Part shown: one piece after another, positions 1-64,000 of the stretch
Numbering within the stretch: the first letter of the stretch is position 1
How the letters are laid out: each line of letters begins with the position of its first letter
Source: Flavobacteriaceae bacterium
Lineage (GTDB): Bacteria > Bacteroidota > Bacteroidia > Flavobacteriales > Flavobacteriaceae
DNA length: 64,000 nucleotides
Assembly (NCBI GenBank): GCA_018646605.1
Contig: JABGUL010000027.1
Location: forward strand, 1 to 64,000
Direction: 5' to 3'
Position numbers and translations under genes: made by a program
Notes under the pieces: generated by a model
What the model was told of the DNA's origin: nothing
The model's database searches: none
Seen by the model: the letters and a program-made list of their open reading frames with translations, nothing else

Positions 1-50
1 ATAATTTTGTTGAATTTGGACTTATAGATATCAAATAATGACACAAAACT

Positions 51-110
51 ACTCATTAACTTTAGTGGCGTTTTCTTTCAAACCACAGGCATTTCATCTT
101 CAGTAAGTTC
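51..110. repeat. Degenerate direct repeat, copy 1
   Basis: About 60 bases here match 1025-1084 with few mismatches; both hold the string TTAACTTTAGTGGCGTTTTC followed by a CCACAGGCAT-like stretch. In this copy the left arm of the terminator stem seen at 1019-1053 is missing, so it probably does not fold. Read on the minus strand both copies carry a similar protein C-terminus ending in a stop: ELTEDEMPVV here and KLTEEDMPVG in copy 2. This looks like remains of a tandem gene family rather than a living gene. Confidence 0.6.
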
Positions 111-234
111 TACAATACACTTTACCAAGAATGAAACAAGCTTCTAATGAAGTAAGTGAAGATTTGCCTTTGTTTGTTTAGTAAGTTCTGGGATTTATTA
201 TATTTGAGTATTATTAACCATAAATCTATTTAAA

Positions 235-993
235 ATGAAAAAATTATTATTTGCATTAACTTTTATAATTGGGCTTAACTCTTATGGACAGTCAACAGTA
301 ATGTTGGCAATGGTTCTTGAAGATGGAAAGGAAGATGCTTATCTAAAAATGGAAAAAAATTGGCAAATATTGAATGAGGCAGCTGTTGACAAAGGAATAA
401 TAACTCAATGGTCTGTCTGGAAAAGAACCCCAAGAGAAGGAGATGAAGGTTGGGCAGAATATTTTGTTATGATTAGACGTAATGCTGCACAAGAGAAGTT
501 AAACGTAGATTGGGAAGAATTATCTTACACGGTTTTTAAGGGGAAAAGCAAAAAATCAATTGATAAAATGCTTTCAAACCAGGGGATAGTAAAAGAAATG
601 AGAAGTAGGACTTATAAACTAGAAACTACTACAGGCTGGAGAGGACTTGAGTGGGAAATCGGCGATAAAGCATACTTTCATTATATGACACAAAAAAACA
701 AAGATTTTATTGATTATGAGAGAACTGTTTGGAAGCCAATTGCTCAACAAAGAATTCTTGATGGATATTTAAAATATTGGGGAATTAGTAAACTAGTTGA
801 TTCAAATGATTTGACAAAAGAATTAAAATCAAGTTCAACTCATATAGCATTCAATTTTCCAACTAAAAAGCAAAATGAACCAGAAATGATTCCATCTGAA
901 GACTTTTTAAGTGCTAAATCTTGGGAAGGTCTTTTAAACTCTAGAGAAATGTTGCCAGCTGAAGAACTAACTTTAGTTTATTCATCATTCTAG
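235..993 (+). CDS. Secreted protein of two ferredoxin-like (ABM/NIPSNAP-like) repeats, function unknown
   Basis: A 252-residue protein with a clear signal peptide (charged MKK start, hydrophobic core, likely cleavage after SYGQ at about residue 19), so it is exported. The mature part seems to hold two copies of one module: about residues 35-65 (Y-x3-E-x2-W ... KGIITQW) and about 160-187 (Y-E-x3-W-K-x-I ... DGYLKYWG). This helix-then-strand pattern resembles the dimeric alpha-beta barrel fold seen in many small secreted flavobacterial proteins; the assignment is by eye. No catalytic residues can be named. The gene stands alone, has its own terminator at 1019-1053, and lies between two copies of a degenerate repeat, which suggests it sits in a locus that has been rearranged. 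Confidence 0.75.
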   Translation: MKKLLFALTFIIGLNSYGQSTVMLAMVLEDGKEDAYLKMEKNWQILNEAAVDKGIITQWSVWKRTPREGDEGWAEYFVMIRRNAAQEKLNVDWEELSYTVFKGKSKKSIDKMLSNQGIVKEMRSRTYKLETTTGWRGLEWEIGDKAYFHYMTQKNKDFIDYERTVWKPIAQQRILDGYLKYWGISKLVDSNDLTKELKSSSTHIAFNFPTKKQNEPEMIPSEDFLSAKSWEGLLNSREMLPAEELTLVYSSF

Positions 994-1018
994 ATAAAAC
1001 ACTTTTTTAAACACTTTT

Positions 1019-1053
1019 AACGTCACTAATTAACTTTAGTGGCGTTTTCTTTT
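1019..1053 (+). terminator. Rho-independent terminator after the secreted-protein gene
   Basis: Arms AACGTCACTAA (1019-1029) and TTAGTGGCGTT (1036-1046) pair over 11 bp with one G-T wobble around the loop TTAACT, followed by TTCTTTT. It begins 26 bases past the stop codon at 993. It could also work on the minus strand for the decayed reading frame that ends at 1052. Confidence 0.75.
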
Positions 1054-1084
1054 AACCCACAGGCATATCCTCTTCAGTAAGTTT
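1025..1084. repeat. Degenerate direct repeat, copy 2, with a decayed minus-strand C-terminus
   Basis: Partner of the repeat at 51-110. The rest of the gap between 994 and 1298 holds no intact gene. On the minus strand a short frame (about 1147 down to 1052) encodes EIPKLTEEDMPVG before a stop, and an alternative frame upstream encodes IKELNLTINYFLRE before a stop; joined by a frameshift they would give one longer C-terminus. I read this as a pseudogene remnant of unknown family. Confidence 0.5.
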
Positions 1085-1240
1085 GGGGATTTCTGACCCT
1101 CTTAAATAGGTTTTCTCACTCACGAAGAAAGTAGTTAATGGTAAGGTTCAGTTCTTTTATAACTTGAAGAGAATCAACGCTTCAAGATATTACGAGTTGA
1201 GGTACGAATTGAGTAAAAAAAGGTAAAAGTGAAGTATAAT

Positions 1241-1262
1241 TGTACCCTAATCTGTACCCTAA
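1241..1262. repeat. Tandem 10-bp repeat TGTACCCTAA beside a tRNA gene
   Basis: TGTACCCTAA occurs at 1241-1250 and 1253-1262, two bases apart, just beyond the terminator of the minus-strand tRNA-Arg. Short tandem repeats 3' of a tRNA are where tyrosine-integrase elements attach, so this may be an attachment-site scar. No integrase is present in the window, so the reading is only inferred. Confidence 0.4.
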
Positions 1263-1270
1263 AAAGAAAA

Positions 1271-1297
1271 GAGGAAGCGTTAACTTCCTCTTTTTTT
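1271..1297 (-). terminator. Terminator of the tRNA-Arg gene
   Basis: GAGGAAG (1271-1277) and CTTCCTC (1284-1290) form a perfect 7-bp stem around CGTTAA. On the minus strand the stem follows the tRNA 3' end within a few bases and is followed by TTTTCTTTTT. The plus strand also has a T-run (1291-1297), so it may work in both directions. Confidence 0.75.
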
Positions 1298-1298
1298 G

Positions 1299-1372
1299 TG
1301 ACCTCGGCAGGATTCAAACCTGCAACCTCTTGAGCCGTAATCAAGTGCACTATTCAGTTATGCTACGAGGCC
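1299..1372 (-). tRNA. tRNA-Arg (anticodon ACG), with A19-U56 instead of G19-C56
   Basis: The minus strand folds as a full cloverleaf of 74 nt. The acceptor arms GGCCTCG and CGAGGTC pair with one wobble; the D stem is GCAT/GTGC; the anticodon stem CTTGA/TCAAG encloses TTACGGC, giving anticodon ACG for arginine CGN codons; the T stem is GCAGG/CCTGC with loop TTTGAAT. U8, A14, A21, U33 and A58 are kept. CCA is not encoded (the 3' sequence is ACA). Two nearly invariant bases differ: position 19 in the D loop (TGAATA, not TGGATA) and position 56 in the T loop (TTTGAAT, not TTCGAAT). These two bases pair in the tRNA elbow, so the change is compensatory. Confidence 0.9.
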
Positions 1373-1488
1373 ATTTTACGATTGCAAATATAGCTATTTT
1401 CTTTTTTCACCACAGCAGAATGTGCTTTCATTTTTTTAAAAATAAAAATGATTTAGGTAACTATAATGTATCTTGTGCTCTTTTTATT

Positions 1489-2424
1489 ATGGACTTTATA
1501 GCAATTGGATTGGGATTATTTCTTCTTATAAAAGGAGGGGACTGGTTGATGGAGGCGTCAGTTTCATTATCATTACAATTAAATATTCCTAAAATCATTA
1601 TAGGAATGACGGTTGTTTCTTTTGCTACTTCTGCGCCAGAGTTGATTGTTAGTATAAAAGCAGCTCTTATGGGTCATCCCGATTTGGCTATGGGAAATGT
1701 GGTGGGTTCAAATGTTGCAAATTTGGCTTTTGTTCTTGGAATTGTGATATTGATATCTCCTATTTATGTTACTAAAAATTTCTATAAGTTGGATTGGCCC
1801 ATGATGTATGTGGCTTCACTAATTTTTTATTTTTTCGTAGTTCAAGATGGAATTCTAAGTCGTTTTGAGGGGGTTATATTATTGATTCTTCTTTTTGGCT
1901 TTTTGATTTTTTTACTTTTTTTCCAAGGAAAAGCTGTACTCGAAGAAGGTGCGATTCAAACCGCAACGACTAGCTTCAAAATGATAGGGTTTTTACTTTT
2001 TACTGGGGGTTGTTCATTGTGGTTAGGATCGGAGGTGCTGATCAAAAGTGCCGTCTCTTTAGCTCAGAACTTAGGGGTAAGTGAACGTGTCATAAGTATT
2101 TCTATTATTTCAGTTGGTACCAGTATCCCTGAGCTTACAGCTTCAGTTATTGCTATCATCAACAAAGAAAAAGCATTGTCATTGGGTAATTTGATCGGGT
2201 CAAATATCTTTAATATCCTTGCGGTAATGGGTATTACTTCGGTTATACAGCCAATAGTAGTTCAAGATCAGAATCTATTGAACGTTGACTTTATATGGAT
2301 GCTTTCAATTTCTTTACTGATTCTACCTTTAGTTTTTGTATTTACTAAATTCAAATTAGGACGTTATGAAGGGCTTATCTTACTGGGTTTATATACATTA
2401 TTTATTCTTCAGATGATTTCATAA
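1489..2424 (+). CDS. Calcium/sodium antiporter, CaCA family (YrbG-like)
   Basis: A 311-residue inner-membrane protein of about ten membrane segments that exchanges Na+ for Ca2+ or a similar cation. It shows the two inverted alpha repeats of the family: TSAPELIVS with GNVVGSNVANL in the first half, and GTSIPELTASV with GNLIGSNIFNIL in the second. The acidic residues in the two PEL motifs are the usual ion ligands. I chose ATG 1489 (MDFIAIGLG) because the frame upstream runs through the antisense of the tRNA and gives no sensible protein. It is alone between the tRNA and a bidirectional terminator shared with the convergent glutamine synthetase gene. Confidence 0.9.
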   Translation: MDFIAIGLGLFLLIKGGDWLMEASVSLSLQLNIPKIIIGMTVVSFATSAPELIVSIKAALMGHPDLAMGNVVGSNVANLAFVLGIVILISPIYVTKNFYKLDWPMMYVASLIFYFFVVQDGILSRFEGVILLILLFGFLIFLLFFQGKAVLEEGAIQTATTSFKMIGFLLFTGGCSLWLGSEVLIKSAVSLAQNLGVSERVISISIISVGTSIPELTASVIAIINKEKALSLGNLIGSNIFNILAVMGITSVIQPIVVQDQNLLNVDFIWMLSISLLILPLVFVFTKFKLGRYEGLILLGLYTLFILQMIS

Positions 2425-2456
2425 AAAAACACCCTAATACTGTTTAGGGTGTTTAA
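2424..2456. terminator. Bidirectional terminator between antiporter and GSII genes
   Basis: AACACCCTAA and TTAGGGTGTT form a stem of at least 10 bp around a short loop, with A-run on the left and T-run on the right. It lies between two convergent genes (stops at 2424 and 2479) and can serve both. Confidence 0.85.
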
Positions 2457-2478
2457 TTTTCAACAAATCTACTTTACA

Positions 2479-3486
2479 TTAAAGTTTAGCCGATTTTACA
2501 GTTTTTATGATTCTTGCTGCGATTTTGTATGGATCACCATTTGAAGAAGGTCTTCTGTCTTCTAGCCATCCTTTCCAACCTTTTTCAACAGTCATAATTG
2601 GAATTCTAATAGACGCTCCTCTGTCGGATACACCAAAACTAAATTCATGAATAGATTGTGTTTCATGCTTTCCAGTCAAACGCAGCTCATTATGAGCCCC
2701 ATATACATCGATGTGTTCTTTAACAACAGGTCTGAATGCTTCACATATTTTACTGTAGACTTCTTCAGAACCACAGGTTCTTAGGATTTCATTTGAGAAG
2801 TTAGCGTGCATACCAGATCCATTCCAATCTGTATCACCTAGTGGTTTTGGGTGCCATTCAATAGCAAGACCATATTTTTCTCCTAGACGTTCAAGTAAAT
2901 ATCGAGAAACCCACATTTCATCTCCCGCTTTTTGAGCACCCTCAGCAAAACACTGATATTCCCATTGGCCAGATGCAACTTCAGCATTAATTCCTTCTAC
3001 ATTGATTCCTGCCTCAAGGCATTGGTCTAAATGCTCTTCAATCATTTCTCTACCAAAAGAATTTTTGGCACCAACAGAACAGTAAAATTGTCCCTGAGGT
3101 GTTTGATCTTTAGGAAATCCAAAAGGGAGGTTTGTTTCCGGATCCCACAAGAAATACTCTTGTTCAAAGCCAAACCAAAAATCATCATCATCATCATCAA
3201 TGGTAGCTCTACCATTAGTTGGGTGTGGTGTACCATCAGCATTTAAAACTTCAGTCATTACTAACCATCCATTTTTACGATCAGGATCTTCATATAATGC
3301 CACAGGTTTAAGAAGACAGTCTGAAGCGTTTCCTTCTGCTTGTCTAGTTGAAGAACCATCAAAAGACCACATTGGACAATCGTCTAATGTTCCTTTAAAA
3401 TCTGTTACAATTTTGGTTTTACTGCGGAGATTTGCAGTTGGTTGATAACCATCTAACCAAATATATTCTAGTTTAGCTTTACTCAT
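2479..3486 (-). CDS. Glutamine synthetase, type II (eukaryote-like)
   Basis: A 335-residue enzyme that makes glutamine from glutamate, ammonium and ATP in the cytoplasm. The length and the WSFDGSSTRQA motif (about 40-50), FGFEQEYFLW (about 105-114, metal/glutamate binding), NGSGMHANFS and DRGASIRIP identify the short, eukaryote-like GSII class and not the 470-residue GSI. There is no adenylylation-site tail. Residues 97-102 are six aspartates in a row, all GAT, written as (ATC)6 on the plus strand at 3181-3198, just before the active-site FGFEQEY. The gene is divergent from the type III enzyme at 3688, and a GC-armed palindrome lies in the shared 201-base gap, so both may answer to nitrogen status. 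It ends at a shared terminator. Confidence 0.95.
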   Translation of the reverse strand: MSKAKLEYIWLDGYQPTANLRSKTKIVTDFKGTLDDCPMWSFDGSSTRQAEGNASDCLLKPVALYEDPDRKNGWLVMTEVLNADGTPHPTNGRATIDDDDDDFWFGFEQEYFLWDPETNLPFGFPKDQTPQGQFYCSVGAKNSFGREMIEEHLDQCLEAGINVEGINAEVASGQWEYQCFAEGAQKAGDEMWVSRYLLERLGEKYGLAIEWHPKPLGDTDWNGSGMHANFSNEILRTCGSEEVYSKICEAFRPVVKEHIDVYGAHNELRLTGKHETQSIHEFSFGVSDRGASIRIPIMTVEKGWKGWLEDRRPSSNGDPYKIAARIIKTVKSAKL

Positions 3487-3576
3487 GATTAATTAATTTT
3501 TTGCTAAAATAAAATTTTTAAGGCACCCCAAATAAAAGAATGATGCAAAGAAATTAACAATATTATATTTTTATTA

Positions 3577-3597
3577 ACCCCCTATAAATTTGGGGGT
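3577..3597. promoter_or_regulatory. Candidate nitrogen operator, site 1
   Basis: Perfect 6-bp arms ACCCCC and GGGGGT separated by nine bases (TATAAATTT). The core differs from the site at 14349-14368 (minus strand) at only 2 of 19 positions: CCCCCTATAAMTTWGGGGG. It lies between two divergent genes, so it cannot be the terminator of either. It is 91 bases upstream of the glnN start and 90 bases upstream of the GSII start. A role as an operator for ammonium assimilation is inferred. Confidence 0.6.
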
Positions 3598-3627
3598 AAA
3601 ATTTAATATATCTCATTTTTTTTGATT

Positions 3628-3660
3628 TTGACCGTCAAATATTCAAAATGACTATCTTTG
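3628..3660 (+). promoter_or_regulatory. Bacteroidota-type promoter of glnN
   Basis: TATCTTTG at 3653-3660 matches the TAnnTTTG -7 box exactly, with TTG at 3628-3630 as a -33 element, 22 bases apart. The start codon follows 27 bases after the box. Confidence 0.55.
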
Positions 3661-3687
3661 ATGCAATAATTTTATCCTTTCCTTTTC

Positions 3688-5871
3688 ATGCAAACCCTAC
3701 GTAAAAAAAGTCTTTTTAAGTTATCCTCAGCCTCTGAAGAGGTTCCTATGACAACGGCAAATAGTTTAGATTTTGGAGCTCATGTTTTTGATATACCTAA
3801 GTTAAAACAATTTTTAAGCGAGAAAGCTTTCAAGCAAATGCTTCAATCAATTGATAAAGGGATACCTATTAACATAGTACTTGCTGATCAAATTGCTTCT
3901 GCGATAAAGGCTTGGGCAATTTCAAAGGGAGCAACTCATTACACACATTGGTTTCAGCCCATAACGGGCGCTACTGCAGAAAAACATGACTCTTTTTTTA
4001 ATCTTGACGAAACGGGAATACAAATCGAAAAGTTTGAGGGTGAGCAGTTGGTTCAACAAGTACCCGATGCTTCAAGTTTTCCGGGCGAAAGTTTAAGAAA
4101 TACTTTTGAGGCAAGGGGTTTTACGACTTGGGATCCTACCTCACCTGTTTTTATTTATGAGGGTACGCTATGTATACCATCGCTTTTTATGTCCTACACT
4201 GGTGAGGCACTTGATTTTAAAGCTCCTCTTATTAAATCTCTGCAAAAATTAGATACTGCCGCTACTGATGTTTGCCAATATTTTGATAAAGGAGTTGGTA
4301 AAGTAAATGCCACCTTAGGTTGGGAACAAGAATATTTTTTAATCGACAGAAGTTTGGCTGCAAGTCGACCTGACTTGATGCTCACGGGAAGAACATTATT
4401 AGGACATCCCCCTTCAAAAGATCAAGAATTGAATGATCATTACTTTGGTTCTATTCCAGGTCGTGTAAGCCGTTTTTTAAAAGACTTGGAGTCTGAAAGC
4501 AATGCCTTGGGTATTCCAATTAAAACATATCATAATGAAGCGGCTCCAAGTCAATATGAGATAGCTCCAGTGTATGAAGTTGCTAATCTTGCCGTTGATC
4601 ACAATGCGCTTTTGATGGATTTAATGAATAAAATGTCGTTCAGACATAATTTTATTGTGCTTTTTCATGAAAAGCCTTTTGAGAAAATAAACGGTTCTGG
4701 AAAGCACACAAACTGGTCTTTAGTTACTAATTCTAAGATTAATCTATTGAGTCCAGGAAAGACCCCCATGGGTAATTTGCAGTTTTTATCCTTTTTCATC
4801 AATACAATTGCTGCTGTTTTAAAACACGAAGCCCTACTTAGAGCCTCTTCAGTTTCTGCAAGTAATGATCTACGGATTGGATTACATGAAGCTCCGTCTG
4901 CAATTCTTTCGATTTTTATCGGAAAGCATTTGATGCAAGTTTTAGAAGAGTTAGAAAACGTTTCTAAAGGAAAGCTTTCTCCACAAGAAAAAACAGATAT
5001 TAAACTAAATGTAATTGGTAAAATTCCAGAAATCTTGTTGGACAATACCGATGAAAATAGAACTTCTCCGTTTGCTTTTACAGGGAATAAATTTGAATTT
5101 AGAACAGTAGGTTCAAAAGCAAATTGTGCAAAATCCATCACAGTGCTCAATACTATTGTTGCTGAGCAATTATTTTTATTTAGAGATTCGGTAGATGAAT
5201 TGATAGAGAATAAAAACATGAAGAAAGACGATGCGATTTTTAATACGCTGAGAGAGATTATCACTTCAATTAAAGATATTTTTTACGCCTCCGAAAATGA
5301 AAAGGAAAAAGCAGAGTCATTGGCAAAAAAGAAGGGATTAAGTAACAATAAAACTACTCCTGAAGCATTACCTGCCTACATAAATGAGAGTTCAATTAAG
5401 CTCTTTGAAAGCTTAGGAGTTTTTTCGGAAAATGAACTTCAAACACGATATCAAATTGATCTAGAAGAATACATATCTTCTATTCAAATAGAATCAAGGA
5501 CGCTAGGTGATCTGGCTCAGAATCACATTATCCCAACGGCGATTAAGTATCAAAACATTTTGATTGAAAATGTCAAGGGGATTAAAGAAATATATGGGTC
5601 TAGCTTTAAAGAACATGCTAGTGAACAGATTTTAATTTTGGAAAGAATTTCAAAACATATAACTGAAATAAATAGTGGAATTTATGCTATGGTGGAGGCT
5701 AGAAAAAAAGCTAATGTTATAAAAAATCATCATAAAAAGGCAATGGCTTATTGTGAAAATATTTTGCCATTTCTTTCGAGTATTCGTTATCATTGTGATA
5801 AGCTTGAGCTTACGGTCGATGATGAAATTTGGCCGATGGCCAAATACCGCGAATTGTTGTTTATTCGTTAA
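3688..5871 (+). CDS. glnN: Glutamine synthetase, type III
   Basis: A 727-residue GSIII, the large glutamine synthetase class typical of Bacteroidota and cyanobacteria; a homododecamer in relatives studied so far. Visible landmarks are LGWEQEYFLID (about residue 210-220), the class-specific stretch GRTLLGHPPSKDQELNDHYFGSI split over about 235-255, NGSGKHTNWS (about 335) and the alpha-helical C-terminal region of about 200 residues characteristic of the class. The start at 3688 is the first ATG after the promoter; another ATG lies 20 codons in. With GSII immediately divergent and an Amt/PII operon 8 kb away, the window carries a duplicated ammonium-assimilation capacity. Which enzyme is used under which nitrogen supply cannot be told from sequence. 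Confidence 0.95.
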   Translation: MQTLRKKSLFKLSSASEEVPMTTANSLDFGAHVFDIPKLKQFLSEKAFKQMLQSIDKGIPINIVLADQIASAIKAWAISKGATHYTHWFQPITGATAEKHDSFFNLDETGIQIEKFEGEQLVQQVPDASSFPGESLRNTFEARGFTTWDPTSPVFIYEGTLCIPSLFMSYTGEALDFKAPLIKSLQKLDTAATDVCQYFDKGVGKVNATLGWEQEYFLIDRSLAASRPDLMLTGRTLLGHPPSKDQELNDHYFGSIPGRVSRFLKDLESESNALGIPIKTYHNEAAPSQYEIAPVYEVANLAVDHNALLMDLMNKMSFRHNFIVLFHEKPFEKINGSGKHTNWSLVTNSKINLLSPGKTPMGNLQFLSFFINTIAAVLKHEALLRASSVSASNDLRIGLHEAPSAILSIFIGKHLMQVLEELENVSKGKLSPQEKTDIKLNVIGKIPEILLDNTDENRTSPFAFTGNKFEFRTVGSKANCAKSITVLNTIVAEQLFLFRDSVDELIENKNMKKDDAIFNTLREIITSIKDIFYASENEKEKAESLAKKKGLSNNKTTPEALPAYINESSIKLFESLGVFSENELQTRYQIDLEEYISSIQIESRTLGDLAQNHIIPTAIKYQNILIENVKGIKEIYGSSFKEHASEQILILERISKHITEINSGIYAMVEARKKANVIKNHHKKAMAYCENILPFLSSIRYHCDKLELTVDDEIWPMAKYRELLFIR

Positions 5872-5913
5872 TAACTATATCGAGATTTGAATGCCTTGTT
5901 TTATCAAAAAAAT

Positions 5914-5921
5914 TATTTTTG
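5914..5921 (+). promoter_or_regulatory. -7 box of the purM promoter
   Basis: TATTTTTG matches TAnnTTTG and ends 14 bases before the purM start codon. TTG triplets upstream lie 15 and 24 bases away, so the -33 element is uncertain. Confidence 0.45.
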
Positions 5922-5935
5922 TATAAAATAATTAT

Positions 5936-7105
5936 ATGTCAGATCGTTACAGCCGTCGAGGTGTTTCTGCTCAAAAAGAAGATGTCCATAATGCCATAAA
6001 AAAAATCGATAAAGGATTATTTCCCAAAGCTTTTTGTAAAGTTATTCCAGACGTTTTAACGGGTAGTGATGATCATGCTATCGTTATGCATGCAGATGGG
6101 GCAGGAACCAAGTCAGCTTTAGCGTACATGTATTGGAAAGAAACAGCAGACCTCTCTGTTTGGAAAGGGATTGCCCAAGATGCTCTAATCATGAATATTG
6201 ATGACTTACTTTGTGTCGGTGTGACCCAAGATATTTTACTTTCTTCAACTATTGGGCGAAATAAAAATCATATTCCGGGAGAGGTAATCGCTGCAATTAT
6301 AGAAGGTACAGAAGAGCTGCTTGAAAACTTGAAGGAATGGGGAGTTTCGATTTACAGTACAGGAGGGGAGACAGCCGATGTAGGTGATTTGGTAAGAACA
6401 ATCATTGTTGATTCTACAGTAACGGCTAGAATATCTAGGGCTAAAATTATTGACAATGCTAATATTAAAGACGGCGATGTGATTGTAGGACTTGCTTCCT
6501 ATGGACAGGCTACTTATGAAACTTCATACAACGGAGGGATGGGAAGTAATGGCTTGACATCAGCTAGGCACGACGTATTTGCTAAAACGTTAGCTGAAAA
6601 ATATCCCGAAAGCTTCGATCCTGAAGTCCCTGAGGACTTGATTTATTCTGGTTCACGTGAGTTAACGGAAACATTAGAAGGAGTGCCAATTGATATTGGA
6701 AAATTGGTATTGTCTCCAACACGAACCTACGCACCTATCATTCAAAAAATATTTTCAGAAATGGGATCAAACTCAATTCATGGAATGGTACATTGTAGCG
6801 GTGGTGCACAGACTAAAATTTTACATTTTGTGGACAATCTTCATATTGTAAAAGACAACCTTTTTCCAGTTCCTCCTTTATTTGATATGATTCAAAAAGA
6901 GTCTGGCACCTCCGGAAGAGAAATGTATCAGGTTTTTAATATGGGACATCGGATGGAATTATATGTTTCTCCAGATAAAGCAGAAGAAATTATCGCTATT
7001 TCTAAGTCTTTCAATGTTGATGCTCAAGTTGTTGGCCACGTAGCTTCAGCGCCTATTAAAAAATTGACTTTAAAAACACCTTATGGTGTTTTTGAATACA
7101 ATTAA
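5936..7105 (+). CDS. purM: Phosphoribosylformylglycinamidine cyclo-ligase (AIR synthetase)
   Basis: A 389-residue enzyme for the fifth step of purine synthesis, ATP-dependent ring closure of FGAM to AIR in the cytoplasm. It has the conserved DGAGTKS motif (about 55-61), the NIDDLLCVG segment (about 92-100) and STGGETADVGD (about 145-155), which bind nucleotide and substrate. It is about 40 residues longer than the E. coli protein, as is usual in Bacteroidota, the extra residues lying within the C-terminal half. It is followed after 67 bases by prfA, which has its own -7 box, so it is probably transcribed alone. Confidence 0.95.
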   Translation: MSDRYSRRGVSAQKEDVHNAIKKIDKGLFPKAFCKVIPDVLTGSDDHAIVMHADGAGTKSALAYMYWKETADLSVWKGIAQDALIMNIDDLLCVGVTQDILLSSTIGRNKNHIPGEVIAAIIEGTEELLENLKEWGVSIYSTGGETADVGDLVRTIIVDSTVTARISRAKIIDNANIKDGDVIVGLASYGQATYETSYNGGMGSNGLTSARHDVFAKTLAEKYPESFDPEVPEDLIYSGSRELTETLEGVPIDIGKLVLSPTRTYAPIIQKIFSEMGSNSIHGMVHCSGGAQTKILHFVDNLHIVKDNLFPVPPLFDMIQKESGTSGREMYQVFNMGHRMELYVSPDKAEEIIAISKSFNVDAQVVGHVASAPIKKLTLKTPYGVFEYN

Positions 7106-7157
7106 AACGACATTAGTCTTTACAAAAGTTTCTAACTATTATTCGCAAGACAATTTG

Positions 7158-7165
7158 TAAATTTG
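7158..7165 (+). promoter_or_regulatory. -7 box of the prfA promoter, abutting the start codon
   Basis: TAAATTTG fits TAnnTTTG exactly and ends seven bases before ATG 7173. Transcription would start at or just before the start codon, giving a leaderless or nearly leaderless mRNA. No clear TTG is seen 19-21 bases upstream. Confidence 0.5.
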
Positions 7166-7172
7166 CACTATC

Positions 7173-8249
7173 ATGATAGAAAAACTTCAAATCATTCAAC
7201 AACGATTCGATGAAGTCTCTGACTTAATCATTCAACCCGATGTGATTACGGATCAAAAGCGATATATTCAACTAAACAAAGAATATAAAGAGCTTTCAGT
7301 GATGGTTGAAAAGATGAATCAGTACAAAATTATCATCTCTAATCTTGAGGAAGCAGAACTCCTTCTGAAGGATGAGCAAGATGAAGAAATGATTGCAATG
7401 GCTAAAATGGAAATTGAATCTGCAAAGGAAAATCTTCCAAAGCTAGAAGAAGAAATCAAATTTCTATTGATCCCTAAAGATCCTGAAGACGCTAAGAATG
7501 TTGTTGTTGAGATTCGCGCAGGTACAGGAGGAGATGAGGCAAGTATTTTTGCGGGTGATTTATATCGTATGTATACTAAATATTGCCAATCACAAAATTG
7601 GCAAGTTAGTTTTGTAGATTCAAGTGAAGGGACAGCAGGTGGATTCAAAGAGGTTATTTTTGAGGTTTCAGGCGATGATGTTTACGGCACATTGAAATAT
7701 GAATCTGGTGTTCACCGTGTTCAGCGTGTTCCTCAAACAGAAACGCAAGGACGTGTGCATACCTCTGCGGCAACCGTAATGGTATTGCCGGAAGCAGAAG
7801 AATTTGATATTGAAATTGACATGAATGAAGTGCGGGTTGATTATTTTTGTTCTTCTGGTCCAGGAGGACAGTCAGTTAACACCACCTATTCTGCAGTTCG
7901 TTTAACCCACGAGCCTTCAGGAATAGTAGCACAATGTCAAGATCAAAAATCACAACACAAAAATAAAGATAAGGCCCTTAAGGTATTACGCTCTCGTTTG
8001 TACGAGTTAGAATTATCTAAAAAATTAGCTTTGGATTCAGAAAAGAGAAATTCACTGGTTTCTTCTGGGGATCGATCAGCAAAAATAAGAACCTATAATT
8101 ACCCTCAGGGAAGGGTTACAGATCATCGCATAGGCTTAACGCTTTATGATCTGCCAAATGTGATCAATGGTGATGTTCAGAAACTCATTGATGAACTTCA
8201 GTTATATCAAAATACCGAAAAACTTAAAGAGGCTGGAGAAGTATTATGA
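7173..8249 (+). CDS. prfA: Peptide chain release factor 1
   Basis: A 358-residue translation termination factor that reads UAA and UAG. The GGQ motif that triggers peptidyl-tRNA hydrolysis is at residues 231-233 within [10 protein letters not shown], and the stop-codon-reading PxT tripeptide is PQT within [11 protein letters not shown]. The order is RF-1 N-terminal helices, the PCRF domain with [10 protein letters not shown], then the GGQ domain; the PxT motif rules out RF2. Its stop overlaps the pyrF start (ATGA at 8246-8249), so the two are translationally coupled and probably form one transcript with the hydrolase behind. Confidence 0.97.
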
Positions 8250-9073
8250 CCACTGAGAAACTAGTTGATCAAATCAAGAAAAAAAAGTCATTCCTATGTG
8301 TCGGTCTTGATATTGATTTGGATAAAATTCCTCCACATTTAAAAGATGAGGAGGATCCAATTTTTTCTTTTGCAAAGGCAATAATTGATGCCACTCATAA
8401 ATTTGTAGTTGCTTACAAGCCAAACTTAGCTTTCTTTGAATCTTATGGAGTTGAAGGATGGCAGGCTTTCCGTAGGATTATGGATTATTTAAACACGCAT
8501 TTTTCAGATCATTTCACCATTGCAGATGCTAAAAGAGGGGATATTGGAAATACTGCAAACCGATATGCTAAAGCTTTTTTTGAAACGTATAATGCAGATT
8601 CTGTTACGGTTGCTCCTTACATGGGAAAGGATGCTGTTGAGCCGTTTTTGACTTTTGAAGGAAAACATGCTATACTTTTAGCTTTAACGTCTAATCCAGG
8701 GGCATTTGATTTTCAATACACCAAGGAAAATAATGACACATTATTTCAAAAGGTTTTAAAGACTAGTTTGACATGGAATAATGCAGAAAGACTTATGTAT
8801 GTTGTGGGTGCCACTAAAGCCGATGCCTTAACTTCAATCAGGGAAATTGTCCCTAATTCTTTTCTTCTTGTTCCAGGCGTGGGGGCTCAGGGAGGTAGTT
8901 TGTCGGAGGTTGCTCGAGCTGGAATGAATTCACAGTGTGGACTATTGGTAAATTCCTCTAGGGGAATACTCTATTCTTCCAAAGGCACTGATTTTGCTGA
9001 GGCTGCTGCAAAAGAAGCAAGTCAACTTCAAAAAGAGATGGCAGTTTACTTAGAAGAAAAAGGAATTATATAG
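8246..9073 (+). CDS. pyrF: Orotidine 5'-phosphate decarboxylase
   Basis: A 275-residue enzyme for the last step of UMP synthesis. The length and the catalytic motif [16 protein letters not shown] (about 93-108) place it in the second, longer PyrF subfamily common in Bacteroidota and actinobacteria. Other markers are [11 protein letters not shown] near the start and VPGVGAQGG near the phosphate-binding end. It overlaps prfA by four bases and shares one base (9073) with the following hydrolase gene. Confidence 0.96.
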
Positions 9074-9846
9074 TGCTTTATCACTCGATATATCCTGCCG
9101 AAAATAATTCAAAAAAATGGATCTGTTTTGTTCATGGAGCAGGAGGTAATTCTTCAATTTGGTTCAATCAAGTTCGATTTTTTAAAACCTATTTCAATGT
9201 TTTGCTGATTGATCTTCGCGGTCATGGAAAGTCAGAAGTATCTCCAGAAGGAACAGAATATACCTTCAATATTATTATTGATGATATCCTAAATGTTTTG
9301 GATGAAAACAAAATCAAAAAATCCCATTTTGTAGGGATTTCCTTGGGGAGTATTTTAATTCAGAAAATGCTTCAAAACCACAGTAATCGTGTTGAAAAAA
9401 TTGGTTTGGGAGGTGCAATTTTGAATTTAAATCCACAATCACGATTTTTAATGCTCATGGGTAAATTGACCCAAAGTATTTTACCTTTTATTTGGATCTA
9501 TACCTTTTTTGCTTACGTTATTATGCCGTACAAAGCGCACAGAAAATCAAGAGCACTTTTTATTAAAGAAGCAAAAAAAATTTCACATAACGAATTTAAA
9601 CGCTGGTATCGGTTAACGGCAACCATTCTTCCTGTGCTGAAGCGTATTCGAGATAAAGAAATGAGAACACCAATTTTGTATATTATGGGTTCACATGACT
9701 ATATGTTTTTGCCTTTTGTTAAAAAGATTGTTGCTTTACATCGGTCTTCCAGTTTAATAACTGTTGCTAATTCAGGACACGTTGTTAATATAGATCAGCC
9801 TGAGGAGTTTAATAGTCAATTGTTATCTTTTCTCCTAAGTGACTAA
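9073..9846 (+). CDS. Alpha/beta-hydrolase, substrate unknown
   Basis: A 257-residue alpha/beta-hydrolase. The nucleophile is Ser90 in GISLGS; an oxyanion motif FVHGAGGNSSIW is at about 19-30; the acid is probably in GSHDYMF and the histidine in NSGHVVNIDQPEEF, so the triad is complete. The GTG start at 9073 overlaps the pyrF stop codon, and no other start preserves the N-terminal strand. Lipase, esterase or C-C hydrolase function is possible; nothing in the sequence decides between them. It was considered for MenH, the step missing from the menaquinone operon at 39-47 kb, but there is no positive evidence. Confidence 0.85.
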   Translation: MLYHSIYPAENNSKKWICFVHGAGGNSSIWFNQVRFFKTYFNVLLIDLRGHGKSEVSPEGTEYTFNIIIDDILNVLDENKIKKSHFVGISLGSILIQKMLQNHSNRVEKIGLGGAILNLNPQSRFLMLMGKLTQSILPFIWIYTFFAYVIMPYKAHRKSRALFIKEAKKISHNEFKRWYRLTATILPVLKRIRDKEMRTPILYIMGSHDYMFLPFVKKIVALHRSSSLITVANSGHVVNIDQPEEFNSQLLSFLLSD

Positions 9847-9883
9847 CTATGAGTTTTACTTTAGTTGAAAAGTGTTTCTGAGT

Positions 9884-9905
9884 TTTCAAGTGATTTCACT
9901 TTTTA
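9884..9905. terminator. Weak hairpin between convergent genes
   Basis: AAGTG and CACTT pair around ATTT, followed by TTTT. It lies in the 128-base gap between the hydrolase and the convergent amidohydrolase, the place a terminator is expected, but the stem has only five base pairs. Nothing else is visible in the gap. Confidence 0.3.
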
Positions 9906-9974
9906 AATCCCATTTCTTTTACAAAATGCATGAGTTGCTTATACTACTTAGAGTAAATATTTATTCATGATACA

Positions 9975-11537
9975 TTAATTACCTGGCTGAATTATTTTGA
10001 AGTTCTCTTTGATTTTAGCTTCATCAACCATTTTCTTTACTTCTCTAAGAAGTTGTTTTGCATCATAAATGAGTCCCTCACGAATGGTATATTTTACACC
10101 ACCCACTCTAACCACTTCATTATCTTCATTGAGTTTTATGGCTCCTGTTCCGTAGAGTACTTTGAAGTTTTGTAATGGGTTTTCTTCAACAATTACAAAG
10201 TCAGCACTTTTTCCAATTTCAATTGAACCTGTTTCGTCTGAAATCCCAAGTGCCTCTGCACCATTCAAGGTAGCTGATCGGATGATTTCAAGAGGATGAA
10301 AACCTGCTTCTCGAAGTAATTCCATTTCACGGATGTATGCAAATCCATAAAGCTGAAATATAAAACCAGAATCTGAACCTGTTGCAATACGCCCCCCTCG
10401 GTTTTTGTATTCGTTAATAAAAGTCATCCAAAGTTTGAAGTTTTCTTTCCAGGCGACCTCTTCTTCTGTACCCCAATAATGCCAATAAGATCCATGTGAT
10501 ATTTTACTCGGTTGATAAAAACGCCAAAGAGATGGAAGCGTATAGTCCTCATGCCACTCTGCTCTTCTCGCGCGATGTAAGTCTCTACTAGCCTCATAGA
10601 TATTAAATGTGGGTACCATAGTAAAATCTAGTGATATCAATTCATTCATAACGGCATTCCAGTGATCTGAATAGGGTTCAGCAGCTTGTTTCCATAATTT
10701 TCCTGCTTCTCCAAAACGGTGTTGTTCGTTTTGATAATTATAATCCAAAGGGTAATCCTGTACGGTACGATCTTCAAACAAAGCTTCAGGGAGTCCATAC
10801 CAATGCTCCATTGATGTAAGTCCTGCTCTTGCAGAATGTAAAACGTTCCATCGTGCAACACTAAGTTGAGCATGGTGTGCTGCAGAGCGTAATCCTAACT
10901 TATTATTTTCATTTAATGCCGCAGACATGATTTTGGGTTCAGCACCAAAAAATTTAATACCATCGGCTCCATTTTTTGCATTTTCTCTAACCCATTCTCT
11001 AGCTTGCTCTTCAGTACTTATAGGCTTTTTACTACCCTGACCAAAACCGGTGTAAGCTAAAATTCTTGGAGCAATAATTTCATTTTTTGAACTTCGCTTT
11101 TTCAAATCAACAGCATATTCAACTCCCCTGCCACTGGGCTCTCTCACCGTTGTGACACCGTGAGCAAGCCAAAGCTTAAATACATAATCCCAATCTGCTC
11201 CTTGCGATACACCTCCTATATGTCCGTGCATATCAATGAATCCTGGAAGGACAAACATACCGTTTGCATTAATTTCTTTGCCTCCTTTTTTTAATTTTGG
11301 TCTTTTGTTTTCTTGAATAGAAACACCGGGATAGCCGACCACATTTATAGCAGTTATTTTATTATTTTCAACTGTTATGTCAACTGGGCCCAGCGGGGGA
11401 GCACCATTTCCGTTTATTAATGTTGCCCCTCTAATAATAAGTTGTGAAAAGGGGCCTTCAGAAGAATTGGTAGCTTGCGAAATGCCAAGGGTTGTGATAA
11501 AAAAGAAAAGAATTGATAAAATGAATGAAGATCTCAT
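9975..11537 (-). CDS. Secreted metal-dependent amidohydrolase
   Basis: A 520-residue amidohydrolase-superfamily enzyme with an N-terminal signal peptide (about residues 1-21, ending ISQA), so it acts outside the cytoplasm. The metal ligands of the TIM barrel can be placed: H-G-H in GFIDMHGHIGG (about 100), the HH pair in RSAAHHAQLS, EHWYG, and the aspartate in ATGSDSG. The C-terminal composite domain (LNGAEALGISDETGSIEIGKSADF in pieces) is typical of imidazolonepropionase- and prolidase-like members. The substrate could be a cyclic amide or a dipeptide; it cannot be told. Read after the Amt gene but separated from it by a strong terminator. Confidence 0.88.
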   Translation of the reverse strand: MRSSFILSILFFFITTLGISQATNSSEGPFSQLIIRGATLINGNGAPPLGPVDITVENNKITAINVVGYPGVSIQENKRPKLKKGGKEINANGMFVLPGFIDMHGHIGGVSQGADWDYVFKLWLAHGVTTVREPSGRGVEYAVDLKKRSSKNEIIAPRILAYTGFGQGSKKPISTEEQAREWVRENAKNGADGIKFFGAEPKIMSAALNENNKLGLRSAAHHAQLSVARWNVLHSARAGLTSMEHWYGLPEALFEDRTVQDYPLDYNYQNEQHRFGEAGKLWKQAAEPYSDHWNAVMNELISLDFTMVPTFNIYEASRDLHRARRAEWHEDYTLPSLWRFYQPSKISHGSYWHYWGTEEEVAWKENFKLWMTFINEYKNRGGRIATGSDSGFIFQLYGFAYIREMELLREAGFHPLEIIRSATLNGAEALGISDETGSIEIGKSADFVIVEENPLQNFKVLYGTGAIKLNEDNEVVRVGGVKYTIREGLIYDAKQLLREVKKMVDEAKIKENFKIIQPGN

Positions 11538-11555
11538 GATTATTTTTTTTCAAGA

Positions 11556-11592
11556 TAAACAAAAAAACCTCCTGATTCAACAGGAGGTTTTT
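11556..11592 (-). terminator. Terminator of the porin-glnK-amt operon
   Basis: A perfect 12-bp stem, AAAAACCTCCTG (11563-11574) with CAGGAGGTTTTT (11581-11592), loop ATTCAA, followed on the minus strand by TTTTTTTG. It lies 28 bases past the Amt stop. Confidence 0.9.
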
Positions 11593-11619
11593 CAAAAGTT
11601 AAAAATTTAATCTTAACTA

Positions 11620-12861
11620 TTAGTGTTGGTTTAATCTAAAATCTGCATAAGCATCCATGCCATGTTCAGCTAAGTCTAAACCTTTTGATTCTTCTTCGGC
11701 ATCAACACGTAAACCGATCGTGTATTTGATCACTAATAGAATAATTCCAGCTGTAATTACAGAGAATGCACCTACAATACCAACGCCCGCTAATTGAATT
11801 AAAAATTGATCAACGCTTGCCATAGCACCAAATATACCTACCGCCAGGGTTCCCCATATACCACAAATTAAGTGTACGGCAACAGCCCCTACAGGATCAT
11901 CTAATTTTAATTTATCAATTAGTGCTACTCCTAGAACGATGATTACTCCAGCAATAAGCCCAATTAAAATAGCGTCGGTAGGACTCATTTGGTCTGCGCC
12001 AGCTGTAATCCCTACAAGTCCTCCCAAAACGCCGTTCATAAACATAGTTAAATCAAAATTTTTGTACATAATATTAGAAAATATTGCAGCAGAAACACCT
12101 CCTGCAGCCGCAGCTAAGCAAGTTGTTACTAATGTTAATGAGGTTAATTCTGGATCTGCTGATAGCACTGAGCCTCCATTAAATCCAAACCATCCTAGCC
12201 AAAGAATTAATACTCCTGCCGCTGCCAGTGGGATGTTGTGCCCGGGAATCGCATTGGGTTTTCCATCTTTACCAAATTTTCCAATTCGAGCTCCTAATAA
12301 ATAGATTGCTACAAGTGCAGCCCATCCACCTACAGAGTGAACTAAGGTAGAGCCTGCAAAATCATAAAACCCCCAAGAATCTAGGAATCCACCTCCCCAT
12401 TTCCAAGAACCAATAATGGGGTAAACAAGTCCAACATAGAGAATTGAGAATAACATAAATGCATTTAGTTTAATTCGCTCTGCTACTGCTCCAGAAACAA
12501 TCGTAGCAGCGGTAGCAGCAAACATCCCTTGGAATAAAAAGTCTGTCCACCAAGTGTACCCGCCACTAGCATATTCAACAGTCATTCCACCTTCAGGTGC
12601 TGCAATCCCGAAGCCTGCAAATTTTAAAATTCCCAGAGAACCTTCTTCAAAACCTGGATACATGAGGTTGAAGCCTCCAAGGCAGTAAAGTAGCAGCCCT
12701 ACGGAGATCACAAAAAAGTTTTTAAATAAAATATTGATTGTATTTTTCTGGCGTGTCAATCCTATTTCTAGAAATGAGAAACCAAGGTGCATAAAAAAGA
12801 CTAGGGCTGTACAGATCATCATCCATACGTTGTTGGCAGTAAAAAGTGCAGTACTTTCCAT
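11620..12861 (-). CDS. amt: Ammonium transporter
   Basis: A 413-residue Amt/Rh-family channel of about 11 membrane segments in the inner membrane. The twin pore histidines are visible in GSTLVHSVGG and AVAVHLICGIWG, and the conserved aspartate of the entry site lies in the YDFAGS segment. The cytoplasmic tail GLRVDAEEESKGLDLAEHG with DAY near the end is the conserved regulatory tail that PII proteins contact. The PII gene lies directly upstream (25 bases), and a porin gene precedes that, so the three form one ammonium-uptake operon. Confidence 0.97.
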   Translation of the reverse strand: MESTALFTANNVWMMICTALVFFMHLGFSFLEIGLTRQKNTINILFKNFFVISVGLLLYCLGGFNLMYPGFEEGSLGILKFAGFGIAAPEGGMTVEYASGGYTWWTDFLFQGMFAATAATIVSGAVAERIKLNAFMLFSILYVGLVYPIIGSWKWGGGFLDSWGFYDFAGSTLVHSVGGWAALVAIYLLGARIGKFGKDGKPNAIPGHNIPLAAAGVLILWLGWFGFNGGSVLSADPELTSLTLVTTCLAAAAGGVSAAIFSNIMYKNFDLTMFMNGVLGGLVGITAGADQMSPTDAILIGLIAGVIIVLGVALIDKLKLDDPVGAVAVHLICGIWGTLAVGIFGAMASVDQFLIQLAGVGIVGAFSVITAGIILLVIKYTIGLRVDAEEESKGLDLAEHGMDAYADFRLNQH

Positions 12862-12885
12862 AAAATTGATTTTAAAGTTTATTTT

Positions 12886-13224
12886 TTAATTTAAAGATTT
12901 TCCTCCCTTTTCACCGGTACGAATTCTATAGGCTTCGTCTACAGGTAGGATGAATATTTTTCCGTCTCCAACATTGTCAGTTGCTGCAGATTTTATAATT
13001 GCATCAATAGTTGGCTTTACAAAATCGTCATTTACTACGATGGATAAATAGCGTCTTTGGATTTCAGAAGTACTGTAGCTAATACCACGGTATACATGAC
13101 CTTCCTTCTCGTTTCCTACACCAGTTACATCCCAATAGCTAAAGAAATTTACCTCAACATTGTGAAGAGCTTCTTTTACTTGATCAAATTTTGACTTACG
13201 GATAATTGCTTCGATTTTTTTCAT
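12886..13224 (-). CDS. glnK: Nitrogen regulatory PII protein
   Basis: A 112-residue trimeric signal protein that binds ATP, ADP and 2-oxoglutarate and plugs the Amt channel in relatives. It begins MKKIEAIIRKSKFDQVKEAL, as in GlnB/GlnK. Tyr50 in RGISYSTSE corresponds to the uridylylated Tyr51 of E. coli, but the T loop reads GNEKEGHVYRGISY and no uridylyltransferase is in the window, so modification is uncertain. The B and C loops (GDGKIFILPVDEAYRIRTGEKG in two pieces) are intact. Between the porin and amt genes; the pairing with amt points to GlnK rather than GlnB. Confidence 0.96.
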   Translation of the reverse strand: MKKIEAIIRKSKFDQVKEALHNVEVNFFSYWDVTGVGNEKEGHVYRGISYSTSEIQRRYLSIVVNDDFVKPTIDAIIKSAATDNVGDGKIFILPVDEAYRIRTGEKGGKSLN

Positions 13225-13275
13225 GAGTTATTAGTTTTAATGTTGTTAAATTTTTATGAATATACATTTAAACAT

Positions 13276-14298
13276 TTAAAAAGAATAAATAGCTGCAACT
13301 ACAAATGAAGCAAGGCTATCAGCAGTTTCTGTTGGAGAAATAGCAAAGATTTCAGCAGAAGCAGAGTCGATTCTAAATTCAGGCTTAAAAATAAAGTTTC
13401 CAGCAGTGTAGCTACCCGTAAGTGTCAGTGAGAAATTATCAGCATCTCCATTATCAACGAGTGCTCCATAACCATCTGTTTCTGAGAAAAATTCTCCTCT
13501 AAGTCCTATTGCAAAGGAATCTGAGGTTGTAATTTGTGGATATAAAGCAACACCAGCAAAACCTTTGTCGCCATCAAGAGCAGCAGTAGTAGCATTGATT
13601 CCCAGGAAGAAGCTATCTGATAAATCAAATCCTCCTGTATAGTCAAGCTGGAAATAATCTTCTCCTGCTAATAAATTAATAAATTGACCATAAAGCCCTA
13701 GTTGAGCACCAAAGGCAGTATATCTGTCATAATTTGCTTCTGTCTGATCTGTTTGATTAAAGATACCTAGCATTAATGAAATGTCATCTGACAAGGTAAA
13801 GTCTGCTTTTACCCCAGTGTGAGAAAAGGGACCATAGGAGAACATGTATGAAGTAGAGTAGTTGAAATTTGCAGCAGGAGAAATAACTTCATATCCTAAG
13901 AAGGTATTGAAATTTCCTAAAGTAATTTTTACTCCCTCAGCAAGATTGTAATATGCATAAAGTTGATTTACAAGCTCCGAGGAATTACCAGAAGAACCAA
14001 ATACTGCATCAGTACCTCGAGGTCCAAAAACAACATCGGCAACAAAGCCTGATTTTTCTCCTTCATAGGAAACGATAAAGTTTGCCATTCCTAAAGCAAA
14101 ACCGTTTAGGTTAGCAAAAGAAGTTCCAGGTGCTACTGGGTCTTCAGAGAAGCTTGCTCTGAAGTAGGTATCAACAGTTCCACTAAAATTAAAGCTTGGC
14201 GCATCTTGAGTTTCATCAGTTTCTTGGGCGTTTACTGCTGAGATGTTTAACAGCGTAATAGAAAGACCAAGAATAAATAAGTGTTTTAAGTTTTTCAT
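13276..14298 (-). CDS. OmpL-like outer-membrane beta-barrel porin of the ammonium operon
   Basis: A 340-residue outer-membrane protein. It has a signal peptide (about 1-24, ending AVNAQ), then alternating amphipathic beta-strands throughout and a C-terminal aromatic residue (YSF), as needed for barrel assembly. The sequence resembles the OmpL/Bbp2-like porin-2 family (GTVDTYFRASF early, ANFNYSTSYMFSYGPFSHTG in the middle). It is the first gene of an operon with glnK and amt, so it is probably the outer-membrane channel through which ammonium or another small nitrogen source enters. That role is inferred from the operon, not from the protein. Confidence 0.85.
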   Translation of the reverse strand: MKNLKHLFILGLSITLLNISAVNAQETDETQDAPSFNFSGTVDTYFRASFSEDPVAPGTSFANLNGFALGMANFIVSYEGEKSGFVADVVFGPRGTDAVFGSSGNSSELVNQLYAYYNLAEGVKITLGNFNTFLGYEVISPAANFNYSTSYMFSYGPFSHTGVKADFTLSDDISLMLGIFNQTDQTEANYDRYTAFGAQLGLYGQFINLLAGEDYFQLDYTGGFDLSDSFFLGINATTAALDGDKGFAGVALYPQITTSDSFAIGLRGEFFSETDGYGALVDNGDADNFSLTLTGSYTAGNFIFKPEFRIDSASAEIFAISPTETADSLASFVVAAIYSF

Positions 14299-14322
14299 AA
14301 AATTAATAGTTAAAGATTTTTA

Positions 14323-14330
14323 ACAAAAAT
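14323..14330 (-). promoter_or_regulatory. -7 box of the porin-glnK-amt promoter
   Basis: The minus strand reads TATTTTTG, matching TAnnTTTG, 24 bases before the porin start codon. No TTG stands about 20 bases upstream; that position is taken by the palindrome at 14346-14370, which suggests a promoter that depends on a bound activator. Confidence 0.45.
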
Positions 14331-14345
14331 AGATATGAATCAAAA

Positions 14346-14370
14346 GTACCCCCTAAGTTATAGGGGGGTA
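14346..14370 (-). promoter_or_regulatory. Candidate nitrogen operator, site 2
   Basis: Arms GTACCCCC and GGGGGTAC enclose a 9-10 base spacer; with flanking A and T the pairing extends to 12 bp. The minus-strand core matches site 1 at 3577-3597 at 17 of 19 bases. It covers the expected -33 region of the porin operon. It could instead be a terminator for crcB, whose stop is 104 bases upstream, but the same sequence at site 1 cannot be a terminator. Confidence 0.6.
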
Positions 14371-14400
14371 CTTTTATATTTTTATTTATTTAAAAATATA

Positions 14401-14421
14401 TACCCTATAAAAATAGGGGTA
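14401..14421 (-). promoter_or_regulatory. Candidate nitrogen operator, site 3 (shorter copy)
   Basis: TACCC and GGGGTA arms around TATAAAAATA. It has the same layout as sites 1 and 2 with shorter C and G runs, centred about 52 bases from site 2, or roughly five helical turns. It may be a second, weaker operator, or the terminator of crcB. Confidence 0.4.
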
Positions 14422-14473
14422 CTATAAAAAAAAGGCTATGAATTTATGAAAATAACAAAAAATAGAGATTCGT

Positions 14474-14851
14474 TTACGAATTTGTAAGTCGAATTAACGA
14501 AAAACCTAGTACAACCATAATTAGGCCTCCAATAAGGCTTAATAAGGCATAAGAAAGAAAAGTGGTGTAATTTCCTGTTTTAAGGAATTCTAGACCTTCA
14601 GCACTAAATGTAGAAAAAGTAGTTAGACCCCCACAAAAGCCAACAGTGGCAAAAAGATAAAGGTCAGATCGAAGGAGGTTCGCTTTTAATGCCCACCCAA
14701 TAAGTATTCCAATAAGAAGACACCCAAAAAGATTGACAAATAAGGTAGGCCATGGAAAGGCGCCTTTTGCAACGGGGATTATTTTTGATGTGAGAAAACG
14801 AAATACACTTCCTAAGCCACCCCCTAAAAAAATATACAAGATGGTTTTCAT
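14474..14851 (-). CDS. crcB: Fluoride channel CrcB/Fluc
   Basis: A 125-residue, four-helix membrane protein that lets fluoride leave the cell; it works as an antiparallel dimer. Typical motifs are GGGLGSVFR near the start, FVNLFGCLLIG, and GFCGGLTTFSTFS (about 72-84), which carries the central Na+ site and the phenylalanines lining the pore. Only one copy is seen, so it should be a homodimer. It overlaps by four bases the small membrane protein gene upstream. No fluoride riboswitch could be recognised in the short leader. Confidence 0.94.
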   Translation of the reverse strand: MKTILYIFLGGGLGSVFRFLTSKIIPVAKGAFPWPTLFVNLFGCLLIGILIGWALKANLLRSDLYLFATVGFCGGLTTFSTFSAEGLEFLKTGNYTTFLSYALLSLIGGLIMVVLGFSLIRLTNS

Positions 14852-15036
14852 TTTTGAGTTAAATATTTGATTAGTACTAATAAACTAAAAGCAATTAAAA
14901 ATCCTAAAAGTATTTTATAACTCCCTTTAAAGTACTTAGGTTGATTTTTTTTATCTGTTTTATAAGAGTAAATAATAACTCCTATAAACACAATGAAAAA
15001 ACAAAGCCCAAAAATCAATTGTCCAAAAGAAAACAT
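14848..15036 (-). CDS. Small two-helix membrane protein coupled to crcB
   Basis: A 62-residue protein with two hydrophobic segments (about 5-23 and 41-58) joined by a basic stretch (YKTDKKNQPKYFKGSYK). Its stop overlaps the crcB start (ATGA), so it is translationally coupled to the fluoride channel. I recognise no domain. A helper or regulator of the channel is possible, but rests only on the coupling. Confidence 0.75.
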   Translation of the reverse strand: MFSFGQLIFGLCFFIVFIGVIIYSYKTDKKNQPKYFKGSYKILLGFLIAFSLLVLIKYLTQK

Positions 15037-15092
15037 TTTTTAAATTTTGTCTAAATTTAGAAATAAATAATCCATTAACATCTTTTATAATT

Positions 15093-15485
15093 ATGATTAA
15101 GAAACCTATTGATGCAGTTACAGAATTTCATAAAGCTTACGGGCTAGGAATTGAACACGAACCTCAAGCTAATTTACCCAAAAAAATAATTGAGTTGCGC
15201 TACAATTTAATGAAAGAAGAAAACGAAGAATACTTACAGGCTGCTGAAGAAAATGATCTTGTTGAAATTGGTGATGCATTGGGCGATATGTTGTATATAT
15301 TATGTGGAACAATTATATCTCATGGGTTTCAAGATAAAATGGAAGCTATTTTTGATGAAATACAGCGTAGTAACATGAGTAAGCTGGGAATTGATGGTAA
15401 GCCGATTTATCGTGAGGATGGTAAGGTTTTGAAAGGACCTAACTATTTTAAGCCAAATCTAGCGAAGATTTTAGTCAAGGATTAA
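15093..15485 (+). CDS. MazG-like nucleoside triphosphate pyrophosphohydrolase
   Basis: A 130-residue all-alpha protein of the MazG/phosphoribosyl-ATP pyrophosphohydrolase superfamily. The metal-binding pattern is present: EENEEYLQA (about 45-53) followed by EIGDALGDMLYI (about 61-72). The family cleaves NTPs to NMP and pyrophosphate, often as nucleotide house-cleaning; the substrate here is unknown. The tail with KLGIDGKPIYREDGKVLKGPNY resembles the single-domain bacterial and phage forms. It converges on ilvE and the two stop codons overlap by four bases. Confidence 0.88.
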   Translation: MIKKPIDAVTEFHKAYGLGIEHEPQANLPKKIIELRYNLMKEENEEYLQAAEENDLVEIGDALGDMLYILCGTIISHGFQDKMEAIFDEIQRSNMSKLGIDGKPIYREDGKVLKGPNYFKPNLAKILVKD

Positions 15486-16528
15486 TCTACGGATAGTCTC
15501 CAGTTAAAAGGGTCTTCGCATGTATTATACTGAATTCCCACTAATTTATCTTTTAGTTGGTGCGCTACGGGTGTTTGCTTAGAGAGACGGTAAGATTTTC
15601 CCTGATGCGAAAAACTATGAATAGGAAGAACGACAACTGCAGTTCCGGTTCCAAAAACTTCTTCTAAAATTCCTTTTTCATGCGCCTCTTTGAGTTCGCC
15701 TACCTTGATGGGACGTTCTTCAACCGGAAAACCATTTTGTTTGGCAATTTCAATAATACTTTTTCGAGTTATCCCGTCCAAAATTCTATCGTTTGTAGGA
15801 GAGGTAATAAGCGTTCCGTTTATTTTGAAGAAAATATTCATCGTGCCTGCTTCTTCAAGGTATTCATGATTACTGGCATCAGTCCAAATAATTTGTTGAA
15901 ATCCTTTTTTAAGTGCTTCGGAGGTGGGATAAAACTGGGCAGCATAGTTTCCTGCAGCCTTTGCAAATCCAACACCACCATTGGCAGCACGGCTATACTC
16001 TTCGGCGATTAATACATTAATATCACCTCCAGTATAATAAGCCTTTACAGGTGCGCAAATGATCATGAAAATATATTCCATTGATGCAGAAGCTTGAACA
16101 CTAGGTTGACTAGCAAAAACAAAAGGGCGAACATAAAGTGAATTACCTTCTCCAGATTTTACCCAATCCCGATCAAGTTTTAACAAGTTGTTTAAACCTT
16201 CAAAAAAATAAGTTTCTGGAAACTCAGGAATTTGAAGACGTTTGGCTGATCGGTTAATTCTATCAAAATTTTCTTTTGGACGAAATAACCATAACTTTCC
16301 AGCATCGTCTTTAAAAGCTTTCATTCCTTCAAATACCGCTTGACCATAATGAAATACACTAGCTGAAGGATCCAGTGTTAGGGGCTTGTATGGGCTAATT
16401 TCTGGGTCTTGCCAATTGCCATCGCGATAATGGCAGATAAACATATGATCTGTAAATGTCTTTCCAAAAACCAGGTTTTCAAAATCTACTGAATTGATTT
16501 TTGTATTTTGAACTCTTGTTATATTCAT
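15482..16528 (-). CDS. ilvE: Branched-chain amino acid aminotransferase
   Basis: A 348-residue PLP enzyme of fold type IV that transfers the amino group between glutamate and leucine, isoleucine or valine. It belongs to the longer group (subgroup II) with ASVFHYGQAVFEGMKAF, RPFVFASQP, the PLP lysine in GFAKAAGNYA, the EEAGTMNIFF segment and the DGITRKSIIEIA helix. The protein is complete. It makes the last step of leucine synthesis, whose operon lies at 27.8-33.6 kb, but ilvE is separate from that operon. The 163-base gap upstream, shared with mnmD, is very AT-rich and shows no clear promoter match. Confidence 0.96.
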   Translation of the reverse strand: MNITRVQNTKINSVDFENLVFGKTFTDHMFICHYRDGNWQDPEISPYKPLTLDPSASVFHYGQAVFEGMKAFKDDAGKLWLFRPKENFDRINRSAKRLQIPEFPETYFFEGLNNLLKLDRDWVKSGEGNSLYVRPFVFASQPSVQASASMEYIFMIICAPVKAYYTGGDINVLIAEEYSRAANGGVGFAKAAGNYAAQFYPTSEALKKGFQQIIWTDASNHEYLEEAGTMNIFFKINGTLITSPTNDRILDGITRKSIIEIAKQNGFPVEERPIKVGELKEAHEKGILEEVFGTGTAVVVLPIHSFSHQGKSYRLSKQTPVAHQLKDKLVGIQYNTCEDPFNWRLSVD

Positions 16529-16692
16529 TATCCCATACTAAGATTTAAGGTAAAATTAGTTTTTTTCTACATAAAAAAAAGAATAGCGATTAATAATTAT
16601 GTCTTTTTTTGAAACCTTTACTTTTTAATTAAAAAACTAGACAATCATTCTTTATTTTTAACTTTTTATAACTTAATTATTATTTATTAATA

Positions 16693-17373
16693 ATGAAACC
16701 TGTAAGGCATCAGATTATTACCGACGATGGTTCATCAACTCTACGGATTGAAGACCTCAAGGAAACCTATCATTCAAGGCACGGAGCTGTTGTTGAATCT
16801 AAATTCGTGTATATTAATAAAGGGTTTGAGTATTGGTTGGAAAAATCTCCAGCTAAGATTTGTCGGATTATGGAATTAGGGTATGGAACAGGCTTAATGG
16901 CATACCTCACTTTTTTAAGTTCACAGAATCAGAAAGTAGCTTCCGAGTATGTGAGTTTGGAAGCCTTCCCTTTGTCAGATACAGAAATGGAGGGTTTAAA
17001 TTATACTCAATTTTTTGATAAAGAGAAATCATTACTTTCTTTTAACGATTTTACTATTTTGCCATGGGAAAAACAACATTCTGTTTCCTCTTTTTTCTAT
17101 TTAACGAAAAAAGAAGTGAAATTTGAAAATTTTGTCACTTCTTCTAAATTTGATCTTATTTTTTATGACGCTTTTGGGGCTCATGCCCAACCGGAGTTAT
17201 GGTCTGAAGAATGTATGCTAAAATGTTATAATTTATTAAATGATGGGGGAGTATGGGTAAGTTATTGTGCAAAAGGAAGTGTTCGAAGAGGCTTGGAAAA
17301 AGCGGGTTTTGAAGTTACTAGACTTCCTGGCCCTCCTGGAAAGCGAGAAATGCTCAGAGCTATAAAGCTTTAA
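16693..17373 (+). CDS. mnmD: tRNA (5-methylaminomethyl-2-thiouridine-34) methyltransferase, stand-alone
   Basis: A 226-residue SAM-dependent methyltransferase. The glycine-rich SAM motif is IMELGYGTGLMAYL (about 57-70), and the acidic region FDLIFYDAFGAHAQPELW (about 155-172) is characteristic of the MnmC methyltransferase domain. In E. coli the activity is fused to an oxidase in MnmC; here the methyltransferase stands alone, as in MnmD. It would finish the mnm5s2U34 modification in tRNAs for Lys, Glu and Gln. The gene is followed by an epimerase-type gene whose promoter -7 box starts six bases after the mnmD stop. Confidence 0.88.
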   Translation: MKPVRHQIITDDGSSTLRIEDLKETYHSRHGAVVESKFVYINKGFEYWLEKSPAKICRIMELGYGTGLMAYLTFLSSQNQKVASEYVSLEAFPLSDTEMEGLNYTQFFDKEKSLLSFNDFTILPWEKQHSVSSFFYLTKKEVKFENFVTSSKFDLIFYDAFGAHAQPELWSEECMLKCYNLLNDGGVWVSYCAKGSVRRGLEKAGFEVTRLPGPPGKREMLRAIKL

Positions 17374-17378
17374 TTGTT

Positions 17379-17386
17379 TATTTTTG
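17379..17386 (+). promoter_or_regulatory. -7 box before the epimerase gene
   Basis: TATTTTTG fits TAnnTTTG and ends nine bases before the ATG at 17396. Transcription would start very near the start codon. It also argues against the in-frame TTG at 17384, which lies inside the box. Confidence 0.45.
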
Positions 17387-17395
17387 CAAAAAAAA

Positions 17396-18310
17396 ATGAA
17401 GCTACTCATAACAGGTGCAACGGGGCTTGTGGGAAAAGAATTAGTCCAAAGGACACTCAGTCAAGGTGTAGGCGTACATTTCTTAACAACACGGCAATCA
17501 AAGATAAATAGTATTGAGGGTGCAAAAGGATTTTATTGGAATCCTTCACTTCAGGAAATTGACATGGATTGTTTTAAAGGAGTAGATACTATTATACATT
17601 TAGCAGGTGCTACTATTTCGAAAAGATGGACTTCGGCTTATAAAAAAACAATAAAGCAAAGTAGAGTAGAAACAACTCAATTATTATTAAAAGGAGTACA
17701 AGACTTGTCAGGAGATAATACTGTTACGCAACTTGTGTCAGCTTCCGCTATTGGAATTTATCCTTCAGATTTTGATGTCACTGTCGATGAGGAAACCCAG
17801 GTTAGCCCACAAAGTTTTATGGAAGAGGTGGTTATTGAATGGGAAAAGCAATGTAATAAATTTAGTTCACTAGGTGTTAAAGTGAGCAAGTTACGTATTG
17901 GTCTTGTTTTGTCAGAGGATGGAGGTGTTGTTGGTACATTAAAAATACCCACTTTATTTGGTTTGGGTGCAGCTTTTGGAAATGGAAAACAGGGTCAGTC
18001 ATGGATTCATATTGATGATTTGGTTTCAATGTTTTTATATGTAATAGAGCAAAAATTAGAAGGTGTTTTTAATGCGGTTTCACCAAACCCCGTTTCACAA
18101 TCTCGATTTATTTCAGCGTTAGCAAAGGCAATCAATAGACCTCATGTTTTTCCTCCACTCCCTAAATTTTTAATTGACCTTTTAATGGGTGAGATGAGTA
18201 GTTTAGTTTTGGACAGTCATTGGGTAAGTTCAAAAAAAATATTAAAAAAAGGATTTACTTTTAAATATGAAACAATTAATGGTGCATTAGACAATATTTT
18301 TAGCAAATAG
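17396..18310 (+). CDS. TIGR01777-type NAD(P)-dependent epimerase (extended SDR)
   Basis: A 304-residue Rossmann-fold protein. The nucleotide motif is KLLITGATGLVGKELV at the very start. IHLAGATIS and the SASAIGIYPS segment match the SDR subgroup known as the TIGR01777 or YfcH family, in which the usual YxxxK is altered. The substrate is unknown; relatives have been linked to cell division and thylakoid proteins. I start it at ATG 17396 and not at the TTG 12 bases earlier, because the Rossmann motif begins directly and the TTG is in the promoter box. Confidence 0.85.
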   Translation: MKLLITGATGLVGKELVQRTLSQGVGVHFLTTRQSKINSIEGAKGFYWNPSLQEIDMDCFKGVDTIIHLAGATISKRWTSAYKKTIKQSRVETTQLLLKGVQDLSGDNTVTQLVSASAIGIYPSDFDVTVDEETQVSPQSFMEEVVIEWEKQCNKFSSLGVKVSKLRIGLVLSEDGGVVGTLKIPTLFGLGAAFGNGKQGQSWIHIDDLVSMFLYVIEQKLEGVFNAVSPNPVSQSRFISALAKAINRPHVFPPLPKFLIDLLMGEMSSLVLDSHWVSSKKILKKGFTFKYETINGALDNIFSK

Positions 18311-18316
18311 AAGTAG

Positions 18317-18354
18317 TGACAATTTGACATTTTTTGATTGTGGCAGTACTTTTG
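18317..18354 (+). promoter_or_regulatory. Promoter of grpE-dnaJ, with heat-shock-like layout
   Basis: TGACA at 18317-18321 and 18325-18329, then TGGCA at 18341-18345 and TTG at 18352-18354. The same layout occurs before dnaK (36947-36985). It also holds a standard Bacteroidota promoter: TTG 18324-18326, 20 bases, then TACTTTTG at 18347-18354. So it may be a housekeeping promoter with an added operator, or a distinct sigma-factor site. Confidence 0.6.
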
Positions 18355-18385
18355 TATTACATAGAAACTTCTAAAAAAGATTTAA

Positions 18386-18925
18386 ATGGCAAAAAAAGAG
18401 GTAAAGGTACCTGCAAATAAAACAACTTCAAAAAAGCAAGGATCTAAGGCTGCAAAGTCTGAAGATAAGCTCAGTTTGCAGTTGCTAGAGATAAAAGAAA
18501 CTTTGGAACAAGAGAAGGATAAGTTTTTACGTCTATTTGCAGAATTTGAAAATTTCAAAAAACGTACTGCAAGAGAGCGAATTGAATTATTTAAAACGGC
18601 AAATCAAGAAGTTGTTTCCGCAATGATTCCAGTGTTAGATGATTTTAATAGAGCAAACAAGCAGATTGAAAAGGATGAGAATGCAATGGACATTGAAGGT
18701 TTTAAATTGATTTTTAATAAATTTCAAGACATACTCAAAAGCAATGGGCTTGAAGCAACTAAAGTTGAGGCTGGAGATACTTTTGATGCGGAAATACACG
18801 AAGCAATTACTCAAATTCCAGCTCCTTCTGAAAAAGAGAAAGGCAAAATTATTGATATTGTAGAAACAGGTTATCAGTTAGGCGACCGAATTATTCGCTA
18901 TCCAAAAGTGGTCGTAGGCCAATAG
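18386..18925 (+). CDS. grpE: Nucleotide exchange factor GrpE
   Basis: A 179-residue cofactor that makes DnaK release ADP. It has a lysine-rich disordered start (about 1-30), a long helix for dimerisation (about 30-75 with FAEFENFKKRTARER), and the C-terminal beta domain with GFKLIFNKFQDILKSNGL and GYQLGDRIIRYPKVVV (about 160-178). It is followed after two bases by dnaJ and shares its promoter with it. dnaK is 18 kb away and carries a similar promoter. Confidence 0.96.
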   Translation: MAKKEVKVPANKTTSKKQGSKAAKSEDKLSLQLLEIKETLEQEKDKFLRLFAEFENFKKRTARERIELFKTANQEVVSAMIPVLDDFNRANKQIEKDENAMDIEGFKLIFNKFQDILKSNGLEATKVEAGDTFDAEIHEAITQIPAPSEKEKGKIIDIVETGYQLGDRIIRYPKVVVGQ

Positions 18926-18927
18926 AT

Positions 18928-20040
18928 ATGAAAGAAGATTATTACGAAACATTAGGAATATCTAAAGCTGCAACGGCAGCAGAAATAAAAAAGGCATATC
19001 GAAAGAAAGCGATAGAATTTCATCCAGATAAGAATCCAGGAGATTCAACTGCGGAAGCAAAATTTAAAAAAGCTGCTGAAGCCTATGAGATTTTAGGGAA
19101 TGAAGAAAAGCGTTCTCGTTATGATCAGTATGGTCATGCTGCTTTTGAAGGAGGCCAGGGCTTTGGCGGGGGTGGTATGAATATGGATGACATCTTCAGT
19201 CAGTTTGGTGATATCTTTGGGAGCGCATTCGGCGGAGGTTTTGGTGGAGGAGGTTTTTCTGGAGGACAAAGGCGTGCTAAGGGTTCCGACATGAGAATTC
19301 GTGTAAAGCTAACGCTAGAGGAAATTGCTGCAGGTGTTGAAAAGAAAATTAAAGTACCACGAAAAGTACAGGCACCAGGGGTTGAATATGGGACTTGTTC
19401 TACTTGTAAGGGTAGAGGGCAGGTAATGAAAATCACCAACACTATTTTGGGAAGAATGCAAACTTCTGCAGCCTGTAATGCTTGCGGTGGTAGTGGCCAA
19501 ACGTTACTTAACCGACCAGCAGGTACCGATGCTCAAGGAATGATTAAAAAAGAAGAAACGGTATCTATTAAAATACCTGCGGGAGTTGAGGAAGGAATGC
19601 AATTAAAGGTTTCTGGTAAAGGGAATGACGCTCCAGCAAATGGTATATCTGGCGATCTGTTAGTCTTGATAGAAGAGACTACTCACAAGACATTTGTTCG
19701 TGAAGGAAATCATTTACATTATGATTTGTACGTAAGTATCTCAGAAGCCACTTTGGGTATTTCAAAAGATTTAATTCTTTTGGAAGGTAAAGCACGTATT
19801 AAACTAGAATCTGGAATTCAATCAGGCAAAACATTAAGACTTAGAGGCAAAGGCCTACCGAGCATAAATGGATATGGAACGGGTGATTTGTTAGTTCATA
19901 TTAACGTATGGACTCCTAAGACGCTTAATAAAGAACAAAAAGTATTTTTTGAAAGTATGCTGGAAGATCCAAATTTTATTCCTAGTCCAGAAAAATCTGA
20001 CAAATCATTTTTTGAAAAAGTAAAGGATATGTTTGCTTAA
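18928..20040 (+). CDS. dnaJ: Co-chaperone DnaJ with a two-motif zinc region
   Basis: A 370-residue Hsp40 that hands substrates to DnaK. It has the J domain (1-70, with HPD in EFHPDKNPGD), a Gly/Phe-rich stretch (about 73-115), a zinc region, two C-terminal beta-sandwich domains, and a dimerisation tail. The zinc region holds only two CxxCxGxG motifs, CSTCKGRG (157-164) and CNACGGSG (183-190), not four, so one zinc can be bound at most. I recall the same reduction from other flavobacterial DnaJ proteins. Still type A in layout, it may have less substrate-holding capacity than the E. coli protein. Confidence 0.95.
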   Translation: MKEDYYETLGISKAATAAEIKKAYRKKAIEFHPDKNPGDSTAEAKFKKAAEAYEILGNEEKRSRYDQYGHAAFEGGQGFGGGGMNMDDIFSQFGDIFGSAFGGGFGGGGFSGGQRRAKGSDMRIRVKLTLEEIAAGVEKKIKVPRKVQAPGVEYGTCSTCKGRGQVMKITNTILGRMQTSAACNACGGSGQTLLNRPAGTDAQGMIKKEETVSIKIPAGVEEGMQLKVSGKGNDAPANGISGDLLVLIEETTHKTFVREGNHLHYDLYVSISEATLGISKDLILLEGKARIKLESGIQSGKTLRLRGKGLPSINGYGTGDLLVHINVWTPKTLNKEQKVFFESMLEDPNFIPSPEKSDKSFFEKVKDMFA

Positions 20041-20127
20041 AGTTTATGATTTTAAAAAAAATTAATATATTTGAAATATTACTAACTTCAAAGTTGGTAT
20101 TATTTTTCTTTTTCATAGCAATTTTTT

Positions 20128-20159
20128 CCCATCCTTTCACGAGGGTGGGTTTTGTTTTT
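20128..20159 (+). terminator. Terminator of grpE-dnaJ
   Basis: CCCATCCT and AGGGTGGG pair over 8 bp with one G-T wobble around TTCACG, followed by TTTTGTTTTTA. It starts 88 bases after the dnaJ stop and precedes the MscS gene. Confidence 0.8.
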
Positions 20160-20179
20160 ATATTATCTTACCCTAGATT

Positions 20180-21028
20180 ATGAATGCATTTAGAAACTTT
20201 ATTGAACTCCTTAATTATAAGCTTACTATAGGCAATAGTCTTTCCTTTACACCAAAGTCTATACTTATTGTTATTCTTGTCTTTGTATCTACTTTCTTTT
20301 TTTTAAAATTATTTAGAAAAATAATCTACAGAACACTTTCAAGTGAAGCTAAACTCAAGTTTAAAAGTATTTTCTCTTTTTTCAATTACTTTGTTTATAC
20401 TATAGTAATTCTTCTATCTTTTCAGAATGTTGGGGTGGATTTAACGGCTGTATTTGCTGCTTCTGCAGCCCTACTGGTTGGTGTTGGTCTTGCTTTACAA
20501 ACCTTCATACAAGATATTATTTCTGGAGTATTCATTATCGTTGATCAGTCTGTACATGTAAATGATATTATTGAAGTAGATGGACAAATAGGTAAGGTCG
20601 AGAATATTAAACTCAGAACCACGCGTGCAGTCACTCGAGAAAATAAGGTGCTTATCATTCCCAATCACAAATTCATGACCTCTATTTTGTTTAATTGGAC
20701 AGAAAATGGAGTCATCACAAAAGAGTTCGTTGAGATAGGGGTGAGCTATAACAGTGATGCAAAGCAGGTTACTTCCATACTTTTGGATATAGCAAATAAG
20801 CACAAATCTATTTTATCAAATCCTGAGCCTACAATTATTTTTAATGACTTTGGAGACAATGCCATTATATTTCAGTTATATTTTGCATTAAACAGCAGCT
20901 TCGCTTCCAATATTGTAAAAAGTGATTTACGTTATGAGATTTTTGAGGAATTTCACAAGCATAATATAGAAATTCCATTTCCACAGCGAACACTTACCTT
21001 TGTTAATCCTCCAAAAACGCTAAAATGA
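20180..21028 (+). CDS. Small-conductance mechanosensitive channel, MscS family
   Basis: A 282-residue inner-membrane protein. It has three predicted membrane helices (about 25-45, 65-83 and 88-112). The pore helix is glycine- and alanine-rich (FAASAALLVGVGLALQTF), followed by the signature DIISGVFIIVDQSVHVNDII and the beta domain with VDGQIGKVENIKLRTTR and LIIPNHKF. It opens under membrane tension to release solutes after osmotic down-shock. Its stop overlaps the start of the response regulator (ATGA), so the two are cotranslated. Confidence 0.93.
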   Translation: MNAFRNFIELLNYKLTIGNSLSFTPKSILIVILVFVSTFFFLKLFRKIIYRTLSSEAKLKFKSIFSFFNYFVYTIVILLSFQNVGVDLTAVFAASAALLVGVGLALQTFIQDIISGVFIIVDQSVHVNDIIEVDGQIGKVENIKLRTTRAVTRENKVLIIPNHKFMTSILFNWTENGVITKEFVEIGVSYNSDAKQVTSILLDIANKHKSILSNPEPTIIFNDFGDNAIIFQLYFALNSSFASNIVKSDLRYEIFEEFHKHNIEIPFPQRTLTFVNPPKTLK

Positions 21029-22188
21029 TTCAAATTTTATTGATTGAAGATGAAGAACCGATTAGACGTGTACTTTCTCGTATTTTATCAGAAGAAAATG
21101 ATTCGTATCAAGTAACAGAAGCTATTGAAGGAAAAGAAGGACTATCACACTTAAGTAAGAAACAATTCGATTTGGTTTTATGTGATATTAAAATGCCTAA
21201 AATGGATGGTATTGAAGTACTGCAAAAAGCAAATGAAAAGAATATTAACGTTCCCTTTATAATGCTGACAGGGCATGGGAATGTTGAAACTGCCGTTGAG
21301 GCGATGAAGCTAGGGGCATATGACTTTATATCTAAACCACCTGACTTAAATCGATTACTAACTTCTATACGTCACGCACTTGAAAATAAATCATTGCGTT
21401 CAGAAAATATAAAGCTAAAAAGTAAAGTTGCTCAAAAATATGTCATTATTGGTGAGAGTCCTCAAATTCAGGAGGTAAGAGAAATGATTTCTAAAGTGGC
21501 ATCAACAGATGCTCGTGTCCTCATAACCGGTGAGAATGGAACAGGAAAAGAACTTGTAGCACATCAATTGCATGAACAAAGTGATCGAAATGCTGAAAAT
21601 TTAATTGAGGTGAATTGCGCTGCAATTCCATCTGAACTAATTGAAAGTGAGCTTTTTGGGCATGTAAAAGGTGCTTTTACATCTGCTGTGAAAGACCGGT
21701 CTGGAAAATTTGAAGCGGCCCATAATGGTACTCTGTTTTTGGATGAGATAGCTGACATGAGTTTGGCTGCTCAAGCTAAAGTATTAAGAGCTTTACAAGA
21801 AAAAAAGGTTCAGCGCGTGGGCAATGAGAAAGATATTTCTGTAAATGTTCGTGTAATCGCTGCAACCAATAAGAATTTAAAGAAAGAAATTGAAGAAGGA
21901 AGATTTAGAGAAGATCTATACCATCGTCTAGCTGTTATTTTAATTCATGTTCCTGCTCTTAGTGAGCGATTATTAGATATTCCTTTATTGACAAATCATT
22001 TTACAGCACTATTAGTTAAAGAACAAGGTCTTGAGCCGAAGATTTTTTCAGATCAAGCATTAGAAAAATTACACGATTATCCGTGGACTGGAAATGTGCG
22101 AGAACTTCGAAATGTTATTGAAAGGCTTATGATTTTGGGTGATAATCCAATAAGCGCAAAAAATATTAATCAATTTGCACCTAAATAA
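21025..22188 (+). CDS. NtrC-type response regulator lacking the DNA-binding domain
   Basis: A 387-residue protein. The receiver domain (1-120) has phospho-acceptor Asp54 in LCDIKMPKMDG and Lys104 in SKPPD, the same numbers as in NtrC. The AAA+ domain has Walker A GENGTGKE (169-176), Walker B LFLDEI, and the arginine-finger region REDLYHRL. The sigma-54-contacting loop reads GAFTSA (216-221), not GAFTGA. The protein ends after NVRELRNVIERLMIL with about 20 more residues, so there is no Fis-type helix-turn-helix. Only seven bases separate the stop from the next gene, so nothing has been lost by a late frameshift. H. pylori FlgR and chlamydial CtcC are precedents for activators without DNA-binding domains. 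No sensor kinase is nearby. Confidence 0.9.
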   Translation: MIQILLIEDEEPIRRVLSRILSEENDSYQVTEAIEGKEGLSHLSKKQFDLVLCDIKMPKMDGIEVLQKANEKNINVPFIMLTGHGNVETAVEAMKLGAYDFISKPPDLNRLLTSIRHALENKSLRSENIKLKSKVAQKYVIIGESPQIQEVREMISKVASTDARVLITGENGTGKELVAHQLHEQSDRNAENLIEVNCAAIPSELIESELFGHVKGAFTSAVKDRSGKFEAAHNGTLFLDEIADMSLAAQAKVLRALQEKKVQRVGNEKDISVNVRVIAATNKNLKKEIEEGRFREDLYHRLAVILIHVPALSERLLDIPLLTNHFTALLVKEQGLEPKIFSDQALEKLHDYPWTGNVRELRNVIERLMILGDNPISAKNINQFAPK

Positions 22189-22195
22189 TCTTATT

Positions 22196-23575
22196 ATGAA
22201 AAATCTCCTGTTACTTTTCTTTTGCACAATGAGTTTTACTTTAATTCAAGCACAAGAAGATATTCATAAAGAAAAAATTGATGCAATTTATACTGAAGCA
22301 TTAACCAAAGGTAAAGCATATGAATGGCTAGATCATCTATCGAATAATATAGGAGGAAGACTTTCGGGTTCATTAAATGCTGAACGAGCTGTTCAGTGGG
22401 GAAAAGATGAATTGGATGAAGTTTCTCTAGATCGTGTATTTCTTCAAGATGTTATGGTCCCAAAGTGGGTAAGAGGTACTTTTGAATATGCTAGCATAAT
22501 TACTGGCCCTGGCCGAAGCATGAATGTTCCCGTTTGTTCTTTGGGAGGATCTGTTGCTACTCCTTCTGCTGGTTTACTTGCTAGGGTAGTTGAGGTAAAA
22601 AGTTTTGAGGAATTAGAAGCGCTAGGGGAAGCAAAGGTAAAAGGCAAATTTGTCTTTTATAATCGTGCTATGCCCTCAGATTTAATTAACACTTTTGAAG
22701 CGTATTCCAAATCTGTAAATCAACGTTCTCGTGGAGCTGCTGTTGCTGCTCGTTTGGGAGCCGTAGGTGTAATTGTTCGATCTATGAATTTAAGATTGGA
22801 TGATTATCCTCATACTGGAGCTATGTATTACGGTGATTTACCAAATAAATTAAGAATTCCTGCTGCTGCAATAAGTACTAATGGGGCTCAACTATTGAGT
22901 TCAATGCTTTCATTGAATGCTGATTTGGACTTTTACTTAAAACAAGACTGTAGAAATTTTCCTGATGTTCCCTCACATAATGTGGTAGGTGAAATTAAGG
23001 GGAGTGAATTTCCAGATGAGATAATTGTTGTTGGGGGGCATTTAGATTCCTGGGATTTAGGAGACGGCGCTCATGATGACGGTGCTGGAATTGTTCAATC
23101 AATGGAAGTTTTACGATTATTCAAGGCAATGAAATACATTCCTAAGAGAACCATTCGCGTGGTATTGTATATGAATGAAGAAAATGGTTTACGTGGTGGA
23201 AAAGCATACGCTAAATATGCTAAAAATAATAAAGAGAACCACATTTTTGCTTTGGAATCCGATGCGGGTGGTTTTAGTCCAAGAGGGTTTGTTTTTGAAG
23301 CTAGTCCCGAGCAATTTAACCAAGTATCCTCTTGGAAAACATATTTTGAACCCTATCTAGCAAATAATTTTAAATTGGGGGGTAGTGGTGCCGATATTGG
23401 TCCACTTCGAAATGGAAAAATAGTACTTTCAGGATTACGTCCTGACTCACAAAGGTATTTTGATCATCACCATGCTGCAAACGATACATTTGATGCTATT
23501 AATAAACGTGAATTGGAGTTGGGAGCTGCAGCAATGGCTAGTTTGGTTTATCTAGTAGACCAATATGGTTTTTAA
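22196..23575 (+). CDS. Secreted M28-family zinc aminopeptidase/carboxypeptidase (PGCP-like)
   Basis: A 459-residue exported peptidase with a signal peptide (about 1-20, ending LIQAQ). A protease-associated domain (about 100-230) precedes the M28 catalytic domain. The two-zinc ligands can be placed in GGHLDSWDLG, HDDGAG, MNEENGL (with the catalytic Glu), ESDAGG and HHHAANDTFD. The layout resembles plasma glutamate carboxypeptidase (carboxypeptidase Q), which acts on dipeptides. I start it at ATG 22196, because the signal peptide begins there (MKNLLLLFF); an upstream in-frame start would overlap the regulator gene and spoil the signal. Confidence 0.9.
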   Translation: MKNLLLLFFCTMSFTLIQAQEDIHKEKIDAIYTEALTKGKAYEWLDHLSNNIGGRLSGSLNAERAVQWGKDELDEVSLDRVFLQDVMVPKWVRGTFEYASIITGPGRSMNVPVCSLGGSVATPSAGLLARVVEVKSFEELEALGEAKVKGKFVFYNRAMPSDLINTFEAYSKSVNQRSRGAAVAARLGAVGVIVRSMNLRLDDYPHTGAMYYGDLPNKLRIPAAAISTNGAQLLSSMLSLNADLDFYLKQDCRNFPDVPSHNVVGEIKGSEFPDEIIVVGGHLDSWDLGDGAHDDGAGIVQSMEVLRLFKAMKYIPKRTIRVVLYMNEENGLRGGKAYAKYAKNNKENHIFALESDAGGFSPRGFVFEASPEQFNQVSSWKTYFEPYLANNFKLGGSGADIGPLRNGKIVLSGLRPDSQRYFDHHHAANDTFDAINKRELELGAAAMASLVYLVDQYGF

Positions 23576-23588
23576 TCCACTTTCTTGA

Positions 23589-24965
23589 ATGATAGTTGCT
23601 TTAAGTCAATATACCAAAGAGTTTAAATACAATTTAAAGCTTGCTTCTCCAGTAATTGTTGGTCTTTTGGGACATACTTTTGTCCAATTGGTAGATAATA
23701 TAATGGTAGGGCAGTTGGGTACTGCTGAGTTGGCTGCTGTATCGCTAGGGAATAGTTTCTTTTTTGTTGCGATGTCTCTAGGCATTGGTTTTTCAACTGC
23801 CATTACTCCTCTAGTGGCTGAAACAGATGGTGCAAATGATATTCAGTCAGGGCGAAATGTTTTTATACATGGCCTATTGCTATGTACTTTTATTGGTATT
23901 TTTTTAAGCCTAGCGGTTTTATTAAGTAAACCTCTTTTATACCATATGGGGCAGCCTGAAGAGGTAGTTGTTTTGGCTTTTCCCTATTTAAAATGGGTTG
24001 CTATTTCACTTATTCCTTTAGTAACGTTCCAAGCTTTCAAACAGTTTTCAGAAGGCCTTTCTCATACCCGACCTGCAATGTATGCTACATTGATAGGAAA
24101 TGTTATTAATGTAATTCTAAATTATGTTTTAATCTTTGGATTTTGGATCTTTCCAAAGATGGGAGTGGAAGGTGCCGCGTTAGGAACCTTAATATCCCGC
24201 TGTTCTATGCTTTTATTTATGGCTTTATATGTTCGGTATAACAAGCGCTTTATAGACTTTGCTCAAGGGGTGGTTTGGAAAAAATCGGACTGGAATTTAT
24301 TTAAAAAAATAATTCGATTAGGATTTCCTTCTGCCATGCAAATGTTTTTTGAAGTAATTTTCTTCACTGCCGCAATTTGGTTATCTGGATTTTTAGGAAA
24401 AAACCCACAGGCAGCAAATCAAATTGCTCTTAACTTATCTTCCATGACTTTTATGTTTGCCATGGGATTGGGTGTTACCGCAATGATTCGTGTGGGAAAT
24501 CAAAAAGGGAGGGGAGATTTTGTGTCCTTAAAGCGAATAGCATACTCTATATTCCTACTCATCTTTTTGTTTGATATCCTATTCTGCTTATTCTTTTTAA
24601 TTATGAATAGCTACCTTCCTTGGATTTATCTAGATGGCTCTAACCCACTTCAAATCATGGATGTTAGAGAAGTAGTTCAGATGGCTTCTTCTTTACTTAT
24701 TGTTTCAGCATTCTTTCAAATTTCTGACGGTTTACAGGCAGTGGTGCTAGGTGCGCTCAGAGGTCTACAAGATGTTAATATTCCAGCATGGATTACTTTC
24801 TTTTCTTATGGGATTTTTGGATTTCCAATTTCCTATTACCTTGGTCTACATACCTCTTTAGGAGTAATAGGTATATGGATAGGCTTGCTTTCAGGACTTA
24901 CGGCTTCTGCTGTTCTTCTTTATATTCGGTTTAATCAAATGACGTTAAAATTAATAGAAAAATAA
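23589..24965 (+). CDS. MATE-family multidrug efflux transporter
   Basis: A 458-residue protein of 12 predicted membrane helices in the inner membrane. The start of each six-helix half is clear (ASPVIVGLLGHTFVQLVDNIMVG and the related LGFPSAMQMFFEVIFF). MVGQLGTAELAAVSLGNS is the typical first-loop motif. It exports cationic compounds in exchange for Na+ or H+; the substrate is unknown. It follows the M28 peptidase by 13 bases and precedes a small gene by 4, so it may be part of a longer transcript. Confidence 0.92.
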   Translation: MIVALSQYTKEFKYNLKLASPVIVGLLGHTFVQLVDNIMVGQLGTAELAAVSLGNSFFFVAMSLGIGFSTAITPLVAETDGANDIQSGRNVFIHGLLLCTFIGIFLSLAVLLSKPLLYHMGQPEEVVVLAFPYLKWVAISLIPLVTFQAFKQFSEGLSHTRPAMYATLIGNVINVILNYVLIFGFWIFPKMGVEGAALGTLISRCSMLLFMALYVRYNKRFIDFAQGVVWKKSDWNLFKKIIRLGFPSAMQMFFEVIFFTAAIWLSGFLGKNPQAANQIALNLSSMTFMFAMGLGVTAMIRVGNQKGRGDFVSLKRIAYSIFLLIFLFDILFCLFFLIMNSYLPWIYLDGSNPLQIMDVREVVQMASSLLIVSAFFQISDGLQAVVLGALRGLQDVNIPAWITFFSYGIFGFPISYYLGLHTSLGVIGIWIGLLSGLTASAVLLYIRFNQMTLKLIEK

Positions 24966-24969
24966 AACT

Positions 24970-25194
24970 ATGGAACTTCCTAAATTTCTCATTGCAGACA
25001 ATTCTTCTTTTGAAGATGATCTTTTTATTGTACATACAGAATACCCGCGCTTTATTCTAAACGTTTCTAACGATGAGGTTCACTGGCTTGAAGATTTTGA
25101 TAAAGAAGATGAAGCTAATTTAAAAGCAGAATCTCATTTTCTGATTGAAGCAGCTTTCGATTTTTATGATAATGAAATGGAATCACTTGAATAA
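24970..25194 (+). CDS. Small acidic conserved-type protein, function unknown
   Basis: A 74-residue, strongly acidic, cytoplasmic protein without membrane segment or signal. It has the pattern PKFLIADNSSFEDDLFIVHTEYPRF split over about 4-28, then NVSNDEVHWLEDFD and a helical C-terminus. I recognise no named domain. It lies four bases after the MATE gene and two bases before the PAP2 gene, a spacing that supports translation as part of one operon. Confidence 0.75.
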   Translation: MELPKFLIADNSSFEDDLFIVHTEYPRFILNVSNDEVHWLEDFDKEDEANLKAESHFLIEAAFDFYDNEMESLE

Positions 25195-25196
25195 TA

Positions 25197-25763
25197 ATGG
25201 ACTCATTGATTGCCTGGGATAAGGCTCTTTTTATATGGCTAAATAGTTTAGGAACTCCAACTTTTGATGGTTTCTGGATGATGATGACTCATCGTGCATC
25301 AAATGTGGTTGTTTATTTAGTTCTTTGGCTACTTATTTCATGGAAAACCTCTTGGAAAAAGGGACTTTATTTATTATTTTTTACGGGGCTTTTAATTTTG
25401 GTAACAGATCAGTTTACAAATTTATTTAAGGTAAATGTAGGCCGATTAAGACCCTGTTATGATGAAGAAATCAAATCCTTGGTTCGTTTGGTGAAACCTA
25501 CTTGTGGTGGCCGATTTAGTTTCTTTTCTGGCCATGCTTCAAATTCTTTTGCTCTAGCAATATTTTTTGGGGGAATTTTAAAATTTTACCTCCGTTATTT
25601 GCCTTATATATTACTTTTTATAGCTGCCTTAATTGCTTACAGTAGAGTTTATATAGGAGTTCACTTTCCTTTAGATATCCTTAGTGGTGCTCTTTTTGGA
25701 AGTGGTATAGGTTACCTCTTTTTTAAGTTGTGGATTCGCTTTGTAAAACGGTTTTTAAGCTAA
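25197..25763 (+). CDS. Membrane phosphatase, PAP2 family
   Basis: A 188-residue membrane protein of about five or six helices. The three catalytic motifs are visible: KVNVGRLRP (about 80-88), FFSGHASNSFA (about 104-114, with the general-acid His) and SRVYIGVHFPLDILSG (about 146-161, with the nucleophile His). It probably dephosphorylates a lipid such as undecaprenyl pyrophosphate or phosphatidic acid at the outer face of the inner membrane. The last 41 bases overlap the convergent aldose epimerase gene. Confidence 0.9.
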   Translation: MDSLIAWDKALFIWLNSLGTPTFDGFWMMMTHRASNVVVYLVLWLLISWKTSWKKGLYLLFFTGLLILVTDQFTNLFKVNVGRLRPCYDEEIKSLVRLVKPTCGGRFSFFSGHASNSFALAIFFGGILKFYLRYLPYILLFIAALIAYSRVYIGVHFPLDILSGALFGSGIGYLFFKLWIRFVKRFLS

Positions 25764-26643
25764 AAGTATAATGCGTTTTTTGATTGTAAAGCTCTCCAGC
25801 TTTTATTAAAGTTGATGGAAATTTTGAAATATTGGGTGTGTTGGAAAATTTTTGTGTTTCAAAACAAATCGCCTCAAAGTGCGGTGGAGTAAAAACAACT
25901 AAACCTGGCTGATTGGTGACTGTTTTCATTTCAATTCCAGTTTCTTGTGAAAAGAGAACAGCAGCTTCTTTCGAGTCATTTTGTAATACAAAGTAATCAT
26001 CTAAGCGTGTATTATTGATTTGTTTTTGTTCTTTGAAATCAAATTGCGTTTCTTTCACACTTTTTTTAATACCATTAGGCACTAATGTTGATTTAAGTTC
26101 TAAAACTTCATCAGCATGAATACATAGATATTGGGTATTAATTTTACCTTTTGGATTTAAATTAAAATAGGCATGATTTGTCAAATTGATATGTGTGTCT
26201 GCACTTGTTTGAGCAAGATAGTTTAGATGTAAACTATTCTCTTTAAGATGATACATTATCTCTGCTTCAACATAGCCGGGAAAACCACTCGCTCCTTCTG
26301 GACAAAAATGGCTAAAAGATATCATGTCTTTTTTTTCTTCCTTTAAATTCCATGTCTTTGTATTCCATCCACTACTTCCGCTATGTAATAGGACACCGTC
26401 TGAGTGTTCTATAGGGATTGGTTTTGATTGAACATGGATTGGGTTTTCTAATCTTCCTGCAAACCGACCCACTACAGCTCCACGTGACCAAGAGTCTTCA
26501 AGGTACTCTTTAGGAGTCTCTAAACCCATAATTACATTTGTAGGAACTCCCTTTTTATCTTTTACCCATAGTTGGTGTAAGGTAGCGCCGTAATCTAAAA
26601 AAACAGCTTTAAGGAGCTCGTTTTCTATCGTAAAGACCTTCAC
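25723..26643 (-). CDS. Aldose 1-epimerase (galactose mutarotase-like)
   Basis: A 306-residue beta-sandwich protein that interconverts alpha and beta anomers of aldoses. The catalytic histidine is in NLTNHAYFNL (about 153-162) and the catalytic base Glu in ICFETQKFSNTPN (about 258-270). The first motif, usually LHGG, reads LHSGSSGW. VVGRFAGRL and the LDDYF motif are also typical. It lacks a signal peptide, so it acts inside the cell. Four bases separate it from the msrA gene upstream. The 3' end overlaps the PAP2 gene by 41 bases in opposite direction; both C-termini look genuine. Confidence 0.9.
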   Translation of the reverse strand: MKVFTIENELLKAVFLDYGATLHQLWVKDKKGVPTNVIMGLETPKEYLEDSWSRGAVVGRFAGRLENPIHVQSKPIPIEHSDGVLLHSGSSGWNTKTWNLKEEKKDMISFSHFCPEGASGFPGYVEAEIMYHLKENSLHLNYLAQTSADTHINLTNHAYFNLNPKGKINTQYLCIHADEVLELKSTLVPNGIKKSVKETQFDFKEQKQINNTRLDDYFVLQNDSKEAAVLFSQETGIEMKTVTNQPGLVVFTPPHFEAICFETQKFSNTPNISKFPSTLIKAGELYNQKTHYTFSLKTVLQSESTT

Positions 26644-26646
26644 AGG

Positions 26647-27303
26647 TTAATGTTTTTCTTTTAAAAGCTCAGGATAGGCATTTTGAAACTTACGGAGACG
26701 CGGAATGGATACTTGCTTTACATAAGGATTGTTGGGGTTGTTTCGCTCGTAATTTTGATGATATTCTTCTGCGTAATAGAATTTTTCTAGTGGCTTGATT
26801 TCAGTTACTATTTCATTATTAAAGATTTCTTTTTCTTGTAATAACTCAATATACCGAATAATAATTTCTTGTTCCTCAGGAGATGTGTAGAAAGCAATTG
26901 AACGGTATTGCGATCCACGATCAGGTCCCTGACGATTGGGAGTAGTAGGATCGTGAGAACCAAAGAATACCTGTACTAATGTGGCAAAGCTAACAACTTC
27001 AGGATCGTAAATAACTTCTACGGCTTCAGCGTGGCCTGTTTTTCCTGTTCCTATCTGATTGTAATTGGGATTTTTTGTAAATCCTCCTGCATAACCTGAA
27101 TAGGCTTCTGAAACTCCTTTAACACTTTCATATACAGCTTCAACACACCAAAAACAGCCCGAAGCAAAATAGGCTTTTTTCATTCCTTGAATAACCTCAG
27201 TTTGAGGTTCCCATATAGGTTCCGAATAATTTATTGGGGGTGTACTTGAGATACATGTTTGCAATGTTATAACAGTGAGTATTATCAATAAGGTTTTCGT
27301 CAT
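26647..27303 (-). CDS. msrA: Peptide-methionine (S)-S-oxide reductase, lipoprotein form
   Basis: A 218-residue MsrA that repairs oxidised methionine. The active-site motif is GCFWC, with the catalytic Cys50 and a second Cys53. Conserved EAVEVIYDP, GSHDPTT, RGSQYRSIAFY and YHQNY follow. The first 17 residues form a signal peptide with a lipobox (LQTC, Cys17), so the enzyme is probably anchored in a membrane and protects envelope proteins. The reducing partner is not in the window. The 197-base gap upstream (27304-27500) is AT-rich and shows no firm promoter or terminator. Confidence 0.93.
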   Translation of the reverse strand: MTKTLLIILTVITLQTCISSTPPINYSEPIWEPQTEVIQGMKKAYFASGCFWCVEAVYESVKGVSEAYSGYAGGFTKNPNYNQIGTGKTGHAEAVEVIYDPEVVSFATLVQVFFGSHDPTTPNRQGPDRGSQYRSIAFYTSPEEQEIIIRYIELLQEKEIFNNEIVTEIKPLEKFYYAEEYHQNYERNNPNNPYVKQVSIPRLRKFQNAYPELLKEKH

Positions 27304-27500
27304 GGGTAACTTTTTTTATGTTTTAGAAAAGAATTTTGCCTAATTAAAATCTAAAATAATAAATCTTCACGTAGGTGAAAGACTAACTTAATTTTTATTG
27401 TGTATGATTACGGTTCCTTTTTTATTCAATTTTATTTTAAATATTTGGAAAACTTTAATTGCATTTGTAAGCTAAAAGTCCAAAAGAGTAAAAGAAATTT

Positions 27501-27794
27501 CTAGATTACACGCATTTCATATATTTCAAAATCTTCAATATAGCCATCAGTTGCTTTTTGATAAGCTGCAATATGAGACGAAGCATTGTGGTCTAGCCAA
27601 AGAGCTCTGCTTTCCCAGTTTTCATAAAAGAGGAATATGTTTTCATTGGTATGATCTTGATGTAGGTCATAATTGATACATCCTTTCTCCTCTAATGTAG
27701 GAGTGATTAATCCCAATAAACCCTTCTTAACTTCTTCTCGATGAGCTGACTTGGCTATAATTTTTGCAACTATGGTTAAGGTGTTCTTGCTCAT
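27501..27794 (-). CDS. Antibiotic-biosynthesis-monooxygenase-like small protein
   Basis: A 97-residue protein of the ABM domain, a ferredoxin-like fold that works as a dimer; relatives such as YgiN are quinol monooxygenases. The tell-tale stretch is GCINYDLHQDHTNENIFLFYENW followed by DHNASSHIAAY, in two pieces. It contains no cofactor motif, as is normal for the family. It lies 32 bases after leuB in the same direction, and may be read through from the leucine operon, though no functional link is evident. Confidence 0.85.
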   Translation of the reverse strand: MSKNTLTIVAKIIAKSAHREEVKKGLLGLITPTLEEKGCINYDLHQDHTNENIFLFYENWESRALWLDHNASSHIAAYQKATDGYIEDFEIYEMRVI

Positions 27795-27826
27795 GCTTAG
27801 TTTTTGTTTTAAAATGTTGTGGGTGT

Positions 27827-28894
27827 TTATCCTAATATTTGCTTAACCAAATAATCACCTACTTCAGAAGTAGAATTTGCTTTGACACTTCCTTCTTTAA
27901 GGTCTTCTGTTACGACTCCTTCCGCTAGAGAAAGATCAACTACTCGTCGAATTTCAGCACCTTCCTCTATCAAACCAAAGCTCATTTCAAAAAGCATGGC
28001 AGCAGAAAGTATCGTAGCAAGTGGGTTGGCAATACCTAAACCTGTCGCTTGTGGAAATGATCCATGTATGGGTTCGTACAAAGCGTTTTCTGTTCCAACA
28101 GAAGCAGAAGGCATCAGTCCCATAGAACCTGAAATAACCGAAGCCTCATCAGTGAGGATATCACCGAACAAGTTTTCGGTAATTAAGACATCATAACTGT
28201 TGGGCCATTGCACTAAACGCATGGCTACTGCATCCACAAATTCGTATGACACTTCCACTTCTGGATAGTCTTTTTCCATAGCTTGTACGGTTTCTCTCCA
28301 TAGACGAGAACTTTCCAAGACATTGGCTTTGTCTACACAACATAATTTTTTAGACCTGGTCATTGCTAATTCAAAACCCTTTACGGCTAAACGCTTGATT
28401 TCTTCTCGCGTATAGGTACAGGTATCAAAAGCTGTATTACCATTATCTTTTCGGCCACGTTCACCAAAGTATATCCCTCCGGTTAATTCACGTAAAAAAA
28501 CTAAATCTGTACCTTCAATGCGTTCTCTTTTTAGAGGCGATTTATCCAACAGGGAAGGGAAGGTAAAGGTGGGACGTACATTCGCAAATAAGCCTAATTT
28601 TTGACGCATCTTCAATAAACCTTGTTCAGGACGTATTTTTGCAGAAGGATCATTATCAAATCGAGGATGTCCTATTGCACCAAATAAAATAGCATCTGCA
28701 TCAAGGCAAATTTGGTGTGTTTCTTCAGGGTAGGGATCGCCCACAGCGTCAATAGCAGCAGCTCCTGTAAGAGCGGGTGTCCACTCAATGCTATGATTAA
28801 ATTTGTTAGCAATCGCATCAGAAACCTTTACGGCTTGATCAATCACTTCGGGTCCGATACCGTCTCCGGCTAAAAGGGCAATTTTTAAATGCAT
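27827..28894 (-). CDS. leuB: 3-isopropylmalate dehydrogenase
   Basis: A 355-residue NAD-dependent dehydrogenase that turns 3-isopropylmalate into 2-oxoisocaproate. It begins KIALLAGDGIGPEV, has LFGAIGHPRFD, the arginine-rich substrate segment with RELTGGIYFGERG, DKANVLESSRLWRE and the NAD-binding GTENALYEPIHGSFPQATG in two pieces. The last gene of the leucine operon; seven bases separate it from the second synthase gene upstream. If that synthase makes citramalate, LeuB would also oxidise 3-methylmalate for isoleucine. Confidence 0.96.
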   Translation of the reverse strand: MHLKIALLAGDGIGPEVIDQAVKVSDAIANKFNHSIEWTPALTGAAAIDAVGDPYPEETHQICLDADAILFGAIGHPRFDNDPSAKIRPEQGLLKMRQKLGLFANVRPTFTFPSLLDKSPLKRERIEGTDLVFLRELTGGIYFGERGRKDNGNTAFDTCTYTREEIKRLAVKGFELAMTRSKKLCCVDKANVLESSRLWRETVQAMEKDYPEVEVSYEFVDAVAMRLVQWPNSYDVLITENLFGDILTDEASVISGSMGLMPSASVGTENALYEPIHGSFPQATGLGIANPLATILSAAMLFEMSFGLIEEGAEIRRVVDLSLAEGVVTEDLKEGSVKANSTSEVGDYLVKQILG

Positions 28895-28901
28895 ATAGGT
28901 T

Positions 28902-30422
28902 TTAGTTTTGAATGATATTCAACATTTTTTCAGTGGCTTTTATGGCAGCGACCGTTTGGTCAGAATCTAAGCCACGAGTAGTAAATTCTTTGGTTTCACT
29001 TTTCCAAGTGATGGTAGTTTCACAAAGACCATCTGAGTTACTCCCAGGAGGAATACGTACAGCGTAATCAATTAATCTTGGTAAATCAATATTTTGTGGA
29101 TAGTAAATTTTTTGTAGTGCATTCCAAAAGGCGTCATACTGTCCATCACCCGAAGCATTTTGTTCGTGGCTTTTTCCATCTATTTCTACAGAAACACTGG
29201 TAGTTGGGCTCAAACCTTTAGAGTGGGTCAATACATAGGATTTGATTTTTACACGACTGGCAACATTATTACCCAAGACATCGGAGATGATAAAAGGTAA
29301 ATCTTCAGCAGTCATACGTTCTTTTTTATCACCGAGCTCAATGATGCGTTGGGTAACTTTTTTAAGTTCAACATCATTAAGTGTAAGTCCTAATTCTTGG
29401 AGATTCTTTTGAATATTTGCTTTTCCGGATGTTTTTCCAAGGGCGTATTTACGTTTACGTCCAAAGCGCTCCGGAAGAAGATTATTAAAATACAAATTCT
29501 TTTTTGAATCCCCATCAGCATGGATTCCTGCAGTTTGTGTAAACACATTTTCACCTACAATAGGTTTGTTTGCAGGAATACGAAACCCTGTTAGTGTTGC
29601 TACTAGTTGACTCACTTTAAAAAGCGAATCTTCATTTATGCTGATGTTTATTTCGGGCATGAAATCATTTATAACAGCAACCACACTCGCTAAAGGGGCA
29701 TTTCCAGCTCGTTCTCCCATTCCATTCACGGTAAGGTGTAAGCCATTTACTCCTGCTTTAACTGCCTCCATAGTATTAGCTACACTTAAGTCATAATCAT
29801 TATGTCCATGAAAATCAAAATGAAGCGATGGATAGCGATCAATGATTGAAGTAAGATAATTTTTCGTTAGTTCGGGAGTCAAAACTCCCAATGTATCAGG
29901 AAGTAGTACTCTTTCAATAGGTTGATCAGAAAGAAAATCTAAATAATCAAAAACGTAGGATTCGGAGTGACGCATTCCATTACTCCAATCCTCAAGATAT
30001 ACATTGGTTTTAAACCCCTGTTCTTTTCCTAGTTTAATGGTTTGTTTAACATTATTAAAATGTTCAAGCGGTTTTTGGTTAAGTTGATATTTCAGATGGT
30101 TTAAAGAACCTTTAGTCAATAGGTTTTGAACTATTGCTCCTGAATCTTGCATCCATTTTATTGAAGTTCCTCCATCCACAAAAGTGAGTACTTCTATTTT
30201 TTCAATAAAGTTATAATCTTTCGCCCAAGAGGTAATTTCTTTAACTGCTTTAAATTCTCCGTCGGATACTCTAGCAGAAGCAATTTCTATACGATCAACT
30301 TTAAGTTCTTGTAAGAGTAGTTTTGCTAACGTTAATTTTTCAGACGCTGAAAAGGAAACACCAGAGGTTTGTTCCCCATCTCGTAGTGTCGTGTCCATTA
30401 TTTCTAGCATTCTTTTTTTCAT
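28902..30422 (-). CDS. Isopropylmalate/citramalate synthase-family enzyme with LeuA regulatory domain
   Basis: A 506-residue member of the DRE-TIM metallolyase family. The catalytic domain (about 1-280) has [12 protein letters not shown] and the metal motif HFDFHGHNDYDLSVANT; the C-terminal domain (about 380-500) is the LeuA-type allosteric dimer domain. It is the second such enzyme in this operon. The length and domain layout are like LeuA proper, but also like citramalate synthase (CimA), which condenses pyruvate with acetyl-CoA on a route to isoleucine. The presence of a separate LeuA makes CimA the more likely role. The sequence alone does not prove it. Confidence 0.85.
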   Translation of the reverse strand: MKKRMLEIMDTTLRDGEQTSGVSFSASEKLTLAKLLLQELKVDRIEIASARVSDGEFKAVKEITSWAKDYNFIEKIEVLTFVDGGTSIKWMQDSGAIVQNLLTKGSLNHLKYQLNQKPLEHFNNVKQTIKLGKEQGFKTNVYLEDWSNGMRHSESYVFDYLDFLSDQPIERVLLPDTLGVLTPELTKNYLTSIIDRYPSLHFDFHGHNDYDLSVANTMEAVKAGVNGLHLTVNGMGERAGNAPLASVVAVINDFMPEINISINEDSLFKVSQLVATLTGFRIPANKPIVGENVFTQTAGIHADGDSKKNLYFNNLLPERFGRKRKYALGKTSGKANIQKNLQELGLTLNDVELKKVTQRIIELGDKKERMTAEDLPFIISDVLGNNVASRVKIKSYVLTHSKGLSPTTSVSVEIDGKSHEQNASGDGQYDAFWNALQKIYYPQNIDLPRLIDYAVRIPPGSNSDGLCETTITWKSETKEFTTRGLDSDQTVAAIKATEKMLNIIQN

Positions 30423-30438
30423 CTAAACGGTATCTGAT

Positions 30439-31035
30439 TTATAGAGGAGTGTTTAAAGCAAACCCTTCGATTTCTGATTTGATATTACTCAGGTAGTCTA
30501 TGTCATCATAGCCATTGAGCATATTATCTTTTTTGTAGTCATTGATGTCAAAAAACTCGGATTTCCCATTAGATGATAGAACGATACTTTGTTTATGTAA
30601 ATCAACAGTTAATTGTGTTGAGGGATCATCTTGAATAGCTTCAAAAATTTCAGCTAAAAATTCAGTAGAGACCTGGACAGGAAGTACCCCTATATTCAAA
30701 CAGTTATTTCTGAATATATCTGCAAAAAAGCTGGAAACAACGCAGCGAAAACCATAGTCATAAACAGCCCACGCCGCGTGCTCACGAGATGATCCTGATC
30801 CGAAATTGTGTCCACATACAAAAATTTTTCCTTGATAGGTTGCGTCGTTTAAAACAAAATCAGCTTTGGGTGAGTCATCTTGATTGTAACGCCAATCACG
30901 AAATAAATTATCTCCAAAGCCAACACGTTCTGTTGCTTTTAGAAAGCGGGCAGGTATGATTTGGTCCGTATCTACATTTTCAATAGGAAGCGGTACCGCT
31001 GTACTTGTTAAAATACTAAATGAATCGTATGCCAT
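30439..31035 (-). CDS. leuD: 3-isopropylmalate dehydratase, small subunit
   Basis: A 198-residue swivel domain of the aconitase family that pairs with LeuC to convert 2- into 3-isopropylmalate. [14 protein letters not shown] (about 20-33) and [20 protein letters not shown] (about 74-93) are the family motifs. It lies two bases after leuC, as usual for two subunits made in equal amount. The protein is complete. Confidence 0.97.
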
Positions 31036-31037
31036 GT

Positions 31038-32435
31038 TTATTGTATTAATGTTCTTGGATCTGTTATTTTTCCTGTAATTGCTGCTGCTGCTGCAACTAG
31101 GGGACTAGCAAGTAAGGTCCTCGAGCCAGGTCCTTGACGCCCCTCAAAATTTCTATTGGAGGTACTTACTGCGTATTTTCCAGCAGGGATTTTATCATCA
31201 TTCATTGCTAAACAAGCTGAACATCCTGGCTCACGAAGCTCGAATTCAGCTGCTTCAAAAATCTCAAGCAACCCCTCTTCTTTAATAGAGGCTAAAACTT
31301 TGTGTGATCCAGGGACTAACCATGCAGTGACATTCTTAGCTCGTTTTTTTCCTTTCACAATACTGGCAAAAGCTCTAAAATCTTCAATTCTACCATTTGT
31401 ACAACTTCCAATAAAAACAAAGTCAATAGGCTTTCCAATCATACTTTCTCCTTCGTTGTAACCCATATAGTCTAAGGATTTTTTATAAGTTGCAGCTCCG
31501 CCTTCTACGCTAGCTGCAGTTGGAATGACCTTAGTGATACTCATTCCCATTCCTGGGTTAGTTCCAAAAGTGATCATGGGATCAATTTCTGCTCCATCGA
31601 ATGTAAGCTCCTTATCAAAAGTAGCTCCTTCATCTGTATATAAGGTTTTCCAATAGGCCATTGCTTTATCCCAATTGGAACCTTGAGGTGTAAATTCTCT
31701 TCCTTTAATGTATTCAAATGTTTTTTCATCAGGCGCTATCATACCGCCACGAGCACCCATTTCAATACTCAAATTACAGACGGTCATCCGTCCTTCCATG
31801 CTCAGTTGCTCAAAAACTTCTCCTGCATATTCAACAAAATAGCCTGTCGCTCCTGAAGTGGTAAGTTTTGAAATAATAAAGAGTGCTACATCTTTAGGTG
31901 TCACACCATGATTGAGCGAGCCGTTAATTGAAATACGCATTTTCTTTGGCTTGGGTTGCATGATGCATTGGGTTGCTAAGACCATTTCAACTTCTGAAGT
32001 TCCAATTCCGAATGCAATTGCGCCAAAGGCTCCATGTGTTGAGGTATGCGAGTCACCACAAACTATAGTTGCTCCCGGTTGAGTAATTCCATACTCAGGT
32101 CCTACAACGTGAACGATACCATTTTTTTTATGTCCTAACCCCCAATAAGAGATGCCATGCGCTGTTGCATTTTCTTCTAAGGCTTTTAATTGATTTCTTG
32201 ATAATGGATCAGCTACCGGGAGGTGCTGGTTCAGAGTAGGGGTGTTATGATCAGCAGTAGCAAATGTGCGTTCAGGATATAAAACAGGTAATTTTCTGTT
32301 TTTTAATCCAAGAAAAGCAACGGGACTTGTTACTTCGTGAATCATGTGACGGTCAATGAAAAGTACATCAGGACCATTGTTGATGCTTTTAACAACGTGG
32401 GAGTCCCAAACTTTATCAAATAGGGTTTGTTTCAT
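31038..32435 (-). CDS. leuC: 3-isopropylmalate dehydratase, large subunit
   Basis: A 465-residue iron-sulphur enzyme subunit. The three 4Fe-4S cysteines can be placed in [10 protein letters not shown] (about 345) and in [11 protein letters not shown] (about 405-415). [14 protein letters not shown] near the start and [15 protein letters not shown] (about 125-139) are standard. With LeuD it isomerises 2-isopropylmalate; the same pair accepts citramalate in organisms using the CimA route. It stands 17 bases after leuA in one operon. Confidence 0.97.
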
Positions 32436-32452
32436 TTAAGTGGAAATTCAAA

Positions 32453-33601
32453 TTAAATATTACTCGCTTTGATGATTTTTGGTAAATCATCATCATTAAT
32501 TTCTTTCTTTTTATCAGCTTCAATTAAAAACTGATTGTAAACTTTATCTAATTGTAGTTTGTCTAATTCATAACCTATATTTTTAGCACGGTAGGCTATT
32601 GCAGCTCTACCGCTTCTAGCAGTTAGAATAATAGACGATTCAGTTACCCCAACATCTTTAGGGTCTATAATTTCGTATGTTTCGCGTTTTTTAATAACTC
32701 CATCTTGGTGAATTCCAGACGAGTGAGCAAATGCATTTGCTCCAACAATGGCTTTATTTGGCTGCACCGGCATTGCCATACTTTCAGAAACCAGTTGACT
32801 TAATCCAAAAAGCATTTGTGATTTTATTCGGGTATCTAAGTCAAGACTTGGGTGTTGCCTTAAAATCATGACAACCTCTTCTAAAGAGGTATTGCCTGCT
32901 CGTTCACCAATGCCATTAATGGTACATTCTATTTGACGTGCACCATACTGTACCCCCGCAATTGAGTTTGCGGTTGCCAATCCTAAGTCGTTATGACAAT
33001 GACAAGAAAGGCGTGCTTTGTGAATCCCATTTACATTTTCTTTCAAGTACTTCATTTTAGCACCGTATTCCTCGGGTAGACAATATCCTGTTGTGTCTGG
33101 AATATTTAGAACCGTAGCTCCTGCTTTGATAACAGCTTCACATACTCGCGCTAGGAACTCGTTGTCCGTACGTCCTGCATCTTCAGCATAAAATTCAACG
33201 TCTTCAACATAGCTTTTTGCATGACTTACGGCAGCGATAGCTCGTTCAATGATCTGGTCAGGGGTGGCGTTGAACTTATAACGCATGTGACTTTCTGAAG
33301 TTCCGATACCTGTGTGAATCCGAGAGCGTTTAGCATATTTTAATGCCTCCGCAGCAACATCAATATCTTTTTTTACTGCTCTTGTCAAACCGCAAACGCG
33401 GGCATTTTTTATTAATTTAGAAATATCCTCCACTGCTTTAAAGTCTCCTGGACTTGAAATAGGAAATCCAGCTTCTAAAACATCTACTCCAAGGAAGTCT
33501 AATTGCTCTGCAATTATTAACTTTGTTTTAGAGTCTAATTTACATCCCGGGACTTGCTCTCCATCTCGTAAAGTAGTGTCAAAAATCTCAACATATTCCA
33601 T
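32453..33601 (-). CDS. leuA: 2-isopropylmalate synthase, catalytic domain only
   Basis: A 382-residue enzyme that condenses 2-oxoisovalerate with acetyl-CoA. It has [12 protein letters not shown] (about 8-19), the metal-binding [13 protein letters not shown], and the [15 protein letters not shown] segment. It ends shortly after the catalytic and linker domains and has no C-terminal leucine-binding regulatory domain, so it is unlikely to be inhibited by leucine in the usual way. The regulatory domain is present instead in the second synthase of the operon (28902-30422). It is first in the operon, and a palindrome in the upstream gap may control it. Confidence 0.93.
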
Positions 33602-33641
33602 AGGGAAAACGGATAAAGTTTTAATTAAATTACTAAATTAC

Positions 33642-33662
33642 ATCTTAACTAATAAGTAAGAT
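33642..33662. promoter_or_regulatory. Candidate operator between leuA and the divergent gene
   Basis: ATCTTA and TAAGAT form 6-bp inverted arms around nine bases that are themselves partly symmetric. The gap lies between two divergent genes, so the element is not a terminator. It covers the place of a -33 element for the -7 box TATTTTTG at 33671-33678, which serves the plus-strand gene. Confidence 0.35.
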
Positions 33663-33670
33663 AAAATCCC

Positions 33671-33678
33671 TATTTTTG
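33671..33678 (+). promoter_or_regulatory. -7 box upstream of the solenoid-protein gene
   Basis: TATTTTTG fits TAnnTTTG; ATG follows after 74 bases. No TTG stands at -33; the region there is the palindrome at 33642-33662. Confidence 0.4.
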
Positions 33679-33752
33679 TATTACAACATCCTACACGTGA
33701 AACAACACCTTAAAGCACTAATAATTAGCAGTTTGCATCAAAAAACTTTACA

Positions 33753-35333
33753 ATGACAAATGAGCAGAAAGATAATTTATTTGTACTTGTAAAATCCCTC
33801 ACCAAGTCAGAGAAAAGACAATTTAGATTGTACGTTGGACGAATGGGGTCTAATAACGACTCTAAATTCTTAAATCTTTTTCAACAATTGGATCGGATGA
33901 ATCGTTATGATGAAAAAGTAATTTTAAGTAAAGGGATTGTTACCAAACAGCAATTATCAAATTTAAAAGCACATTTATATAAGCAGATATTAATCAGTTT
34001 ACGGATGAATCCTGTCCACAAAAACATTCGGATTCTAATTCGTGAACAACTTGATTTCGCTACTATTCTATATCAAAAGGGTTTGTATAAGCAAAGTTTG
34101 AAAGTTTTGGAAAAAGCGAAATTAATAGCTTTAAAAAATGAAGAAAAATATAGTGCCTACGATATTGTTGAATTAGAAAAAGTAATTGAATCACAATACA
34201 TCACCCGTAGTTTGAGCAATAGAACTGAGGCGCTTATATTAGAGTCAAATTTATTAAGAACTCAGAATGATTTAGCAACTAAATTATCTAATTTATCTCT
34301 TCAGTTGTATGAACGATTGATTAAAGCGGGATATGCTAAGAGTGATGAGGAATTTCGAGAAATCACACAGTTTTTTTATGAAAAACTGCCCAAGCTTGAT
34401 TACGATACTTTAGGTTTTCGTGAAAAACTCTGGTATTTTAAAGCCCATGTTTGGTATAGTTTTTTAATTCAAGATTTTCTATCAACTTACCGTTATGCTG
34501 CAAAGTGGATTGAGATGTTTGAAGAAAAGCCGTCCATGATTGCAATTCATCCTGTTTTCTATTTAAAAGGAAATAATTATTTGATGGAAAGTTTGACATT
34601 AATTAAATACCCTTCCAAGTTTAAGGATACTTTAAAGCAAATGATTGTAAGGACCACCCATGAAGATTTTCCTGTTAATGATAATCTAAAAGCCCTTAAC
34701 TTTCTTTTTTATTACAGCAATAAATTAAATCTTCACTTTTTAGAAGGGAGTTTTGACGAAGCAGTCACCGTAATACCGGAAATTTTAAAAGGAATAAAAG
34801 ATTATAGTAACCAAATTGATGCGCATCATATTATGATGTTTTATTACAAGATTGCTTGTGTTTATTTTGGAGCTGCCGATTATGAGAACTGTATTGTTTT
34901 TCTAGACAAGATAATAAGCAATAAGCGTTTAAAAATGAGAGAAGATTTACTTTGTTTTTCTCGAGTGTTAAACATTTTCGCACACTATGAAGCTGGGTTT
35001 GATTACCATTTGGAAACTCACCTTCGTGACACCTATAAATTCTTAATTAAAATGAACGACTTGCATGCCGTACAAAAGGCTATGATTCGTTTTGTGAGAA
35101 ATTTAGGTGATATTTATCCACATGAGATAAAAACTGCCTTTGAAAATCTTTACACTGAATTGAAGCAATATGAAAATGATCCTTACGAAAGACGCTCTTT
35201 TTTATATTTGGATATACTTTCGTGGCTGGAAAGTAAGATCAAAAATGTGCCAATTGCAGAAATAATTCAGCAAAAGGCAACGCTGCTTAATCGGAAAGAA
35301 CGGCCTTCCATATCCCAGATTTCTGAGGGTTAG
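33753..35333 (+). CDS. Helical solenoid-like protein, function unknown
   Basis: A 526-residue protein, almost wholly alpha-helical by eye, with no signal peptide, membrane segment or catalytic motif. It begins with a conserved-looking LTKSEKRQFRLYVGRMG (about 16-32), then helical pairs that resemble tetratricopeptide-like repeats, for instance LYQKGLYKQSLKVLEKAKLIAL and YFGAADYENCIVFLDKII. Such proteins usually bind other proteins. I recall similar genes beside leucine operons in other flavobacteria, but no function. Its last 47 bases overlap the convergent pseudouridine synthase gene. Confidence 0.8.
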   Translation: MTNEQKDNLFVLVKSLTKSEKRQFRLYVGRMGSNNDSKFLNLFQQLDRMNRYDEKVILSKGIVTKQQLSNLKAHLYKQILISLRMNPVHKNIRILIREQLDFATILYQKGLYKQSLKVLEKAKLIALKNEEKYSAYDIVELEKVIESQYITRSLSNRTEALILESNLLRTQNDLATKLSNLSLQLYERLIKAGYAKSDEEFREITQFFYEKLPKLDYDTLGFREKLWYFKAHVWYSFLIQDFLSTYRYAAKWIEMFEEKPSMIAIHPVFYLKGNNYLMESLTLIKYPSKFKDTLKQMIVRTTHEDFPVNDNLKALNFLFYYSNKLNLHFLEGSFDEAVTVIPEILKGIKDYSNQIDAHHIMMFYYKIACVYFGAADYENCIVFLDKIISNKRLKMREDLLCFSRVLNIFAHYEAGFDYHLETHLRDTYKFLIKMNDLHAVQKAMIRFVRNLGDIYPHEIKTAFENLYTELKQYENDPYERRSFLYLDILSWLESKIKNVPIAEIIQQKATLLNRKERPSISQISEG

Positions 35334-35970
35334 CTACAAAACTTACCGTTTCATTAGTAATTGGGTGTTCAATTTGTAACTTTCTAGCATGTAAGCTTAT
35401 ACTGCCATCTTTATTGCTTCGATCTGCACCGTATTTCAAATCTCCATGGATGGGAAATCCTAAACTACTCAGTTGAGCTCTTATCTGATGATGACGCCCA
35501 GTTTCTAAAGTAACTTCTAAAAGGCAATAATGCTCAAATTCTTGAATTCTTTTGTAGCTTAACTTTGCGATTTTGCTGTTGGGAACTTCATTGATGTGAG
35601 CTTTAGATTTGTTTTGTTTTTGGTTTCTAGTCATCCAGTGGGTCAAGTTCCCTTTTTGTGTGGGAAATGATTTGTCTACTACTGCCCAATAAGTTTTTCT
35701 TGGGGAACGTTTTTCAAATTGCGCATTAAGCCGGGCCAATGCCTTGGATGTTTTTGTGAAAACAACAACGCCACTTGTGGGTCTATCAATGCGATGCACT
35801 ATTCCTAAATAGACCTCACCAGGTTTCTTGTATTTAACCTTTATGTAGGCTTTTAAATGATCGGCTAATGTGGGGTCACCTGTTTTATCGCCCTGTACAA
35901 GCTCTTTTGCTTCTTTATTTACAATAATTAAATGATTGTCCTCAAAAAGAATACGCTCTTTAATATTCAT
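35287..35970 (-). CDS. RNA pseudouridine synthase, RluA family
   Basis: A 227-residue enzyme. The catalytic aspartate is in the family motif HRIDRPTSGVVVF (about 59-71), and GRHHQIRAQL (about 158-167) and LHARKLQ are also typical. It has no S4 domain, so it belongs to the short RluA/TruC-like group. The target could be 23S rRNA or a tRNA. It follows panB by five bases and is probably cotranscribed. The 47-base overlap with the convergent gene at its 3' end is long but both reading frames look conserved. Confidence 0.92.
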   Translation of the reverse strand: MNIKERILFEDNHLIIVNKEAKELVQGDKTGDPTLADHLKAYIKVKYKKPGEVYLGIVHRIDRPTSGVVVFTKTSKALARLNAQFEKRSPRKTYWAVVDKSFPTQKGNLTHWMTRNQKQNKSKAHINEVPNSKIAKLSYKRIQEFEHYCLLEVTLETGRHHQIRAQLSSLGFPIHGDLKYGADRSNKDGSISLHARKLQIEHPITNETVSFVANPQKSGIWKAVLSD

Positions 35971-35975
35971 AGAAT

Positions 35976-36794
35976 TTAATATTGCTCTTTTTCGTTAGGA
36001 AAATCTCCTTTTTTGACATCTGTGGTGTAAAACTGGACCGCCTCACTAATACTAGTATTTAGATCTAAATAACGTCTTAAAAAACGTGGACTAAACTCTT
36101 TACTCATGCCTAGCATGTCATGTAAAACCAAAACCTGACCATCAACTTGATTTCCAGCTCCAATTCCTATGACTGGAATGCTAATTTCTTTTGCAACTTC
36201 TCCAGCAAGAGTTGCAGGAATTTTTTCAAGTACAACCCCAAAACAACCAATTTGTTCTAACATTTTGGCATCTGCAATAAGTTGCTTAGCCTCTTCTTCC
36301 TCTTTTGCACGGACAGTGTAGGTTCCAAACTTATAGATCGATTGTGGGGTCAACCCTAAATGACCCATTACAGGAATTCCTGCTTTTAGGATTCGTTCTA
36401 TAGATTCTTTTACTTGCTTACCCCCCTCAAGTTTTACTGCATGGGCTCCAGATTCTTTCATAATTCTAATTGCAGAACGAAGGGCTTCTTTAGAATCTGC
36501 TTGGTAGGTTCCAAAAGGCAGGTCAACAACAACAAGTGCTCTTTCAACCCCTCGAACCACACTGCTTGCATGATAAATCATTTGATCCAAGGTAATAGGA
36601 AGCGTAGTTTCGTGACCTGCCATGACATTGGAAGCAGAATCACCAACTAAAATAATATCAATCCCCGCCTGATCTACTATCCCTGCAAGGGTGAAATCAT
36701 AAGCAGTAAGCATGGCTATTTTTTCCCCATTAGCTTTCATTTCTGAAAGACTTTTGGTCGTAATTCGGGTATAGTTTTTCTTCGCTGAAGACAT
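35976..36794 (-). CDS. panB: 3-methyl-2-oxobutanoate hydroxymethyltransferase
   Basis: A 272-residue TIM-barrel enzyme for the first step of pantothenate synthesis; it adds a hydroxymethyl group from methylene-THF to 2-oxoisovalerate. [19 protein letters not shown] and [20 protein letters not shown], in two pieces, hold the Mg-binding aspartates. KLEGG (about 130) and [21 protein letters not shown] complete the site. The substrate is shared with leucine synthesis at LeuA. panB forms a pair with the pseudouridine synthase gene. Confidence 0.96.
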
Positions 36795-36946
36795 GTTTTC
36801 TTTTTTTCAAAAATAGTATTTCTTTTTTAACCACTTTAAAATAAATACAAGAGTCAAAGCAGCAGTTTTAACTTAAAGTTTAGAGCTCATTTTTGTTTTT
36901 TTAAAAATAAAAATAGTAGTTGTATTTATTCGGATTTAATTTAAAC

Positions 36947-36985
36947 TGTCAAGCTGTCAGTTATTGTATTGTGGCATAATGCTTG
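36947..36985 (+). promoter_or_regulatory. Promoter region of dnaK, with heat-shock-like layout
   Basis: TGTCA at 36947-36951 and 36955-36959, TGGCA at 36972-36976, TTG at 36983-36985. The 9-mer ATTGTGGCA is shared with the grpE promoter. TGGCAT-N5-TTGAA also resembles a sigma-54 site (TGGCAC-N5-TTGCW), differing at the key C of the -12 element. No TAnnTTTG box is present, unlike at grpE. The rest of the 222-base gap is AT-rich. Confidence 0.5.
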
Positions 36986-37016
36986 AAAAGGTTCTTTTAA
37001 ATATTAATAAATTATC

Positions 37017-38924
37017 ATGAGTAAAATTATTGGAATTGATTTAGGAACCACCAACTCGTGTGTTTCTGTAATGGAAGGGAATGAACCTGTTGTAATCCCT
37101 AACGCAGAGGGGAAACGTACAACTCCATCGGTCATAGCTTTTGTTGAGGGAGGTGAAATTAAAGTAGGTGATCCGGCTAAAAGACAAGCGGTTACCAATC
37201 CTACCAAAACCATTGCTTCGATCAAACGATTTATGGGAAATAAATTTTCTGAATCAAGTAAAGAATTAAAAAATGTAGCCTACAAAGTCGTAAAAGGAGA
37301 CAATGATACTCCCCGGGTTGACATTGATGGCAGATTATATACCCCCCAAGAATTATCAGCGATGACACTTCAAAAAATGAAGAAAACAGCTGAAGATTAT
37401 TTAGGACAAGATGTTACAGAAGCTGTTATTACTGTTCCTGCTTATTTTAACGATGCGCAACGTCAAGCAACCAAAGAGGCGGGCGAGATCGCAGGCCTTA
37501 AAGTGCAACGAATTATTAATGAACCAACTGCTGCGGCACTCGCTTATGGTATGGATAAAGGTGGTTCTGACAAAAAAATTGCAGTATATGACCTTGGAGG
37601 AGGAACTTTTGATATTTCAATTTTAGAGTTGGGTGATGGTGTTTTTGAAGTACTTTCTACCAATGGTGACACTCACCTAGGAGGAGATGACTTTGACCAA
37701 GTAATCATTGATTTTTTAGCTGAAAAATTCATAAAAGACGAGTCTATTGACTTACGAAAGGATCCTATGGCATTACAACGTCTGAAGGAAGCTGCTGAAA
37801 AAGCAAAAATTGAATTATCCTCATCTACACAAACCGAGATTAATTTACCCTATGTTACAGCAACAGAAAGTGGGCCTAAGCACTTGGTTACATCTCTAAC
37901 AAGAGCCAATTTTGAGCAGTTAGCAGATGATTTAGTAAAGCGCTCTATGACTCCTGTTAAAAAGGCATTAGACGATGCTGGACTTTCTACATCTGAAATA
38001 GATGAAATTATTTTAGTTGGTGGTTCTACACGAATTCCTGTAATACAGGGCGAAGTAGAAAAATTCTTCAGTAAGAAGCCTTCAAAAGGAGTAAACCCTG
38101 ATGAAGTTGTTGCAGTAGGAGCAGCGATTCAAGGAGGTGTATTGACTGGAGATGTAAAAGATGTTCTCTTATTAGATGTTACTCCACTCTCTTTAGGTAT
38201 TGAAACTATGGGAGGTGTAATGACTAAGCTGATAGAGTCAAATACGACTATTCCCACAAAAAAATCCCAAGTATTTTCTACGGCAGCAGACAATCAGCCT
38301 TCTGTTGAAATTCATGTGTTACAAGGAGAACGATCAATGGCTGGAGATAATAATACAATTGGGCGTTTCCATTTAGACGGACTTCCACCTGCACAAAGAG
38401 GAACACCACAAATTGAGGTAACATTTGATATTGATGCTAATGGAATAATCAAAGTAAGTGCTCAAGATAAAGCAACTGGAAAATCGCAAGACATTCGAAT
38501 AGAGGCCTCTTCTGGATTGACAGAGGAAGAAATTGAAAAAATGCGTAAAGAGGCAGAAGCTAATGCTGATGCAGATAAAAAAGCGAAAGAAGAAGTAGAT
38601 AAATTAAACAGTGCGGATCAAATGATTTTCCAAACGGAAAAACAATTGAAGGAATTTGGTGATAAGCTATCAGATGACAAAAAAGCACCAATTGAAGCTG
38701 CTTTTGAAGAGTTAAAAACAGCACATGCAGCGAAGGATTTAGAAGCAATAGATAAAGCTTTAGAAACGATTAATGAAGCATGGAAGAATGCTTCAGAAGA
38801 AATGTATAAGGCTCAAGCTGAGGCAGGTGGTGATGCAGGACAACCTCAAGAAGGAGCTCCTGGACCTGATGCCGCTACTGGTGGAGATGATGTACAAGAT
38901 GTAGACTTTGAAGAAGTTAAATAG
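37017..38924 (+). CDS. dnaK: Chaperone DnaK (Hsp70)
   Basis: A 635-residue ATP-dependent chaperone. It has the ATPase domain (about 1-380) with [25 protein letters not shown] and LVGGSTRIP; the linker [13 protein letters not shown]; the substrate-binding domain; and the helical lid. The end is rich in Gly, Pro and Ala and closes with DVDFEEVK, as in most bacterial DnaK. It works with DnaJ and GrpE, whose operon is 18 kb upstream and has a similar promoter. It has its own strong terminator. Confidence 0.98.
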
Positions 38925-38946
38925 AATTAAAATTTAAATGTAAAAT

Positions 38947-38979
38947 AAAACCTTCTGTGTTTAAAACATAGGGGGTTTT
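38947..38979 (+). terminator. Terminator of dnaK
   Basis: AAAACCTTCTGTGTTT and AAACATAGGGGGTTTT pair over nearly their full length with three G-T wobbles. It starts 22 bases after the dnaK stop and is followed by CTTATTTT. Confidence 0.8.
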
Positions 38980-39002
38980 CTTATTTTAGCAAAAAGGTAA
39001 AA

Positions 39003-39416
39003 ATGGATAAAACACGGATTTTAGAAATGAGTAATTCTATCTGCAAAAATACGCTGATGGAAACCCTAGAAATAGATTTTATCGATGTGGGAGAAGATTT
39101 TTTGGTTGCAAGAATGCCGGTCACTAAAAAAGTACATCAACCAGACGGAGTTTTGCATGGTGGAGCTACAGCTGCGTTGGCTGAAAGTGTGGGAAGTGCT
39201 GCCGTTTTTATTTTAAACAGGGATCCCAGTATAATGGTAAGAGGTATAGAGATTACAGCAAATCATGTTAAAAGTATTTCTTCAGGTTATGTATTTGCTA
39301 ATGCAAAGGCTATTCATAAAGGGAAAACAATCCAGTTGTGGGAAATTAGAGTTACTGATGAGGAAGATCAATTAATTTCTCTTTGTAAACTAACAACCTA
39401 TTCACGTCAGAAATAA
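39003..39416 (+). CDS. menI: Hotdog-fold thioesterase, probable DHNA-CoA hydrolase
   Basis: A 137-residue thioesterase. The catalytic region PDGVLHGGATAALAESVGSA (about 43-62) matches the EntH/YdiI (MenI) branch, with Glu as catalytic base. It is the first gene of the menaquinone cluster, so the likely job is to hydrolyse 1,4-dihydroxy-2-naphthoyl-CoA before MenA prenylates it. The assignment rests on family plus position; related enzymes act on phenylacetyl-CoA or other acyl-CoAs. Three bases separate it from menF. Confidence 0.82.
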   Translation: MDKTRILEMSNSICKNTLMETLEIDFIDVGEDFLVARMPVTKKVHQPDGVLHGGATAALAESVGSAAVFILNRDPSIMVRGIEITANHVKSISSGYVFANAKAIHKGKTIQLWEIRVTDEEDQLISLCKLTTYSRQK

Positions 39417-39419
39417 AAT

Positions 39420-40463
39420 ATGTATTTGACAGGACTAGAGAAGCGACTTGATGCCTTGTGGGAAAGCCAGCTCCCTTTTATTGTATTTCGATTACCTGAA
39501 TCTCAAAAAATCACCCTTTTTACTCAAGAAAATGATATTTTACATACTACTTCAGATCTTTCTGAGTCCGGTTTTGTGATGACTACATTTAAAGGTTTAG
39601 AAAAAAATCCTATAATTCCAAATTCAAAAACTGAGTATTTCCCAAGACCAGAAAAACAACTGATTGATACCATTCAAACAGCTTTTTCAGAGAATGAAAA
39701 GACCAAACAGCAGTTTAAAGAGCTAGTCAATAAAGCAAAAAAAGAAATTGCTCATGGGAAGTTGAAAAAAGTAGTTCTTTCTAGGCCTATTGATTTAAAG
39801 TCAAAGCGAAAACCACAAACTCTTTTTTTAGCTTTAGAAAATAGATATCCCAATGCCCTTACTTATTTGTGGCACCATCCACACACTGGTACTTGGCTTG
39901 GTGCAACTCCTGAGCAGTTTGTTGAAGCTTCGTCTACGGAAACACAAACAATGGCATTAGCTGGCACGCAGGTTTTTAATCCTGATGAAATTCCTCTTTG
40001 GTCAGATAAAGAGAAGGATGAGCAAGCCTTGGTTACCGAGCAAGTTCTTTTGGATTTAAAAACCCTTTTTAAGGATGATCAAATTCAATATGGCAAACCT
40101 TTAAACAAGAGAGCAGGAAACCTTGTGCATCTCTGTACTCGTTTTACTTTGCCAAAATTAGAATCACGTTTGATGAATTTAATTTCGGCGTTACACCCTA
40201 CGCCAGCAGTAGGAGGAGTCCCTAAAAAAGAAGCTAAAGAATTTATCGTAAAAAACGAGGGGTATGATCGTTCATTTTATACAGGTTTTTTAGGTCCTTT
40301 AACTTCTGAGAAAGCAAACTTATTTGTGAACTTAAGATGTGCTGAGTGGAATTCGGAAAGGGTGCGACTATTTGTTGGAGCAGGAATCACTTTATCTAGT
40401 GATCCAGAACTAGAGTGGTTAGAAACTCAACGAAAAGCTGAAACGCTAACTCCTATTTTATAA
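39420..40463 (+). CDS. menF: Isochorismate synthase
   Basis: A 347-residue chorismate-utilising enzyme that makes isochorismate for menaquinone. It has KVVLSRPIDL, GATPEQFV, MALAGT, HLCTRF, LHPTPAVGGVP and the C-terminal VGAGITLSSDPELEW, which covers the Mg-binding glutamates. It is shorter than E. coli MenF (about 430) because the N-terminal region is reduced. Its place in front of menD supports MenF over an anthranilate or salicylate enzyme. Seventy bases separate it from menD. Confidence 0.93.
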   Translation: MYLTGLEKRLDALWESQLPFIVFRLPESQKITLFTQENDILHTTSDLSESGFVMTTFKGLEKNPIIPNSKTEYFPRPEKQLIDTIQTAFSENEKTKQQFKELVNKAKKEIAHGKLKKVVLSRPIDLKSKRKPQTLFLALENRYPNALTYLWHHPHTGTWLGATPEQFVEASSTETQTMALAGTQVFNPDEIPLWSDKEKDEQALVTEQVLLDLKTLFKDDQIQYGKPLNKRAGNLVHLCTRFTLPKLESRLMNLISALHPTPAVGGVPKKEAKEFIVKNEGYDRSFYTGFLGPLTSEKANLFVNLRCAEWNSERVRLFVGAGITLSSDPELEWLETQRKAETLTPIL

Positions 40464-40533
40464 ACTCCTTTTTGTGTTTCCTGAAGTGCCTTTGGTTTTG
40501 TACTTTTGTATGAAATGAAGTAGACTCTGACGA

Positions 40534-42321
40534 ATGAATAAATACCCTCTGATTCCCCTTGCCCAGACTTTGGTTCGCCTTTGTGCGCACCATCAAATTG
40601 AGCGGATTGTCATTTGTGCAGGCTCCAGAAATGCCCCTTTGACCAATGGTTTTGTTTCTGATTCTTATTTTAAAACGTATAGTATTGTTGATGAGCGAGC
40701 AGCTGCTTTTTTTGCCTTGGGAATGGCGCAGCAATTAAATCAACCAGTGGCATTAGTCTGTACATCAGGTTCAGCTCTATTAAACTTTTATCCTGCAATT
40801 GCAGAAGCTTATTATAGTGATATTTCTTTAGTTGTTTTATCCGCAGACCGAATGCCGCACAGAATAGATATTGGCGATGGACAAACCATCCGGCAAACTG
40901 GTGTTTTTGAGCCACACCTTGAGGCTGCCGCATTATTAAAGCCCGATGTAAGTCATGCCACACAGACCTTATTGCAAAACCCGATGCAAAAGTTGATTCC
41001 TTTTGATGCATCTGAATCAGTAATTGCTGATATACAAGCTTCCATTCAAACCTACAACACAAAAGAAATATCAAGAGTCTTGCGAATTTCTATTGACCGC
41101 AAGGGTCCGGTTCATTTTAATGTTCCCATGGAAGAACCTTTGTATGGTATGACTTCGAAGGCACTGCTTTTTGACGAAATAGACACGAATCAACTTGCGG
41201 AATCAAATATCGAAAAGGGGCTGGATTCAATAAAAAAACTTTGGAATAAATCCTTGAAAAAATGGGTAATCATAGGTGTTTTACCTCCTGGTTCAATTGA
41301 AAAAAAACTCATAGAAAGACTTTGTGAAGATACTTCTGTTGTCGTTTTTACCGAAACAACCTCAAATATAAACCACCCTAGGGCAATTCACTCAATCGAC
41401 ACTTTAATGGCTTCATTAGAGCTAATTGACACAAAACATAGGGCAGCTATGTCTCCAGATATTGTATTAACTTTTGGAGGAATGGTTGTCTCAAAAAAAA
41501 TAAAATCTTTTTTGAGAACACATGCACCCAAGCATCATTGGCATGTTAATGAAAAAAAAGCTTACAATACTTATTATCGTTTAGATCAGCATTTTGTTCA
41601 AACACCAAATTCATTTATTAGTGAGTTGTATTATTCGGTTGAAAATCATGTTAAGAATGATTTTCACACTACTATTTTCTCTAAATACCAACACTTTAAA
41701 AATCAAGGAATAGCGTATTTGAATAACCTTCCTTTCTCAGATTTAAATGTCTTTTATCAAATAGCAAATACTATACCCAATGGGGTACACTTACAAATAG
41801 CAAATAGTTCTTCTATTCGCTATGCACAATTAGTAGACTGGCCTGAAAGCACCAATTTTTTCTGTAACAGAGGAACCAGTGGAATTGATGGAAGTACAGC
41901 TACAGCTGTAGGTGCAGCACAAATAAGTAGTAAGCCAACTGTTTTGATTACTGGTGATCTAAGTTTTTTTTATGACATTAATGGGTTATGGAATGACTAC
42001 ATTCCCAAAAATTTTAAAATCATTTTAATTAATAATCAAGGGGGAGGTATTTTTAGAATTTTACCAGGAGAAAAAGACAGCCCCTCTTATGATCGTTATT
42101 TTGAAACGATCCATAATCGCGATGCTAAATATGTTGCTAAGGCATTTGGGTTTAAATATCAAAAAGCAACCTCAAAATGGCAGTTAAAACGAAAATTAGC
42201 TCGCTTATTTAGATCTTCAGAGGGTCCTAGAATATTAGAAATACAAACGCCTAGAAAAATAAACGATACGGTTTTGTTAGATTATTTTAAATCTATGGCA
42301 TCAAATAACATGTTTAATTAA
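40534..42321 (+). CDS. menD: SEPHCHC synthase (menaquinone pathway)
   Basis: A 595-residue thiamine-diphosphate enzyme that joins 2-oxoglutarate to isochorismate. It shows the N-terminal pyrimidine domain with [12 protein letters not shown] and the [12 protein letters not shown] (DERAA) segment, and the C-terminal PP domain with [16 protein letters not shown] and [13 protein letters not shown] and NNQGGGIF, which bind the cofactor. The product needs MenH next, and no menH is seen in the operon. Ten bases separate it from menB. Confidence 0.95.
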
Positions 42322-42331
42322 AAAAGTAAGA

Positions 42332-43147
42332 ATGAGAAAATGGAAATCTTTAGCAACCTATAGTGATATTCTTTTTGAATTTTGTGAAGGAGTTGCAAAA
42401 ATCACAATCAATAGACCCAAAGTTTATAATGCTTTTCGTCCCGAAACAAATATTCAAATGCTTGAAGCAATAGAGGTTTGTAGAGAAGACAACGACATAG
42501 ATGTTGTTGTTTTTACAGGAATTGGAGATAAAGCTTTTTGTAGTGGGGGAGATCAAAATGTCAAAGGAGTAGGTGGTTATGTTGGTGAAGATGGTGTTCC
42601 TCGTTTGAATGTACTGGATCTTCATAAACGTATTCGTGAACTGCCTAAGCCTGTTATTGCTATGGTAAATGGATATGCTATTGGTGGAGGTCATGTATTG
42701 CATGTCGTTTGTGATTTAACAATTGCTAGTGAAAATGCACTTTTTGGACAAACAGGACCAAAAGTTGGAAGCTTTGATGGTGGTTTTGGTTCATCATATC
42801 TTGCGCGTCACGTGGGACAAAAGAAAGCAAGAGAGATTTGGTTTTTATGTCAGCAATATACGGCACAGGAAGCTTTTGAAATGGGCATGGTAAATAAAGT
42901 AGTACCACTAGAGCAACTGGAAGATACTGTCATGGAATGGTGTAGTATCATGCAACAAAGAAGTCCATTGGCACTTCGAATGATAAAACGATCTTTGAAT
43001 GCTGAATTAGACGGTCAACATGGTCTGATGCAATTAGCAGGAGACGCAACATTGATGTATTATTTGATGGAAGAAGCTCAGGAAGGAAAAAAAGCTTTTT
43101 TAGAAAAGCGAGCACCTAACTTTAAAAAATACCCCAAATTTCCCTAA
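42332..43147 (+). CDS. menB: 1,4-dihydroxy-2-naphthoyl-CoA synthase
   Basis: A 271-residue crotonase-fold enzyme that closes the second ring from succinylbenzoyl-CoA. The oxyanion-hole parts are [12 protein letters not shown] (about 69-80) and [33 protein letters not shown] is the MenB-specific stretch. It carries the gatekeeper tail [15 protein letters not shown], common in MenB proteins. It lies eight bases before menA. Confidence 0.96.
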
Positions 43148-43155
43148 ACTAAAGG

Positions 43156-44058
43156 ATGCAACAATTTAAAATTTGGCTTAGTGCCGCTCGCTTACGAACA
43201 CTTCCCTTGTCTATTTCAGGGATACTAGTAGGTAATGCTTTATGCTTAAATCAACCCAATTTTTCATGGGTTTTATTTGTTTTGATGTTGTTTATTGCAA
43301 TTTCTTTTCAAATTATCTCCAATTTTGCTAATGACTATGGAGATGGAATTAAAGGGACAGACAATGAAAATAGGGTAGGACCAAAACGGGTTCTACAACA
43401 AGGTCTTTTGAGTAAAGAAGTTTTAAAAAACGGAATTATTTTTATGTCTTTAGTTGCGTTAATTTTAGCTTGTACTCTTATTTTTCTTGCATTTGAAAGT
43501 CAATCTTGGCTATATATTATTGTATTTATAGGATTAAGTATTTTTAGTGTTTGGGCTGCAATATCATATACAGTAGGGGATAAAGCATATGGCTATAGAG
43601 GTTTAGGGGATCTTTTTGTATTGTTATTTTTTGGAGGTGTAAGTGTTTTAGGGGCCTATTTTATTCAATTAAAAACACTCTCTTTTCCCGCATTTTATCT
43701 AGCATTATCAATAGGCTTTTTTTCTGTGGGTGTTCTAAATCTCAACAATATGAGAGATCAAGCAAATGATGCTGCAGTAGGTAAGAAAACAATGGTTGTA
43801 TTTTTAGGAGCTAAAAGAGCAAAAATGTATCATATAATCTTGATGGTTTTAGCGATTATTTTATTCGTAGGTGTTTTTCTTTCAAATATTTATACTTTTT
43901 TTTGGATACCATTTTTAGCGTTAATTCCGTTTTTTCTTCATTTAATTGCTGTAATCAAAAATTCAGACCCAAAGCAGTTGGATCCTGAATTAAAAAAAGT
44001 AGCCTTATCAACCTTTATGTTGTCAGTTCTTATATTTATTACTCTCTATATAGGATGA
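43156..44058 (+). CDS. menA: 1,4-dihydroxy-2-naphthoate polyprenyltransferase
   Basis: A 300-residue integral membrane enzyme of the UbiA family with about eight or nine helices. The two aspartate motifs that bind the prenyl diphosphate through Mg are NFANDYGDGIKGTD (about 55-68) and NNMRDQANDAAVGKKT (about 196-211). It attaches the isoprenoid tail to DHNA, giving demethylmenaquinone. Its stop overlaps the menC start (ATGA at 44055-44058), so the two are translationally coupled. Confidence 0.95.
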   Translation: MQQFKIWLSAARLRTLPLSISGILVGNALCLNQPNFSWVLFVLMLFIAISFQIISNFANDYGDGIKGTDNENRVGPKRVLQQGLLSKEVLKNGIIFMSLVALILACTLIFLAFESQSWLYIIVFIGLSIFSVWAAISYTVGDKAYGYRGLGDLFVLLFFGGVSVLGAYFIQLKTLSFPAFYLALSIGFFSVGVLNLNNMRDQANDAAVGKKTMVVFLGAKRAKMYHIILMVLAIILFVGVFLSNIYTFFWIPFLALIPFFLHLIAVIKNSDPKQLDPELKKVALSTFMLSVLIFITLYIG

Positions 44059-45086
44059 TACAAGCCAAATTTGTTAAACATACTTTTGATTTTAAACGTC
44101 CTAGCGGAACTTCAAGAGGAATTTTAACGACTAAGGATAGTTGGTTTTTAATTTTGACAGAACATGGCAAAAAGGGTGTTGGTGAATGCAGTATCTTAAA
44201 GGGATTGAGTTATGATGATCATCCTACATTTGAGACTACCCTGAGAGCACTTTGCGATCAAATAAATACAGGGCAAGCCCTCATGGATTTAACTCCCTGG
44301 CCTGCAATTAAAATGGGTTATGAAACAGCACTTTTATCTCTAAACAGTGCTATGACTTATAATCTTTTCCCTTCCTTATTTACTCAGGGTAAAGCAGCTA
44401 TTCCTATCAATGGATTAGTTTGGATGGGCTCTTTTGATTACATGAAAGAACAAATCGACAGTTTATTAGATCGTGAGTTTGATTGTATTAAAATAAAAAT
44501 TGGCGCGATCGATTTTGATGAAGAATTGCGTCTGCTAGCGCAACTAAGAAATCGATATTCGGCTAGTACAATTTCAATAAGGGTAGATGCCAATGGTGCT
44601 TTTGGACCAAAAGAAGCTTTGGGTAAATTAGATAAATTAAGTGCTTTTGAGATTCATTCTATTGAACAGCCCATTGCTGTAAAACAATGGCAGCTGATGA
44701 CCGATTTATGTAAAAAAAGCCCAGTGCCTATTGCTTTGGATGAAGAGTTAATAGGTGTTTTTGATTTCGAAACCCAATCTGAACTCCTTTCCCAGATTCA
44801 ACCGCAGTATGTCATATTTAAGCCCAGTTTACTTGGTGGATTTTCAAGCACAAAACAATGGATAGACTTAGCTGAAAAAAACAAAATAGGGTGGTGGGTG
44901 ACTAGTGCGTTAGAAAGTAACATTGGATTAAATTCAATAGCCCAGTGGACTTATACTCAAGACTTAAAACTTCCTCAGGGTTTAGGTACAGGCTCCCTAT
45001 TTAGTAATAATATTGATTCTCCTATGGTTATCAGAAAAGGTTGCTTGTGGAATGATAATTCAATATCTTGGAGAGAAATTTTTTAA
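44055..45086 (+). CDS. menC: o-Succinylbenzoate synthase
   Basis: A 343-residue enolase-superfamily enzyme that dehydrates SHCHC to o-succinylbenzoate. The catalytic lysine is in CIKIKIGA (about 138-145); the metal ligands are in RVDANGAF, SIEQPI and ALDEELIG; and FKPSLLGGF carries the second lysine. The overall identity within this family is low, so the operon position is part of the evidence. It overlaps menA by four bases and is followed after three bases by the CPBP protease gene. Confidence 0.92.
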   Translation: MIQAKFVKHTFDFKRPSGTSRGILTTKDSWFLILTEHGKKGVGECSILKGLSYDDHPTFETTLRALCDQINTGQALMDLTPWPAIKMGYETALLSLNSAMTYNLFPSLFTQGKAAIPINGLVWMGSFDYMKEQIDSLLDREFDCIKIKIGAIDFDEELRLLAQLRNRYSASTISIRVDANGAFGPKEALGKLDKLSAFEIHSIEQPIAVKQWQLMTDLCKKSPVPIALDEELIGVFDFETQSELLSQIQPQYVIFKPSLLGGFSSTKQWIDLAEKNKIGWWVTSALESNIGLNSIAQWTYTQDLKLPQGLGTGSLFSNNIDSPMVIRKGCLWNDNSISWREIF

Positions 45087-45089
45087 TTT

Positions 45090-45992
45090 ATGTTTTTAAA
45101 ACAAGTTGACTTCAGCAAAAATCCTTTCTGGAAATATTTACTCGGTTCTTTTGTAATTATTATTTTTAGTGTGATAGGTCAAATACCTCTCACTTATTTT
45201 CTTATCGAAGCAGGTCCAGTTTCCCCTGGAGTTGATCCTATGGAGATGTTGAGAGACTTGGATAAAAACTTACAACTATTTTTATTATTAATTCCCTTCG
45301 CCTTGGGGCTTTTGGGATTTTGGTTAGTTATTAGAAAGCTACATGAACGTTCCTTACTTAGTGTTACTTCAAGTAGAGATAAAATGGACTGGTCCAGAGT
45401 AGTATATGCTTTTCTGTTTTGGGGATTGGTGAGTATTGCATTAATCGTAGGAGATTACTTGTTTTCTCCAGCATCATATGAATGGAATTTTAACATAAAA
45501 TCGTTTGCTCTACTATTTATAATTGCGGTTGCATTGATCCCAATTCAAACTAGTTTGGAGGAATATATTTTTAGAGGATATCTGATGCAAGGATTTGCTG
45601 GTATGTTTAAAAATAGATGGGCACCACTTGTGATGACTTCAATTATTTTTGGAGGTCTTCATTTATTCAATCCTGAAGTTGAAAAACTTGGCTACGGAAT
45701 TATGGTCTATTATATCGGTACAGGCCTTTTTTTAGGAATCCTTACCCTTATGGATGAGGGTATTGAATTGGCTCTTGGATTTCATGCGGCAAACAATTTA
45801 TTTACCGCTTTATTAGTTACTTCTTCATGGACGGCTTTTCAAACAGAATCTATTTTAATTGATACTTCTGAACCTTCTTTAGGTGCAGAACTTATAATTT
45901 CTTTGCTAGTTCTTTATCCTATTTTTCTTTTTTTTATGAGTAAAAAATATGGTTGGAACCAATGGAAACACAGGCTAACTTCAAAAATATAA
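45090..45992 (+). CDS. CPBP-family intramembrane glutamic protease
   Basis: A 300-residue membrane protein of about seven or eight helices. The catalytic motifs of the CPBP/CAAX (Abi) family are present: EEYIFRGYL (about 151-159), FGGLHLFNP (about 187-195), and GFHAANNLF (about 229-237). Relatives cleave CAAX proteins in eukaryotes or act in self-immunity and signalling in bacteria. It sits between menC and menE, and an in-operon link to quinone synthesis is not known to me. It may be a passenger gene. Confidence 0.9.
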   Translation: MFLKQVDFSKNPFWKYLLGSFVIIIFSVIGQIPLTYFLIEAGPVSPGVDPMEMLRDLDKNLQLFLLLIPFALGLLGFWLVIRKLHERSLLSVTSSRDKMDWSRVVYAFLFWGLVSIALIVGDYLFSPASYEWNFNIKSFALLFIIAVALIPIQTSLEEYIFRGYLMQGFAGMFKNRWAPLVMTSIIFGGLHLFNPEVEKLGYGIMVYYIGTGLFLGILTLMDEGIELALGFHAANNLFTALLVTSSWTAFQTESILIDTSEPSLGAELIISLLVLYPIFLFFMSKKYGWNQWKHRLTSKI

Positions 45993-45994
45993 AG

Positions 45995-47086
45995 ATGGAG
46001 ACACCTCATTATACTAAAATTCATAATCGCTTTTTACTCAATGGTTTTTATTATGATTTCAATGGACTAAAAGCAGTTGCGTACAGCTTTATAAAAGAAG
46101 GAGATTTATTTGAGCGCTACATGGGAAATTTTTTAATGGACTGGTTGGATCATTCTGACACCATTTATTTAGAAACCTCTGGAACTACTGCTTCACCAAA
46201 ACGAATCCAGTATAAAAAACAAGCTTTAGTAAATAGTGCCATTGCAACAGGCAATTTTTTTAATATAAATGTTGGAGATAAAGCACTGCATTGTCTTCCG
46301 GCAAATTTTATTGCAGGCAAAATGATGCTGATTCGAGCCATGATACTCGGATTATCACTTGACCTAGTTTCTCCTTCAAAAAATCCCTTTCACAAAAATG
46401 AAAAGGAATATGATTTTGTAGCAATGACACCCATGCAGGCCTTTCATTCATTATCAAACTTGAATCAAGTTAAAACTTTAATAGTAGGGGGAGCTTATGT
46501 GTCTGTTGCACTCCAGAATGAACTAATTAAATTAAAAGTAAACGCTTTTGAAACCTATGGCATGACAGAAACTCTTTCTCATATTGCTGTTCGTGCTATG
46601 ATAGATCCTCCTTCTGAATTCAAGTGTTTATCCCATGTTTCTATTTCTCAGGACGAAAGGAGATGTTTGATTGTAGATTCACCACAATTGAATGTGAAAA
46701 ATCTAATAACAAATGATGAGGTCGAAATGCTTGATAAAAATAGATTTCGATTAATAGGAAGAGTAGACTATGTAATAAACTCAGGAGGTGTAAAGTTGCA
46801 TCCGGAACAGATAGAGCGAAAGCTTTCTGAAATATTATCTCTGCATTACTTTATATCGAGTTTACCAGATCCTGTTTTAGGGCAAAAAGTTGTTTTGATA
46901 TTGATAGAAAATAAAAATTTGGATTCTGTCAATTTAATGAAACAAATCAAAGATTCAGCCTCTTTAACTTCTTATGAAATCCCAAAGGCAATTATTTTTT
47001 ATAAAGATTTTGAAAGAACCCATAGTGGAAAAATACAGCGAGAGAAAACATTGGCCTTAAATCCAATACGTATTTTAGACCTGTAA
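45995..47086 (+). CDS. menE: o-Succinylbenzoate-CoA ligase, short form
   Basis: A 363-residue adenylate-forming enzyme. The P-loop is LETSGTTASPKR (about 47-58), the A5 motif is FETYGMTETLSH, A7 is GRVDYVINSGGVK and A10 is SGKIQREKT. It is about 100 residues shorter than typical MenE, mostly in the N-terminal domain. Starting at ATG 45995 gives the start METPHYTK; the frame upstream overlaps the CPBP gene. It is the last men gene, and its final 12 bases overlap the convergent carboxylase gene. With menB, A, C, D and F it makes the set nearly complete. Confidence 0.9.
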   Translation: METPHYTKIHNRFLLNGFYYDFNGLKAVAYSFIKEGDLFERYMGNFLMDWLDHSDTIYLETSGTTASPKRIQYKKQALVNSAIATGNFFNINVGDKALHCLPANFIAGKMMLIRAMILGLSLDLVSPSKNPFHKNEKEYDFVAMTPMQAFHSLSNLNQVKTLIVGGAYVSVALQNELIKLKVNAFETYGMTETLSHIAVRAMIDPPSEFKCLSHVSISQDERRCLIVDSPQLNVKNLITNDEVEMLDKNRFRLIGRVDYVINSGGVKLHPEQIERKLSEILSLHYFISSLPDPVLGQKVVLILIENKNLDSVNLMKQIKDSASLTSYEIPKAIIFYKDFERTHSGKIQREKTLALNPIRILDL

Positions 47087-48703
47087 AATCCCCATATTAA
47101 ACTTTTCCTGACTAGGTGATTGATTTGCAATATCAATCCCCATACTTACCCAAGAACGAGTCTCTTCTGGCTGAATTACAGCATCTACCCATAGATGGGA
47201 AGCGGCATGAAGAATGTCCGTTTTTTCATCATAACGGCTTTGGATATCACCTCTAAGCTTATTTTCAGCGGCTTTATTTATTTGCGTTCCTGCTTTTTTA
47301 GCAGAAGCTTTTTCAATTTGTACTAATACATCGGCAGCTTGTGCTCCCCCCATAACGGCCAGTTTTGCAGAAGGCCAAGCTAACATAAGTCGTGGATCGA
47401 AAGCTTTTCCGCACATGGCGTAATTTCCTGCTCCAAAAGAATTTCCAATAATAATAGTGAATTTCGGTACGACAGAATTCGCAACTGCATTGACCATTTT
47501 AGCACCATCTTTAATGATTCCACTATGCTCTGCTTTACTGCCCACCATAAATCCGGTTACATCTTGAAGAAATACTAAAGGAATGTTTCTTTGATTACAA
47601 TTTGCGATAAATCGTGTTGCTTTATCAGCGGAGTCTCCATAAATAACTCCTCCAAACTGCATTTCACCGGTTTTACTTTTTACCACTTTACGTTGGTTTG
47701 CAATTATACCCACAGACCAACCTTCAATTTTTGCATAGGAGGTAATTAAGGTCTGTCCATATTCTTTTTTATACTCATCCATTGAATCCTTATCCACAAT
47801 TCTATCAAGTATTTCGTAGGTGTCGTAGGGTTGAGTTCTAGATTTAGGGAGCACGTTATAAAGAGAGAGTGAATCAAATTTTGGATTCTCTGATTTGGTG
47901 TGTTTGAATCCAGCATTGGGTTTACTTCCTATTTTTTCAATTAAACTTCTAATCTTTTTTAGTGCAGCACTATCATCTTTTACTTTATAGTCTGTTACCC
48001 CACTTATTCCACTGTGCGTATCAGCACCTCCTAAAATCTCATTATCAATATTTTCGCCTATTGCTGCTTTTACTAAATAACTTCCAGCAAGAAATATGCT
48101 TCCTGTTTTTTCAACAATAATAGCTTCGTCAGACATTATGGGTAAATAAGCTCCTCCAGCAACGCAACTCCCCATAATCGCTGCAATTTGAACAATCCCC
48201 ATACTGCTCATTTTTGCATTATTTCTAAAAATTCGCCCAAAGTCCTCTTTATCAGCAAAAATTTCATCTTGAAGGGGAAGGTATATTCCAGCACTATCAA
48301 CCAAGTAGATAATAGGAATTTTATTTTCCATGGCAATTTCTTGTGCCCGTAAATTCTTTTTGGCAGTCATTGGAAACCAAGCACCAGCTTTGACAGTAGC
48401 ATCGTTAGCAACAATAACACATCTTTTTTTGGCTACGTGTGCAATCACAACCACGACTCCAGCAGCAGGGCAACCTCCATGTTCTTCATACATTTTTTCG
48501 GCAGCTAAAATACCCACTTCAAAAACTTCATTTGGATTATCAACCAATTGGTTTATTCGCTCTCTTGCAGAGAGTTTTCCTTGTTCGTTTAATTTTTTTA
48601 AACGAGCTTTTCCTCCCCCTAATTTTATTCTACGAATCCGCTCTTGTAGCTCCGCCCAAGCCATTTTCAAGGCATCTTTATTAATTTCTTCTTCTAAATT
48701 CAT
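47075..48703 (-). CDS. Acyl-CoA carboxylase, carboxyltransferase (beta) subunit
   Basis: A 542-residue biotin-dependent carboxyltransferase. It has both crotonase-like halves, with GGCPAAGVVVVIAHV and GSCVAGGAYLP in the first and FLQDVTGFMVG and GNSFGAGNYAMCGKA in the second. The length and the PMTAKKNLRAQEIAMEN stretch are closest to the methylcrotonyl-CoA carboxylase type (leucine breakdown), though propionyl- or geranyl-CoA are possible. The biotin carboxylase alpha subunit is not in this window. It is transcribed alone, convergent with menE. Confidence 0.9.
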   Translation of the reverse strand: MNLEEEINKDALKMAWAELQERIRRIKLGGGKARLKKLNEQGKLSARERINQLVDNPNEVFEVGILAAEKMYEEHGGCPAAGVVVVIAHVAKKRCVIVANDATVKAGAWFPMTAKKNLRAQEIAMENKIPIIYLVDSAGIYLPLQDEIFADKEDFGRIFRNNAKMSSMGIVQIAAIMGSCVAGGAYLPIMSDEAIIVEKTGSIFLAGSYLVKAAIGENIDNEILGGADTHSGISGVTDYKVKDDSAALKKIRSLIEKIGSKPNAGFKHTKSENPKFDSLSLYNVLPKSRTQPYDTYEILDRIVDKDSMDEYKKEYGQTLITSYAKIEGWSVGIIANQRKVVKSKTGEMQFGGVIYGDSADKATRFIANCNQRNIPLVFLQDVTGFMVGSKAEHSGIIKDGAKMVNAVANSVVPKFTIIIGNSFGAGNYAMCGKAFDPRLMLAWPSAKLAVMGGAQAADVLVQIEKASAKKAGTQINKAAENKLRGDIQSRYDEKTDILHAASHLWVDAVIQPEETRSWVSMGIDIANQSPSQEKFNMGILQV

Positions 48704-48793
48704 ATTCTTTCTCTATGAGATACGAAAGTACTAAAATTCTATAGGTAACATTTTAAATTTTTATTCGATATTTGCTAATCTACAATAAATCAA

Positions 48794-48973
48794 ATGAGCT
48801 TAAACAAAAATAAGATAATGGGGTATGTTGCACTTATAATGGCCATACTTGGTAGTGCACTCATCTTAATAGGAGTATTGAAATATCCAGAGTATGCAAT
48901 AGGGTTTTCAATCGCTGGAGTTGGATTTTATGCCCTTGCATGGGCTTTTAACGCTTTAAGAGGAAGGATATAG
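48794..48973 (+). CDS. Small two-helix membrane protein before ettA
   Basis: A 59-residue protein (MSLNKNKIMGYVALIM at the start, NALRGRI at the end) with two membrane segments, about 8-27 and 34-54. It is only two bases from the ettA start codon, so it is almost surely cotranslated. I recall a flavobacterial family of this size and place (CAL67264-type membrane protein); no function is known. Confidence 0.75.
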   Translation: MSLNKNKIMGYVALIMAILGSALILIGVLKYPEYAIGFSIAGVGFYALAWAFNALRGRI

Positions 48974-48975
48974 CT

Positions 48976-50670
48976 ATGTCAGAAGATAAGAAAGTAATAT
49001 TTTCAATGACGGGGGTGACTAAAACCTATACCAACGCTAATCAACCTGTTTTAAAAAATATTTATCTCAGTTTTTTTTATGGTGCAAAAATTGGAATTTT
49101 AGGACTTAATGGCTCAGGTAAATCAACACTTCTAAAAATTATAGCTGGAATAGATAAGAGTTTTCAAGGAGACGTTGTTTTTTCTCAAGACTACTCAGTT
49201 GGTTACTTGGAGCAAGAGCCCCAAATGGATGAGAATAAAACAGTTTTAGAAATTGTAAAAGAAGGAGCGGCAGAGACAGTTGCCATTTTGGAAGAGTATA
49301 ATAGTATTAATGATCAGTTTGGTTTACCTGAAGTATATGAAGATGCTGATAAGATGCAGAAACTAATGGATCGTCAAGCTGTTTTACAAGATGAAATTGA
49401 TGCATCAAATGCATGGGAATTAGATACCCAATTGGAAATAGCTATGGATGCGCTACGGACTCCCCCCGGAGACCAAAAAATAAGTATATTATCGGGTGGA
49501 GAACGCAGACGGGTAGCTTTGTGTAGACTGTTATTGCAAAAGCCAGATGTTTTATTATTAGATGAACCTACAAACCATCTAGACGCGGAGTCTGTGCACT
49601 GGTTGGAACATCATTTAGCCCAATATCAAGGGACAGTGATTGCAGTTACGCATGACCGTTATTTTTTAGATAATGTAGCAGGTTGGATATTAGAATTAGA
49701 TCGTGGAGAGGGAATTCCTTGGAAAGGGAATTATTCTTCTTGGTTAGATCAAAAGTCAAAACGCTTAGCCCAAGAACAAAAACAAGCATCCAAGAGGCAA
49801 AAAACCTTAGAGCGTGAATTGGAATGGGTGAGAATGGCGCCAAAAGGAAGACAGTCGAAACAAAAAGCACGTTTGTCTAATTATGATAAACTGATGAGTC
49901 AGGATCAAAAGCAAATTGATGATAAATTAGAAATTTTTATTCCTAATGGGCCTCGCTTGGGGACAAATGTCATTGAGGCTTTGAATGTAGCAAAATCTTA
50001 CGGGGAAAAATTGCTATATGATGACTTAAACTTCACTTTGCCTCAGGCAGGAATTGTTGGGGTAATTGGCCCTAATGGAGCCGGAAAATCTACCGTTTTC
50101 AGGATGATTATGGGCGAAGAGACTCCAGATGGAGGAAGCTTTAAGGTAGGGGAGACTGTTAAGTTAGCTTATGTTGATCAAGCACATTCAAATATTAGCC
50201 CTGACAAGAGTATCTGGCAAAATTTTAGTAATGAACAAGAACTCATTATGCTTGGTGGAAGACAGGTTAATTCGAGAGCATTTTTAAGTCGTTTTAATTT
50301 TAGTGGAAGTGAGCAAAACAAAAAAGTTTCTGCTCTTTCTGGCGGAGAGCGTAACCGTTTGCATTTGGCAATGACACTCAAAGAAGAAGGAAATGTTCTT
50401 TTGTTGGATGAGCCCACTAATGACTTGGATGTAAATACGCTTCGCGCACTCGAGGAGGGACTTGAAAACTTTGCCGGATGTGCTGTTGTAATTTCTCACG
50501 ACAGATGGTTTTTAGATCGTATTTGCACCCATATATTGGCTTTTGAAGGAGATTCTCAAGTTTACTTCTTTGAAGGATCCTATTCTGATTATGAGGAGAA
50601 TAAAAAGAAGCGTTTAGGTCAAGATTTAATGCCTAAGCGAATTCAATACCGTAAGTTGACTCGAAACTAG
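48976..50670 (+). CDS. ettA: Energy-dependent translational throttle protein, ABC-F
   Basis: A 564-residue soluble ATPase with two tandem ABC domains. Walker A motifs are GLNGSGKSTLL (about 43-53) and GPNGAGKSTVF (about 360-370); signature motifs are LSGGERRRVALC and LSGGERNRLHLA; Walker B motifs are LLLDEPTNHLD and LLLDEPTNDLD. The arm and the linker RQKTLERELEWVRMAPKGRQ match EttA. It binds the ribosome E site and gates the first peptide bond by ATP level. Coupled to the small membrane protein upstream. Confidence 0.95.
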   Translation: MSEDKKVIFSMTGVTKTYTNANQPVLKNIYLSFFYGAKIGILGLNGSGKSTLLKIIAGIDKSFQGDVVFSQDYSVGYLEQEPQMDENKTVLEIVKEGAAETVAILEEYNSINDQFGLPEVYEDADKMQKLMDRQAVLQDEIDASNAWELDTQLEIAMDALRTPPGDQKISILSGGERRRVALCRLLLQKPDVLLLDEPTNHLDAESVHWLEHHLAQYQGTVIAVTHDRYFLDNVAGWILELDRGEGIPWKGNYSSWLDQKSKRLAQEQKQASKRQKTLERELEWVRMAPKGRQSKQKARLSNYDKLMSQDQKQIDDKLEIFIPNGPRLGTNVIEALNVAKSYGEKLLYDDLNFTLPQAGIVGVIGPNGAGKSTVFRMIMGEETPDGGSFKVGETVKLAYVDQAHSNISPDKSIWQNFSNEQELIMLGGRQVNSRAFLSRFNFSGSEQNKKVSALSGGERNRLHLAMTLKEEGNVLLLDEPTNDLDVNTLRALEEGLENFAGCAVVISHDRWFLDRICTHILAFEGDSQVYFFEGSYSDYEENKKKRLGQDLMPKRIQYRKLTRN

Positions 50671-50689
50671 ATTAAAAAAAATATTCTTT

Positions 50690-51937
50690 TTATTTCCAAC
50701 TGAGTTCACTATTTCTAAATAACATCACCGTAATTAATCCAAAAAGTGGAAATATGGTAAACAGCGAAAATAATTTTTGATACTCAACAAGTGTTGGATT
50801 TTCACCTAAGATATACCCTGTGAATAGGGACATAAAAATGTCTGGAGTAAAGCCAATGACTGAGATTATTCCAACTAATGTTCCCGTTAGTTGAAGTGGT
50901 GTTTTTATTTCTTCCAATAAAGCAAAGTAAAGCCCTCTCAATGAGTAAGTTCCAAATGCAATTAAAATAAAAAGGGAAAAAGAAATCACAAAGTAATTTT
51001 TTTCAAATCCTCCAAATCCTATTAAAAAAGAGGCAATTCCCATACAAATAAAGCAGGGTATAATTACTTTTGAAGGTGAAATTTGATCGGCAATCCAACC
51101 AATGATAACGACAGTTATCGGACGTGTAAATTGAATAAAAACCGAAAAATAGGTAGCATTTTCAATACTAAAACCCCATACATCTTTTGAATAAATTCCA
51201 AAAACTCCAGTAAGCTTATAACCACTATAAGCTGCTAAAATTAATAAGGAATAAAAAAATATTTTTGGTTTTTTTAATAAAGCTAAAGCTTTTTTGAAGC
51301 TAAAATCAGTTTCCTCATTTTTTGAATCTATAGTTTGTTTGGGAAGTGTAAACCATACTGATATTCCAATAATTAGCACTATAAAAGTAATGTTAATTAA
51401 GATGTATTGTAGTGTTATCTTTTTATCTGCATAAGTAACTTCAATTGATTCTTCTGGAAAAAAATAGCTTAAAATAGCCGCACCTGATAAGGCGATAATA
51501 GCAGCAAACAACCCTCTCCCACCATCAAGTAAACCAAAAGATAGTCCTTGGTTATTTTCATTCCCCCATTGTCTAGTAGCCTTAATTAAGGCTGACCAAA
51601 ATAAAAAAATAGTTGATACGCCCCACAGTGCATAAGATATTTTAAAAACTAGAACTGAAGGTATGGTAGTCATTACTATGCCTCCAAAACTAGTGAGGAT
51701 TAAAGAAATAGATAATAATCCTTTGGCTTCCCATTTATCTGCTATAAAGCCACCAAGAAAATAAGAAAGTAGGGCAGTAATTCCATATATTGCTTGTGCT
51801 TCACCAATCTCGAGGTCAGAAATCCTAAAGACATCACGTATAATTGGTTTAAAAACACGCATCACTATAAAAGGCAATAAAAAAATAGCTTCCCCTGCAA
51901 TAATTAAAGCAGCCATGGAAGTGAATTTAGATTTCAC
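50690..51937 (-). CDS. Major facilitator superfamily transporter
   Basis: A 415-residue inner-membrane protein of 12 predicted helices. The loop after helix 2 carries the MFS pattern (GGFIADKWEAKG), and the second half has the equivalent IGWIADQISPSK. The N-terminal half resembles organophosphate:phosphate antiporters (GlpT/UhpT), but the substrate cannot be told. The gene converges with ettA; the 19-base gap holds only an A-T stretch and no clear terminator. Confidence 0.87.
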   Translation of the reverse strand: MKSKFTSMAALIIAGEAIFLLPFIVMRVFKPIIRDVFRISDLEIGEAQAIYGITALLSYFLGGFIADKWEAKGLLSISLILTSFGGIVMTTIPSVLVFKISYALWGVSTIFLFWSALIKATRQWGNENNQGLSFGLLDGGRGLFAAIIALSGAAILSYFFPEESIEVTYADKKITLQYILINITFIVLIIGISVWFTLPKQTIDSKNEETDFSFKKALALLKKPKIFFYSLLILAAYSGYKLTGVFGIYSKDVWGFSIENATYFSVFIQFTRPITVVIIGWIADQISPSKVIIPCFICMGIASFLIGFGGFEKNYFVISFSLFILIAFGTYSLRGLYFALLEEIKTPLQLTGTLVGIISVIGFTPDIFMSLFTGYILGENPTLVEYQKLFSLFTIFPLFGLITVMLFRNSELSWK

Positions 51938-51990
51938 TTTTTCAATATAGTGTTTTTAAAATGAAATGAAATTTAATTCCCTTTATTGAC

Positions 51991-52461
51991 TTATTTTAAG
52001 TCTAATTCCATTTTAATATTACCGCGGGCATATTTTATATCAGGATCGATTGGAACTTCTATAAATCCATATTTACGGTATAGATGAATGGAATTTTCTA
52101 AAATAGTACTGGAATACAAGATAAGTTTATCCCAGTGTTGTTGTTTTGCATAGTGAATTACAAATTGTACAATTTTATTCCCATAGCCTTTTCCTCTTTC
52201 TGAAGGCCTTACTGCCATTTTACTGAACTCATAGACGCCATTTTCTTTTTTGATAAAGGCAAAGGTCCCTATAATAATCTTATTTAGTTGAAGCATAAAG
52301 ATAGCTCCACCGGGGGCAATGATTTGTTCAACTGGATTACTTAAGACCAAATCATCGTATGGTTCTACAACAAAAAATGTTTGTAGCCATTCAATATTCA
52401 GTGCTTTAAAATCTTTAGCATACTGCGATTCAAAGGGTACAAAACTCAGCTTGTCAGTCAT
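51991..52461 (-). CDS. GNAT-family N-acetyltransferase
   Basis: A 156-residue acetyl-CoA-dependent acetyltransferase. The cofactor motif is [17 protein letters not shown] (about 86-102, R/Q-x-x-G-x-G/A). YEFSKMAV precedes it and [10 protein letters not shown] near the end closes the fold. The acceptor is unknown. Its start overlaps the fumC stop by eight bases (52454-52461), so the two are coupled. Confidence 0.9.
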
Positions 52462-53848
52462 TTCCAGTCATTTCTTCGGGGCGAACCCAGGCGTCAAAAT
52501 CTTCTGAAGAGAGATAGCCCAAAGCCATGCTGGCTTCTTTAAGTGTTTTTCCTTCCTCATGAGCTTTGTTTGCAATCTCAGCGGCTTTATAGTATCCGAT
52601 TTTGGTATTTAAAGCTGTCACTAACATTAAAGAGTTTTTAACCAATTCATCAATACGTTTGTGGTTGGGTTCAATTCCTTTTGCACAATTTTCAGTAAAA
52701 CTTTCACATGCATCTCCAAGCAATTGTGCAGATTGTATACAGTTTGCTGCCATAACAGGTTTAAATACATTAAGCTCATAATGCCCTTGGGTTCCTGCTA
52801 CGGTTATTGCAACATCATTTCCCATTACTTGCGCACAAACCATAGTTAAGGCCTCACATTGTGTAGGATTCACTTTTCCTGGCATAATAGAACTTCCAGG
52901 TTCATTTGCAGGAATAATGATTTCTCCAATTCCTGAGCGCGGTCCTGAAGCCATCATACGGATATCATTTGCAATTTTATTTAATGATACAGCTAGCTGT
53001 TTTAATGCACCATGGGTCTCAACAATAGCGTCATGTGCTGCTAGTGCTTCAAATTTATTGGGTGCTGTAATAAAAGGAAGCCCTGTAAATTCAGCGATAT
53101 ATTGTGCTACTTTTTCTGAATATCCTTTTGGAGTATTGATTCCTGTTCCAACTGCTGTTCCTCCTAAGGCCATTTCAGATAGATGCTCTAGTGTGTTTTT
53201 TAACGCTTTAATACCATGATCCAATTGTGACACATACCCAGAAAACTCTTGACCTAAGGTGAGTGGTGTTGCATCCATTAAGTGGGTTCGTCCAATTTTC
53301 ACAACAGATTGAAAGGCTTTGGCTTTTTGATCTAATGTGTCTCGTAATCTAGTGATACCCGGAAGTGTTGTTTCTGTAATTTTTTTATAAATAGCAATAT
53401 GCATACCTGTTGGAAAGGTATCATTTGATGATTGTGATTTATTGACATCGTCATTTGGTGCTAGGGTTTTCCCACCATCACCAAGTGTATTTCCTGCTAT
53501 AACATGCGCTCTATTTGCAATTACCTCATTTACATTCATGTTGCTTTGCGTTCCAGATCCAGTTTGCCAAATCACTAATGGAAATTGATCCTTGAGCGCA
53601 TCTGTTAGAATTTCATCACACACCTGCGCTATCTTATCTCTTTTTTCTAGACTGAGAACACCTAAGTCATGATTGGTATATGCAGCCGCTTTTTTTAAAT
53701 ATGCAAAGCCATGAATTATTTCCATAGGCATTGAGCCTGGAGCGCCAATTTTAAAATTGCTTCTTGAGCGTTCTGTTTGCGGTCCCCAATATACATTTTT
53801 AGGCACTTTCACTTCTCCAATTGTGTCTTTTTCGATACGGTATTCCAT
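52454..53848 (-). CDS. fumC: Fumarate hydratase, class II
   Basis: A 464-residue oxygen-stable fumarase of the TCA cycle, homotetrameric in relatives. It has the superfamily signature [15 protein letters not shown] (about 315-329), [19 protein letters not shown] (about 96-114) and [20 protein letters not shown] in two pieces. All three active-site regions are intact. It is coupled to the GNAT gene that follows. The gap upstream (53849-53999) holds no clear promoter for it. Confidence 0.97.
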
Positions 53849-53973
53849 GGGATTTCATTTTGAATTGTAAAAATACTCGATTTAGAAGAAATCGTTTTTA
53901 TAAGTTTCATTTATTTTGTGAATAAGCCGTGTGAAATTTCATTAAGTGGGGTGATCTCATTAAAAAAAATATG

Positions 53974-53981
53974 TATTTTTG
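53974..53981 (+). promoter_or_regulatory. -7 box before the 57-residue membrane protein
   Basis: TATTTTTG fits TAnnTTTG, 18 bases before the ATG at 54000. It also overlaps an in-frame TTG (53979), which is therefore not the start. Confidence 0.45.
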
Positions 53982-53999
53982 TTATTCAAAACACAAATT

Positions 54000-54173
54000 A
54001 TGTTTGAATTTGATCAATACCTAGGTTTTCTTGCTTTTCTTTCCATCTTAACGATTGGATTTTGGTTGATGATTTTTTTATTGACTTTCGTTATTCCTTA
54101 TTGGTTAGTAGGGGCGATAATGGAACATTTAAAATACGGAAAGAATAAACAGAAGATTGAAAAAAGAAAATAA
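54000..54173 (+). CDS. Small single-span membrane protein, function unknown
   Basis: A 57-residue protein with one long or two short hydrophobic segments (about 8-42: FLAFLSILTIGFWLMIFLL and following), then a basic tail (KYGKNKQKIEKRK). Positive residues at the C-terminus suggest it faces the cytoplasm. No family is recognised. It stands alone with its own -7 box and a strong terminator, which supports expression. Confidence 0.65.
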   Translation: MFEFDQYLGFLAFLSILTIGFWLMIFLLTFVIPYWLVGAIMEHLKYGKNKQKIEKRK

Positions 54174-54201
54174 AAAAGGGGCCTAAAAGCCCCTTTTTTT
54201 A
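54174..54201. terminator. Bidirectional terminator
   Basis: AAAAGGGGC and GCCCCTTTT form a 9-bp perfect stem around CTAAAA, flanked by A-run and T-run. It serves the small membrane protein gene (stop 54173) and the convergent TonB-dependent receptor (stop 54205). Confidence 0.9.
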
Positions 54202-54204
54202 TAA

Positions 54205-56658
54205 TTAAAATCCATTGTCTTCATCTCCGCCATCGCCACTATATCCTTGGTTCCTTCTTCGACGTTCGTTTTTACGTTCATTTATCTTGTATGTAAAAGT
54301 CATTACGTAAGAAGGTCTTCTCCACTGGAATTCATTATAGTTTGTAAAGAGTTCTGTAGTTGTTGTATTTTTAAATCGACTTGAGTTCAAAAGATCACTC
54401 GCATTAAAGGAGAGTGTTCCTTTTTTCTTTAGAATGTCTTTGTTTATTGCGCCAGACAAAACAAAGAACCCTTTGGATCTACTTTGAGCAGTAGCATTAG
54501 GTCCTCTATAGAAACCTCTTAATTGAGCTGTCCAACCTTTCGGTAAAGTGATATTTCCATTAATTCTTGCAAACCAACTAACTATTTCTGCATCAAAGAC
54601 TTGATTATTATAACTTCCAATAGTCTCAGAATTGAAAATATTAAAGTTTCCACTCAATCGAAACTTTCTAGATGGGGAATAGGTTAACGTAAATTCAGTA
54701 CCTATTCGATTATTTTCAGCTAGGTTGATTGAAGTTGCTCGAAGTGAGGGTATCTCAATTAGTGGATCTTCACTTACTCTAACAACTTCACCAGTTGCTT
54801 CTGTAATTCGAGTGATTACTTGTGTTGCTTTTTGATAATAAGCAGAACCGTTAAAAGTAAATTTATCCCAGCGCTTCAAATATCCAAAATCAAAGGTACT
54901 AGAGTAGGAGGGATCCAAATCAGGGTTTCCTTGTCTGAAAAAAGTCACACTAGATCTTGATGGGAATGGATTTAATGACCAGCTTCTAGGGCGTCTTATT
55001 CTTCTACTAAATCCTAATGTTATATTTTCTTCCTCATTAAACTCGTATGACAAGTTTAGTGTTGGAAAAAAGTTAGTATATTTTTTTTCTTTAAAATCGT
55101 TTGTAGTTTTCTGATCAATAACAATGTTTGTATTCTCCATTCTTAAACCGGCGAGGTAGGAAAATTTATTAATTTTCTTCCCAAACTGAGTATAGAGTGC
55201 GTTTACATTTTGCTCAAAAAGTAGAATATTTGAAAGGTTTCTGTCAACTACAAATTGACCTGCTTCCAGTATTGCAACTTCATAATCGTTTTCTTGTGCA
55301 CTAAAATCTCCACGGTAACCAAATTCAAACTGCGTATTTTTATCGATTGGCCAGACGTAATCTAGCTGAAATAAATTTCTTTTTTGAGATTCTAAGGTTC
55401 CTACCGTTTCACTTGGAGAATCAGTATTTGTGATGTCAGCAAATTCATCTTCCGAGCTTTTTTGTAATTGAATTTCGGCCACTAACTCATGCCCGTCTTC
55501 ATTGAATTTTTTCGTAAAATTAGCGGTAAGTTGACTTGAATTATCTTTTTCAGCTTCTTCTTGTAAACGTCCTACTGAATTGAGGATGTCACCATTTGAA
55601 TTTAAATCGTCAATTTCTGTACTTGAATCACTCGTATTATCACTATCCCGAATAAATCCACTAATTGTGAATGTTGTTTTATCATTGATGTAATATTCTG
55701 CTCCTAAATTGATAAAATAATTTTTTCGAATTCGATCATAGTCACGTATTTCATTTACAAAAGAACTTGGCAGATCTCCATTGAAATATTCACTATTAAA
55801 AACCCCACCACCCAGTGATTTTTGATCTCTGTAGGTAGTAGTAGTAAAAATATTTACCTTATCTGTTCTCCAGTTTAGTGTGGCTGTTCCACCCAAATTT
55901 TTTGGAAGACCAGCATTAGCAATGAAAGTAGCATTGAAGCCAACTAACTCCTCTTTTTTCAGGATAATATTCAATATACCAGCAGTTCCTGAAGCTTCGT
56001 ATCGAGCGGATGGAGATGTAACTACTTCAACTTTCTCAATGGATTCAGCAGGTAATTGACGTAAAGCTGCAGGGCCAGATAAGCCAACCAATCCAGAGGG
56101 TTTTCCATTAATTAAAATCCTTACGTTATCATTTCCTCTTAAAGAGATGTTCCCTTCTACATCAACCGACACTGAGGGAATATTGTCCATTACATCTGTA
56201 ACGCTTCCTCCTCTGACAGTAATGTCTCTTCCAACATTATAAACCCTTTTATCTAATCTTATTTCAACTTCAGTTCGCTCTCCAACCAATTCTATTTCTT
56301 CTAATGATTCAGAATTTATATTGAGTTTAAAGTCTCCTAAATTTATAGATTCAGTAACGCTTCTATCTTCAAGTATGATTTTTTCAAAACCGATATATTC
56401 TATAGTGATATTATATTTTCCAGGAAAAATTTCAATATCAAAATTTCCCTTAGTATCGGTGATTCCTCCTTGAATTCTATCTGGGAATTGATCGTTTACA
56501 AGAGATATAGTTGCGTATTCAAGTGGTTCTGATGTTTCAGAATCAGCAACATTTCCGGTAATTTTAATTTTGGTAAAATTTCCACCATTAGGGGGGCGTT
56601 GGGCATTAACTGTATTTGTAATACATACCAATAACAGCATTAATATTAATCTTTTCAT
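54205..56658 (-). CDS. TonB-dependent outer-membrane receptor, OMP_b-brl_3 type
   Basis: An 817-residue outer-membrane protein. It has a signal peptide (about 1-19), an N-terminal carboxypeptidase-regulatory-like beta domain (about 30-110, ITGNVADSETSEPLEYATISL in two pieces), a plug domain (about 130-220 with GNISLRGNDNVRILINGKP), and a long beta-barrel. The C-terminus is unusual for a barrel: after the last strand (VMTFTYKI) it has about 25 charged and glycine-rich residues (NERKNERRRRNQGYSGDGG) before ending in F. The substrate is unknown; no SusD partner is beside it, so siderophore or peptide uptake is as likely as glycan uptake. Confidence 0.9.
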   Translation of the reverse strand: MKRLILMLLLVCITNTVNAQRPPNGGNFTKIKITGNVADSETSEPLEYATISLVNDQFPDRIQGGITDTKGNFDIEIFPGKYNITIEYIGFEKIILEDRSVTESINLGDFKLNINSESLEEIELVGERTEVEIRLDKRVYNVGRDITVRGGSVTDVMDNIPSVSVDVEGNISLRGNDNVRILINGKPSGLVGLSGPAALRQLPAESIEKVEVVTSPSARYEASGTAGILNIILKKEELVGFNATFIANAGLPKNLGGTATLNWRTDKVNIFTTTTYRDQKSLGGGVFNSEYFNGDLPSSFVNEIRDYDRIRKNYFINLGAEYYINDKTTFTISGFIRDSDNTSDSSTEIDDLNSNGDILNSVGRLQEEAEKDNSSQLTANFTKKFNEDGHELVAEIQLQKSSEDEFADITNTDSPSETVGTLESQKRNLFQLDYVWPIDKNTQFEFGYRGDFSAQENDYEVAILEAGQFVVDRNLSNILLFEQNVNALYTQFGKKINKFSYLAGLRMENTNIVIDQKTTNDFKEKKYTNFFPTLNLSYEFNEEENITLGFSRRIRRPRSWSLNPFPSRSSVTFFRQGNPDLDPSYSSTFDFGYLKRWDKFTFNGSAYYQKATQVITRITEATGEVVRVSEDPLIEIPSLRATSINLAENNRIGTEFTLTYSPSRKFRLSGNFNIFNSETIGSYNNQVFDAEIVSWFARINGNITLPKGWTAQLRGFYRGPNATAQSRSKGFFVLSGAINKDILKKKGTLSFNASDLLNSSRFKNTTTTELFTNYNEFQWRRPSYVMTFTYKINERKNERRRRNQGYSGDGGDEDNGF

Positions 56659-56704
56659 ATATTTTTTAAGTAATGCTACTTTGACAGAATTAAGTAGTTA
56701 GGGT

Positions 56705-57061
56705 TTAATATGATTTAAGAAATAGAGTCAAATTTTCTAATGGTCGAGCTAGGACTCCTTTGTCACCGATTACTACGATAGGTCTTTCAATCAATTTTGG
56801 AAATTTGACAAGAAAATCAAGTGTTTCATCCTCGCTCAATACTGATCGATTGGGAATGTCTTTCCATTGAGTTTCATTTTTACGAACAATAGCGCTAGGT
56901 TGAAGATCAATTTTATTTAAAACCTTTTGGAGACTTTCTTTAGTGAAAGGGTATTCTATATAATGGATTACCTCACCCGTAAAGCCTTTTTCTTCAAGAA
57001 ATTTTAATGCTTCTCTTGATTTACGACATCTTGGATTATGGTATATAGTAAACTTTTTCAT
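56705..57061 (-). CDS. Arsenate reductase-like protein (ArsC/Spx family)
   Basis: A 118-residue thioredoxin-fold protein. The single active-site cysteine lies in YHNPRCRKSREALKFL (about 7-22), as in glutaredoxin-dependent ArsC. KNETQWKD and the cis-proline region with RPIVVIGDKGVLARP (about 92-106) are also present. It may reduce arsenate, or be one of the YffB-like relatives of unknown role; no ars operon is nearby. Confidence 0.87.
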   Translation of the reverse strand: MKKFTIYHNPRCRKSREALKFLEEKGFTGEVIHYIEYPFTKESLQKVLNKIDLQPSAIVRKNETQWKDIPNRSVLSEDETLDFLVKFPKLIERPIVVIGDKGVLARPLENLTLFLKSY

Positions 57062-57067
57062 GGTCTA

Positions 57068-57093
57068 AAAAAAAACTACCCGAAGGTAGTTTT
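57068..57093 (-). terminator. Terminator of the thrS-infC-rpmI-rplT operon
   Basis: AAAACTACC and GGTAGTTTT pair around CGAA, followed by T-rich sequence on the minus strand (TTTTTTT). It lies just past the rplT stop at 57098. Confidence 0.85.
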
Positions 57094-57097
57094 AAAA

Positions 57098-57442
57098 TTA
57101 TTTGATTTTATCTGCGATTGCTTTAAAAGCATCGGGATGATTCATCGCAAGGTCAGCGAGCACTTTTCGATTGAGCTCAATATTATGGGATTTAATTTTC
57201 CCCATGAATTGGCTGTATGACATTCCGTTGATTCGTGCACCTGCATTAATACGAGTAATCCAAAGGGCTCTAAAGTTACGTTTGTTAACCTTACGGTCAC
57301 GATACGCATAAAGCATTGCTTTGTCAACAGCATTTTTTGCAACCGTCCAAACATTCTTACGACGGCCAAAAAAACCTTTCGCTTGTTTTAATATTTTTTT
57401 TCTACGTGCTCTTGAGGCAACTGAGTTTACTGATCTTGGCAT
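57098..57442 (-). CDS. rplT: 50S ribosomal protein L20
   Basis: A 114-residue protein that binds 23S rRNA early in large-subunit assembly. It starts [20 protein letters not shown], has the basic N-terminal extension, [17 protein letters not shown], and ends [15 protein letters not shown]. In E. coli and Bacillus, L20 also represses its own operon by binding the leader before rpmI. Here the 86-base gap between rpmI and rplT is the longest inside the operon. Confidence 0.98.
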
Positions 57443-57528
57443 TTTATTTAGTTTTTTGAAGGAGGCGGTATCGCTACGCTTTTAAAGCCTTACTTCGGGT
57501 TGATAATTAACGTTTAACCTAGTTTGAC
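57443..57528 (-). promoter_or_regulatory. Long rpmI-rplT gap, possible regulatory leader
   Basis: Eighty-six bases without a gene inside a tightly packed operon. On the minus strand it can form local pairings (GCTT/AAGC and AGGC/GCCT) close to the rplT start. It may hold an autoregulatory site, or simply be a processing region. The evidence is weak. Confidence 0.25.
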
Positions 57529-57726
57529 TTAATTAAGTCTTAGTTGTTGTTTGATATTTTTTTCATCACTTTCATGAACCAAACCAGAATGCGTTAAAGC
57601 TAGCTTACGCTTTTTAGACTTCTTGGTTAAGATGTGACTTTTAAAAGCATGCTTACGCTTGATTTTACCGCTTCCGGTCAATTTAAAACGTTTTTTAGCA
57701 CTTGATTTTGTTTTCATTTTTGGCAT
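57529..57726 (-). CDS. rpmI: 50S ribosomal protein L35
   Basis: A 65-residue, highly basic protein. It begins [25 protein letters not shown], in two pieces of the family signature, and has [14 protein letters not shown]. It lies 14 bases after infC in the usual infC-rpmI-rplT order. Confidence 0.98.
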
Positions 57727-57740
57727 GACAGTTCCTTTTT

Positions 57741-58295
57741 TTATTTTTTCTTAGGAGAAATCAAGATACTCATCTTTTTTCCTTCCAATATTGGCATTTG
57801 TTCTACTTTTCCTAACTCTTCCAAATCTTGTGCTAAACGCAGCAAAAGAATTTGACCTTGTTCTTTAAACACAATTGAGCGTCCTTTAAAAAACACAAAA
57901 GCTTTTAATTTAGCCCCTTCTTTAAGAAACTTCTCAGCGTGTTTCTTTTTGAATTCATAATCATGTTCATCGGTTTGTGGACCGAAGCGAATTTCTTTCA
58001 GAATAATCTTACTTGTTTTCGCTTTTAGGGCCTTTTCCCGCTTTTTTTGTTCATACAGAAACTTTTTGTATTCTAAAATTTTACAGACCGGTGGTGACGC
58101 GTTAGGCGAAATTTCAACTAAATCCAGTTCTAAAGATTCTGCAATGACAAGTGCTTTATTAAGAGAGTAAACTCCTATTTCAACATTATCACCTACCAAA
58201 CGAATCTCTTGTGCCGTAATTTTTAAATTAATACGGTGTGGATTTTCTTTGATTACCCTTCCAGGGCGGTTCGTTCTACGTCTACGTATTGCTAT
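57741..58295 (-). CDS. infC: Translation initiation factor IF-3, AUA start codon
   Basis: A 184-residue factor that checks the start codon and keeps 30S subunits free. The conserved core ([16 protein letters not shown] and on to ISPKKK) is intact, and the frame continues upstream through [20 protein letters not shown], the normal flavobacterial N-terminus. The codon where ATG is expected reads ATA (minus strand, 58295-58293), and an in-frame stop lies four codons further upstream. No ATG, GTG or TTG occurs between. IF-3 rejects non-AUG starts, and E. coli infC uses AUU for autoregulation; AUA here would do the same. Starting at an internal TTG (58199) would lose 32 conserved residues. Confidence 0.92.
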
Positions 58296-58312
58296 GTCTT
58301 CTCTTTTTTAAA

Positions 58313-60259
58313 TTAAACTTTAAAGCTAGCTAGGCTACTTTTTATTTCTGTATTTATTAATTCTACCACACTTTCTGTCGAAAAGCTTCCTAAATCACCT
58401 TCAGAGTGCTTTCGTAAAGAAACTGTTTGATTTTCTTCTTCTTTCTCTCCTATGATAATCATATAGGGGACTTTGGAGATTTCGGACTCACGAATCTTCT
58501 TCCCAATGGTCTCATTTCGATCATCTAAGAGGGCGCGAATTTCGTGATTTTCCAAGAAATTTGAAACTTTTAGAGCGTAATTTTTACATTTTTCACTCAC
58601 ACACAAAATATTTACTTGATTTGGCATTAACCAAAGAGGGAAATTACCGCCTGTATGTTCTAATAAAATAGCAACAAAACGTTCCAAACTTCCAAAAGGT
58701 GCTCGGTGAATCATTACTGGTCTGTGTAATTCATTGTCACTTCCTTTGTAATTCAAATCAAAGCGCTCTGGAAGATTGTAATCTACCTGTATGGTTCCTA
58801 ATTGCCATTTTCTTCCCAGCGCATCTTTTACCATAAAATCGAGCTTAGGGCCGTAAAAAGCTGCTTCCCCTGTTTCGATTACATAATCTAAATTTTTCTC
58901 TTTAGCTGCATTGATAATAGCTTGTTCTGCTAATTCCCAATTATGGGTTGAACCAATGTATTTTTCTGGTTTTTCTGGATCTCTTAGGGATACTTGAGCA
59001 GTAAAGTTTTCAAAACCTAAAGAACCAAAAACATACAAAACCAAATCGATTACTTTTTTGAACTCATCATCCAGCTGACTGGGCATGCAAAAGATATGCG
59101 CATCATCTTGGGTAAATCCTCTAACCCGAGTTAATCCATGGAGCTCACCACTTTGTTCATAGCGATACACAGTTCCAAATTCAGCATATCGTTTAGGTAA
59201 ATCCCGATAACTCCAGGGTTTTGCATTGTATATTTCACAATGGTGTGGACAGTTCATCGGCTTGAGTAGAAATTCTTCCCCTTCTGCAGGCGTTTGAATC
59301 GGCTGGAAACTATCAGCACCATATTTTTCATAATGACCCGAAGTCATATACAACTCTTTACTTCCAATATGTGGAGAAATCACTTGTTCGTAGCCTGCCT
59401 TATTTTGAGCTGCTTTAAGGAAGTTTTCTAGTCGTTCTCGGAGTGCAGCTCCTTTAGGTAACCACAAAGGGAGGCCTTGTCCTACTTTTTGGGAGAACGT
59501 AAATAATTCTAATTCCTTTCCTAGTTTTCTGTGGTCTCTTTTTTTGGCTTCTTCAACCAGTTCAAGATATTCTGTTAATTGTTTCTGTTTGGGAAATGAA
59601 ATACCATAGACACGAGTCAATTGTGGTTTTGTTTCATCTCCTCTCCAATATGCACCTGCTATATTGGTTAGTTTGATCGCTTTTATAGATCCAGTGTTTG
59701 GAATGTGTCCACCACGACAAAGGTCTGTAAAGTCTGCATGGTCACAAAAAGTAATAGTACCATCTTCAAGATTTTCAATGAGTTCAGTCTTAAAGGGGTT
59801 ATTTTCTTTTTTATAATAAGCAAGGGCTTCAGCTTTGGAAGCACTTCGCATTTTAAATTCAAATTTTTGTCGAGCAAATTCCAAAAATTTCTTTTCTATT
59901 TCAACTAAGTCTTTTTCTGTTAGACTATACTCACCAAAATCTGCATCGTAATAAAACCCATTTTCTATGGCTGGCCCTATAGTTAGTTTGCATTCAGGAT
60001 AAAGTGCTAAAAGAGCTTGCGCCAATACATGCGCTGATGAATGCCAAAAAGCTGTTTTTCCTTCTTGGTCATTCCAGGTAAAAAGTTGAATTTTTCCATT
60101 TTCGTGCAAGGAGGTGACGCTTTCTACAATCTGCCCGTTAAACTTAGCAGACAATACATTACGTGCCAATCCCTCACTAATACTTGAAGCAATTTCAAAA
60201 GGAGTAACCCCTTCCGAATAGGTTCGAACGCTCTGGTCTGGAAATTGAATTTCAATCAT
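58313..60259 (-). CDS. thrS: Threonine-tRNA ligase
   Basis: A 648-residue class II synthetase. It has the TGS domain (about 1-60), the editing domain with the [16 protein letters not shown] motif (about 75-90) and the zinc-histidine pair; the catalytic core with [13 protein letters not shown] (zinc ligands) and [13 protein letters not shown]; and the anticodon-binding domain (about 545-640). I start it at ATG 60259 (MIEIQFPDQ), since the 17 residues upstream overlap the promoter and are not part of the family. It stands 17 bases before the infC AUA start, heading the operon. Confidence 0.96.
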
Positions 60260-60279
60260 AGTTTTATTAAAATGCCACG

Positions 60280-60310
60280 CAAAGATACGGGGTCTTGGGA
60301 TAGCAAGCAA
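60280..60310 (-). promoter_or_regulatory. Promoter of thrS
   Basis: On the minus strand: TTG (60310-60308), 20 bases, then TATCTTTG (60287-60280), an exact TAnnTTTG. The start codon follows 20 bases later. Confidence 0.65.
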
Positions 60311-60326
60311 TGGTTAGAGAAAGTTT

Positions 60327-60563
60327 CTAATACTCCCTTTTTTTCCTTTTCTCCCCCAAAAGTGCAGTCACAAGTGTCCGAATCCCCTTAAAGCCAAAAT
60401 AAAAGGTAAGACCAAGAAGAATCAACCCTAAAGCGAGTACTGGATAATAAAGTGAATGAGACTTGTTTTGAAATGCCTGATGTACCACAAAAGGTCCAAT
60501 AAAACAGAGCACTAGAAAATAGCTCATGAGTTTAAGTCCTTTTTGAAGTAAAATTTTATTCAT
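60327..60563 (-). CDS. Small two-helix membrane protein (DUF6095-like)
   Basis: A 78-residue membrane protein with two hydrophobic segments (about 12-30 and 40-62) and a strongly basic tail (LLGEKRKKREY). I chose ATG 60563 (MNKILLQKG), which overlaps the murQ stop by eight bases; an in-frame ATG five codons earlier overlaps more. It resembles the short DUF6095-type proteins of flavobacteria, by memory. Coupled to murQ; function unknown. Confidence 0.72.
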   Translation of the reverse strand: MNKILLQKGLKLMSYFLVLCFIGPFVVHQAFQNKSHSLYYPVLALGLILLGLTFYFGFKGIRTLVTALLGEKRKKREY

Positions 60564-61374
60564 GATTTTTGGAGGCATTTATGGCGTTTCGGACATTACC
60601 ATGCAGTTCTAGTAATTGTTTTGCTTTTTCTTGTGAAATGTTGAGTTCAACAATAAGCATTCCTTCAGCGCGTCCTACAAGTTTTTTATTTGATAATTTC
60701 ATGTCCACCATTTTATTTCCTTTCACATGACCTAATCGGATCATGGTAGCTGTTGTAATCATGTTGAGGATAAGTTTTTGGGCAGTTCCCGCTTTCATCC
60801 GAGAGCTTCCTGTCACAAACTCAGGTCCCACAATCACTTCAATTGGAAAGTTACTAACGCCTGATAAAGGACTGTTTTGATTACAACTAATGCTTCCAGT
60901 TTTGATGCCTTTAGATTGGCAATCATGTAAGCCAGAGACCACATACGGAGTTGTACCTGAAGCGGCAATTCCAACCACAATATCATCTGTGTTAATGTCA
61001 TAAGCGTTCAAGTCTTCCCACGCTTGATGCGGGTCATCTTCAGCGTTTTCTACAGCGTTTCGTAAGGCGTAATCTCCTCCTGCAATGAGTCCAATTACTT
61101 GATTTGGATCGGTCCCAAAAGTAGGGGGGCACTCAGAGGCATCTAAAACACCTAAACGACCACTAGTTCCAGCTCCAATATAAAAGAGACGTCCTCCAAT
61201 TTTTTGTTGTGTTACAACTGCTTCAATTAAAACCTCGATTTTATCTAATACTTTTCCAACTGCTTCGACAGCATTTTTATCTTCTTGATGAATACCCTCC
61301 AACAAATGAACAATACTTTTTTGTTCTAGATTGTTGTGATTTGAATCTTGTTCGGTGATTTTTACAAAACCCAT
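60556..61374 (-). CDS. murQ: N-acetylmuramic acid 6-phosphate etherase
   Basis: A 272-residue SIS-domain enzyme that cleaves the lactyl ether of MurNAc-6-phosphate during cell-wall recycling. YIGAGTSGRLGVLDASECPPTFG, in two pieces, holds the substrate loop and the catalytic Glu; GIAASGTTPYV and GSSRMKAGTAQKLILNM are the sugar-phosphate-binding parts. No anmK or MurNAc transporter is in the window. It is coupled to the small membrane protein that follows. Confidence 0.95.
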   Translation of the reverse strand: MGFVKITEQDSNHNNLEQKSIVHLLEGIHQEDKNAVEAVGKVLDKIEVLIEAVVTQQKIGGRLFYIGAGTSGRLGVLDASECPPTFGTDPNQVIGLIAGGDYALRNAVENAEDDPHQAWEDLNAYDINTDDIVVGIAASGTTPYVVSGLHDCQSKGIKTGSISCNQNSPLSGVSNFPIEVIVGPEFVTGSSRMKAGTAQKLILNMITTATMIRLGHVKGNKMVDMKLSNKKLVGRAEGMLIVELNISQEKAKQLLELHGNVRNAINASKNHE

Positions 61375-61395
61375 AGTGTTTTGGTTTTTAACGAA

Positions 61396-61434
61396 TTTAA
61401 AAAATAAACCTCACAATAAAATATTGTGAGGTTT
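61396..61434 (-). terminator. Terminator of icd
   Basis: A perfect 13-bp stem, AAACCTCACAATA (61406-61418) with TATTGTGAGGTTT (61422-61434), followed on the minus strand by ATTTTTT. It lies 25 bases after the icd stop. Confidence 0.9.
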
Positions 61435-61458
61435 AAGTTTATGAATTAAAAAAGTGTT

Positions 61459-62688
61459 TTAGGCGTTTCTTTTCAGCTCTAGATTTTCTTTAAGAGCAGC
61501 CAAAAACTGTTGTGTAGTTAAATAATGTGAGCTGTTTAGCTCTTTTCCATGGATCAAAATTGCAAGATCTTTTGTCATTTTACCACTTTCAACTGTTTCT
61601 ACACATACATTTTCAAGGGTAGAACAAAAATCAATAAGTTCTTGATTGTCATCTAACTTTCCTCTATGTGCTAATCCTCTTGTCCATGCGAAAATGGATG
61701 CAATAGGGTTGGTAGATGTTTCTTTTCCTTGTTGATGTTGTCGATAGTGACGTGTTACAGTTCCGTGAGCCGCTTCCGCTTCCATTGTTTTTCCATCGGG
61801 AGTAACAAGGGTAGAAGTCATTAATCCCAGAGAACCAAAACCTTGTGCAACGGTATCTGATTGAACATCTCCATCGTAATTTTTACATGCCCACACAAAA
61901 CCTCCGCTCCATTTCATTGCAGCAGCTACCATGTCATCGATAAGCCTGTGTTCATATGTAATTTCTGCTTTTTCAAAACGATCTTTAAATTCATTGTCAA
62001 AAACTTCCTGAAAAATGTCTTTAAAACGCCCATCATATGCTTTTAGAATGGTGTTTTTTGTAGATAAATACAAAGGCCATCCTTTGGTTAAGGCTTGATT
62101 CATACAAGAACGCGCAAAACCATAGATAGAAGAATCTATATTGTACATGGACATAGCTACACCGTTTTCTTGGAAATGATAAACATCCCATGTTTTCGGA
62201 GTCCCACCATCATCGGGAGTAAAAGTCATCGTTAATTTTCCTTTTCCAGTGGTTACCGTATCAGCTGCCTTATATTGATCTCCAAAGGCATGTCGTCCGA
62301 TACAGATGGGTTTTGTCCAACCTTGGACATACCGTGGTACGTTTTTCATTATAATGGGTTCTCTAAAAACCGTTCCTCCTACAATATTTCTAATGGTTCC
62401 ATTGGGAGAACGCCACATGTTGGAGAGGTTGAATTCAGTAACACGATCTTCATCGGGTGTTATTGTAGCACATTTGATACCTACATGGTGTTCTTTAATA
62501 GCATTAGCTGCTTGAATTGTAATTTTATCTTCAGTAGCGTCTCTAGAGGTTACAGATAAATCATAATAGATAATCTTTAAATCTAAGTATGGAAGTATAA
62601 GTTGATCTTTAATGAATTTCCAGATGATTCTTGTCATCTCATCTCCATCCATTTCTACAACTGGATTTACAACTTTAATTTTTGACAT
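61459..62688 (-). CDS. icd: Isocitrate dehydrogenase, NADP-dependent, eukaryote-like
   Basis: A 409-residue TCA-cycle enzyme that makes 2-oxoglutarate. [14 protein letters not shown] (about 10-23), [12 protein letters not shown] and [12 protein letters not shown] (about 95-110) are the substrate-binding parts, and [11 protein letters not shown] with RKLDDN-like segments binds NADP. The length and motifs mark the homodimeric type found in eukaryotes, not the E. coli type. Its product feeds the ammonium-assimilation enzymes elsewhere in the window. Confidence 0.96.
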
Positions 62689-62712
62689 GCGAGTTTAAAT
62701 TTGTTTCGGGTG

Positions 62713-62720
62713 CAAATATA
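62713..62720 (-). promoter_or_regulatory. -7 box of icd
   Basis: The minus strand reads TATATTTG, an exact TAnnTTTG, 24 bases before the icd start. No TTG is seen about 20 bases upstream. Confidence 0.45.
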
Positions 62721-62749
62721 AGTGCTACAGTTTATTTTTTAGGTAGAAT

Positions 62750-62799
62750 TAAGTAATAAAAAAACCGCTAAACACTAGATTCAAGTGGTTAGCGGTTTT
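62750..62799 (-). terminator. Terminator of rplS
   Basis: A 16-bp stem with one mismatch, AAAACCGCTAAACACT (62761-62776) with AGTGGTTAGCGGTTTT (62784-62799), loop AGATTCA. T-rich sequence follows on the minus strand. It lies 19 bases after the rplS stop. Confidence 0.88.
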
Positions 62800-62818
62800 A
62801 AATTAGGTTAAACCCTGA

Positions 62819-63175
62819 TTAAGAATCCATTCTGGCTTCTTTGATACGAGCTTTTTTACCTCTTAATTGTTTGAAGTAGTAAATACGTGAACGACGTACT
62901 TTACCTTTTTTATTTACTTCGATTTTTTCTAATGTAGGGAGGTTTAATGGAAAGATACGTTCAACACCTACAGTTCCTGACATTTTTCTAATTGTAAAGG
63001 TTTTTGATAAACCTTGCCCTTTAATTTGAATTACTACCCCTTTAAAAAACTGAGTACGTACTTTTTCTCCTTCTCGGATTTGGTAGTAAACCGTTAAGGT
63101 ATCTCCAGCATCAAACTTTGGAAATTCTTTCTTTTCGATGAATTCGTTTTGTACAAAATTGATTAACGCTTCCAT
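62819..63175 (-). CDS. rplS: 50S ribosomal protein L19
   Basis: A 118-residue protein at the subunit interface of the ribosome. FDAGDTLTVYYQIREGEK and QFFKGVVIQIKGQG (about 40-55), VGVERIFPL, and the KVRRSRIYYFKQLRGKKARIKE end are typical. In many bacteria rplS follows trmD directly; here a lipoprotein gene stands between. It has its own promoter (63245-63274). Confidence 0.98.
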   Translation of the reverse strand: MEALINFVQNEFIEKKEFPKFDAGDTLTVYYQIREGEKVRTQFFKGVVIQIKGQGLSKTFTIRKMSGTVGVERIFPLNLPTLEKIEVNKKGKVRRSRIYYFKQLRGKKARIKEARMDS

Positions 63176-63244
63176 ATTATGTTTTTATTGAGTTGGAAAA
63201 GACAACATTCACGATTTTCGTCAGAGGTTGTTCATTTCGTGGTG

Positions 63245-63274
63245 CAAAATTAAACTTTATTTTGAAGTAGGCAA
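63245..63274 (-). promoter_or_regulatory. Promoter of rplS
   Basis: On the minus strand: TTG (63274-63272), exactly 19 bases, then TAATTTTG (63252-63245), an exact TAnnTTTG. The start codon follows 69 bases later, leaving a leader that could hold regulatory structure. Confidence 0.7.
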
Positions 63275-63289
63275 CTTGATTATCAAAAA

Positions 63290-63664
63290 TTAATAGACAC
63301 TATCAACTCCACTCACTTTGGTGACGTGACATCCATCTGACTTAATCTCAAAGACTTCACGTATAGGGTTTGCAGTTCTTTCACCCACAAAAATAAGTTG
63401 TTCTGTACTATCCCGTTCTAAACTAGACACTAAATTATCATTTACAATTGGGTAATAATTCTCAAAATAGGATTCAATTTTGAGGGTGTCTGAGGTCTTG
63501 GGACGAAGCGTATAATAGTTAGTTGGTGCATCACCCATTATTTGGATTGTGATTGTTACGAATTGTTCTGTGCAAATAAGAAACTCATCCTCTTGGGATT
63601 TAAGGTTGTTTTTCACACAGGATGAAATGATTATAAGCAGAATTATAAGTACTGTGATTTTCAT
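63290..63664 (-). CDS. Small lipoprotein, function unknown
   Basis: A 124-residue exported protein. It has a signal peptide with lipobox IISSC, cysteine at residue 16, followed by NNLKSQ with no aspartate at +2. The mature part is rich in beta-strand-like segments (FVTITIQIMGDAPTNYYTL) and has three more cysteines or near-cysteine positions (LICTEQ, DGCHVTK), which could form a disulphide. No family is recognised. I start it at ATG 63664; the frame further upstream overlaps trmD. It lies between trmD and rplS, an odd place for an envelope protein. Confidence 0.75.
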   Translation of the reverse strand: MKITVLIILLIIISSCVKNNLKSQEDEFLICTEQFVTITIQIMGDAPTNYYTLRPKTSDTLKIESYFENYYPIVNDNLVSSLERDSTEQLIFVGERTANPIREVFEIKSDGCHVTKVSGVDSVY

Positions 63665-63665
63665 T

Positions 63666-64000
63666 TTATTCAAGTAAATCTGGGCGTAATTTTTGAGTTC
63701 TTTCCAGTGCTTTTTGGTCTCTCCACTCTTCAACCTTTGGTGTATTCCCTGAGGTTAATATTTCGGGTACTTCCCACTCTTTATATTTGGCAGGACGCGT
63801 ATAAATTGGGGGTGCTAATAGGTTGTCTTGGAAACTATCGGTCAATGCAGAAGATTCGTCTCCAAGCACACCAGGCACAAGTCGGATGACACTGTCACAA
63901 AAAATAGCTGCGGCTAACTCTCCACCAGAGAGTACAAAGTCACCAATAGAAATTTCATGGGTAATTAGGTGATCCCTAACACGTTGATCTACTCCTTTGT
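63666..64000 (-). CDS. trmD: tRNA (guanine-N1)-methyltransferase, 3' part
   Basis: The C-terminal part of TrmD, which makes m1G37 in tRNAs and prevents frameshifting. The gene is cut by the window edge at 64000; the visible part reads [19 protein letters not shown], then [20 protein letters not shown], which contains the knot that binds SAM, and ends in the helical domain with [19 protein letters not shown]. It is followed one base after its stop by the lipoprotein start codon, so the two are probably coupled. Confidence 0.95.

Follow-up and report, generated by a model that had tools for sequence, protein, structure and literature searches.

A candidate two-site operator at glutamine synthetase and ammonium uptake genes of Flavobacteriaceae

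In this study, we ask what role is played by a short palindrome with C- and G-runs that lies between two divergent glutamine synthetase genes in a Flavobacteriaceae genome and recurs before the genes of a porin, a P-II protein and an ammonium transporter. The whole stretch of 64,000 nucleotides analysed here is called the window. The genes concerned are as follows; genes mentioned elsewhere in the text without a Pfam or NCBIfam match were named by eye from their translations or by tblastn to the proteins of the window:

2479 to 3486, minus strand: glutamine synthetase, GSII type (Pfam Gln-synt_N and Gln-synt_C)
3688 to 5871, plus strand: glutamine synthetase type III, GSIII, glnN (Pfam GSIII_N and Gln-synt_C-ter)
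11620 to 12861, minus strand: ammonium transporter, amt (Pfam Ammonium_transp; TIGR00836 above cut-off)
12886 to 13224, minus strand: P-II protein, glnK (Pfam P-II)
13276 to 14298, minus strand: outer-membrane porin, BBP2 family (Pfam BBP2, 8e-59)

The best NCBIfam match of the GSII protein is GlnII, at 364 bits under a cut-off of 500.

An earlier note on this DNA had described two copies of the element, and both are present: CCCCCTATAAATTTGGGGG at 3578-3596 on the plus strand and CCCCCTATAACTTAGGGGG at 14349-14367 on the minus strand, with 17 of 19 bases identical. A third copy, ACCCTATAAAAATAGGGGT at 14402-14420, had been missed and lies 53 bp from the second. The palindrome spans 17 bp, with CCC at -8 to -6 and GGG at +6 to +8 from its centre and an AT-rich middle, and footprints within the genus reduce it to a conserved core, CCC-N11-GGG. 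The motif CCCCC-N9-GGGGG proposed earlier thus described a real element by too strict a pattern; among the 10 matches to CCCC-N11-GGGG in the source genome (1.98 Mb, 44 contigs; reversed control 4), only sites A and B, listed below, fit it. That such runs are improbable by chance was borne out in the window, where 0.16 matches to CCCC-N11-GGGG would be expected and 3 are present, two of which overlap each other at site B; 0 of 100 shuffles reached this number. The consensus MCCCYW9RGGGK, for which the list is complete at 0 or 1 mismatch, occurs exactly in the source genome only at A (3578-3596) and C (14402-14420), and when one mismatch is allowed, site B, a second, shifted reading of A and five further places appear; at up to two mismatches there are 107 matches, scarcely more than the 99 of the reversed control. 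The sites in the window, none assigned to a strand, are:

3576 to 3598: site A, palindrome, centre 3587, 28.5 bits
3524 to 3544: site A', weak half-site with CCCC at 3526-3529, centre 3534, 8.6 bits
14347 to 14369: site B, palindrome, centre 14358, 25.2 bits, with a counterpart in the porin promoter alignment
14400 to 14422: site C, palindrome, centre 14411, 20.1 bits

Site A is centred 101 bp upstream of the GSIII start and 53 bp from A', which lies on the GSII side, and C and B are likewise 53 bp apart. The 8.6 bits of A' are unremarkable by themselves; its C-run shares a column in the genus alignment. What recurs is thus not a single element but two sites spaced by 52-53 bp. In our reading, A is the candidate distal and A' the candidate proximal operator of the GSII promoter, and B looks like the proximal and C the distal candidate operator of porin-glnK-amt. 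A and B do share the element, as had been claimed; in terms of position, it is C and not B that corresponds to A.

Firstly, the sequences might be intrinsic terminators or RNA hairpins instead of DNA sites. B and C are terminator-like by a simple scan, which found 4 such structures against 0.2 expected, and both come after the end of crcB. Site A, in agreement with the earlier argument, is no terminator, as it lies between two gene starts and the scan scores none there. Moreover, the pairing at 52-53 bp and the distance to the promoter box described below are both constant, many sites consist of one half only, which makes a hairpin impossible, and no Rfam match falls on the sites at the gathering threshold, the only match over positions 1-20000 being a tRNA at 1299-1372 on the minus strand. 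The strict palindrome also occurs in 37 viral contig stretches (L412-L448), in none of which was a GS, amt, glnK or porin match found. Most of these viral copies are, by eye, preceded by an A-run and followed by a T-run, as a terminator would be. On balance, we find an RNA-level explanation of the set as a whole hardly credible.

The footprinting that the earlier note had called for supports an operator-like element common to ammonium genes, since it is kept before both GSIII and the porin gene in related genomes. Among 60 relatives, 42 have a GSIII match. The same genus contributed 24 GSIII loci including the window, 23 of them with usable upstream DNA (L103, with 11 bp upstream, was excluded), and in all 23, window included, the centre of a CCC-N9-16-GGG falls 98-102 bp upstream of the GSIII start codon. 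The alignment of these upstream regions retains the palindrome and several flanking blocks, with a second C-run on the GSII side. A second site at 52-53 bp scored above the cut in 15 of the 23 loci. Among genus porin promoters outside the decayed group described below, window included, 18 of 19 carry a site and 17 of 19 a pair, spaced by 52 (5), 53 (11) or 54 bp (1), pair counts for which, as for the 15 of 23 above, the model scored its own training sequences in genomes that are kin to one another and partly incomplete. The porin set excluded L076, from another family; L062 has no DNA before the porin gene, and L051 has a porin gene without a site. Several genus genomes also hold second, paralogous amt-glnK or glnK loci without the operator: the best score in eight such upstream regions (L052, L054, L057, L059, L063, L069, L060, L066) was 5.7 bits, which suggests that the two ammonium systems may differ in regulation. 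In two of these (L060 and L066, in genomes G026 and G012), a protein that by eye resembles XRE DNA-binding proteins is encoded directly before the glnK paralogue.

Beyond the genus, we used all 80 named GSIII loci, taken from at least 592 stretches and titled mostly as Flavobacteriales or their genera. A symmetric model trained on the 68 genus sites only exceeded the 99% null level in 54 of the 80, compared with 0 of 80 reversed sequences, and in 45 of the 54 the best second site, scanned for 30-90 bp around the best one, was 51-54 bp off. The same spacing emerges without any model, as same-base runs 51-54 bp apart were found 35 times in the 80 loci (0.39 in dinucleotide shuffles), and the gap from a C-run to a G-run was 9-11 in 21 cases (0.19 in the shuffles). 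In 24 of the 80 loci no site exceeded the 95% level. These include titles of Chitinophagales, Chitinophagaceae, Ferruginibacter and Edaphocola and, among those listed, also Aequorivita (L168) and Myroides (L202) loci with half-sites that are clear by eye. Of six genomes from other families, G042 has the palindrome and the other five have G- or C-run half-sites by eye. In another-family genome G038, sites of 20.2 and 10.4 bits lie 63 and 114 bp before glnK, hence 51 bp apart.

The relation of the pair to promoters was examined by the distance from the palindrome centre to the TA of a TAnnTTTG box, the box nearest 26 bp being taken where several lay downstream. The candidate boxes in the window are:

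3504 to 3511, minus strand: TATTTTAG, candidate -7 box of GSII, one mismatch to TAnnTTTG
3653 to 3660, plus strand: TATCTTTG, candidate -7 box of GSIII, a TAnnTTTG match
14324 to 14331, minus strand: TATTTTTG, candidate -7 box of the porin gene, 27 bp from the centre of B

The GSII upstream region of the window has no exact TAnnTTTG, and TATTTTAG lies 23 bp from A'. A second match on the GSIII side, TAAATTTG at 3585-3592, falls within site A, and one on the porin side, TACTTTTG at 14341-14348, overlaps with the flank of B at its edge. The most downstream centre is 25-28 bp from the box in each of the 16 genus porin promoters that have both site and box, where shuffled tails, counting any box at 24-30, would give 0.08. 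On the GSII side of the named divergent loci a site is present in 36 of 37 and a box as well in 28; the distance is 23-27 bp in 21 of these 28 and 77-79 bp, one operator spacing further, in the other 7. Within the genus a GSII box was found in 12 of 22 cases, at 24-25 bp in 7 and 76-77 bp in 5. GSIII box distances are scattered in the named divergent loci, of which 28 of 37 have both elements on that side; within the genus the box is 65-66 bp from the palindrome centre in 14 of 15 loci with a box, and in other named GSIII loci it is at 37-38 bp in 11 of 24 and at 26 bp in 3 of 24. Since in the divergent arrangement the distance to the GSII box is constant and that to the GSIII box varies widely, the pair fits the GSII promoter best and looks built for GSII rather than for glnN. 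The tie to glnN drawn earlier is accordingly the weaker one in this arrangement; many solitary GSIII genes elsewhere do have sites.

Taken together, we propose, with a probability of about 0.75, that the element is a two-site operator for a putative dimeric regulator, which would more probably activate than repress. A dimeric DNA-binding protein would read the 17-bp palindrome, and two dimers would sit on the same face of the DNA, since 52-53 bp correspond to about five helix turns. The proximal centre precedes the TAnnTTTG box by about 26 bp and would lie over the place of the -33 element; if the box occupies about -12 to -5, as we assume, the centres fall near -38 and -91. The sites are placed before GSII, GSIII, porin-glnK-amt and amt genes, and the signal would be nitrogen status, with P-II or glutamine as a possible input.

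A repressor pair would act in the opposite sense, covering both sites at ample nitrogen, bridging them or blocking the -33 region, and releasing them on limitation. The overlap of the proximal site with the expected -33 region is compatible with this, as is the suitability of two in-phase sites for bridging, although a 53-bp loop is tight. The promoters themselves divide on the matter: a TTG 17-28 nt before the box, near the -33 place, is found in 7 of 16 genus porin promoters, which a repressor could block, and in 3 of 29 named GSII promoters, most of which therefore look weak unaided. The case for activation is thus better at GSII than at the porin gene, and we hold a repressor to be doubtful, though not far-fetched. 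With regard to the putative activator, amtB and glnK transcripts of Prevotella ruminicola are reported to be higher with ample ammonium in the available part of one study (PMC5552732), in which 'promoter' and 'motif' occur 0 times. If the logic is shared, this speaks against an activator that works at low ammonium.

The earlier note had expected a genome-wide search to reveal further targets, and at 0-1 mismatch no further convincing one appeared in the source genome. The five extra one-mismatch places comprise four inside reading frames and one intergenic palindrome of 18.6 bits (L006, centre 1510, G000:C35:8332-8350) between two minus-strand genes with no recognised nitrogen role. No gltBD, urease, nitrate or peptide-uptake genes were recognised by eye at the places viewed, which included few with two mismatches. 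Two wider patterns led no further: over 38 genus genomes, CCCHW9DGGG had 146 matches against 84 reversed, and the loose form ACCC-N10-14-GGGT was not enriched (84 places, 89 reversed). A blind search for two G-runs with the operator spacing in 148 genomes of the order returned 24 places in 24 genomes, against 12 in the reversed control. Read by eye, 11 of the 24 precede GSIII (9), amt (1) or glnK-amt (1), another precedes a porin-like gene, 6 fall within reading frames and 6 lie elsewhere. Two of these last 6 are beside hemH in related genomes (L311 and L312; G125 and G040), away from known nitrogen genes.

The loss of sites is informative as well. GSIII went undetected in 11 genomes of the same genus (G010, G011, G012, G015, G016, G018, G020, G022, G024, G028, G031), at least 5 of which have GSII. 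Six of the 11 (G011, G016, G018, G020, G028, G031; 68-89% complete) were examined for decay and form the decayed group, which is defined by score rather than as a clade in a tree. The five GSII promoters seen in the decayed group score at most 5.0 bits, compared with 16.4-28.5 at GSII of 22 genus genomes, and the five porin promoters with upstream DNA score at most 9.0 bits. This joint decay at both loci fits one shared factor. The gain of a -33 box upon decay was considered but is not claimed: 4 of 5 decayed porin promoters have TTG at offset 23, and 4 of 16 intact ones have it at offset 24.

Which protein might this factor be? It should be present wherever the sites are intact, including G001 (4 contigs), G004 and G008 (85-89% complete). 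A conserved Crp-type protein (L246) acting like NtcA would suit the position of the proximal site, which is that of a class II activator, and 18 of 38 genus genomes carry its orthologue, as do 0 of the 6 with decayed sites. It was not found, however, in G001, G004 or G008, all with intact sites, and the separation of CCC and GGG is wider than that of Crp half-sites, so that we think it very unlikely. A NarL-type (GerE) orthologue, present in 19 of 38 genus genomes (E below 1e-15) and not found in G001, G004 and G008, fits poorly by its distribution, and so does Rrf2, which is in 4 of 38 genus genomes, 2 over cut-off. One of two widespread Lrp/AsnC proteins, which we regard as quite unlikely, would bring a family that senses amino acids and a domain (PF01037) present in 37 of 38 genus genomes. 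Against this, both types also occur in genomes with decayed sites, their recognition helix shows no clear change in alignments that include those genomes (type 1 from 29 genomes, type 2 from 19 of 20 stretches), and no site lies near their genes. Near candidate regulator genes in general, 110 loci being scanned, sites above 15 bits occurred only at the GerE loci L381 and L382 (15.4). A look at the neighbours of GSIII in the 80 named loci led to no regulator gene; the gene groups present in at least 4 of these loci include a BlaI/MecI-like one, so named by eye, in 7 of the 80.

A MerR-type protein of GlnR/TnrA geometry is an unlikely but more attractive candidate. The GlnR consensus TGTNA-N7-TNACA, as given in the available parts of two papers (PMC9249791, PMC3412718), has TGT at -8 to -6, as CCC is here. 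On the other hand, the letters of its half-sites are unlike those found here, and a crude protein pattern for MerR, run without a positive control, had 0 matches in 2.37 Mb of loci that lie mostly around other genes. We nevertheless make a MerR protein the first choice for testing on account of the shared register.

It is possible, and we put this forward tentatively, that the Flavobacteriales share a nitrogen-control system whose regulator would be of a kind new to nitrogen sensing, acting through two phased palindromes near -38 and -91. If so, the system would stand where NtrC, NtcA, GlnR/TnrA, AmtR or NrpR act in other groups. Flavobacteria are major marine heterotrophs, and among the open PMC papers listed by our searches we recognised none on a nitrogen operator of Bacteroidota or on its regulator. 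With a bait of exact coordinates, an inbuilt spacing test and genomes with decayed sites, the hunt for the regulator becomes a direct experiment.

Several known systems invite comparison. Paired upstream sites are familiar from NtrC, the nitrogen activator that works with sigma-54. The promoters here, in contrast, have TAnnTTTG near the operator, and the one sigma-54-type regulator of the window (21025-22188), in which a sigma-54 activator domain marks a response regulator, has no Pfam match to a DNA-binding domain. NtcA of cyanobacteria, with the box GTA-N8-TAC, replaces the -33/-35 element at promoters for glutamine synthetase and for ammonium uptake, and the flavobacterial proximal site would occupy the same promoter place. 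It differs in the protein, as one of the nearest Crp proteins was not found in some of the intact-site genomes; on the NtcA model these nearest proteins reach 22.1 and 34.3 bits, and the best of four Crp proteins scanned 34.5, all below the cut-off of 244.95. The closest likeness in form, so far as the available parts of the GlnR papers describe them, is to the GlnR/TnrA boxes of Bacilli, which are also 17-bp palindromes centred on a base, with the triplets in the same register and nitrogen genes as targets. The flavobacterial element does not match the box TGTNA-N7-TNACA itself, having an equal register and other letters: it belongs to another phylum, carries CCC/GGG in place of TGT/ACA around an AT-rich middle, and its pairing at 52-53 bp looks obligatory.
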